Positions 1-27,624 of a DNA stretch of 27,624 nucleotides are shown in pieces (the stretch's first letter is position 1; each line of letters begins with the position of its first letter). The stretch comes from a virus. The position numbers and the translations under genes are program-made. The stretch lies in IMG/VR virus record IMGVR_UViG_3300046457_000204, positions 1-27,624 of that record; one strand, 5' to 3'. Below the pieces are notes generated by a model that was not told where the DNA came from, searched no databases, and saw nothing but the letters and a program-made list of their open reading frames with translations.

Positions 1-93
1 GCCGTTTTGCCACGCCATCGAAATCGCCACACCCTTGCGGATGCGGTTACGCGTTACCGGCTGCTGAAGAGCAATTGCAGAAACAAAACCCAT
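1..93 (-). CDS. Partial unknown protein (N-terminus only)
   Basis: Only the first 31 codons lie in the window; the gene runs off the left edge. The protein begins MGFVSAIALQQPVT and continues with basic residues (RNRIRKG). The ATG at 91-93 is preceded on the minus strand by AAGGAAAT, a good Shine-Dalgarno site at suitable spacing, and it follows a 48-residue ORF in the same direction. An operator-like palindrome at 136-148 lies upstream. No family is recognisable from so short a piece. Confidence 0.5.
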   Translation of the reverse strand, partial: MGFVSAIALQQPVTRNRIRKGVAISMAWQNG

Positions 94-135
94 GCGACTT
101 ATTTCCTTTGTGAAGAGATGGAGCTGCACCGACTT

Positions 136-148
136 TACCCGGCAGGTT
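136..148. promoter_or_regulatory. Operator-like palindrome, TACCCGGCAGGTT
   Basis: This matches the window-wide 13-bp element TAYCYNNNRGGTA at all but the last base. It overlaps the stop codon of the 147-293 ORF. On the minus strand it reads into GGGTAAAGT, the same arrangement as at 19633-19649, where TAAAGT can act as a -10 box. It may control the gene that runs off the left edge. Confidence 0.45.
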
Positions 149-293
149 ATCCGCGAGCCGCGAGCATCGCACCAGTGATCGAGCCGCAGATGATGATTCC
201 GAGCGCTGCGCTGAACACTCGCGCGCCCACGCTGCGCGCCGTTTCAGCGAGAAAAGCCTTCCGGCACTTGAACCCGTAGTCTGCGTTTTTCAT
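147..293 (-). CDS. Small single-pass membrane protein
   Basis: A 48-residue ORF. The ATG at 291-293 is preceded by AAGGGGATCGAG, a strong Shine-Dalgarno site, and the stop is at 147-149. A basic/polar N-terminus (MKNADYGFKCRKAF) is followed by a hydrophobic stretch around residues 26-46 (ALGIIICGSITGAML), which predicts one membrane helix. It is the first gene after the promoter and operators at 334-384, so it starts a new leftward unit after the head genes. A role in lysis, superinfection exclusion or virion assembly is possible, but nothing in the sequence separates these. Confidence 0.55.
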   Translation of the reverse strand: MKNADYGFKCRKAFLAETARSVGARVFSAALGIIICGSITGAMLAARG

Positions 294-333
294 CTCGATC
301 CCCTTGTCTGTTTGCTGCGTCTCAGTGGGATCA

Positions 334-363
334 ATCTTAAAACACTTTATCTACGAGGTACAA
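334..363 (-). promoter_or_regulatory. Sigma70-like promoter (TTGTAC-18-TAAGAT)
   Basis: On the minus strand, TTGTAC (358-363) and TAAGAT (334-339) are separated by 18 bp, reading toward the 48-residue ORF that starts at 293. The operator at 348-360 overlaps the -35 box and the spacer, so a bound protein would block polymerase. The predicted start site near 327 leaves a short leader. Confidence 0.5.
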
Positions 364-384
364 GTGTTTTTTATCCAACAGGTA
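348..384. promoter_or_regulatory. Two operator-like palindromes, 24 bp apart
   Basis: TATCTACGAGGTA (348-360) and TATCCAACAGGTA (372-384) both match the element TAYCYNNNRGGTA. The first overlaps the -35 region of the leftward promoter at 334-363. The second overlaps the stop codon of the MuF-like gene. The 24-bp centre-to-centre distance is just over two helical turns, compatible with cooperative binding. Confidence 0.6.
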
Positions 385-1555
385 TCTTTTTTACCTCGTC
401 GTCCGCAAGGTGCGCCGCGAGCCATGCCGTGAACTTCGCGTCACCGGCCGTCTGAATCTTGCGCAGGACGTGCCAAATGCCCCGGCAGTGCGGGTGAACG
501 GTCCCGGCGGGAACCCACCAAAGCTCTTCGGGCGTGCGCTCGATCAGCTCGTCGCCTACGCGCTTGCGCCTCGCCGACGATCGGCCGATGTTCGTCTTGC
601 CGGGCCATACGTCCGTCTCGCCGTTCTTGTTCGGATCGTTCGCCGCGACCACCGTCATGACGCGACCGTTGATCTTTCTGCAGAACGAGCACGCGCCGTG
701 ATAAATCTCGATGCGCTTGACCTTCGAGCCGAGCGGCAGCGACGCGATGAACCCCTGATTCGCGCACTCACCGGCTTCCGTCACGGCGATGCGCCGCCAG
801 TCACGATTGAGCGTCGCGAAGTCATCGAGCAGGGTTTGCTGAAGCTTGCTCATCGCGTAGGCGTCGCCCTGCTGCTGGCGCGACACCGCTTCGAGCACCG
901 TCGCCTTCATCCGATGGCGCGTCGCGTCGCTGAGCTGCTGGACGTTCTCACACGCGCGCAAGCTGCCGTACTCCATCACCGAGTCGAAGAGCTTCTGCCC
1001 GCCGAACAGATCGCGCGCCTCGGCATACGACTGCGGCATCGCTTCGAGCACGCGCGCGGCGGCCGCTTCCGGAATCGTCTGGACGATGGTTTGCGCCTTG
1101 CCCATGAGCGCGGCGCGCACCGCGAGCGCCGTCGCCTGCTTCTGCAAGTCCGTGAGCGGCAGATAGCGCTGCACGAGATAGTCGATCAGCAAGCCCCACT
1201 CTTCGAGCCCGAACTGCGCGCGCGACAGGCTCGACAGGTAGAGCTCGACCAGATCCATCTCGGCGGGCGTCCACTGCGCATAGAGCGCGGGCTGCGGCTT
1301 CTCGACCGGCCCGGCGCTCGGCTGCTGGCGCTGGCCTTCGATCCACGCATTGAGCTCGGCCTGCACGTCGGAAAGCATCGTCAAGCCCTTCGTCGTGAAG
1401 AGCTCGATCAGGTGGCGCACGAACGGCGAGTCGTGCGGCTTCCAGATGCCGTCGTCCGCGCCATCCTCGCCGCTCATTGCCTTCGAGAAGAGCTCCAGCG
1501 CGTGATTTGTGCAGCCGCACGAAACCGGGCCGATGTCGAGAAGGAGCGCCCTCAC
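371..1555 (-). CDS. Phage head morphogenesis protein, MuF-like
   Basis: Predicted 394 residues. The C-terminal third carries the MuF-type signature: C289-x2-C292 within HGACSFCRKINGRVM, then HPHCRGIW (H354, C357) after the WWVPAGTV segment. In this family (Mu gpF, SPP1 gp7) the protein associates with portal and procapsid and takes part in head assembly and DNA exit. The first ~280 residues are mostly helical with no other recognised domain. I chose GTG at 1553-1555 because it overlaps the upstream stop as GTGA and has GGAG about ten bases before it; an in-frame start at 1597 would overlap the upstream gene by 46 bases. The gene lies directly after portal and two small proteins, the usual portal-MuF order. 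Family assignment is good; the exact start is less certain. Confidence 0.85.
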   Translation of the reverse strand: MRALLLDIGPVSCGCTNHALELFSKAMSGEDGADDGIWKPHDSPFVRHLIELFTTKGLTMLSDVQAELNAWIEGQRQQPSAGPVEKPQPALYAQWTPAEMDLVELYLSSLSRAQFGLEEWGLLIDYLVQRYLPLTDLQKQATALAVRAALMGKAQTIVQTIPEAAAARVLEAMPQSYAEARDLFGGQKLFDSVMEYGSLRACENVQQLSDATRHRMKATVLEAVSRQQQGDAYAMSKLQQTLLDDFATLNRDWRRIAVTEAGECANQGFIASLPLGSKVKRIEIYHGACSFCRKINGRVMTVVAANDPNKNGETDVWPGKTNIGRSSARRKRVGDELIERTPEELWWVPAGTVHPHCRGIWHVLRKIQTAGDAKFTAWLAAHLADDEVKKIPVG

Positions 1556-1971
1556 GCTTGAGCAGCTCCGTCGTGGTGGCCCTTCACTTCGTGCCAATGC
1601 ACGCGATGCTCGCGACCCGACTTGTCCGACACCGTGCAGCCATCCTCGCCGGATGCCGTCACCTTGCCCGCGCCCTTGAACTCGCCCGCGTGAAACGCGA
1701 CATGGTGGCCCGCCTCGACGTTGTGCGGGCCGAACTCAGCGTCGCCCTCGCCTTCGCCGGGCTCCGGCTTCTCCGCGCCTTCCGCACCCGCGCCGGGCTC
1801 GCCTTGCGGCTTTTCCTGCCCTTGCTGCGGCTTCTGCGGTTGCTGCGGCTTCTGGCTCGGCTCCGGCTTCACGGCGCCGCCCGCAGGCTCTTGCGCCTCT
1901 TCGCCGGGCTTCTTGCCGAGTTGCTCGTCATCGGCCGGACGGATCGACTTGATGAACAGGATTTTGGTCAT
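1552..1971 (-). CDS. Pro/Glu/Gln-rich protein with C-terminal SH3/Tudor-like domain
   Basis: 139 residues. The N-terminus MTKILFIKSI resembles that of the Nudix protein (MGLILFLKSH). Residues ~15-75 are low complexity (repeated KPQQPQ and GEGE-like stretches), probably disordered. Residues ~85-135 (VEAGHHVAFHAGEFKGAGKV then REHRVHWHEVKGHH) look like a small beta barrel of the SH3/Tudor or KOW type. A similar pattern occurs in the neighbouring 173-residue protein. The start overlaps the upstream stop (ATGA), with GGAG about eight bases upstream. Its position between portal and MuF suggests a minor head-associated role; function is not known. Confidence 0.75.
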   Translation of the reverse strand: MTKILFIKSIRPADDEQLGKKPGEEAQEPAGGAVKPEPSQKPQQPQKPQQGQEKPQGEPGAGAEGAEKPEPGEGEGDAEFGPHNVEAGHHVAFHAGEFKGAGKVTASGEDGCTVSDKSGREHRVHWHEVKGHHDGAAQA

Positions 1972-2489
1972 GGGGTAACTCCAGTGGGATCAGGTTGAAT
2001 GCCAAACTTGGCGAGAAGCGCGGCGAGCAGCGCTTCGGTGCGCGCCGTGCGTTCGATGAGCTGGTGGATCAGCGCCGTGAGCTCGGCGCCCGCACGGCCC
2101 GCTTCGAGCGTCGCCACAAGCAGCGGCTCCAGGTCGTCAGGCGTCGCGACCGAGCCGAGCTCGAACGACTTCACGAGCGGCTCGCGTGGATCAGACTCAG
2201 GAATGCGGCCGTTGATGTAGACGCGCTTGCCCGATTCATCCTCGGCGATCGAGCCGTCTTCGCCCTTGTCGATGACGACGAGCTTGCGCTGCGCGCGCGC
2301 CTTGTGACCGAGCACCGATTCCCACCGGACCTTGAGCGGCTCCGGCACGGATTCATGGCTCACCTGCACGCCGTGCTGACCGACCGCGACTACGCGGCCG
2401 CTTGCTACACCGTGCTCCGGATGCTGGAAGTACAGATCGTCGCCCTCGACCACGCTGTGCGGCTGCTTCACGTTGAATTCGCGCGGCAT
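1968..2489 (-). CDS. Unknown head-cluster protein with N-terminal SH3/Tudor-like domain
   Basis: 173 residues. Residues ~12-62 (VVEGDDLYFQHPEHGVASGR then LKVRWESVLGH) align by eye with the C-terminal domain of the 139-residue neighbour, pointing to a shared beta-barrel fold. A middle segment carries a charged strand pair (KLVVIDKGEDGSIAEDESGK). The C-terminal ~70 residues are helical (LIHQLIERTARTEALLAALL), probably a coiled coil or oligomerisation helix. Its ATG overlaps the portal stop as TGATG and is preceded by TGGAGGAC. Position indicates co-expression with portal and MuF. No catalytic motif is seen. Confidence 0.75.
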   Translation of the reverse strand: MPREFNVKQPHSVVEGDDLYFQHPEHGVASGRVVAVGQHGVQVSHESVPEPLKVRWESVLGHKARAQRKLVVIDKGEDGSIAEDESGKRVYINGRIPESDPREPLVKSFELGSVATPDDLEPLLVATLEAGRAGAELTALIHQLIERTARTEALLAALLAKFGIQPDPTGVTP

Positions 2490-4342
2490 CAGTCCTCCAG
2501 CGAGTAGATGACGGGCAGCGCCTTGCCGAAGTCCTCTTCGTCCGGTGCGCCGAAGTCCGCGGGCTCGGCCGGAACGGTATCGCCCGGCGCCGCGTCGCCT
2601 GCTGCTGGATCACCCGAGCTCGCGACGTCACCCGGCTTACCCGCGTCGCCCACGGCGTCAGGCTTGCCGAAGTCCGGTTGCGGATCATCGCCCTTGCCGA
2701 AGTCGTCCGGCTGGCCCTTGCCGAAGTCACCATCGCCCGGCTTTTCGCCGTCAGGTGCGCCCGGTGCGCCGTCGCCCGGCTGGCCGAAGTCGCCTTCCTG
2801 CTGCGGCTGCTGCGACTGCTGATACAGGCTGACGAGCTGCGCATTGAGCGGAGCGCCGCCGATGAGCGGTTGCGGATGCGGATCGTAGCTTTCTTCGGAG
2901 CGCATCTCATCGACCGTCAGGATCAGCTTTTTCTTCTCGAACTTGCGATCGGCGTCCTCCGGATCGCGCCCGGTCCACCGGAACACGAACTTGTCGGAGA
3001 AGTCGCTGATGATGTAGTCGGTCAGCACGCCTTCCGCGTGCGAGAGCAGCGGCATCAAGCCGGAGTCCTTCGACGCGGCGAGCTTCTCGCCAGTGTCCGA
3101 TCCAGAGAGCGCCGACGTGCTGCCGCCGGAGAACGCGTCGAAGTTGATTTCCGCCGGGCTCATGCCGTAGATCGCGCAGATGATCGACGTGAGGAACGTC
3201 ATCCACTTCGCGAAATACATCTCGTTATAGTCCACGCCGAACTTCTCGAAGCCCGCGCGCGAGTCCTGATCCTTCGACACCATGACGGGCAACGACCACG
3301 CATTGTTGATGCCCTTGACCATCGAATTCCAATAGCGTTTGAAGCTCGCGATATCGTCCTGCGTGTAGTTGCCGGACAGATGCAAGAGCCCCTTCGGGAT
3401 GGCGTTCGAGTCGAAGCCCTTGATGTTATAGGTGAGCGCATTCAGGAAGCCCGTCACCACGCGAATGAGCAGCTCCGTCTCGGAGATGCCATAGCCCGAC
3501 GCGTTCACGTCCGTGCGCGGATTGCGCGGCTCGTAGATCAGATCGTCAAAGGTGTACGCCGTCGAGATGCGGCCCTGCACCACCTGCAGCGCGAAAACCT
3601 CGTCGTCGCCCTCATAGCCGTCTTCCGTGCAAAGGCGGATCGTCGCACCGTCCACGGCGTAGAAGCCGTCGATGCCGAGCGCCTTGTCGCGCTTCCATTC
3701 GAGCTCGATCGGCGCGGAGTCCATCGCGAGCGTGTCGCGCGTCCACTTCGCCATGAACTGGCTGAACGCGTCGCGGCGCAGTGCCTTGCGTCGGCGCGGC
3801 TTGAACTCCCACCCGCAATTCGTCATGAAGCGGTTGAGCAGCTGGATCGACTCGCGCTCGCTATCGGTGAGCCTATGGTGCTTGTCAACGTGCCGAATCT
3901 CGAAACCCGGCTTGTCGTCGCCCGACTCGGCGATGCGGCAAAAGCGCTGTACTTGGCGGATGCGCGTGAGAATGACCGCGTTCAGAATCGGCGTCTGATC
4001 CACCATCGCACGCAGCGAGTCGAACGAGAGCGCGCCCGGCCGGTCCCAATACTGGCCTTGCAGCTGCACTTGCCACTCATCGAGGATGACGGATTGGACG
4101 CCCGGCTCACCGTCGCGCGAGCGCTTCGACGGGAACGGCACGACGTTCGGATTGATCGCCTTGTTCATGTCGGCTTCCGCGAAGCCGTCTTGAATGAACG
4201 AGATGACGTCGCGCACCGCGTCGTCGGGTAGCAGATTCGAGATTGCTGAAGGCGCATGAGCCTTGTGGAGCTGCGCGAGCGCTTCCCCGCGCTCATCGGC
4301 GGGCGCGCTGGCGTCAAACGCCACGTTTTCGGCTTTGCTCAT
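2489..4342 (-). CDS. Phage portal protein
   Basis: 617 residues. The portal forms the dodecameric ring at the capsid vertex through which terminase pumps DNA. Evidence is the body (~residues 60-520) with portal-like segments such as GYGISETELLIRVVTGFLNA, the KGLLHLSG...FKRYWNSMVKG region and GMSPAEINFDAFSGG, plus its place near large terminase and MuF. Start: ATG at 4340-4342 preceded by AGGAGGAAT. An in-frame start 12 codons upstream has no such site and would run into the terminator region. The last ~100 residues are unusual: Pro/Gly/Asp-rich with repeated DFGK/DFGQ units (for example DFGKGQPDDFGKGDDPQ) ending in ALPVIYSLED. This tail is probably disordered and could be a docking platform. 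Confidence 0.88.
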   Translation of the reverse strand: MSKAENVAFDASAPADERGEALAQLHKAHAPSAISNLLPDDAVRDVISFIQDGFAEADMNKAINPNVVPFPSKRSRDGEPGVQSVILDEWQVQLQGQYWDRPGALSFDSLRAMVDQTPILNAVILTRIRQVQRFCRIAESGDDKPGFEIRHVDKHHRLTDSERESIQLLNRFMTNCGWEFKPRRRKALRRDAFSQFMAKWTRDTLAMDSAPIELEWKRDKALGIDGFYAVDGATIRLCTEDGYEGDDEVFALQVVQGRISTAYTFDDLIYEPRNPRTDVNASGYGISETELLIRVVTGFLNALTYNIKGFDSNAIPKGLLHLSGNYTQDDIASFKRYWNSMVKGINNAWSLPVMVSKDQDSRAGFEKFGVDYNEMYFAKWMTFLTSIICAIYGMSPAEINFDAFSGGSTSALSGSDTGEKLAASKDSGLMPLLSHAEGVLTDYIISDFSDKFVFRWTGRDPEDADRKFEKKKLILTVDEMRSEESYDPHPQPLIGGAPLNAQLVSLYQQSQQPQQEGDFGQPGDGAPGAPDGEKPGDGDFGKGQPDDFGKGDDPQPDFGKPDAVGDAGKPGDVASSGDPAAGDAAPGDTVPAEPADFGAPDEEDFGKALPVIYSLED

Positions 4343-4390
4343 TGGATTCCTCCTGTATGGGAGGAACCTTCGCATCACGACCAGACAGCA

Positions 4391-4414
4391 AAAAGCCCGC
4401 GCGTGGCGGGCTTT
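4391..4414 (-). terminator. Intrinsic terminator upstream of portal
   Basis: A 9-bp perfect stem (AAAGCCCGC/GCGGGCTTT) with a 5-base loop, followed on the minus strand by a TTTTT run. It lies immediately after the ribbon-helix-helix gene stop (4418) and before the portal start (4342). It should stop or thin leftward transcription from the dUTPase unit, so portal would need readthrough, antitermination or an unseen promoter. Confidence 0.75.
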
Positions 4415-4417
4415 GGA

Positions 4418-4633
4418 TCAGGCTTTTTCGATGTTCCGTCGCGCTTCGAGTAGCGATCGGTTGATGGCTTCGGTCAGTGTGCTCGCGTAACCGCGCTCGA
4501 TCAGCTCGTCAGATGCGCGCACCGCCTCAGGCTGGATCGTGACCGTCGTGCGCTTGCCGCCGTCCTGAATGACCTTGTCCCGGTGCTTCGCGACGCGATC
4601 GGCCGCGCTGACTCTCTCTCTTCTCTCGATCAT
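4418..4633 (-). CDS. Ribbon-helix-helix (CopG/Arc-like) DNA-binding protein
   Basis: 71 residues. After a basic N-terminus (ERRERVSAADRVAKHRDKV), residues ~27-66 show the ribbon-helix-helix pattern: a short beta strand (KRTTVTIQPEAV), a first helix (RASDELIERG) and a second helix (TLTEAINRSLLEA). Such dimers bind short operators and often regulate their own or neighbouring genes. The ATG at 4633 has GAGGAAGG upstream. The gene is the last before the terminator at 4391-4414 and follows dUTPase. Its target is unknown; the promoter at 6120-6148 and portal expression are candidates by position only. Confidence 0.75.
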   Translation of the reverse strand: MIERRERVSAADRVAKHRDKVIQDGGKRTTVTIQPEAVRASDELIERGYASTLTEAINRSLLEARRNIEKA

Positions 4634-4642
4634 CGACCTTCC

Positions 4643-5080
4643 TCAATTGCCGGTCGAGCCGAAACCTCCCGCACCACGCGCCGTTTCACTGAGCTCGACC
4701 ACCGGCTCGAATTCTACCCGGTCCACCGGCACGATCATCGCCTGAGCGATACGATCGCCCGCGACTGGACGACGCCAGCCCGCCGAGCCGTCGCGGCGCA
4801 GGCTCACCATGATCGGGCCGCGATAATCCGAATCGATGACTCCAGTTCCGTTACTCAGGCGCACGCCATCCTTGAAGCCGTGGCCGCTGCGCGAGTAGAT
4901 CATCATGGCATGGCGCGGCGGAATCTCGAAGGACAGCCCGATCGCGTAGACGAACGCCATCGGATCGCTCGGATGCTGCTCACCGTTATCGACCGCCGTC
5001 AAATCGAAGCACGCGGCGCCCGGCGTCGCGTAGATCGGCTCGACCGCGAGCGGATTGGTCTTCTTGAACTTGACTTTCAT
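4643..5080 (-). CDS. dut: dUTP diphosphatase (trimeric dUTPase)
   Basis: 145 residues, the usual length for a trimeric dUTPase, which hydrolyses dUTP to dUMP and pyrophosphate and keeps uracil out of phage DNA. All five motifs are visible: I (ACFDLTA), II (SRSGHGFK), III (NGTGVIDSDYRGPI, containing the catalytic Asp and the uracil-binding hairpin), IV (GDRIAQAMI) and V (RGAGGFGSTG), the last closing over the nucleotide of the neighbouring subunit. Start: ATG at 5078-5080 with CGAGGAAAC just upstream; a start seven codons earlier lacks a comparable site. The leader contains a GGCGCC inverted repeat (5102-5119). It lies in a leftward unit with a winged-helix protein and small membrane proteins. 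Confidence 0.95.
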   Translation of the reverse strand: MKVKFKKTNPLAVEPIYATPGAACFDLTAVDNGEQHPSDPMAFVYAIGLSFEIPPRHAMMIYSRSGHGFKDGVRLSNGTGVIDSDYRGPIMVSLRRDGSAGWRRPVAGDRIAQAMIVPVDRVEFEPVVELSETARGAGGFGSTGN

Positions 5081-5121
5081 GTTTCCTCGTTTTGATTTCA
5101 CGGCGCCTCACCGGGCGCCTG

Positions 5122-5250
5122 TCACGCGGGCTCGCCGTCGAACAGCGAACGAACCGCAGAAGCATCGCGCAGCACGAGCCGCGCCGCTGCCCACACAACC
5201 ACCACGGCGCCAGCCATACAGGCGACCACCGCTAAAACCTCATTGCTCAC
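5122..5250 (-). CDS. Small membrane protein (42 aa)
   Basis: GTG start (5248-5250) overlapping the upstream stop as GTGA, with a GGGGG Shine-Dalgarno-like run just before it. The hydrophobic run VLAVVACMAGAVVVVWAAA in the first half predicts one membrane helix, followed by a charged tail (RDASAVRSLFDGEPA). It is one of two tiny membrane proteins flanking the 83-residue ORF. No function can be assigned; the coupled start and clean reading frame support a real gene. Confidence 0.55.
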   Translation of the reverse strand: MSNEVLAVVACMAGAVVVVWAAARLVLRDASAVRSLFDGEPA

Positions 5251-5498
5251 ACAACCCCCACAGTCGCCCCATCGGCGACAGTCGCCGTCGATGGATGCCG
5301 ATACCAGTCATAGTCGCTTTGCAGCCCTTCAATACGATGCGGCTTGAACGCGGGCTCGTTGTACTCCACGGCTCCAAGCGGCGTCACCGTCGCGCCGCGC
5401 GCACGCGCACCAGCACGCAAACCCGGCCCGAACGTCTCAGGAAATTTCAGCGAACGCTCGCCGTTCGCCCACGTCACGAGAAAAGCACACGGCACCAT
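5247..5498 (-). CDS. Hypothetical protein (83 aa)
   Basis: Begins MVPCAFLVTWANGERSLKFP, with a later segment GAVEYNEPAFKPHRIEG. The ATG at 5496-5498 has GGGGGC upstream and lies just after the stop of the preceding small gene (5500-5502). Soluble in appearance with no Cys/His metal site or recognised domain. It overlaps the next small membrane ORF by GTGA, so the three are translated as a coupled group between the winged-helix protein and dUTPase. Confidence 0.65.
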   Translation of the reverse strand: MVPCAFLVTWANGERSLKFPETFGPGLRAGARARGATVTPLGAVEYNEPAFKPHRIEGLQSDYDWYRHPSTATVADGATVGVV

Positions 5499-5499
5499 G

Positions 5500-5619
5500 T
5501 CAGCCCCCGCAAGCCCGCGACGCGCGCCTGAGCGCCTTCGCCGCGATCCACAGCACGCCCATGATCGGCAGCGTCACCACTGCGCGCACGGCCCACCCCG
5601 CCAGCTTGAGCACGCGCAT
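5500..5619 (-). CDS. Small membrane protein (39 aa)
   Basis: The ATG (5617-5619) overlaps the upstream winged-helix gene stop as TGATG. The sequence MRVLKLAGWAVRAVVTLPIM followed by GVLWIAAKALRRASRACGG has a central hydrophobic stretch with basic ends, compatible with one membrane helix. Too short for family recognition. The overlapping arrangement on both sides supports it as a gene. Confidence 0.5.
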   Translation of the reverse strand: MRVLKLAGWAVRAVVTLPIMGVLWIAAKALRRASRACGG

Positions 5620-6011
5620 CACGCACCCCCGAAGAACGCCGCGACCATCGGATCGCGCCGGATGACCGGCGGCGTCGAATTCGTGCGCACGAACTGCGAG
5701 TAGACGCGCACCGGCATGAGCCCGAAGACGCCCACCGCGAGCGCGGCGCCACTGCCCGACTCAGGCTCGTCGTCCTCACACAGCGCGTAGGTGAATTCCG
5801 GCTGACCCACGCCGTCGATCACGCTCCCATCCTGTCGCACGAGCTCCAGGTCATCGACCAGATGCGCCACGTAGCGCCGGGCCGTATAGACCGAGCACTT
5901 GGCCGCTTCGGCGATCTGCGCGACCGTCATCGGGCCGGTTTCCTGCATCTCGTCAAGGATCATGTCGATGCGTTGCTTTGCTGCATTGGAGCCAAACGTC
6001 GGATTCGTCAT
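5619..6011 (-). CDS. Winged helix-turn-helix DNA-binding protein
   Basis: 130 residues. Residues ~12-75 form a winged helix: helix 1 (AKQRIDMILDEMQE), the helix-turn-helix (MTVAQIAEAAKCSVYTARRYVAHL) and a wing with the hairpin ELVRQDGSVIDGVGQPEFTYAL. The remainder is Pro/Gly-rich without a recognised effector domain. It is the first gene behind the strong promoter at 6120-6148. A second operator-like site (6013-6025) overlaps its Shine-Dalgarno region (GAGAGAGAT), so expression is probably controlled at two sites. It could regulate its own operon or phage late genes. The DNA-binding call is solid, the target unknown. Confidence 0.8.
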   Translation of the reverse strand: MTNPTFGSNAAKQRIDMILDEMQETGPMTVAQIAEAAKCSVYTARRYVAHLVDDLELVRQDGSVIDGVGQPEFTYALCEDDEPESGSGAALAVGVFGLMPVRVYSQFVRTNSTPPVIRRDPMVAAFFGGA

Positions 6012-6012
6012 A

Positions 6013-6025
6013 TCTCTCTCAGGTA
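6013..6025. promoter_or_regulatory. Operator-like site at the winged-helix gene start
   Basis: TCTCTCTCAGGTA fits TAYCYNNNRGGTA with one mismatch and ends two bases from the ATG at 6011. It covers the ribosome-binding region, so it would act as a roadblock on the leader of the transcript from 6120-6148, or be a remnant of another promoter. Confidence 0.4.
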
Positions 6026-6119
6026 AACCACTTTACCGGCCTTGCTGCTGGTTAACCCCTAGCGCTCAGCCTTTACAGGAACCACTTTCGCTTATTACGG
6101 TGCAAAACCGCATATCCGT

Positions 6120-6159
6120 ATGTTAGGCACTAACGGATAAATTGTCAACCTGAGAGATA
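6120..6159 (-). promoter_or_regulatory. Strong sigma70-like promoter with overlapping operator
   Basis: On the minus strand: TTGACA (6143-6148), 17-bp spacer, TAACAT (6120-6125). This is the best consensus promoter in the window and reads into the winged-helix/dUTPase unit; the start site should be near 6113. The operator TATCTCTCAGGTT (minus strand; 6147-6159) abuts and overlaps the -35 box. The 17-base string TTTATCTCTCAGGTTGA also occurs identically at 26604-26620, again at a -35 box. Repression by occlusion is the simplest reading; activation from just upstream of -35 is also possible. Confidence 0.75.
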
Positions 6160-6201
6160 AATTTTTCTAAACCTGTAAATCGAGTGAATGTTCTGACAAA
6201 T

Positions 6202-6215
6202 TGACCGATCGGTCA
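6202..6215. repeat. Perfect 14-bp palindrome TGACCGATCGGTCA
   Basis: It lies in the ~210-bp intergenic region upstream of the strong leftward promoter and just after the stop of the 76-residue ORF. A weaker outer repeat (TTCTGAC/GTCAGAA) brackets it. It differs from the TAYCYNNNRGGTA element and looks like a TetR-type or other dimer site, or a short hairpin at the end of the upstream transcript. Confidence 0.5.
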
Positions 6216-6224
6216 GAATCGTAT

Positions 6225-6455
6225 TCAGTGAATTTCCTTGCTCTGGAGCTCATCGATCAGGAGCAGCACCGCATCCATGTTGCCGCCGTTTGCGCGCAGC
6301 AAATCGCGCACTTCCTTGAACGCTTCAAGGCGCGCACAGGCCTTTGCCGCCGAGAGTTCAGCATCGCGCGTGGCGTGAAAGGCTTCCAATTCGCCAAGGA
6401 GCAATTGGACTTCTTCGTTGAGGATTTCGGGGGAGTTGAGTCGTTCGTGCGGCAT
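6225..6455 (-). CDS. Small helical unknown protein (76 aa)
   Basis: Almost entirely predicted helix, rich in Glu, Leu and Ala: NEEVQLLLGELEAFHATRD, AAKACARLEAFKEVRDLL and GNMDAVLLLIDELQ. It may be a coiled coil or helical bundle. The Shine-Dalgarno region before the ATG at 6455 is weak, so the start is uncertain, but the composition is that of a real protein. It follows large terminase after a ~200-base spacer that carries an operator-like site (6552-6564). No family is recognised. Confidence 0.6.
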   Translation of the reverse strand: MPHERLNSPEILNEEVQLLLGELEAFHATRDAELSAAKACARLEAFKEVRDLLRANGGNMDAVLLLIDELQSKEIH

Positions 6456-6551
6456 GTTGGCGTGCGAGTTGGCTACTTTTTGTCCGGGGCTAGGATAGTT
6501 TTTTGGCTACGCTATCGCGTCGGTAAGTTGTGCGTCTTACGTCACACAATT

Positions 6552-6564
6552 TACCCAAGGGGTG
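6552..6564. promoter_or_regulatory. Operator-like palindrome, TACCCAAGGGGTG
   Basis: Matches TAYCYNNNRGGTA except for the last base. It lies between large terminase and the 76-residue ORF. TAATAT nearby on the minus strand could be a -10 box, but I see no convincing -35 partner, so the promoter itself remains unplaced. Confidence 0.45.
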
Positions 6565-6593
6565 CATATTACGCCCGCTGTATATGAAAAGCC

Positions 6594-6633
6594 ATGTTTC
6601 ATCTCGAAACATTTTTTTCGCAAATGTTTGCGA
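6594..6633. terminator. Two adjacent hairpins after large terminase
   Basis: ATGTTTC-atctc-GAAACAT (6594-6612) is followed on the plus strand by TTTTTTT, and TCGCAAA-tg-TTTGCGA (6618-6633) lies next to it. The first has terminator form on the plus strand. On the minus strand the second hairpin meets an A run instead, so termination of the terminase transcript here is less certain. The rest of the ~200-base spacer (6456-6661) holds the operator at 6552-6564 and no convincing gene. Confidence 0.4.
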
Positions 6634-6661
6634 GGAATATTGCGCCGGGCTTCCAACTGTA

Positions 6662-8080
6662 TTATGCGTATAACTCACACCCGGGATCAGTACGATTTAC
6701 CGTAAAGCCTCGTAAGGTACAGCCGCGCCCGTCGAACGACGAGCACGCGCCGCACGTCCCGGCCTGCCCGTTCACTTTCGCCAGAATGTTCTCCATGCCG
6801 GTATCGACCATCTGCGCGACTTCAGTCGGCAAGCCGTGCATCGAGCGCACAATCTCGATCTTCGACTGATACCCCTGATACTCCGGCAGAATGAATTGCG
6901 TGCGCCCGAAGTCGCCGCACAGCGCGTAGGCGTACACCGCCGCGTCGAGCAAGTCGTCATGCTCGCAGTCCGGCCCGAACGCGAGCATCTCTTCCACGAA
7001 GTACGTCGGCAGCGTCTCGTTGTGCCACACGAGCCCGTTTTCGTAGCGCGTGATAAGCCCCTGCGCACGCGTGAATTTATCCTTGTCCGGCCGAACCTGC
7101 CGAACCGGCAGATCAGTCGAGCGCAGCAGCTCTTCGACCACCGCCGCCTGATACTGCACCGCCTCGATCGCAATCTCTTCGGGCCGGTAGCGCGCGGCCT
7201 TCTCCTTGATGAACGTGAGCGCGTCGCGGAAACCCACGCGGCGCCGCTCGGCGTCCACGATCCACACACGCCCCTCCGGATCGACGCCGACCGTCACAAT
7301 CGCCGTGTAGTCGGCGTTTTGCTTCATGCTGATCGCCAAGTCCACGCCTTGATACAGACGCATGCCGCGCGGCGCCTGCCCGACGTGAATGTGCTCGGCC
7401 TTGATGAAGGTACCGGCGAAGGAAACGAACTGAGCGTCGAATTCCTGCATCGCCACGAGGCGCGGCAGCCCCTCCTTCATCTTCTCGACGTCGCGCACCG
7501 AGATATGCGGGTTCGTCGTCGTCGGCAGCTGCCAGCTCATCCATTCGTCGTCGCGATTGGGATTGGCCGGGTTGCCCTTGTCGAAGAGCTTTTTGAAGTA
7601 GTTGTCGCCCTTGGGCGTCGAGAAGAACCACGCCTCACCGCGAAAGTCGAGCAAGAGCGGCTGGATCGTCTGTTCCCACGCCTCTTCGAGCCGCTTAATC
7701 ATCGCGGCCTCATCGACCACGGCGACGGCGAATTTGCGGCCCCGCGACGCGTCTGGATCATCGAGCGAATAGCACTCGACCGAACCGCCGGTAATCAGGT
7801 CCAGGCGCTTGTTCTGTTCGGACTTCTGCGCCGTCACGTCCTTGAGCGTGCGGCAGAGCGTTCGCCAGCTCTCAAGCATCGTCTGATAGGTCGGCGCGTA
7901 CAGCGCGACCGGATAGCCGTTGAGCGCGCCCTTCTGGTTAGGGCCGTCGAGCAGGATTTCTTGCGCGAGGAACGTCTTGCCGAAGCGGCGCCCGCAGACA
8001 GGGACGTTATAGCGGCGGGACTCGCGCATGAGCTTGCGCTGCCCGTCGTGCAGAATAGGAAGGGTTACTTTGTAGGCCAT
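6662..8080 (-). CDS. Terminase large subunit (ATPase/nuclease)
   Basis: 472 residues. It packages DNA into the procapsid: the N-terminal ATPase powers translocation and the C-terminal RNase H-like nuclease cuts the concatemer. The Walker A variant is CGRRFGKT (residues 29-36), Walker B is AVAVVDEA (D123-E124), followed by the coupling segment WFFSTPKG (~151-158). The nuclease begins at YQGVDLAIS (D247), continues with a late acidic pair in HDDLLDAAVYAYA, and matches the Terminase_6 type. The last ~30 residues add a cysteine cluster (C443-x2-C446-x7-C454-x13-C468) that may bind zinc. The start has no Shine-Dalgarno site; the first ATG base is within the 8080-8098 palindrome. A terminator lies upstream. 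The small subunit is ~6.5 kb away, which is unusual. Confidence 0.93.
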   Translation of the reverse strand: MAYKVTLPILHDGQRKLMRESRRYNVPVCGRRFGKTFLAQEILLDGPNQKGALNGYPVALYAPTYQTMLESWRTLCRTLKDVTAQKSEQNKRLDLITGGSVECYSLDDPDASRGRKFAVAVVDEAAMIKRLEEAWEQTIQPLLLDFRGEAWFFSTPKGDNYFKKLFDKGNPANPNRDDEWMSWQLPTTTNPHISVRDVEKMKEGLPRLVAMQEFDAQFVSFAGTFIKAEHIHVGQAPRGMRLYQGVDLAISMKQNADYTAIVTVGVDPEGRVWIVDAERRRVGFRDALTFIKEKAARYRPEEIAIEAVQYQAAVVEELLRSTDLPVRQVRPDKDKFTRAQGLITRYENGLVWHNETLPTYFVEEMLAFGPDCEHDDLLDAAVYAYALCGDFGRTQFILPEYQGYQSKIEIVRSMHGLPTEVAQMVDTGMENILAKVNGQAGTCGACSSFDGRGCTLRGFTVNRTDPGCELYA

Positions 8081-8098
8081 GACGCCACGGTGGCGTCA
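8080..8098 (-). promoter_or_regulatory. Perfect inverted repeat over the large terminase start codon
   Basis: TGACGCCAC-g-GTGGCGTCA: 9-bp arms around a single base, with the A of the terminase ATG at its base. It replaces the expected ribosome-binding site. It could be a DNA-binding palindrome, an mRNA structure limiting initiation, or (at DNA level) a fourfold extension of the terminator region. Confidence 0.55.
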
Positions 8099-8108
8099 CG
8101 ACACAATG

Positions 8109-8133
8109 AAAAACGCCGCTTCTCGAGCGGCGT
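8109..8133 (-). terminator. Intrinsic terminator between Nudix gene and large terminase
   Basis: An 8-bp perfect stem (ACGCCGCT/AGCGGCGT) with a 5-base loop, followed on the minus strand by five T. It sits seven bases after the Nudix stop (8140). It should end most leftward transcription before large terminase, leaving the terminase to readthrough. Confidence 0.75.
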
Positions 8134-8139
8134 CGTGTA

Positions 8140-9036
8140 TCAGAAGAGCTTGCCCGGCGGCGCCTTGGGCTTGGGCGCTGGTCCCGCGCCGAGCGCTTCA
8201 GCGACGGCATGATCGGCGCTCATGTTGAGCAGCGAGTAAAGCCGATCGCGCGGCACGAGATTGAGCGCCTGCGCTTCCCATCCCATATCGACGGGCGTGC
8301 CGCCGACGCGCCGCGCCATGTAGTAGCGGGCGACCGACGTCGTTTTCTCGAAGTCGCCGAGAAAGCCGAGAATCTCGACCTTCAGCCCCGTCTCTTCGTA
8401 GGCTTCCTTGATCGCGTTCGCCTGAAGCGACAACTCAGGTTCCGCTTGCCCCTTCGGGAACGTCTGGTGATAGCCGCCGAACCGGTTGGTCGGGCTCATG
8501 AGCCAGTAGCGGCCGTCAGGCTCCACGACAACGACGCCCGAGGCGGCCGTCTTTTTGCCGGGCAGCTGCATTTGCGGCTCTTCGATATCCTTCTGACCGG
8601 CGACGTCGGCCCACCCTTCGGTCGTCGTCGGCGCATCGGTCCACGCCTTGAACGGCACGCCGTTGAGCGCACGCGGCATGCCTTCCATGCCGGGCGTGAA
8701 CGTCGCGACCGCTTCCGGGTTGCGCACGCTCGCCGCGTCGGTCGCCTTGTGCGGATAGCGCACGCGCACCTGCTTGCCCTTGTCATCGAGCTTCGGGTGC
8801 CAGTGCGCATTCGAGGCTTCAGACGGCTTCGAGTCGATCGGCTTTTGCGACGAGTAAGGCCAGCCCTTCGCCTTTCCCTCTCCCCCGAAATACGCATTCT
8901 CGGCGGCCTTCGTGCCGGACCACTTCGCGGGTTGCTTCGTGGCGGCCGCGCGCTTGTCGTCGTGCGGCTTGACGAACGTGCCGTCTTTCTTCGTGTAGCC
9001 GGGAATGTGCGATTTGAGAAAGAGGATCAGTCCCAT
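8140..9036 (-). CDS. Nudix hydrolase-domain protein with phage N-terminal tag-like segment
   Basis: 298 residues, much longer than a bare Nudix domain (~150). The Nudix box lies at residues 196-218 within FPKG-QAEPELSLQANAIKEAY and EETGL: the REUxEExGU core appears as KEAYEETGL, with the catalytic glutamates present and Arg replaced by Lys. Nudix enzymes hydrolyse nucleoside diphosphates linked to another group, such as ADP-ribose, NADH or capped RNA; the substrate here is unknown. Residues 1-25 (MGLILFLKSHIPGYTKKDGT then FVKPH) resemble the N-terminus of the 1480-residue protein. Residues ~125-150 (GVPFKAWTDAPTTTEGW) form a second conserved-looking block before the catalytic domain. Start ATG at 9036 with AAGGCAC upstream. 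A terminator follows the gene. Confidence 0.85.
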   Translation of the reverse strand: MGLILFLKSHIPGYTKKDGTFVKPHDDKRAAATKQPAKWSGTKAAENAYFGGEGKAKGWPYSSQKPIDSKPSEASNAHWHPKLDDKGKQVRVRYPHKATDAASVRNPEAVATFTPGMEGMPRALNGVPFKAWTDAPTTTEGWADVAGQKDIEEPQMQLPGKKTAASGVVVVEPDGRYWLMSPTNRFGGYHQTFPKGQAEPELSLQANAIKEAYEETGLKVEILGFLGDFEKTTSVARYYMARRVGGTPVDMGWEAQALNLVPRDRLYSLLNMSADHAVAEALGAGPAPKPKAPPGKLF

Positions 9037-9071
9037 GATGTGCCTTGTCGTTATATGGGATCAGTGTCGGC

Positions 9072-9518
9072 TCACGACTTGCGAGCAGGCGCCTTGCGTG
9101 CGGCCGTCTTGCGCGCGGGCGCACGCGTCGCCACCGGCACGCCATCCGTATCGTCATCGCCCCACAGCGAGAGCGCCCGGCGCCCCGTATCGCGTGCATA
9201 CGGCGGAATCTCTTGCAGATCGGCCATGACGTGCCACACGCGATTACACGCCGTGTGCAGCCGGTCGTTCTTGATCGAGTTTTTGAAATTCGGGTAGTTG
9301 ATATCCATGAGCTGCTTGGAAATCACCCCCGCGACGATCGTGCGATGGATGACGGCGCGATACAGGTAGTCGCGGCCGGGCGTGCGCTCGACCGTGACCG
9401 TGACGTCCTTGAAGACGCGCTCGATATCGCCCTTGCGACGTGCGCGCACCTTCAGGTTCGCGGCGTCGCCTGGAATCGAAACGACGGAGAGGAATGCGTC
9501 AGAGAGAGTGAGCCACAT
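9072..9518 (-). CDS. Unknown protein with basic Ala/Lys/Arg tail
   Basis: 148 residues. The N-terminal ~115 residues show strand-like segments (NLKVRARRKGDIERVF, VTVTVERTPGRDYLYRAVIH) and helices, with no recognised motif. The C-terminal tail (ATRAPARKTAARKAPARKS) resembles histone H1-type basic tails that bind nucleic acid nonspecifically. The start at 9518 has AAGGAAAAG upstream. The operator at 9566-9578 lies 50 bases before it, so this gene opens a separately regulated leftward unit with the Nudix gene. A DNA-associated or head-packaged role is a guess. Confidence 0.65.
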   Translation of the reverse strand: MWLTLSDAFLSVVSIPGDAANLKVRARRKGDIERVFKDVTVTVERTPGRDYLYRAVIHRTIVAGVISKQLMDINYPNFKNSIKNDRLHTACNRVWHVMADLQEIPPYARDTGRRALSLWGDDDTDGVPVATRAPARKTAARKAPARKS

Positions 9519-9565
9519 GGTCTTTTCCTTGTTTTGTGTTAGTGGCTACACTTTACCTCATCATT

Positions 9566-9578
9566 TACCTATTGGGTA
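9566..9578. promoter_or_regulatory. Operator-like palindrome with a probable leftward promoter
   Basis: TACCTATTGGGTA fits TAYCYNNNRGGTA, and extends to TTTACC/GGTAAA arms. A second half-site TTTACCT lies at 9552-9558. On the minus strand GAGGTAAAGTG gives a TAAAGT -10 candidate with TTTACC as an imperfectly spaced -35 (19 bp), reading into the 148-residue gene. The whole 9519-9591 spacer is AT-rich compared with its surroundings. Confidence 0.55.
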
Positions 9579-9591
9579 AATTATTTTTGCA

Positions 9592-10047
9592 TCATCGAAT
9601 CCCGAGCAACATCGCCACGACACTGTCGAGCACGTCACGAAGCCGCTTCCCGGCTTGCTCATCGGTCATCTCGCCGTTCTCGACGGCTTCCGACGAGCGC
9701 ACCACGTTACGAGCCAGCCAGATAAAGAGCGCCTTTCCCTCATCGTCGTACTGAGCGGCATCGCTGCACAGCACGCGGATTTTCGAGCCGAGCCGGATCG
9801 GGTTGTTCCACGGCTGCGCGGCGAACTCGGCATTGCGCCCCATGAAAATGTCACCGAAGTGGCCCGCGAGCGCCTCGATGCGCTCGATCGGCTTGTCCGC
9901 GCCGGGCTTGCCGCTGTGGAAGTCCTTGCGCACGCCGATCACGTCCTGCGCGAACTCGGTCACGAGCCGGTTCACCACATTGAAATCCCCGAGCGAAGGC
10001 TTCCCGCCCGGGTTGCCTTCGAATACCAGTCCTGCGAGCGGGTTCAT
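9592..10047 (-). CDS. Unknown protein downstream of the polyvalent protein
   Basis: 151 residues. Start chosen at ATG 10045-10047 (AGTGAGGC seven bases upstream), nine bases after the stop of the 1480-residue gene; longer readings overlap that gene. Mostly helical and acidic, with NRLVTEFAQDVIGVRKDF, IRLGSKIRVLCSDAAQYDD and a C-terminal helix LRDVLDSVVAMLLG. No recognised family. Being tightly coupled to the large protein, it could be its chaperone, inhibitor or packaging partner, but that is positional inference only. Confidence 0.7.
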   Translation of the reverse strand: MNPLAGLVFEGNPGGKPSLGDFNVVNRLVTEFAQDVIGVRKDFHSGKPGADKPIERIEALAGHFGDIFMGRNAEFAAQPWNNPIRLGSKIRVLCSDAAQYDDEGKALFIWLARNVVRSSEAVENGEMTDEQAGKRLRDVLDSVVAMLLGIR

Positions 10048-10055
10048 CTTTTGCC

Positions 10056-13000
10056 TCACTTCAAAATAGTGTCGATATACGTCTGGTCCGGCGGGAGCAT
10101 CAGCACTTCGAGACGGAACGACTCTCCTTCCATCTTGCGGCTGAGCACCATGAAGCGCGCGCCCGGAAGCGTCGTAATCTCCATCTCGCCAGAAAACGAG
10201 CCCGAACCGAATGTGTCGATCGCCTTCGCGCCCGGCGCATAGTGGATCGTCATGCAATGCGAGCCGAAGCCCTTCGTGCCAGTCGGACTCATCGAGCAGC
10301 ACATCGAGCCCGGGTTTTGGAACACCAGACCCTCGGACGACTTCATGAACTGATCGATCATCTCCTGATCCATCGAAATCCACTTAGTGATCGTCGTTCC
10401 GGCCGGTTTGGTCTGCGCGGCCGCATACAGATCGTGCAGAATCGGCCGCGTGGCCTTGCCGTGCGAGTCCGTGTCCTTGCCTTCGCGGTAGGCGTTATTG
10501 TAGCTGCCGGTCGCCTGCACACTTTTGATGAAGTGCTTGACGTTGGCGTTATATTTCTCGTAGAGCTTGTAGCCCGCCTCCTTGATGCCTGGAATTTTGA
10601 CGGCGCTCTTCGTCTCCTTCGGCTTGAACTTATTCCATGCGCTTTCCATGCCGAGCGCGATCCAGAAGCCGAGCTTCTCGTTGGCCGGAACGTGATGCAC
10701 CGACTTGCCGAACAGGTGCGGCTTGAACGACTCGGAGAGCGCCTTAATGTCTTCCGAGACGTGCTCGTCAAACGCCTTGAGCGGCGCGGGCGGGAACGCA
10801 ATGAGCTCCAGCGTCGCGCAGCACGCTTCCCAAAATTCCTTGACGTGCTTCGACGGGTGCTCAACGATCGACTTCATGCCGATCGACGCGCCGGTTTCCT
10901 TGTCGAATGCCTCGTACTGGTATTTCTGAAGCGCGATCAGATCGCCCTTCTTCGCGAACTCCAGCACGTCGGCCTGATCCTTCGCGTTCGCCGCATTGAC
11001 GTGCGTCTTGCTCGACAGCCCTTGGCCTTGCCCCTTGTAGTTGTGGAAGTCGAGCGGCTTCGGCAGCTGCGCCGCATCGACCTTCAGCTTGCGTAGGTCC
11101 GGCTTTGCTTCCGGCGCGGCGGGCGCGGCGGGCGAAACTTCCTTCGCGGCGACAATCTTCGGTGCGGCCGTCGCGGGTGCTTCGCCCGAACCGACCGCGT
11201 TCGCGCCGACAACAGCCTCGTAGAGCGCCTTGGCGTACTTCGCCATGAGCTCGGCATTCGTCCCGTACTTGGAGTCCGCTGAGTTGATTACCTTGAAGCC
11301 CGCGATCTTGACCATGTCACCCTTGGTCGCGATCTTCTTTTTGAGCCCTTCAGCCCCTTGCGTCTCGGCGATCAGCTTGAGCTCCTTGCACTTCGCCGCG
11401 TATTTGATCTTGCCGGTGCCCGCCTCCATCTTCGGAACCGGCACTTGCGCGACGAGCGTCTTCACGTCCACGGCAGGCGCGGCGGCAGGCGTCGGCGCGG
11501 GCGTGGGCGCCACGGCTTGAGCGACTGGCGCGGGCTCCGGCGCCGTCTCTTTCACGCTCGCGATACCTGGCGCCGTCGCACTCTGGATCGGAAGCTTTGA
11601 GAGAACGTCCGCGCGGCGCTCGACCAGCTTTGCGGCGAGCTTGAGCTTCTCCGCTTCGTCGCCCGGGCCGTACTTCTCGCACAGCGCCGTGATCGTCTCC
11701 GGAGACACGGCCGCGACCTTCTTCATCGACTCGTGGATCTGCGCGTCCGTCAGCCCCTTGAAGGCGTGCGCCGCATAGACGTTCGTGCCGTCCTTCAGCG
11801 AGTTGAGCTCGCCGACCGTCTTGCCGAACGCGTCGCCCTTCGGTGCGCCCATCGCGCGGTAGAGCAGCGCCCCGCCGACGTCGAGCCGCACGGCGTGCCC
11901 GTTCGGCTTGATCTGCATGTTGTCGTAACCGGTGCCGACCACGTCCCAATTCGCGAGCCACGCATCGACCGCGAAGCCTTCGGCCACGCCCGGCGCACCG
12001 GCCGCGAGCGCCGACGAATCCTTCTTCACGCCGTCGATGATCTTGCTCGCGATGCCGACCTTGCCGCCTAGCGTGATGAGCTTGAGCTCCGGCACTTCGA
12101 TACCGGCGGCCTCGTAGAGCTTCGCCGCGAGCAGCTCGTTCTTCGTGTGTGCTTCCGACGCCGGGAACTTGCAGTACCACTTCTGGCCGTGCTCGTCCGC
12201 GTATTCGCCACCCTCGTTCGAACCCTTCTGTCCGCCCGTCTTGGTCCAGCCGTCGATCGACTCCGGCGCATCCGGCGCGGCTGCCGGTGCGGCGGGTGCC
12301 TCCGGCGCGGGCGCGGCCTCCGCCGGTTGCTCGGCCTGCGCGTGCGGCGTGGCGAGCTGCTTGGCGTACTGGATCAGCGCCTTGCTATTCGGCGACGTGC
12401 CCGCCCACGTCTTCGAGTCCTCGTTCATCATCGCGAGCACGGCCGCCGAGTCGCCCTTCTCGACCAGCGCCTTCACCTTGGCCGCGACCTTCTTGTAGTA
12501 CTCGACCGTCTTGCCGGTGAACGTCGGCTCGGCCGCGTCGCCGCTCGGCTCGTCGCCGCCGACCTTGTGCCAGCGGCCGTTCTTCAGCACGTAGGTGACG
12601 CCGTTCTCGACCTTCGTGTCGCCTTCTTTCGGCCCCTCTTCCTGCGTGGTCGGGAACGACGATTCACTCTCCGGATGCCCGAGGTACGCGAGCGAGTCCT
12701 TCACGTACTGGCCGTATTTGCCGATCGGCGAACCCTTCGCCGCTGTTGGGCTCACCTTGTCCAGCTCGTTCTTCAGCCCGGCCGCGTCGCCTGCATTGAG
12801 CATCGTCTCGGCGCCATCGACCAAGCCCTGCACGAACGGGTTATTCTCGAACTGCGGCTTTTCCGGCTTCGGCGCGGCGCCCGCGCTGGCGGCTTGGTGC
12901 GCCTCCAGCTTCTTCACCAGATTGCCGATCCAAGCGTGCGTCGCTGTACCACCCGCCTGCCAGCTGAGCAGGTTCTTCAGCTTTGCCAGATCGCCGGACT

Positions 13001-14498
13001 TCGCGAAGGACACCGCCTTGAGGGCCGCCGCCTTGTCTACGGCATTCGGAGGATCGCTGATCGCGTCATCGGGCAAACCGAGCGACGGCTTGACGACTTG
13101 CGAGAGCGCAGTGTCGTGCAGATGCGCGAGATGATCCGCAATCTCGTCCTCGTCGTCGTCGGGGAAGTGATATTCGTGATATGACGTCAAGCCCGCCAAT
13201 GCCTGTGCATAGGCTTTCTCGCCATTGGGCGACATTTCGGCAGCTTGATAAGCGGCAGCCTGTTCGGGCGTCGGAGTCTTGCCCTTGGAAATCGCCTCGA
13301 CCCATCCATCGAGCGTCTCGTTCGACTGCGGCGCAGCGCTCGCGGCCTCACCCTTCCCGGCTTGCGCTTCGGCGAGCTTTTGCTTCGCGTAGGCGGCCGC
13401 GCCGAACTTCTCCTGCTGTTCGAGCGCGTTGGCGTAGTCTTTCAAGTCGTCAAACTCGCCGTCCTCCGCGAACGAGTCGATCGTATCTTTGTGATAGTCG
13501 CTCAGCCCATACTGCTTCTTGAGCCCGTTCAGGATCGAGATCGCTTGGCTGTACTTCGTCGGCTCGTCACCGTCGAGCTTCTCGGCATGCTTGATGTCGT
13601 ATTCCGCGTTCGTCTTGATGCACGCTTCGAGCAGCGGCAGCGACGCAGCCTTTTGGTCGTCCGACATACCCTCCCACGTCGCCTGACCCTCCTTGATCCA
13701 CTCGTCGTTCTTCGCCGCGATGCCGTACAGGAACGTCGTCGCATAGTGCGGGAAGGTATCTCCGAGCTCGTTCATCGCCTCGAAGTCCATGCCCTTCAAG
13801 CCTTCGACCTTCGCGGCAATCTCGTCCTTGACCTTCTTCAGCTCGTCGGACTGCGGCGTCGCTTCGGCAACCGGCGTCGGCTCAGGCGCGACGTCCTGCT
13901 TAGGCGGAGCTTGCTCAGGCGGGCTCGCGGGCGCTTCCGGCTGCGTAGCCTCAGGCGCGGGCGCGGCGGCCGCTTCTGCGGGCTGCTGTTCGAGCAGATC
14001 GCCCTGATCGGGATTGGACTGATACGCGGCGACTGCGGCCTTGTAGGCGTCGAGCTTGCCCGCCTTCTCGAACTCGGCTTCGGCCTTCGCTCGCTTCGCC
14101 GCGTCTTGTGCCAGGAACGCTTTCACCTGCGACGGGATCGGCGTCGCGCCGCTCAGGATGGCGACGCGGAACTTCGCGGCCCGGGCGCGCATGCTCGCGG
14201 CGTCCTGCAGCTCGGTCGCGTGCTTGAGCAGCACCGGCACCTTGTGCTCTTCAGGGAGCTCGTTGAACCATCCGTGCTTGGTCAGGTTCTTGTGCGCTTC
14301 CTTCTGCGTCGCCGAGCCTTGACCGGAGAGCACCTTGTGATCGTCGTGATCGTCGGAAACGTGGACGTGCGCATAGTGGCCCTGAACGACAGTGCCGTCA
14401 TGCTTGGTGAACGTCGGGATCCACATCTCTTTTTTGGACGTGGCTTTAAGCAGGTCAATCTCGAACGGATTGACCATGAAGATGATGCGAGCGGTCAC
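10056..14498 (-). CDS. Giant polyvalent protein: repeat modules, kinase-like and ADP-ribosyltransferase-like domains
   Basis: 1480 residues. Residues 1-41 contain IIFMVNPFEIDLLKATSKKE and then IPTFTKHDGTVVQGH, resembling the Nudix protein N-terminus. From ~165 to ~740, Ala/Pro/Glu linkers alternate with helical modules carrying a GDxxxL signature (D503, D571 and D683; again at D1186). Residues ~746-1000 resemble HipA/PI-kinase-like folds: GGSN-like loop (GGQKGSNEGG), Lys777 in WYCKF, WLANWD (D852), YDN (N860) and RLDVGG (D873). The C-terminal ~200 residues look like an ADP-ribosyltransferase: S1402-M-S1404 in CCSMSPT and the ExE pair E1438/E1440 in FSGEMEITTLPGARF. The usual first Arg appears as Lys1372. 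GTG start with TGAGGGG upstream, inside a hairpin. Such multidomain proteins are known in phages as polyvalent proteins, often delivered with DNA. Confidence 0.85.
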   Translation of the reverse strand: MTARIIFMVNPFEIDLLKATSKKEMWIPTFTKHDGTVVQGHYAHVHVSDDHDDHKVLSGQGSATQKEAHKNLTKHGWFNELPEEHKVPVLLKHATELQDAASMRARAAKFRVAILSGATPIPSQVKAFLAQDAAKRAKAEAEFEKAGKLDAYKAAVAAYQSNPDQGDLLEQQPAEAAAAPAPEATQPEAPASPPEQAPPKQDVAPEPTPVAEATPQSDELKKVKDEIAAKVEGLKGMDFEAMNELGDTFPHYATTFLYGIAAKNDEWIKEGQATWEGMSDDQKAASLPLLEACIKTNAEYDIKHAEKLDGDEPTKYSQAISILNGLKKQYGLSDYHKDTIDSFAEDGEFDDLKDYANALEQQEKFGAAAYAKQKLAEAQAGKGEAASAAPQSNETLDGWVEAISKGKTPTPEQAAAYQAAEMSPNGEKAYAQALAGLTSYHEYHFPDDDEDEIADHLAHLHDTALSQVVKPSLGLPDDAISDPPNAVDKAAALKAVSFAKSGDLAKLKNLLSWQAGGTATHAWIGNLVKKLEAHQAASAGAAPKPEKPQFENNPFVQGLVDGAETMLNAGDAAGLKNELDKVSPTAAKGSPIGKYGQYVKDSLAYLGHPESESSFPTTQEEGPKEGDTKVENGVTYVLKNGRWHKVGGDEPSGDAAEPTFTGKTVEYYKKVAAKVKALVEKGDSAAVLAMMNEDSKTWAGTSPNSKALIQYAKQLATPHAQAEQPAEAAPAPEAPAAPAAAPDAPESIDGWTKTGGQKGSNEGGEYADEHGQKWYCKFPASEAHTKNELLAAKLYEAAGIEVPELKLITLGGKVGIASKIIDGVKKDSSALAAGAPGVAEGFAVDAWLANWDVVGTGYDNMQIKPNGHAVRLDVGGALLYRAMGAPKGDAFGKTVGELNSLKDGTNVYAAHAFKGLTDAQIHESMKKVAAVSPETITALCEKYGPGDEAEKLKLAAKLVERRADVLSKLPIQSATAPGIASVKETAPEPAPVAQAVAPTPAPTPAAAPAVDVKTLVAQVPVPKMEAGTGKIKYAAKCKELKLIAETQGAEGLKKKIATKGDMVKIAGFKVINSADSKYGTNAELMAKYAKALYEAVVGANAVGSGEAPATAAPKIVAAKEVSPAAPAAPEAKPDLRKLKVDAAQLPKPLDFHNYKGQGQGLSSKTHVNAANAKDQADVLEFAKKGDLIALQKYQYEAFDKETGASIGMKSIVEHPSKHVKEFWEACCATLELIAFPPAPLKAFDEHVSEDIKALSESFKPHLFGKSVHHVPANEKLGFWIALGMESAWNKFKPKETKSAVKIPGIKEAGYKLYEKYNANVKHFIKSVQATGSYNNAYREGKDTDSHGKATRPILHDLYAAAQTKPAGTTITKWISMDQEMIDQFMKSSEGLVFQNPGSMCCSMSPTGTKGFGSHCMTIHYAPGAKAIDTFGSGSFSGEMEITTLPGARFMVLSRKMEGESFRLEVLMLPPDQTYIDTILK

Positions 14499-14499
14499 T

Positions 14500-14532
14500 G
14501 ATGCCCCTCAGGTGAAGTGTCTGAGAGGCATC
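14500..14532 (-). promoter_or_regulatory. Hairpin enclosing the Shine-Dalgarno site of the giant gene
   Basis: GATGCC-c-CTCAG pairs with CTGAG-a-GGCATC around a 9-base loop. The TGAGGGG ribosome-binding site of the GTG at 14498 is within the stem. An adjacent inverted repeat TCGTCGTG-t-CACGACGA (14531-14547) overlaps the small terminase stop. Ribosomes ending at 14539 could open or leave this structure, tying expression of the giant protein to upstream translation. Confidence 0.5.
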
Positions 14533-14538
14533 GTCGTG

Positions 14539-15144
14539 TCACGACGAGCCGCGTGGATCAGAATGTGGCGCGTGCTGGCTTAGGCTTTCGTCGCGGCGCT
14601 CGATGATGATCGTCGTCTTGCCCTTGTCATCGCCCTGATCCTGATCGATGCCCCACGCCTTGCGCTCGCCGTCTTGAATGATCTTCGTGGCTTCGGACGT
14701 GATCTTGCCGAGCTTGGCTTTGTCGAAGTCGTTTTCGGTAATCGCCTCGTTCACCAGCGAGCGCACGTCTTCCCACTCGGTGCGATGACGGCTCAGCAGC
14801 TCGGCGCGATGATCCACGGCGCGCGTGACGGCTTCAGCGCGGTCCTGTGGCGTCGGCAGCATGGCGGGAGGCGCGCGCTCGATCTTCGGCTTGTCGGCGG
14901 CGGCAGCGCCCTTCTTGCCGATCGGCGTGGGCGGAGCGCTCTTCTGATCGGCCGCCCGGTGCGCCTCGCGCACGATATGCGGCATGTCGGCTTTCTTCTG
15001 CCAGCTGTCCTTCTTCGCACGCAGCGCGACGGCCTGCTTCGTCACGCCAAATTCCTGGGCGACGTGGACGTAGTTGACCTTTGGGTCAGCCTCCCACACC
15101 GCGCGGGCCTGAGCCCATTCGGCGTCGGTCAGTTTTCCGGCCAT
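14539..15144 (-). CDS. Terminase small subunit-like protein
   Basis: 201 residues. An N-terminal helix-turn-helix (LTDAEWAQARAVWEADPKVN with VHVAQEFGVTKQAVALRAKK, residues ~5-45) and a Lys/Pro-rich linker are followed by a helical middle (AEAVTRAVDHRAELLSRHR then WEDVRSLVNEA, ~105-150) and a basic/acidic tail. This matches the layout of phage small terminases, which recognise the packaging site and present it to the large subunit. The ATG overlaps the HU-like gene stop as TAATG. The family call rests on architecture, not on a diagnostic motif. It is separated from large terminase by the giant gene and three others. Confidence 0.72.
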   Translation of the reverse strand: MAGKLTDAEWAQARAVWEADPKVNYVHVAQEFGVTKQAVALRAKKDSWQKKADMPHIVREAHRAADQKSAPPTPIGKKGAAAADKPKIERAPPAMLPTPQDRAEAVTRAVDHRAELLSRHRTEWEDVRSLVNEAITENDFDKAKLGKITSEATKIIQDGERKAWGIDQDQGDDKGKTTIIIERRDESLSQHAPHSDPRGSS

Positions 15145-15422
15145 TACTCGGCTCCAGCTGCGCGCGTGAGCTCGATCGCCGGGCGGAACGTTACCTTGCG
15201 GCGGGCCGGAATCTCGATCGGCGCCAAGGTGCGCGGGTTCACGCCACGGCGCGCGGCGCGCTGCGTGACTTCGAAGCTGCCGAGTCCCGGCACGCGAAGA
15301 CGGCCAATGCCGGCACTCGCATCCGAAATCAGCCCGGTCAGCGCTTGGAGCACGGCTCCCGCTTCCGAACGCTTCACGCCCGCGCGATCGGCGAGCACCT
15401 GCACGAACAATTCCTTACGCAT
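15144..15422 (-). CDS. HU/IHF-family DNA-bending protein
   Basis: 92 residues, standard length for HU/IHF. N-terminus MRKELFVQVLADRAGVKRSE; body GLGSFEVTQRAARRGVNPRT followed by IEIPARRKVTFRP, which matches the family beta-arm consensus (RxGxNPxTGxxIxIPA) with Val in place of the usual Gly/Arg position and Leu-Ala in place of Thr-Gly. Start ATG at 15420-15422 with GAAGGGAA upstream. An in-frame upstream ATG is less likely, since it lies beyond the hairpin GCGGGC-n6-GCCCGC (15442-15459) in the leader. Such a protein could bend DNA at the origin or the packaging site, as IHF does at lambda cos; being next to small terminase favours packaging. Confidence 0.9.
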   Translation of the reverse strand: MRKELFVQVLADRAGVKRSEAGAVLQALTGLISDASAGIGRLRVPGLGSFEVTQRAARRGVNPRTLAPIEIPARRKVTFRPAIELTRAAGAE

Positions 15423-15503
15423 GATTCCCTTCGAGAGTTGCGCGGGCTCTATCGCCCGCACACTCACGATCGCATCACGACTCGCTGAATCACCCTGCGA
15501 GCG

Positions 15504-15881
15504 TCAAAAACCGGGCACGGATACCTTGCGCGAACCCATCGGCGCCTCGATCGTCTCTTCGAGCTCGCGCACGCGCACGAGCACCTCGTGCGGCACTTCC
15601 AGCGTCTTTTCCGTGTTCCGGTAGCACTCCAGCAGGTGGCGCCCGCCGGGCGTCGTCACGCCGCATGCGCACAGCGTCTCGACCGGGCCGTTCTCGCGGC
15701 GGCCGCACTGTGAGCACTGCACCGCCGCCGACTTGCCCTTCCCTGTGCTCAGCAGCCGCCCGAAGCAATGGCGGCAGGCGTGATCGGCCAGCACCCACCG
15801 CTCGGTCTTCGACGGCTTCGGCAGCGGGTTCGCCGGACCATCGACTGGCACTTCGCCGAACAGGAAGAGTTGTTCGCTCAT
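15504..15881 (-). CDS. Zinc-ribbon-like unknown protein
   Basis: 125 residues. Start ATG at 15879-15881 overlaps the upstream stop as ATGA, with GGGGAAC upstream. The middle has paired cysteines that could bind zinc: ACRHC (~residues 34-38) and CSQCGRRE (~55-62), and then CACG (~71-74). The C-terminal helix LVRVRELEETIEAP could be a coiled coil. Acts probably as a nucleic-acid or protein-binding module; its role is not recognisable. It is part of a tightly overlapped leftward block from the helicase loader down to this gene. Confidence 0.7.
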   Translation of the reverse strand: MSEQLFLFGEVPVDGPANPLPKPSKTERWVLADHACRHCFGRLLSTGKGKSAAVQCSQCGRRENGPVETLCACGVTTPGGRHLLECYRNTEKTLEVPHEVLVRVRELEETIEAPMGSRKVSVPGF

Positions 15882-16393
15882 GCGTTCCCCGGCGGCAGAA
15901 TGCAAACCGGATGCGGGATAGCGCAACCGAACACGACCGACGTCGATTCGCTGCGCGCGATCGACACGAGCGCCTCGACGCTCGTCGCCACGTTATCGAC
16001 GCTGCGCACCACGCCCCGGCCGCCCGACACGCACGTCAGCGACGCGGTACCGATGCGCGCGAGCTTGCGCGGCCGTCCGCCCTTCGCATTGCGGCCGCGC
16101 TTCGTCTCGAGAGTGCGGTTGTAGCAGCTCACGCAAATGCGATCGCCGACGAGCCGCGTCGCGCCCCGCAGGCACCGCGCACAAGTGCGCCGCTTGATGG
16201 CCGTCACCTTTATCTCGACGTGCGCATGCTTTGCGCCGAGCGGGCAGCCCGCGCAGGCCAGGTACCCGCCGCCCTTTTGCGAGCCCTGAAACTGCGTCAC
16301 GCAGCGATCCACCGACAGGCTCGCGCGCAGCTTCTCGCATTCGAAGTACTGGCCTTCGACGTCGGGATAGGTGAAGTACTGGATCTCACTCAT
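15878..16393 (-). CDS. Cys-rich, zinc-finger-like unknown protein
   Basis: 171 residues. Start ATG at 16391-16393 overlaps the DUF1367 gene stop (ATGA). An N-terminal half with conserved-looking CVTQFQ and LACAGCPLG contains two or more Cys pairs; the next segment TCARCLRGATRLVGDRICVS plus CYNR forms a second four-Cys unit followed by a basic patch (KRGRNAKGGRPRKLAR). This is a likely double zinc-binding, DNA-contacting protein. I do not recognise an annotated family with certainty; a transcription or recombination accessory role is possible. Confidence 0.7.
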   Translation of the reverse strand: MSEIQYFTYPDVEGQYFECEKLRASLSVDRCVTQFQGSQKGGGYLACAGCPLGAKHAHVEIKVTAIKRRTCARCLRGATRLVGDRICVSCYNRTLETKRGRNAKGGRPRKLARIGTASLTCVSGGRGVVRSVDNVATSVEALVSIARSESTSVVFGCAIPHPVCILPPGNA

Positions 16394-16860
16394 TCGAATG
16401 CCAACAGTTGATTGACGACTTGTTCCACTTCCTGTTCGGACGCGAACTTCGCGTGCCGAAGAATCTTTTCCCACACGACGCGCAGCACGGCCGCATAGAC
16501 GTCGTTGAACTCAAACTCGTCGCAGCTCGCGAAGCTGATCGACTTCGCCTTGAGCTTCATTGCCCCGTCGAGCCGGTAGATCGCCTCGCAGTGCCCCGCC
16601 AGAATCAGAATGTCCTCGCGGAACGATTCGAACTCTTTGCCGATCGGCTCGCCCTTGTACGTCTTATCGACCGGCGGTTCCCACATATCGAAGGCGAGCG
16701 TCAGGAGCTTGAAAAACTTCTTGTGGAATTTGTAATTCCGGATTTTCGTCGCCTCGATGCCGACGCCAGTGCCGAGCTTGAGCGACGCGATGAACTTCTC
16801 GGCTTCCGCATCGAACGGCGCGAGCAGATTGCCCTTGACGCGCTGGAATATCGCTTTCAC
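16390..16860 (-). CDS. DUF1367-family phage protein
   Basis: 156 residues with GTG start (16858-16860) overlapping the upstream stop as GTGA; GGGGATTACCA precedes it. The segment LLAPFDAEAEKFIASLKLGT followed by RNYKFHKKFFKLLTLAFDMW is the hallmark of DUF1367, a family found in many phages of proteobacteria near replication or recombination genes. The biochemical function is not known. The C-terminus is helical and acidic. The context (helicase loader upstream, zinc proteins downstream) fits an early role. Confidence 0.8.
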   Translation of the reverse strand: MKAIFQRVKGNLLAPFDAEAEKFIASLKLGTGVGIEATKIRNYKFHKKFFKLLTLAFDMWEPPVDKTYKGEPIGKEFESFREDILILAGHCEAIYRLDGAMKLKAKSISFASCDEFEFNDVYAAVLRVVWEKILRHAKFASEQEVEQVVNQLLAFE

Positions 16861-17243
16861 TGGTAATCCCCGTCGAGCACGCGGCGGCGCTCAGCCTCGT
16901 TCTTGAACCCGGCCGCGATGCGGTCAGCAGCAGGCTTGCCGTGGAAATAGACCCACTCGGCATGAAGCGCACGCTTGTCAGCGGCCGTCAGGCACTTCTC
17001 CGCGCGCCGGAAGGCCGCTTGAAGCGCCCGGCCGCAGGCGTTCGTGATCGCGAATTCGAGCGCCTCGCGCTCGGCGTCCTCGCGCGGCATCTTGTCGATG
17101 AATTCGAGCTGCGCGGCGAGCCCCTGATAGACGGCTTCGTCCTTGTCGGTCCAGTACACGCCTTTCTTGATCGCGCGCTTGGGCTCTCCGGAGAAAGCCC
17201 CGCCCGACTGAAAGCGCAGCGTAACGAGCTCGCTCACGCTCAT
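16857..17243 (-). CDS. Unknown early protein (128 aa)
   Basis: Start ATG at 17241-17243 overlaps the helicase-loader stop as ATGA, with a GGGG run just before. The N-terminus MSVSELVTLRFQSGGAFSGE is followed by helical segments (YQGLAAQLEFIDKMPREDAE, NACGRALQAAFRRAEKCLTA) and the end is charged (FKNEAERRRVLDGDYQ). No metal-binding or catalytic motif is evident. It is translationally coupled to genes on both sides, so it is probably part of the replication unit. Confidence 0.7.
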   Translation of the reverse strand: MSVSELVTLRFQSGGAFSGEPKRAIKKGVYWTDKDEAVYQGLAAQLEFIDKMPREDAEREALEFAITNACGRALQAAFRRAEKCLTAADKRALHAEWVYFHGKPAADRIAAGFKNEAERRRVLDGDYQ

Positions 17244-18040
17244 GCACGGCCCCGGTATGAGTCCCAATCGCACGCCAGCACCCGGCCGCCGCCTTCGCGA
17301 AGGCGATCGACCACGCGCACCGACAGATACTTTTGGATGCCTTCGAGCGTCTCATTCGAAATCACGACGGTCGGCTTGCAGGCGTCGTATCGGCCATTGA
17401 GAATCGCGAACAGGATCATTTGCTCGTTGTCACCGCCGCCCTGCACGCCGACCTCATCCAGAATCAGCAGATCGGGCTCCACGAAGCGGGCGATCGACTC
17501 GCGCTCGGAGTACTTCGAGCCGGGCCGGTACGACTCACGCACGAATTGCACCGCCTCATAGGTGCGCGCAAAAAACGGCAGCGAGCCGCTGCGCGCGACC
17601 GTGCGAGCGATCGATACGGCGAGATGCGTCTTGCCCGTGCCCGGCAACCCGCACAGGATCAGGTTCTTACCCGACTCGCGCACCGACTCCCATGAACCCG
17701 CGTAATCGGCGCACGCATCGAGCACGGCCTTCTGTGCGGGCGACTCGACCACGTAGGACTTGAACGACGCGTTGGCGAAACGCTTCGGAACTTCCGCGCC
17801 CTGCCACCCGCTCAGCAGACTCGTGCGGCGCGCGTCGCGGCGCATGCCGTCTTGCTCATCGCGCGCGGCCTGGGCCTCACGCTCGGCGATGCACTTGCCA
17901 CAACCACCCCACCGCTTGACGCCGCCGATCATCGCGGCCGTCTCGACATAGCCACCGTGCTTCTCGCACGTCGCGTCGCGGTACTCCATCTCGAACTTGC
18001 CGAATTCAGAAGCGACCGATTGAAATTTAGAACGTCCCAT
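17240..18040 (-). CDS. DnaC/IstB-like helicase loader (AAA+ ATPase)
   Basis: 266 residues. Loads a replicative helicase onto the phage origin. Walker A is GLPGTGKT (131-138), Walker B LLILDE (191-196), and later LSVRVVDRLREGG carries the region where sensor and arginine-finger residues lie in DnaC/IstB proteins. An N-terminal zinc site is suggested by C25, H28, C47 and C50 (TCEKHG and GGCGKC). Start ATG at 18038-18040 with AAGGGGATTA upstream; it overlaps the initiator gene end by 14 bases. Having no visible helicase gene, the phage presumably recruits host DnaB or encodes one outside the window. Confidence 0.9.
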   Translation of the reverse strand: MGRSKFQSVASEFGKFEMEYRDATCEKHGGYVETAAMIGGVKRWGGCGKCIAEREAQAARDEQDGMRRDARRTSLLSGWQGAEVPKRFANASFKSYVVESPAQKAVLDACADYAGSWESVRESGKNLILCGLPGTGKTHLAVSIARTVARSGSLPFFARTYEAVQFVRESYRPGSKYSERESIARFVEPDLLILDEVGVQGGGDNEQMILFAILNGRYDACKPTVVISNETLEGIQKYLSVRVVDRLREGGGRVLACDWDSYRGRA

Positions 18041-18896
18041 CAGCGTTAATCCCCTTGTGATAATCGATCGCTTTGTAGTCGGCCATCGTCTGCGGCTTCT
18101 TGTGAGCTGCCGCGCCGTTCGCCTTGTGCATGTGATTCCAGACCTTTTGCAGATCGCGGACCAAGATGCCGATATCGTGCTGGCACTCGGCATAGAAGCC
18201 GGTGAGCGTCAGGTAGTGCGCCACCACGAGCGGCGCCTTCTCCGCGCCGACCGTCTTCACGATCGTGCTGAGCGCTGCGTTCACCTTCGCGCTGCGCAGC
18301 GGCTCGATGCTGTAGCGATTCAGGTAAGCAGCCGAGTACGCTTCCCACGATGCCGTCGTCGGTGCGGGTTCCTTTTTCGGAGCCTCTTTTTTCGGCGCTG
18401 CCGGAGTCGCGTCAGCGGCTTCGGGAAAGAGTGAATCCTTGCTCGTAGTCAGTCCTTGCTTAGAATCAGTACTTACTAGCGTCGGATTTGCCGTATGCGG
18501 AAAAGCCGTAAGCGGCAAACCCGCATGCGGATCGACCGTATCCGGATTTTCCGTAAGCGGCGAAGCCAATTCGACCACCGGAGCGGTAGCAAACTCGGAC
18601 ACCATGTAGTCGGTCCCGCCGAACGTGCCGTCACCCTTCTTCGACTGCACGCGCTGAAGGTAGCCGACCGTCAGCAACTCCTTGAGCAAACCATAGACGG
18701 CGTCGCGCCCGGACTGCTTCGCCGAGGCAGCCGTTTCGTTGACGAGATTGGCCGGTGAGACGGTCCAATGGTCCGGCTTGCCGAGCAGGAAGATCAGAAG
18801 CCCACGCGCGCCCCACGAGAGGCGCTGATCCTCGCTGATGCGCTTGTCGAGAATATAAAAATTGCCGTCTGGTCGGGCGGCCCGAATAATCGCCAT
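18027..18896 (-). CDS. Replication initiator-like protein with internal iterons
   Basis: 289 residues. Residues ~25-100 form a winged helix-turn-helix (LSWGARGLLIFLLGKPDHWT, NLVNETAASAKQSGRDAVYG, LLKELLTVGYLQRVQSKKGD), as in lambda O-type initiators. Residues ~113-138 contain a proline-led five-residue repeat (PLTEN, PDTVD, PHAGL, PLTAF, PHTAN), the translation of five 15-bp DNA repeats. A Lys/Pro linker follows, then a C-terminal helical domain (~195-289) that could contact the loader. ATG overlaps the RusA stop as TAATG. Position directly before the helicase loader matches the lambda O-P order. Confidence 0.8.
   Translation of the reverse strand: MAIIRAARPDGNFYILDKRISEDQRLSWGARGLLIFLLGKPDHWTVSPANLVNETAASAKQSGRDAVYGLLKELLTVGYLQRVQSKKGDGTFGGTDYMVSEFATAPVVELASPLTENPDTVDPHAGLPLTAFPHTANPTLVSTDSKQGLTTSKDSLFPEAADATPAAPKKEAPKKEPAPTTASWEAYSAAYLNRYSIEPLRSAKVNAALSTIVKTVGAEKAPLVVAHYLTLTGFYAECQHDIGILVRDLQKVWNHMHKANGAAAHKKPQTMADYKAIDYHKGINADGTF
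18491..18560. repeat. Iteron array, probable replication origin
   Basis: Five 10-bp near-palindromic units with exactly 15-bp period: CCGTATGCGG (18491), CCGTAAGCGG (18506), CCGCATGCGG (18521), CCGTATCCGG (18536), CCGTAAGCGG (18551). The 5-bp spacers vary. The array is inside the initiator gene, and the neighbouring 18440-18485 stretch is more AT-rich than the surroundings. This is the lambda-type arrangement (iterons within O plus an AT-rich unwinding region). The length and spacing are too short for CRISPR. Confidence 0.75.
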
Positions 18897-19372
18897 TACT
18901 GGTCAAGCTCCTGAATAAACACATCGACGCGCGGCTCGTCGCCGTAGCGCTTTTCTCCCGCATCCGAAACGACTTGGCTGTCGTCCTTGTAGACGACACC
19001 GTTCATCGCATCGAGCACGGCTTTTTTAAGGTTGTCCAAATCGGGCTTGCTCGTCGGGTAGATCGAGCCCACGCGCGCAGCTTCACGCTTGCGCAGCGGC
19101 CACGAGGCGGGGATTGGCAAGACGCAATCGATGCGGGCGAACAGCGCGCCTGTCAGCGGTTCTATGCCGATCATTGCGCGCAGCGCCGCAGTGCGCACCG
19201 TCATTTCGAAGTCGGCCGTCGTCTTGGGCGTATAGGCGTGAGCCACGACCCGCTTGCCGATGCGGCGCGTCGTGACGCGCGCGCGAGCCTTCGGCACCGG
19301 CTTGGTCCGCACCGAAAAACTAATCGTCTGACGTGAAGCCGAAATTACGTCTTGACAAACGCCCGCTTTCAC
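18896..19372 (-). CDS. rusA: RusA-type Holliday junction resolvase
   Basis: 158 residues. Cuts four-way DNA junctions formed during recombination. The fold begins ISFSVRTKPVPKARARV; the conserved acidic cluster is visible in YPTSKPDLDNLKKAVLDAMN (D111, D113, D121) and VVYKDDSQV (D130, D131), matching the catalytic Asp set of RusA. GTG at 19370-19372 is chosen with GGTGAT upstream; a TTG one codon before is equally in frame. It is the first gene of the leftward replication unit, 22 bases after the operator at 19394-19406. Confidence 0.92.
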   Translation of the reverse strand: MKAGVCQDVISASRQTISFSVRTKPVPKARARVTTRRIGKRVVAHAYTPKTTADFEMTVRTAALRAMIGIEPLTGALFARIDCVLPIPASWPLRKREAARVGSIYPTSKPDLDNLKKAVLDAMNGVVYKDDSQVVSDAGEKRYGDEPRVDVFIQELDQ

Positions 19373-19393
19373 CAATTCATCACCAATTTTTAT

Positions 19394-19406
19394 TACCTGC
19401 TAGGTA
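19394..19406. promoter_or_regulatory. Operator: perfect-arm palindrome TACCTGCTAGGTA
   Basis: The cleanest copy of the recurrent element, between the small HTH gene and rusA. TTGTAC overlaps its minus-strand right arm and could be a -35 box, but a good -10 at proper spacing is lacking. It is placed to control entry into the replication unit. Confidence 0.65.
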
Positions 19407-19415
19407 CAATCCATC

Positions 19416-19625
19416 TCAGTCAGCAAGAACTGATGGATTGCAGAGGCCATGCAGCGTGATCTTGCTGCCGGATGCCTCGATGATTTTTGCGGCCATCTCG
19501 ACCGAAGGACGCTTTCGCGTCTCATAGATCAGCTGGCGGATGTAGGAGAGTTTTGTACCGGCCTTCTCCGCCAAGGCGGTGAGCCCGTCGGTACCGTGGG
19601 CTAGGTAGTATTCGTAAAGAGTCAT
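19416..19625 (-). CDS. Cro/YdaS-like small helix-turn-helix regulator
   Basis: 69 residues from ATG 19623-19625. MTLYEYYLAHGTDGLTALAE, then KAGTKLSYIRQLIYETRKRP, SVEMAAKIIEASG: helices 2-3 (ALAEKAGTKLSYIRQLI) form the DNA-reading helix-turn-helix. The size and position, first on the leftward side of the control region and opposite a CI-like gene, are those of a Cro. There is no Shine-Dalgarno site; the predicted promoter -10 (19633-19638) would start the message at or next to the ATG, so it may be leaderless. An in-frame upstream start would overlap the promoter. Confidence 0.8.
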   Translation of the reverse strand: MTLYEYYLAHGTDGLTALAEKAGTKLSYIRQLIYETRKRPSVEMAAKIIEASGSKITLHGLCNPSVLAD

Positions 19626-19632
19626 GCGGCGA

Positions 19633-19661
19633 ACTTTACCCGGTAGATAAACCAAAGTAAA
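19633..19661 (-). promoter_or_regulatory. Leftward promoter (TTTACT-17-TAAAGT) with internal operator
   Basis: On the minus strand: TTTACT (19656-19661), 17-bp spacer, TAAAGT (19633-19638). The operator TACCCGGTAGATA (19637-19649) fills the spacer and touches the -10 box. Bound repressor would block it. It lies between the divergent HTH (19625) and CI-like (19780) genes, in the position of an immunity control region. Confidence 0.65.
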
Positions 19662-19779
19662 GCCCGCCCGGGGGTGACAGGGCTTGCGCGGCAGGGAAAG
19701 TCCCGCGATGATTGGCCCGGCAGGACAATTCTTTCAAATAGAAAAAAAACCACCCTTCACCACAGGGCTAGAGCTGAAA

Positions 19780-20238
19780 ATGGAAATCAAAGAAACAAGA
19801 CTGAACAACTTCATGACGCTGGCGAGCGGCTACACAAAGATCGTGGACTTTTGCGATGCGATCCAAATGGCGCCGAGCTACTTCAGCCAAGTGAAGCGCG
19901 GGCAAAAGATGATCGGCGACGATCGGGCGCGGCAAATTGAGGAAGCACTATCTCTGCCGAAAGGATGGATGGATATGCCGCACGATCAAAGTGCGGAGCC
20001 ACAGCGGCTCCCCTCAGATGAGCTCGGCGTGGCGTATGCACTGGCAAGCCTTCCCGAAGCAATCAAGCAGCGAATAAAGAGTCTCGTGTACGACCTAGCT
20101 GCCGACTACGCAAGCCGAACCCCTTCGTCACACGGCACCAGCAGAAGCCCAACACGAAGCAAACGCCAGGAACCAGCCGACGACGAGGATGGATCCACAG
20201 CTGCCAAACTCGTTCGCGCTGATTTGTTTGCTGTTTGA
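19780..20238 (+). CDS. CI-like repressor lacking a peptidase domain
   Basis: 152 residues from ATG 19780; MEIKETRLNNFMTLASGYTK, VDFCDAIQMAPSYFSQVKRG and QKMIGDDRARQIEEALSLPK form a lambda-repressor-like helix-turn-helix (~12-55) ending in GWMDMP. The remainder (~60-110) is a helix-rich segment (LGVAYALASLPEAIKQRIKS) and a disordered Ser/Arg-rich end. The S24/LexA self-cleavage domain with its Ser/Lys dyad is missing, so RecA-driven cleavage is not expected. Candidate promoter TTGGCC (19712-19717), 17 bp, CAAATA (19735-19740). Start is uncertain; two in-frame upstream ATG codons exist, with a weak ribosome-binding site at the chosen one. Confidence 0.78.
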   Translation: MEIKETRLNNFMTLASGYTKIVDFCDAIQMAPSYFSQVKRGQKMIGDDRARQIEEALSLPKGWMDMPHDQSAEPQRLPSDELGVAYALASLPEAIKQRIKSLVYDLAADYASRTPSSHGTSRSPTRSKRQEPADDEDGSTAAKLVRADLFAV

Positions 20239-20252
20239 GATACGGAGGCTCT

Positions 20253-20519
20253 ATGAAAAGGAGCTCCGTCCAAATATTAGAAGCCCTGCCTCTTAAAGAG
20301 AGTTGGGCCTGTTGGAAAAGATCAGACGGCAGATGCTATGCCGCGACAATACAGAGAGACTTGTTCGGGGGATGGTCGATCATTGCCCTTTGGGGCTCTG
20401 AGAATAATAGTAAAGCCGGTGGGCAAGCCATCCACCCGGTCACAAGCCGCGAAGACGCTGAAGAGTTTATGGAAGCGTTGCACCGCGCGCGCATCGCACA
20501 CGGCTACCGGCCGTTCTAG
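20253..20519 (+). CDS. WGR-domain protein (88 aa)
   Basis: ATG at 20253 preceded by GGAGG. The domain covers nearly all of it: CYAATIQRDLFGGWSIIALW followed by GS at the WGR position (W47-G48-S49), and the C-terminal helix AEEFMEALHRARIAHGYRP. WGR domains bind nucleic acid ends and occur in poly(ADP-ribose) polymerases and in small bacterial proteins. The usual third residue Arg is Ser here. It directly follows the CI-like gene and may be co-transcribed from the lysogenic promoter, suggesting expression in the prophage state. Confidence 0.75.
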   Translation: MKRSSVQILEALPLKESWACWKRSDGRCYAATIQRDLFGGWSIIALWGSENNSKAGGQAIHPVTSREDAEEFMEALHRARIAHGYRPF

Positions 20520-20648
20520 CTGCACCCCTTCTACCCTGCGCTCGTCAGGGTGACATCGACTCATACCATATCAGTCATACCATGCCACACGCTCAGGCGC
20601 ACCATGCGCTCTATTCGTGGCGATTCCGACAATGGTGTTGCAAAAATA

Positions 20649-20661
20649 CACCTATTAGGTG
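20649..20661. promoter_or_regulatory. Operator: perfect-arm palindrome CACCTATTAGGTG
   Basis: This copy of the recurrent element lies 36 bp (centre to centre) upstream of the next operator (20685-20697), in the 243-bp gap between the WGR gene and the recombination unit. TTGCAA at ~20638 with AATTAT ~18 bp downstream could be a second promoter spanning it. The 9-bp direct repeat TCATACCAT at 20561 and 20575 is also in this gap. No gene is seen in the gap. Confidence 0.6.
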
Positions 20662-20682
20662 AATTATTCGGGTGAAAACTTG

Positions 20683-20713
20683 TTGACCTGCAAGGTACAT
20701 TCGGTGATAGAAT
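20683..20713 (+). promoter_or_regulatory. Rightward promoter with operator on the -35 box
   Basis: TTGACC (20683-20688) and TAGAAT (20708-20713) are separated by 19 bp, or 17 if GATAGA is taken as the -10; TG precedes the -10. The operator GACCTGCAAGGTA (20685-20697) sits on the -35 box. A weaker copy (TATCTCAGGGATT, 20715-20727) is at the predicted start site. This should be the main early rightward promoter. Confidence 0.65.
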
Positions 20714-20762
20714 TTATCTCAGGGATTAACACAAGGTAAAGTCCCGCAACCGGAGAATCACC

Positions 20763-21077
20763 ATGCCCGCAGCACGTAATCTTTCCGTTGTTTCCGAGCG
20801 CCAATCGGCCGCTGAGCACGTCCAATCCCTGTCCCGCCCGATCATCCGCACGTCGAAGTTCGTGCCGAGCGAAGCGCACAAGCGCATGTATGAGCTGCTC
20901 GGCATCAATTGGGTCGGCCATCCCGATTACAAGCCGAACCCGCGCCACAGCCACAACCCGGATATCTACGTTCCGGGCCGTCAAGAATTCCTGAATCACA
21001 TCGCCTACCGTGCGCGCGTCGATCGCGAGCGCAACCCGGCTTTCCGTCGCGCTGAAGCCATCCGCGCCGTCATCTAA
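20763..21077 (+). CDS. Unknown first early protein (104 aa)
   Basis: First gene after the rightward promoter; ATG preceded by CCGGAGAATC. Segments: SAAEHVQSLSRPIIRTSKFV, SEAHKRMYELLGINW and a central Pro/Asn/His stretch (HPDYKPNPRHSHNPDIYVPG), then a basic helix (LNHIAYRARVDRERNPAFRR). No recognised domain. Its place immediately before Bet suggests an early role, for example a host takeover or recombination accessory factor. Codon use matches its neighbours. Confidence 0.75.
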   Translation: MPAARNLSVVSERQSAAEHVQSLSRPIIRTSKFVPSEAHKRMYELLGINWVGHPDYKPNPRHSHNPDIYVPGRQEFLNHIAYRARVDRERNPAFRRAEAIRAVI

Positions 21078-21101
21078 TCCGCCACGAGGAACACTCCGAT
21101 C

Positions 21102-22148
21102 ATGGGTGCAAACGAACTCCAGACGTTCGCGCAGAACAGCGCGATCAACGCCTTCAATATCCCGGAAAACGAGCTGATCGAGACGCTCGAAGCAAGCCTC
21201 TACCCGGGCGCGTCGCACAACAGCATTCGGCTCGTCGTCGGCTACTGCAAGGCATCGGCACTCGACCCGATGATGAAGCCGGTTCACATCGTGCCGATTT
21301 GGGACAAGAACACGCGAAAGATGCGCGACACGATCATGCCGGGCATCGGCCTGTATCGCACGCAAGCATCGCGCACCGGCCAATACGCGGGCATGACGGA
21401 GCCCGAATTCGGGCCGGACGTCACCGAGACGCTCGACGGCGTGAAAGTCACCTATCCGCAGTGGGCAAAAGTCATCGTTGAAAAGCTGATGCCGAACGGC
21501 ACGATCGCGAGATTCGCGGCGAAGGAGCTCTGGAAGGAAAACTACGCGGCGGCGAAGAACGACACCGCAGCGCCGAATTCCATGTGGAAGCGTCGCCCGT
21601 ATGCGCAGCTTGGCAAGTGCGCGGAAGCGCAGGCGCTTCGCAAGGCGTTTCCCGAGAGCATCCCGGCACAGCCGACCGCCGAAGAGATGGAAGGCCGCCA
21701 CACCGAAGTCGATATGGGCGCGGCCGATCAAGTCGGTCAGCCAGCCGACCAGCAGCCGCAGCATGGCATCAAGCGCAAGTCGGAAGGCGCGGCCGCCGCT
21801 CAACCGGCGACGAAGGCAGCCGAGAAGGCGGGCACCGTGATCGACGGAGAAACCGGCGAAATCATCGAGCAGCAGCCCGCCGCAGCCGCGCAGCAGCAAC
21901 CGGCCGCCCAACAGAAGGCAGCCGCTCAGCAAGCGCAGCAAGCCGCTCCGGATGACGCCGAGCCGGTCGATAACTCGGCAAGCCCGCCCGCTTCCGAAGG
22001 GCTCATCAAAGTCGCGCAGAACAAGGTGAAGAGCGCCGGGCTTACCGACGAAGCCGCGCTCGCCGCGCACGGCCTGAAGAGCTACGAAGGCATGAGCACG
22101 GCGACGGCGAACAAGATCATCGCGTGGGCAAAGGCGAACAAGCAATGA
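21102..22148 (+). CDS. bet: Bet/RecT-type single-strand annealing protein
   Basis: 348 residues. Promotes annealing of complementary single strands in phage recombination. The N-terminal ~200 residues contain Bet-like blocks: VVGYCKASALDPMMKPVHIV, TIMPGIGLYRTQASRTGQYA, GMTEPEFG and YAQLGKCAEAQALRKAFPE. The rest is a Gln/Ala/Pro linker (~225-295) and a small C-terminal helical motif (ALAAHGLKSYEGMSTATANK IIAWAK). ATG at 21102 has GAGGAAC upstream. The exonuclease gene starts in its stop codon (ATGA), the classic partner arrangement. Confidence 0.92.
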   Translation: MGANELQTFAQNSAINAFNIPENELIETLEASLYPGASHNSIRLVVGYCKASALDPMMKPVHIVPIWDKNTRKMRDTIMPGIGLYRTQASRTGQYAGMTEPEFGPDVTETLDGVKVTYPQWAKVIVEKLMPNGTIARFAAKELWKENYAAAKNDTAAPNSMWKRRPYAQLGKCAEAQALRKAFPESIPAQPTAEEMEGRHTEVDMGAADQVGQPADQQPQHGIKRKSEGAAAAQPATKAAEKAGTVIDGETGEIIEQQPAAAAQQQPAAQQKAAAQQAQQAAPDDAEPVDNSASPPASEGLIKVAQNKVKSAGLTDEAALAAHGLKSYEGMSTATANKIIAWAKANKQ

Positions 22149-22762
22149 TCGCCCCGCGCTTCGACGCCGATACGCATACGTACTGGCTCGGCGAGCGCAA
22201 GGTTCCCGGCGTCACGTCGATCCTTGCGCCGCTCGTGGACTTCAGCTTCATCAAAGCAGAAGTCCTCGCACGCAAGGCGGCGCTCGGACAGGCGGTTCAC
22301 TTCGCGTGCGAGCTCATGGATCAAGACGATCTGGATTGGTCTACCGTACCCGCCGAGCTCCTGCCGTATGTCGAATCCTATGCGCAATTCAAGGTGGACA
22401 CCGGGTTCGTGCCGCACGCGATCGAACGCAAGGTGTTTCACCCGACGCACTTCTATGCCGGAACGCTCGACGGGACCGGCCTGATCTACGGAGAGCCCGC
22501 CCTGCTCGATCGGAAGTGCGTCGCGCAACTGAGCCCGGCAACCGGCGTGCAGACCGCAGCGTATCTCGAAGCACTGAAAGCCGAAGGCGACACCTTCGAG
22601 CACCCGATGCCGAAGAAGCGCTTTGCGATCCAGCTGCGACCAGACGGCAAGTATCGATTGAAGGAATACCGCGAGCCGACCGACTGGCCGACCTTCCTAG
22701 CCCTAAAAACAGTGTTGAGCTGGAATCAACGAAACGGAGTGGAAAAAAATGACGAACATTAA
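22145..22762 (+). CDS. PD-(D/E)XK exonuclease, Bet partner
   Basis: 205 residues. A Cas4/RecB-like nuclease fold: H52 in GQAVHFACELM, E94 in AIERKVFH, D109 in AGTLDG, D122-x-K124 in LLDRK, and Q136 with Y140 in GVQTAAYLE. These give the full H...D...DxK...QxxxY set. It would resect double strands and load Bet. ATG overlaps the Bet stop by ATGA. The final 14 bases overlap the next gene. The C-terminus (KRFAIQLRPDGKYRLKEY) is typical of phage members. Confidence 0.88.
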   Translation: MIAPRFDADTHTYWLGERKVPGVTSILAPLVDFSFIKAEVLARKAALGQAVHFACELMDQDDLDWSTVPAELLPYVESYAQFKVDTGFVPHAIERKVFHPTHFYAGTLDGTGLIYGEPALLDRKCVAQLSPATGVQTAAYLEALKAEGDTFEHPMPKKRFAIQLRPDGKYRLKEYREPTDWPTFLALKTVLSWNQRNGVEKNDEH

Positions 22763-23504
22763 CGAAGCCGAAGTCCACGCAGTCACCGAAGCCGCCATCG
22801 TGCCGTTCACCGGCCGCACCGTCACCGTCAACCTGCCGGACGCCGACGCGCTCGCGGAGACGGTCAACGAAGCGACGCTCACCGCACAGAGCTACACGAT
22901 CGACAGCGCCGACGTGCTCGCCGTGGCGAACGACGATCTGCGCGACATTGCGCGCGCCGTGAAGGAAATGGACGAGCTGCGCACGTCCTACGTGAAGCCG
23001 CTCAACGACGAAGTCAAATTCATCAACGACGCCTTGCGCCCGCACATCGAAGGTATGAAGCAAGCGCGCGGCATCCTTGAGCCGAAGATTCTCGCCTTCC
23101 AGCGCGCCGAAGCGGCCCGCATCGCCGAAGAGCAGCGCAAGGCGAACGAGGCAGCCGCCGCCGAACGCCGCCGCCTGGAAGAACAGGCACGCGCCGCACA
23201 GGCGAAGGGCGACGAGGAAACCGCGTCAGCGCTTGTCGTGGCCGCCGAAGTCATGGTCGCACCCGTCGTGACCAAGACGTACACGACCAAGGGCACCGGC
23301 ACGAGCTCGCGCAGCACATGGTCGGCCGAAGTGACCGACCTGCTTGAGCTCGTCCAGTACGTCGCAGCGAACCCGCAATTCATCGGCCTGCTGCAAGCGA
23401 ATCAGGTGGCGCTCAACGGTCAGGCGAAGTCGCTCAAGGCCGCGATGCAGATCCCGGGCGTGAAGCCGGTCGAGACGACCGGGCTGGCCGTTCGCAGCAA
23501 GTAA
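22749..23504 (+). CDS. Coiled-coil protein of the recombination cluster
   Basis: 251 residues. Central helices with strong heptad character: [40 protein letters not shown] and an Ala/Glu/Arg-rich coiled coil ([20 protein letters not shown]). A C-terminal helical part ([26 protein letters not shown]) resembles a conserved segment of phage proteins located between recombinases and SSB. It may organise the annealing or nuclease complex. Starts with GGAGTGG upstream of ATG 22749. No enzymatic motif. Confidence 0.75.
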
Positions 23505-23511
23505 TCCACAC

Positions 23512-23538
23512 GCGGCCCGCCTGCCGGGTCGCATTTTC
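23512..23538 (+). terminator. Terminator-like hairpin before ssb
   Basis: GCGGCCCG pairs with CGGGTCGC (one G-U pair) around a 5-base loop and is followed by ATTTTC. It lies between the coiled-coil gene stop and the ssb start. The short T run makes it at most a partial terminator or attenuator; ssb is presumably still reached. Confidence 0.4.
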
Positions 23539-23548
23539 AGAGAGAAGC

Positions 23549-24025
23549 ATGGCATCCGTCAATCGCGTAACAATCGTCGGCAATCTCGGCGCCGATCCAG
23601 AAACCCGCTATCTGCCGAGCGGCGACGCCGTCGCGAATATTCGCGTTGCGACGACCGATCGCTACAAGGACAAGACCACCGGAGAGCAGAAGGAAGTCAC
23701 CGAGTGGCACTCCATCTCGTTCTTCGGCCGCCTCGCTGAAGTCGTCAACGAGTACCTGAAGAAAGGTGCGTCGGTCTACGTCGAAGGCAAGCTCAAGACG
23801 CGCAAGTGGCAGGATCAGTCGGGCAATGACCGCTACTCGACCGGCATCGTCGCCGACACGATGCAGATGCTCGGCGGACGTCGCGAAGGCGGCGACAGCG
23901 GCGAAGGCGGCGGCTACGAGCGCAGCGCACCGCGCCAGCAGAGCCAAGGCGGCCAGCAGCAGCAACGTCGCGCACCGCAAGGCGGCGGCGGCTTTGATGA
24001 AATGGACGACGACATACCTTTCTGA
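23549..24025 (+). CDS. ssb: Single-stranded DNA-binding protein
   Basis: 158 residues. OB fold in residues ~1-110 ([69 protein letters not shown]) typical of bacterial SSB, then a Gly/Gln/Arg-rich linker and the acidic interaction tail ending DDDIPF, the peptide that binds partner proteins. ATG at 23549 with GAGAGAAGC upstream. It coats single strands produced by exonuclease and replication. Close to host-type SSBs, so its acidic tail may compete for host partners. Confidence 0.97.
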
Positions 24026-24081
24026 TTTGTAAGCATTCCGAAGTAGTTTTGTAGTTTTTCAAACCCTATAGGAGTTACACC

Positions 24082-24480
24082 GTGGCACGAGTAGCAAAAG
24101 CAGCAAAGCGTTTTCCGATTCAATCGGCACAAGCCGCATACGCAGCCGGTTTTCTGACGGCCGCGCAGCAACACGCGAACATTCTGATGCACGGCGCCCG
24201 CTCGTTCGGCGAGGCGATCGACCAGTATCAGAAGATCGAGCGCGAAATCGGTGAAGTGGCGAAGACGCACTTGACGAACGACCTGAAGGCGCAAGGCGCC
24301 AAGCTCGACGGCATGGACTTCAAGCTCGAAAACACGGCCAAGGGCCTCTTTGTCGAGCTCGTGCCGGTCCAGCTGCCGCCGGAAGTGCAGAAGGCAGTCG
24401 GCGAGGCCGAGAAGCAAATGGCGGCCAAAAAGGCCCCGGCCAAGCCCGCCGCGAAGCGCGCGCTGACGTCGGTCAAGTAA
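24082..24480 (+). CDS. Unknown protein with H1-like basic tail
   Basis: 132 residues, GTG start with AGGAG eight bases upstream. The body is helical (AQAAYAAGFLTAAQQHANIL, GEAIDQYQKIEREIGEVAKT) with a strand pair (MDFKLENTAKGLFVELVPVQ). The tail AAKKAPAKPAAKRALTSVK is Ala/Lys/Pro-rich, as in nucleoid proteins. Placement after ssb hints at a DNA-associated role; no family is recognised. Confidence 0.7.
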   Translation: MARVAKAAKRFPIQSAQAAYAAGFLTAAQQHANILMHGARSFGEAIDQYQKIEREIGEVAKTHLTNDLKAQGAKLDGMDFKLENTAKGLFVELVPVQLPPEVQKAVGEAEKQMAAKKAPAKPAAKRALTSVK

Positions 24481-24493
24481 GGCGCTGGTTCGA

Positions 24494-24769
24494 GTGTTCC
24501 GCTCCGAGAAGTACCTGGCCCTCGTGCGCAAGCTGCCGTGTGCGCAGTGCGGCGCGAAGCCATCTCAGGCGGCGCACTCGAACCTTCTGATCCACGGCAA
24601 GGGAAAGCAGATCAAGGCGAGCGATGCCGCCACCTTCCCGCTCTGCCGCGACTGCCATGCCCACTTCGATCAGGGCGGCGTCGCGAGCGAAGAAGCCGAG
24701 GCGCTCACCTACCAGTGGATCGCGGACACCCACATTCAGCTCGTAGAGCTCGGGCAAATCAAGTTTTAA
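24494..24769 (+). CDS. HNH-like nuclease fold protein
   Basis: 91 residues, GTG start (24494-24496) with TAAGG upstream shared with the previous stop. Metal-binding pattern: C16-x2-C19 in PCAQCGAKP, H28 in AAHSNLLIHG, then PLCRDCHAHFDQGG (C51, C54, H55). The KASDAA segment between them is typical of phage HNH/Ref-like endonucleases (as in DUF968). It could nick or cut DNA during recombination. Activity is not certain because the classical Asn of HNH is hard to place. Confidence 0.75.
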   Translation: MFRSEKYLALVRKLPCAQCGAKPSQAAHSNLLIHGKGKQIKASDAATFPLCRDCHAHFDQGGVASEEAEALTYQWIADTHIQLVELGQIKF

Positions 24770-24780
24770 GGCAGATAAGC

Positions 24781-25086
24781 ATGAGAACGTTGGACGTAAT
24801 TGAGCACGAGCTGAAAGCGGCGTTTGCCGTGCAGGATCCACTCGTCACGCAGTTGAATGATGCCGTGCGAGCGTCGCACCAAGGCCGCCCACCCCTTTCG
24901 ACGTCGGAATACGACGCGCTCAAGGCGCGAGTCGATGAAGCGCGCGGCGCCGTGCAAAAGCTGATTCAAGAGCGCAAGCGCACCCGGGCCGCCGTTCGCG
25001 GCGGGAGCACGCCCGAACAGATCGCGGGCGCGATCGAGTTGCTCAAGCGCAGCGGATTCGTCGTCGTACACGGGAGAGCGGAATGA
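24781..25086 (+). CDS. Unknown helical protein (101 aa)
   Basis: ATG 24781 preceded by AAGGCAGATAAGC. Helices: MRTLDVIEHELKAAFAVQDP, LNDAVRASHQG, STSEYDALKARVDEARGAVQ, then a basic patch (KLIQERKRTRAAVRGG). The end SGFVVVHGRAE is strand-like. Possibly DNA-binding. An in-frame upstream extension into the HNH gene is unlikely. Its stop overlaps the next start (ATGA), so the two are co-translated. Confidence 0.7.
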   Translation: MRTLDVIEHELKAAFAVQDPLVTQLNDAVRASHQGRPPLSTSEYDALKARVDEARGAVQKLIQERKRTRAAVRGGSTPEQIAGAIELLKRSGFVVVHGRAE

Positions 25087-25433
25087 GCAGCCACTTCGAA
25101 ATGGCACAGCGCGGCACGTTGAATTGCGCCCCGAATGACGTTGCGATCGCTGGCCCGGTCGCGATCAAAGCGACACGCAAGCACAGCCACTACTTCAAGC
25201 CGTGCCCGTTCGATGAAATCGACGTCTACCGCGTGCTCGAACTCTTCAGCATCACCGATCAGGCAATCGGTCACGCCATCAAAAAGCTGCTCGTCGCAGG
25301 CGGTCGCGGTGGAGGCAAGAGCATCGACAAGGACATTCAGGAAGCGATCGACACCCTCGAACGATGGAAGGACATGCGCGCGGAAGAAATAAACGCCCGC
25401 ATGTTCGCCGAGGTAGCAAACACACAGCAGTGA
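25083..25433 (+). CDS. Conserved-looking phage early protein (116 aa)
   Basis: ATG overlaps the preceding stop (ATGA). The block HYFKPCPFDEIDVYRVLELF followed by AIGHAIKKLLVAGGRGGGKS and DIQEAIDTLERWKDM is a pattern I associate with small proteins in many phages of proteobacteria, whose function is unknown. Gly/Lys-rich loop GGRGGGKS resembles but is not a Walker A motif, since no Walker B follows. It follows the helical gene in the early unit. Confidence 0.72.
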   Translation: MSSHFEMAQRGTLNCAPNDVAIAGPVAIKATRKHSHYFKPCPFDEIDVYRVLELFSITDQAIGHAIKKLLVAGGRGGGKSIDKDIQEAIDTLERWKDMRAEEINARMFAEVANTQQ

Positions 25434-25441
25434 TCCACAGG

Positions 25442-25459
25442 ACCGGCCGCCGCGCCGGT
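25442..25459. repeat. Intergenic hairpin ACCGGC-n6-GCCGGT
   Basis: A 6-bp GC-rich stem between the 116- and 179-residue genes, without a T run. It may shape mRNA processing or stability; a terminator role is not supported. Confidence 0.3.
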
Positions 25460-25484
25460 TCCATCCGCAGCATAGAGAAACGAA

Positions 25485-26024
25485 ATGCCCGTCAGCAAGA
25501 AACGCAAGACCACGAAAGCGAAGTCCGCAGTCCAAAGCCTCAAGAATCAGTTGATCGCGAACGCTCAGCGCGACCACGCGCGCGACGTCAAGCGCAACAC
25601 CCTGCCCTTCTCGCACCCGCTTAACCTGTTCGCGCTCGACAAGGTGTTCGGGCCGGTCGAGGCAATCATCGCGAGCATGCAAGAGAGCGGCGACGTCTAC
25701 GTGCATCAAGGCGACCCGGTTTTTTTCCACGAGGCTGACGGCGTCTGGTACCCGATCATTCCGACGTTTCACGAGATGTGCAACACGTTCGAAATCGCAT
25801 CCGCGAGCATCGGCGCCGAAGCCCAAACCGAAGGCGTGCGCGGGCTGATCCGCAAGCTGCACTATTGCATGCCGATCAATGAGCGGGACACGGCCGCCGC
25901 GCTAGAATCCGTGCGCTGGATGCGGGAACTCACCATGCCACTCACCCCGGCGCAAATGTCCGGCTACATGCGAACGACGCAAATCAAGGCCGAGCTCGCC
26001 GCGCGGGGGCTCACAAAACACTGA
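25485..26024 (+). CDS. Unknown early protein (179 aa)
   Basis: Starts MPVSKKRKTTKAKSAVQSLK with a basic N-terminus; ATG 25485 has AGAGAAACGAA upstream. The middle reads FALDKVFGPVEAIIASMQES and GDVYVHQGDPVFFHEADGVW, then YPIIPTFHEMCNTFEIASAS; the end is helical (AALESVRWMRELTMPLTPAQ). It could be a regulator or a host-takeover factor. No recognised domain. Confidence 0.7.
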   Translation: MPVSKKRKTTKAKSAVQSLKNQLIANAQRDHARDVKRNTLPFSHPLNLFALDKVFGPVEAIIASMQESGDVYVHQGDPVFFHEADGVWYPIIPTFHEMCNTFEIASASIGAEAQTEGVRGLIRKLHYCMPINERDTAAALESVRWMRELTMPLTPAQMSGYMRTTQIKAELAARGLTKH

Positions 26025-26031
26025 CGACAAC

Positions 26032-26343
26032 ATGAAAAAACTGCTGCTTGCCCTTCTGATCGCTTCGCCCATCGTCGCCCAGGCCGAGAAAATCGGCGGC
26101 TATTTCCTCCGCTCGGACGGCGCCGGGAATGCACTCATGCTCACGATGATCCCCTGCCCTATTCCGCAGTGGGCCGATCAGAAGGTCGCGTCCGAGTATG
26201 TCGGCGGCGAACGCGCGCGGCGCGGCTGCTGGAAACAGGACGCAGGCGGCAGCAAAGGCGTCACGATCCACTACACGAACAACACCACCGAGCGAGACTG
26301 GCTTGACCGATTCGAATTCAGCGACAAAGTCCCAACCCTCTAA
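26032..26343 (+). CDS. Secreted or periplasmic small protein with signal peptide
   Basis: 103 residues. MKKLLLALLIASPIVAQA is a typical signal peptide, with cleavage expected after AQA. The mature part is short and has two Cys (in IPCPIPQW and RRGCWKQ) that could form a disulfide. No lipobox is seen. The ribosome-binding site is weak. A secreted protein in a phage early unit suggests an effect on the host envelope, such as superinfection exclusion, but this is inference. Confidence 0.65.
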   Translation: MKKLLLALLIASPIVAQAEKIGGYFLRSDGAGNALMLTMIPCPIPQWADQKVASEYVGGERARRGCWKQDAGGSKGVTIHYTNNTTERDWLDRFEFSDKVPTL

Positions 26344-26563
26344 CTCGGCGATCGCACCCTACGCGTGCCACAACAAGCCGCGCGAAGTGCCGACCTATCT
26401 CGCGCAGGACGGCTATTTTCCGGCCGTCGATGACGGATGGGGCTATTGGAGCCGCGCCGCGCGTTACGTCGAAGTGCCACACGTCATGAGCACCGAGTGC
26501 CGGTACGACCACCGCACAGACGACCCACGTTGCTCCGGGTGCAAAGAAAGCGTTTCCGCCTGA
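26303..26563 (+). CDS. Small Cys/His-rich protein with TTG start
   Basis: 86 residues if the TTG at 26303 is used (weak GAGCGAGA upstream); it overlaps the end of the signal-peptide gene by 41 bases. The conserved-looking part reads ACHNKPREVPTYLAQDGYFP then DDGWGYWSRAARYVEV and MSTECRYDHRTDDPRCSGCK, where Cys and His residues form a likely zinc site. An ATG at 26486 would give only 25 residues. The TTG call is preferred because the long sequence looks like protein throughout. Confidence 0.55.
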   Translation: MTDSNSATKSQPSNSAIAPYACHNKPREVPTYLAQDGYFPAVDDGWGYWSRAARYVEVPHVMSTECRYDHRTDDPRCSGCKESVSA

Positions 26564-26569
26564 GGTAAA

Positions 26570-26595
26570 CCGGCGCCGCAAGGTAAAGGCGCCGG
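26570..26595. repeat. 8-bp hairpin CCGGCGCC-n10-GGCGCCGG
   Basis: A GC-rich perfect stem just before the 26606-26645 promoter, with operator-like half-sites (AGGTAAA) on the left flank and in the loop. A weak terminator of the upstream transcript is possible, but no T run follows. Confidence 0.4.
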
Positions 26596-26603
26596 GCAAA
26601 AAC

Positions 26604-26645
26604 TTTATCTCTCAGGTTGATTTATTTATCTCTCACGCCTAAAAT
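26604..26645 (+). promoter_or_regulatory. Rightward promoter (TTGATT-17-TAAAAT) with operators
   Basis: TTGATT (26617-26622), 17-bp spacer, TAAAAT (26640-26645). The operator TATCTCTCAGGTT (26606-26618) overlaps the -35 box and a second partial copy, TTTATCTCTCA (26625-26635), lies in the spacer exactly 21 bp from the first (26604). The 17 bases 26604-26620 equal the reverse complement of 6147-6163 near the strong leftward promoter. The predicted leader begins with a hairpin (ACTGACG/CGTCAGT, 26655-26680). Confidence 0.7.
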
Positions 26646-26726
26646 CTTTCCACGACTGACGCGCCGTTTTGCTCGTCAGTAAATCTGAAACGCGCCTTGA
26701 CGCGCGCCACAAAGGGACGGGGAAAG

Positions 26727-27443
26727 ATGGGCAGCATTGTGATGGATCGAATCGCCGAGCTCGAATCGCAGCTCGAACAGACGCAGCGCGACCTGAGCGC
26801 CACACGCATTCACGAGAAGGCAATTCGCCTCGATGAGCGCCAGAAAACGGCCGACGCGATCAATCGCGCGATGGACAACGGCGCGAAGGGTTGTGCTTAT
26901 GGCGTGCCGGACGACAATAACTGGCTCGCGCCGTACTGGATCCTCGGCCGCGAGAAGGCGGTGCAGGCGAAGCAACTCAACCGGGCCGCCGAGCACCGTA
27001 AGGAGCTCGCGAACGACTTCGATGCGACGCTCGAAGAGCTGCGCCCGGCGATGGAGCTGATTCTTGCGAATCGCGAGTACTTCGGCGCCAAGATCGGCGA
27101 GCGTCTGGTCCCGGTCCTCACCGACTTTTTCCTGAAAGCCTACGCCCAGGCGCCCGCCGACGAGAAGACCGAGCCGAAAAACTTCGGCGGCCACGAGCTC
27201 GTTCACTTCGTGCGCGGCGTGCAGGCGATCGCCCCGAACGGGACGCACGTTGGCGTCGCCACTACAGAGGACGGGAGCGGCTACGCCATTCGACTCACAT
27301 CGCACAAGGGACTGGAAACCGAGTACACGACTGAGCTCGCGATCAAGGCTGGTACGCTCGAAGTCGTACTCGAACTGATCGTGCATCTCACTGGCCTTCG
27401 CCTGCCGCACTTCGGACGGCCCCTCGTCATCAATCACGGATGA
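26727..27443 (+). CDS. Coiled-coil unknown protein (238 aa)
   Basis: First gene after the 26617-26645 promoter. ATG at 26727 with GGGGAAAG directly before it; a TTG start ten codons upstream is possible. Residues ~1-45 are a coiled coil (MDRIAELESQLEQTQRDLSA). The rest has segments GVPDDNNWLAPYWILGREKA and YFGAKIGERLVPVLTDFFLK, and a C-terminal helix (GTLEVVLELIVHLTGLRLPH). Function unknown. Its stop overlaps the start of the next gene (ATGA). Confidence 0.75.
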   Translation: MGSIVMDRIAELESQLEQTQRDLSATRIHEKAIRLDERQKTADAINRAMDNGAKGCAYGVPDDNNWLAPYWILGREKAVQAKQLNRAAEHRKELANDFDATLEELRPAMELILANREYFGAKIGERLVPVLTDFFLKAYAQAPADEKTEPKNFGGHELVHFVRGVQAIAPNGTHVGVATTEDGSGYAIRLTSHKGLETEYTTELAIKAGTLEVVLELIVHLTGLRLPHFGRPLVINHG

Positions 27444-27624
27444 GCCAAGCCAAGTGCCGTCTGTTCGGGCATCGGCGCCCGGACAGAAACACCACCGTCT
27501 TCTCGACGCCGACCGCCACGATCTACCAGTGCCCGCGCTGTGGATCGGCCGTGAAACGCGAGCCTGAAGGCGTGAAGACCGTGCGCCGCGCGGCCGTCGC
27601 GACCGGCTCCTTCCCTACCCCTGC
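27440..27624 (+). CDS. Partial zinc-ribbon-like protein
   Basis: Open at the right edge, 61 full codons seen. ATG overlaps the preceding stop as ATGA. Begins MSQAKCRLFGHRRPDRNTTV and continues IYQCPRCGSAVKREPEG: a Cys at residue 6 and a CPRC pair around residue 31 suggest zinc binding, as in small phage proteins of this type. Full length and function cannot be judged. Confidence 0.6.
   Translation, partial: MSQAKCRLFGHRRPDRNTTVFSTPTATIYQCPRCGSAVKREPEGVKTVRRAAVATGSFPTP

What the first reader, a model, noticed from the sequence alone, without database searches (positions are those of the whole stretch)
10056..14498. 1480-residue polyvalent protein joining kinase-like and ADP-ribosyltransferase-like domains
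One gene fills 16% of the window and encodes tag-like N-terminus, several helical modules, a HipA/PI-kinase-like domain (Lys777, D852, N860, D873) and a C-terminal ART-like domain (S1402-x-S1404, E1438-x-E1440). Proteins combining such effector domains are known in phages as polyvalent proteins and are thought to be co-injected to act on host targets. This combination and order, between small and large terminase, looks unusual.
Basis: partly seen in the sequence, partly recalled or inferred. Interest (0 to 1): 0.82.

Follow-up and report, generated by a model that had tools for sequence, protein, structure and literature searches.

The report
Phage virion kinase–ADP-ribosyltransferase effector protein
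A phage gene encodes one very large protein that carries a kinase-like enzyme and an ADP-ribosyl-transferring enzyme, probably packed in the virus head and injected to take over the bacterium; relatives are common in phages but the kinase half is essentially undescribed.

Summary
Window 10056-14498 on the MINUS strand encodes an intact 1480-aa protein. AlphaFold models are confident (pLDDT 95.7 and 92.0). Residues 746-970 take a HipA/CtkA/PI4K-type kinase fold (best solved match H. pylori CtkA, Z 16.5); residues 1287-1475 take a C3/VIP2/iota-type ADP-ribosyltransferase (ART) fold (Z 14.5). K777, E788, D852, N860 and D873 are invariant in 74 relatives; S1402, E1438 and E1440 in 40. Two corrections: S1404 is not conserved, and the usual NAD-binding Arg is Lys1372 here (R in 30, K in 10 of 40), so the activity of this copy is uncertain.

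The combination is not unusual. It recurs in Aeromonas, Pseudomonas, Yersinia, Enterobacter and Morganella phages (Yersinia homologue annotated particle-associated) and in dozens of IMG/VR contigs, in a conserved cassette: giant gene, small protein, MW-protein, NUDIX hydrolase. A late-promoter-like motif precedes the giant, terminase and portal genes. NUDIX and giant share an N-terminal tag; 11 contigs fuse the same kinase to NUDIX. Prophage relatives read MuF-kinase-ART.

Best explanation: a late-made, head-packaged, co-injected effector that ADP-ribosylates host proteins, with a kinase of unknown target. A new variant of phage polyvalent/Alt-like effectors.

The parts
10056..14498 (-). Giant gene, 1480 aa: tag + Ala/Pro-rich helical stalk + kinase + accessory domain + ART
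   Evidence: intact ORF; relatives over the full length, best segments 59-61% identical, in L001/L002
14355..14450 (-). N-terminal tag, residues 17-48 (LLKATSKKEMWIPTFTKHDGTVVQGHYAHVHV), similar to the start of the NUDIX protein (FLKSHIPGYTKKDGTFVKPHDD)
   Evidence: GYx[RK]x[DN]GxxV pattern in 35 of 70 NUDIX ORFs, a slightly looser form in 6 of 49 giants, 0 of 4089 other ORFs; the window giant itself reads TFTKHDGTVV
12558..12614 (-). Short recurring motif, residues 629-647 (contains GVTYVLKNGRWHKVG)
   Evidence: similar Y-x-L-x-x-GRW motifs at the N-terminus or repeated in relatives (ST4, fHe-Yen8-01); among all ORFs of the loci found only in giants of at least 700 aa
11589..12263 (-). Kinase domain, residues 746-970; K777, E788, D845, D852, D859, N860, D873
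   Evidence: AlphaFold pLDDT 95.7; CtkA Z 16.5, CotH 13.8, PI4KIIalpha 12.4, HipA 11.8; residues invariant in 74; HipA_C below cut-off in 46 of 74
10641..11108 (-). Accessory conserved region N-terminal to the ART, residues 1131-1286
   Evidence: alignment A3 and model; outside the range covered by the PDB matches
10074..10640 (-). ART domain, residues 1287-1475; K1372, S1402, E1438-x-E1440
   Evidence: C3 exoenzyme Z 14.5, iota Ia 13.3, VIP2 13.2; profile hit to Lmo0066 8e-11 and VIP2 1.7e-9; ADPrib_exo_Tox in 17 of 40 members
14530..14545 (-). Late-promoter-like motif GTCGTGACACGACGAT before the giant gene
14500..14532 (-). 12-bp hairpin directly before the GTG start; its 3' arm holds a GAGG ribosome-binding-like sequence
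   Evidence: z -4.1 to -6.6; also in L001 and L002
9592..10059 (-). Small cassette protein, about 155 aa, overlapping the giant's stop
   Evidence: found in 46 of 53 loci with at least 3 kb downstream
9072..9518 (-). MW-protein, 148 aa (MWLTLSDAFLSVV...)
   Evidence: 46 of 53 loci
8140..9036 (-). NUDIX hydrolase, 298 aa, with N-terminal tag
   Evidence: PHROG 10313, 4.8e-7; NCBIfam Nudix 1.1e-6, below cut-off; in 51 of 53 loci
14539..15144 (-). Terminase small subunit
   Evidence: PHROG 1206, 2.3e-5
6662..8080 (-). Terminase large subunit, with late motif at 8087-8102
   Evidence: PHROG 2, 2e-35; motif
2489..4378 (-). Portal protein, with late motif at 4366-4381
   Evidence: PHROG 12, 9.4e-39; motif

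Best explanation
The gene encodes a late-expressed, head-packaged effector of a tailed phage that is ejected with the DNA (inferred). Its C-terminal ART domain uses host NAD+ to ADP-ribosylate host protein(s), probably on arginine because it has an E-x-E motif (inferred from fold and motif). Its CtkA/HipA/PI4K-like domain is an ATP-dependent kinase that phosphorylates a host target or the cassette's own proteins (fold and residues shown; activity and substrate unknown). The N-terminal tag and the Ala/Pro-rich helical stalk serve packaging or ejection (inferred). The neighbouring NUDIX protein, with a similar tag and in some phages the same kinase domain, is co-packaged and would hydrolyse ADP-ribose, NAD-type metabolites or NAD caps (inferred). 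Shown here: both folds (as predicted models), conserved active-site residues, the conserved cassette, and a sequence motif shared with terminase and portal genes.
For: Folds. Invariant residues. ART profile against solved ARTs. Purifying selection. Same fusion in seven sequenced phages. The fHe-Yen8-01 record marks the giant, the small protein and the NUDIX-position protein as particle associated. Cassette conserved. Tag restricted to giant and NUDIX ORFs. Late-type motif upstream of the giant, large terminase and portal in the window (4 hits against 0.13 expected), of holin, baseplate, capsid protease, portal and giant in ST4, and near 28 of 38 giant genes against 1.5 expected. Prophage homologues with MuF or minor capsid protein 2 N-termini and ART C-termini. 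Literature: T4 Alt is head-packaged and modifies RNA polymerase; phage ARTs cluster with head and packaging genes (PMC9503650).
Against: Lys1372 replaces the NAD-binding Arg. In iota toxin R-to-K drastically lowers activity (PMC3202787), so this copy could be weak or altered in chemistry. No virion proteomics exists for this phage; the particle-associated label comes from a record annotation whose data were not seen. No substrate is known for either enzyme. The kinase could be a binding module rather than an enzyme.
Confidence: 0.66

Rival explanations
1. The ART of this subclade (K1372, C1400) is catalytically altered: a NAD-binding or NAD glycohydrolase domain, or a degenerate ART. The kinase is then the working effector.
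For: K at the R position in 10 of 40 relatives; R295K in iota toxin drastically lowers kcat (PMC3202787).
Against: S1402, E1438 and E1440 are invariant in all 40; dN/dS 0.18-0.26 across the ART domain; the K subclade keeps the NUDIX partner.
Confidence: 0.2
2. The kinase-like domain is not a host-directed effector but a regulatory or self-control module of the cassette, for example auto-phosphorylating, or phosphorylating ART or NUDIX to keep them inactive during assembly.
For: The same kinase family is fused both to ART and to NUDIX and to several other C-terminal domains, as a shared module would be; HipA-family kinases are known to auto-regulate by phosphorylating their Gly-rich loop (own knowledge; a G-S-N-x-G loop is conserved here).
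Against: No direct evidence; known effector kinases of phages (T7 kinase, cited in PMC5512222) act on host proteins.
Confidence: 0.25
3. The protein is mainly structural (internal or ejection scaffold) and the enzyme-like domains are vestigial.
For: Large low-complexity helical part; near-terminase gene order; particle-associated homologue.
Against: The kinase catalytic residues are invariant in 74 sequences, while stalk and linker evolve faster (dN/dS 0.39-0.74 window versus L001/L002).
Confidence: 0.06

Closest known systems
Giant 'ADP-ribosyltransferase' of Aeromonas phage ST4, Pseudomonas phages Dolphis and Jeremy, Yersinia phage fHe-Yen8-01
   Same: Same order kinase then ART; same small/NUDIX/MW cassette; late motif upstream
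   Different: Window ART region about 44% identical to ST4 and about 23-26% to Pseudomonas/Yersinia; K instead of R; the kinase half is not annotated in those records
T4 Alt (head-packaged ART)
   Same: ART in a late/head context, predicted co-injection; some relatives match the Alt-like PHROG 802 in the ART
   Different: Alt has no such kinase domain (own knowledge) and is about half as long; no PHROG match for the window protein itself
Polyvalent proteins (Iyer et al. 2017, PMC5512222)
   Same: Large phage protein with several effector domains near portal/terminase genes
   Different: ART there is the HYD2 clade and the kinase is a C-lobe-less Ser/Thr/Tyr-type kinase; here a K/R-S-E ART and a CtkA/HipA-type kinase with full C-lobe
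Helicobacter CtkA / HipA / HipT kinases
   Same: Fold and catalytic K/E/D/N/D
   Different: About 11-17% identity in the structure alignments; embedded in a phage protein beside an ART; no HipB/HipS partner recognised in the cassette
C3, VIP2 and iota-type ART toxins
   Same: ART fold, S and E-x-E
   Different: K for R, C-C-S for S-T-S, additional conserved region before the ART, phage protein with a presumed bacterial target

Membership tests
R-S-E (C3/VIP2/Alt-like) mono-ADP-ribosyltransferases | ART fold | tested here: met
   Z 14.5 to C. limosum C3, 13.2 to VIP2; 176-177 residues at about 3 A
R-S-E (C3/VIP2/Alt-like) mono-ADP-ribosyltransferases | Catalytic E-x-E (or Q-x-E) | tested here: met
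   E1438 and E1440 invariant in 40
R-S-E (C3/VIP2/Alt-like) mono-ADP-ribosyltransferases | S of the S-T-S strand | tested here: inconclusive
   The last serine, S1402, is invariant in 40; the first position is C in 26 (window included) and S in 14
R-S-E (C3/VIP2/Alt-like) mono-ADP-ribosyltransferases | Arg (aromatic-R/H) in the first strand | tested here: not met
   K1372 in the window; R in 30 of 40 relatives. So described as a K-S-E variant with the ART fold, not filed as a canonical member
HipA/CtkA/PI3-4K-like kinases | Fold with both lobes | tested here: met
   CtkA Z 16.5 over 215 residues; CotH, PI4KIIalpha and HipA follow
HipA/CtkA/PI3-4K-like kinases | ATP Lys, Glu, catalytic Asp, metal Asn/Asp | tested here: met
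   K777, E788, D852, N860, D873 all invariant in 74
HipA toxin family (Pfam HipA_C) | Score above the curated cut-off | tested here: not met
   15.6-18.6 bits against 30.5 for the window protein
HipA toxin family (Pfam HipA_C) | HipB/HipS-type partner gene | tested here: inconclusive
   No such gene recognised in the cassette, but the two small proteins are of unknown fold
Phage polyvalent proteins (Iyer 2017) | Several effector domains in one phage protein near portal/terminase | tested here: met
   Two enzyme-like domains; terminase and portal neighbours
Phage polyvalent proteins (Iyer 2017) | HYD2-clade ART / C-lobe-less kinase as described for these domains | tested here: not met
   ART is K/R-S-E; kinase has a C-lobe and is CtkA/HipA-like (PMC5512222)
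Phage polyvalent proteins (Iyer 2017) | Packaged in the virion and injected | tested here: inconclusive
   Homologue annotated 'phage particle associated protein'; not measured for this phage
T4 Alt | ADP-ribosylates host RNA polymerase | not testable with these tools
   Needs a biochemical assay
NUDIX hydrolases (neighbour gene) | Nudix box G-x5-E-x7-R-E-U-x-E-E-x-G-U | tested here: inconclusive
   K-E-x-x-E-E-x-G-L kept; first Glu displaced and R is K in the window; canonical in ST4

The most novel reading that the evidence does not exclude
The CtkA/HipA-like domain is the constant core of a previously unnamed, widespread class of virion-packaged phage effector kinases (468 IMG/VR matches, 56 genome matches). 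It is joined on its N-side to head proteins in some phages and prophages (MuF, minor capsid protein 2) and on its C-side to exchangeable effector ends (several ARTs, a second common C-terminal domain, HD, a metallopeptidase-like end), and it is also fused to NUDIX. In this phage group, kinase, ART and NUDIX form one co-injected NAD/ADP-ribose module under a dedicated late promoter, with cross-regulation by phosphorylation.
Probability: 0.35. Interest if true: 0.75.

Novelty: new variant of a known kind. Interest (0 to 1): 0.57.

Why it matters
Head-packaged ARTs are known from T4 Alt, but a kinase on the same presumed virion protein, in a conserved cassette with a NUDIX hydrolase, would mean that many phages inject a pre-made kit that both phosphorylates and ADP-ribosylates the host at time zero. 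The kinase family is not recognised by PHROGs or NCBIfam for the proteins tested and falls below Pfam's cut-off, so hundreds of phage genes now called hypothetical or just 'ADP-ribosyltransferase' gain a testable second activity. Cultured relatives (ST4, Dolphis, fHe-Yen8-01) make it directly testable.

Tried and rejected
1) Search for the giant against PHROGs and NCBIfam: nothing; the window ART alone gives no Pfam hit, so the ART call rests on relatives, profile and model. 2) phmmer of the whole protein against PDB: nothing meaningful. 3) The kinase profile against PDB sequences gave only noise plus HipA at E 1.6, so the kinase call rests mainly on the model. 4) S1402-x-S1404 as the ART serine motif: rejected, S1404 varies. 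5) 'Rare combination': rejected. 6) Literature search for HipA/CtkA kinases in phage virions, for fHe-Yen8-01, and for GTCGTGA as a known phage promoter: no relevant paper found in the open library; the library lacks most subscription journals, so this is weak evidence of novelty. 7) The start-codon hairpin as a general feature of the family: rejected; the same stem is in the window, L001 and L002, while other relatives vary. The region 1131-1286 was outside the PDB matches of the ART model, which does not show that its fold is new.

Full report
OBSERVATION. Window 10056-14498 holds an uninterrupted 1480-codon gene on the minus strand. The window is itself a virus record of 27,624 bases with small terminase, large terminase and portal on the same strand. 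The GTG start is conserved in relatives that lack the later ATG.

FOLDS. With alignments of 74 kinase and 40 ART relatives taken from IMG/VR loci, AlphaFold gave mean pLDDT 95.7 for residues 738-978 and 92.0 for 1130-1480. The first matches H. pylori CtkA (Z 16.5, 215 residues, 3.3 A), then CotH (13.8), PI4KIIalpha (12.4) and HipA (11.8). The second, over its residues 158-344 (protein 1287-1473), matches C3 exoenzymes (Z 14.5), iota Ia (13.3) and VIP2 (13.2). Sequence profiles agree for the ART (Lmo0066 8e-11, VIP2 1.7e-9); for the kinase only Pfam HipA_C recurs, in 46 of 74 members, and for the window protein it is below its cut-off.

ACTIVE SITES. K777, E788, D845, D852, D859, N860, D873, G875 and G876 are invariant in 74 sequences; S1402, E1438 and E1440 in 40. 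In the ART, S1404 is not conserved. The strand-1 basic residue is Lys1372 here (R in 30, K in 10), and the S-T-S motif reads C-C-S. In iota toxin the equivalent R295K mutant is drastically less active (PMC3202787), so catalysis by this particular copy needs testing. Selection on the domains is purifying (window versus L001/L002 dN/dS: ART 0.18-0.26, kinase 0.24-0.33, region 545-745 and linker 0.66-0.74).

DISTRIBUTION. tblastn finds the kinase-plus-ART protein in Aeromonas phage ST4, Pseudomonas phages Dolphis, Jeremy and Touem01, Enterobacter phage phiT5282EW, Yersinia phage fHe-Yen8-01 and Morganella phage Mecenats66, and the kinase alone in Gordonia phages and Actinomycetia phage DSL-LC01. 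IMG/VR has 468 kinase matches, of which the best 80 were kept. In the fetched loci 61 ORFs (window, phage records and overlapping copies included) carry both domains and 42 the kinase without this ART family. Some of the latter end in other ARTs or a zincin-like HExxH region, and 20 proteins of the wider set in another common C-terminal domain. Bacterial genomes and prophages give 56 more kinase loci, including MuF-kinase-ART, MuF-kinase, minor-capsid-protein-2-kinase-ART, kinase-NUDIX and kinase-HD proteins. Matching viral structure models are annotated portal protein, ADP-ribosyltransferase and Nudix proteins. The C-terminal end type needs 13 changes on a FastTree kinase tree, far fewer than in shuffles (64) but more than the minimum of 3, so ends are mostly inherited and sometimes exchanged (the tree is a quick one with weak inner branches).

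CASSETTE. Downstream lie a small protein (9592-10059), an MW-protein (9072-9518) and a NUDIX hydrolase (8140-9036). Of 53 ART loci with at least 3 kb of downstream sequence (some near-identical), 51 have the NUDIX, 46 the small protein, 46 the MW-protein and 43 all three. The fHe-Yen8-01 record labels the giant, the small protein and the NUDIX-position protein as particle associated; the underlying data were not seen. In 11 contigs the NUDIX protein carries its own C-terminal copy of the same kinase domain, and three further giants hold both domains. A GYx[RK]x[DN]GxxV N-terminal tag occurs in 35 of 70 NUDIX ORFs; a slightly looser form is in 6 of 49 giants (the window giant has the related TFTKHDGTVV); the pattern is in 0 of 4089 other ORFs of at least 80 aa. 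Common packaging is an inference from this.

EXPRESSION SIGNAL. GTCGTGAYnnnAnnnT occurs four times in the window (0.13 expected, none of 100 shuffles reaches four), always on the minus strand: before the portal, large terminase and giant genes, and at 15466-15481 upstream of the small-terminase region. In ST4 all nine GTCGTGAY sites lie on the minus strand shortly upstream of genes, among them holin, baseplate, head-tail adaptor, capsid protease, portal and the giant. Among 38 distinct giant genes 28 have GTCGTGA near the start (1.5 expected), many of them exactly 22 nt before it. This is most simply a late promoter (inferred). It places the giant among virion genes.

MECHANISM. Shown: predicted folds, conserved residues, cassette, motif. 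Inferred from established knowledge: late synthesis, packaging and co-injection as for T4 Alt (PMC9503650); arginine-type ADP-ribosylation from E-x-E; NUDIX clearing ADP-ribose or NAD-type molecules; phosphorylation of a host or cassette protein by the CtkA/HipA-like domain. ST4 also encodes nicotinamide-nucleotide adenylyltransferase and PnuC, consistent with NAD demand.

COMPARISON. It probably works like Alt and like polyvalent proteins, but it is not a canonical member of the families involved: the ART lacks the Arg and is not of the HYD2 type, and the kinase is not the C-lobe-less type described for polyvalent proteins. I describe it as a new variant of phage head-packaged effector proteins, the new part being the CtkA/HipA-type kinase family and its joint cassette with ART and NUDIX.

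Noticed in passing
window 4366-4381, 8087-8102, 14530-14545, 15466-15481 (minus strand): Motif GTCGTGAYnnnAnnnT before late genes; GTCGTGA also stands before late genes of Aeromonas phage ST4 and near the start of 28 of 38 giant genes, often exactly 22 nt before it. Looks like an undescribed late promoter.
   Followed up: partly
window 14500-14532 (minus strand): 12-bp hairpin ending one base before the GTG start of the giant gene, hiding a GAGG ribosome-binding-like sequence; also in L001 and L002. Possible translational control.
   Followed up: partly
L017 4441-6717, L022 5158-6672, L025 5128-6672, L028 5200-6681, L029 5125-6675, L035 4966-6672: NUDIX protein of the cassette fused at its C-terminus to the same kinase domain as the giant protein.
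   Followed up: partly
C-termini of the kinase proteins in L051, L057, L060, L070, L083, L085-L090: A second, frequent C-terminal domain after the kinase (YHN...GGAxYxFTR...FDD...WPDGR), possibly another ART type with H-Y-D residues; not modelled.
   Followed up: no
L150 16159-17899 (Aeromonas phage ST4): Nicotinamide-nucleotide adenylyltransferase and PnuC genes in a phage that carries the kinase-ART cassette.
   Followed up: no
window 16390-23504: Replication and recombination block: NinB, DnaC-like loader, replication initiator, RusA on the minus strand; single-strand annealing protein and exonuclease on the plus strand.
   Followed up: no
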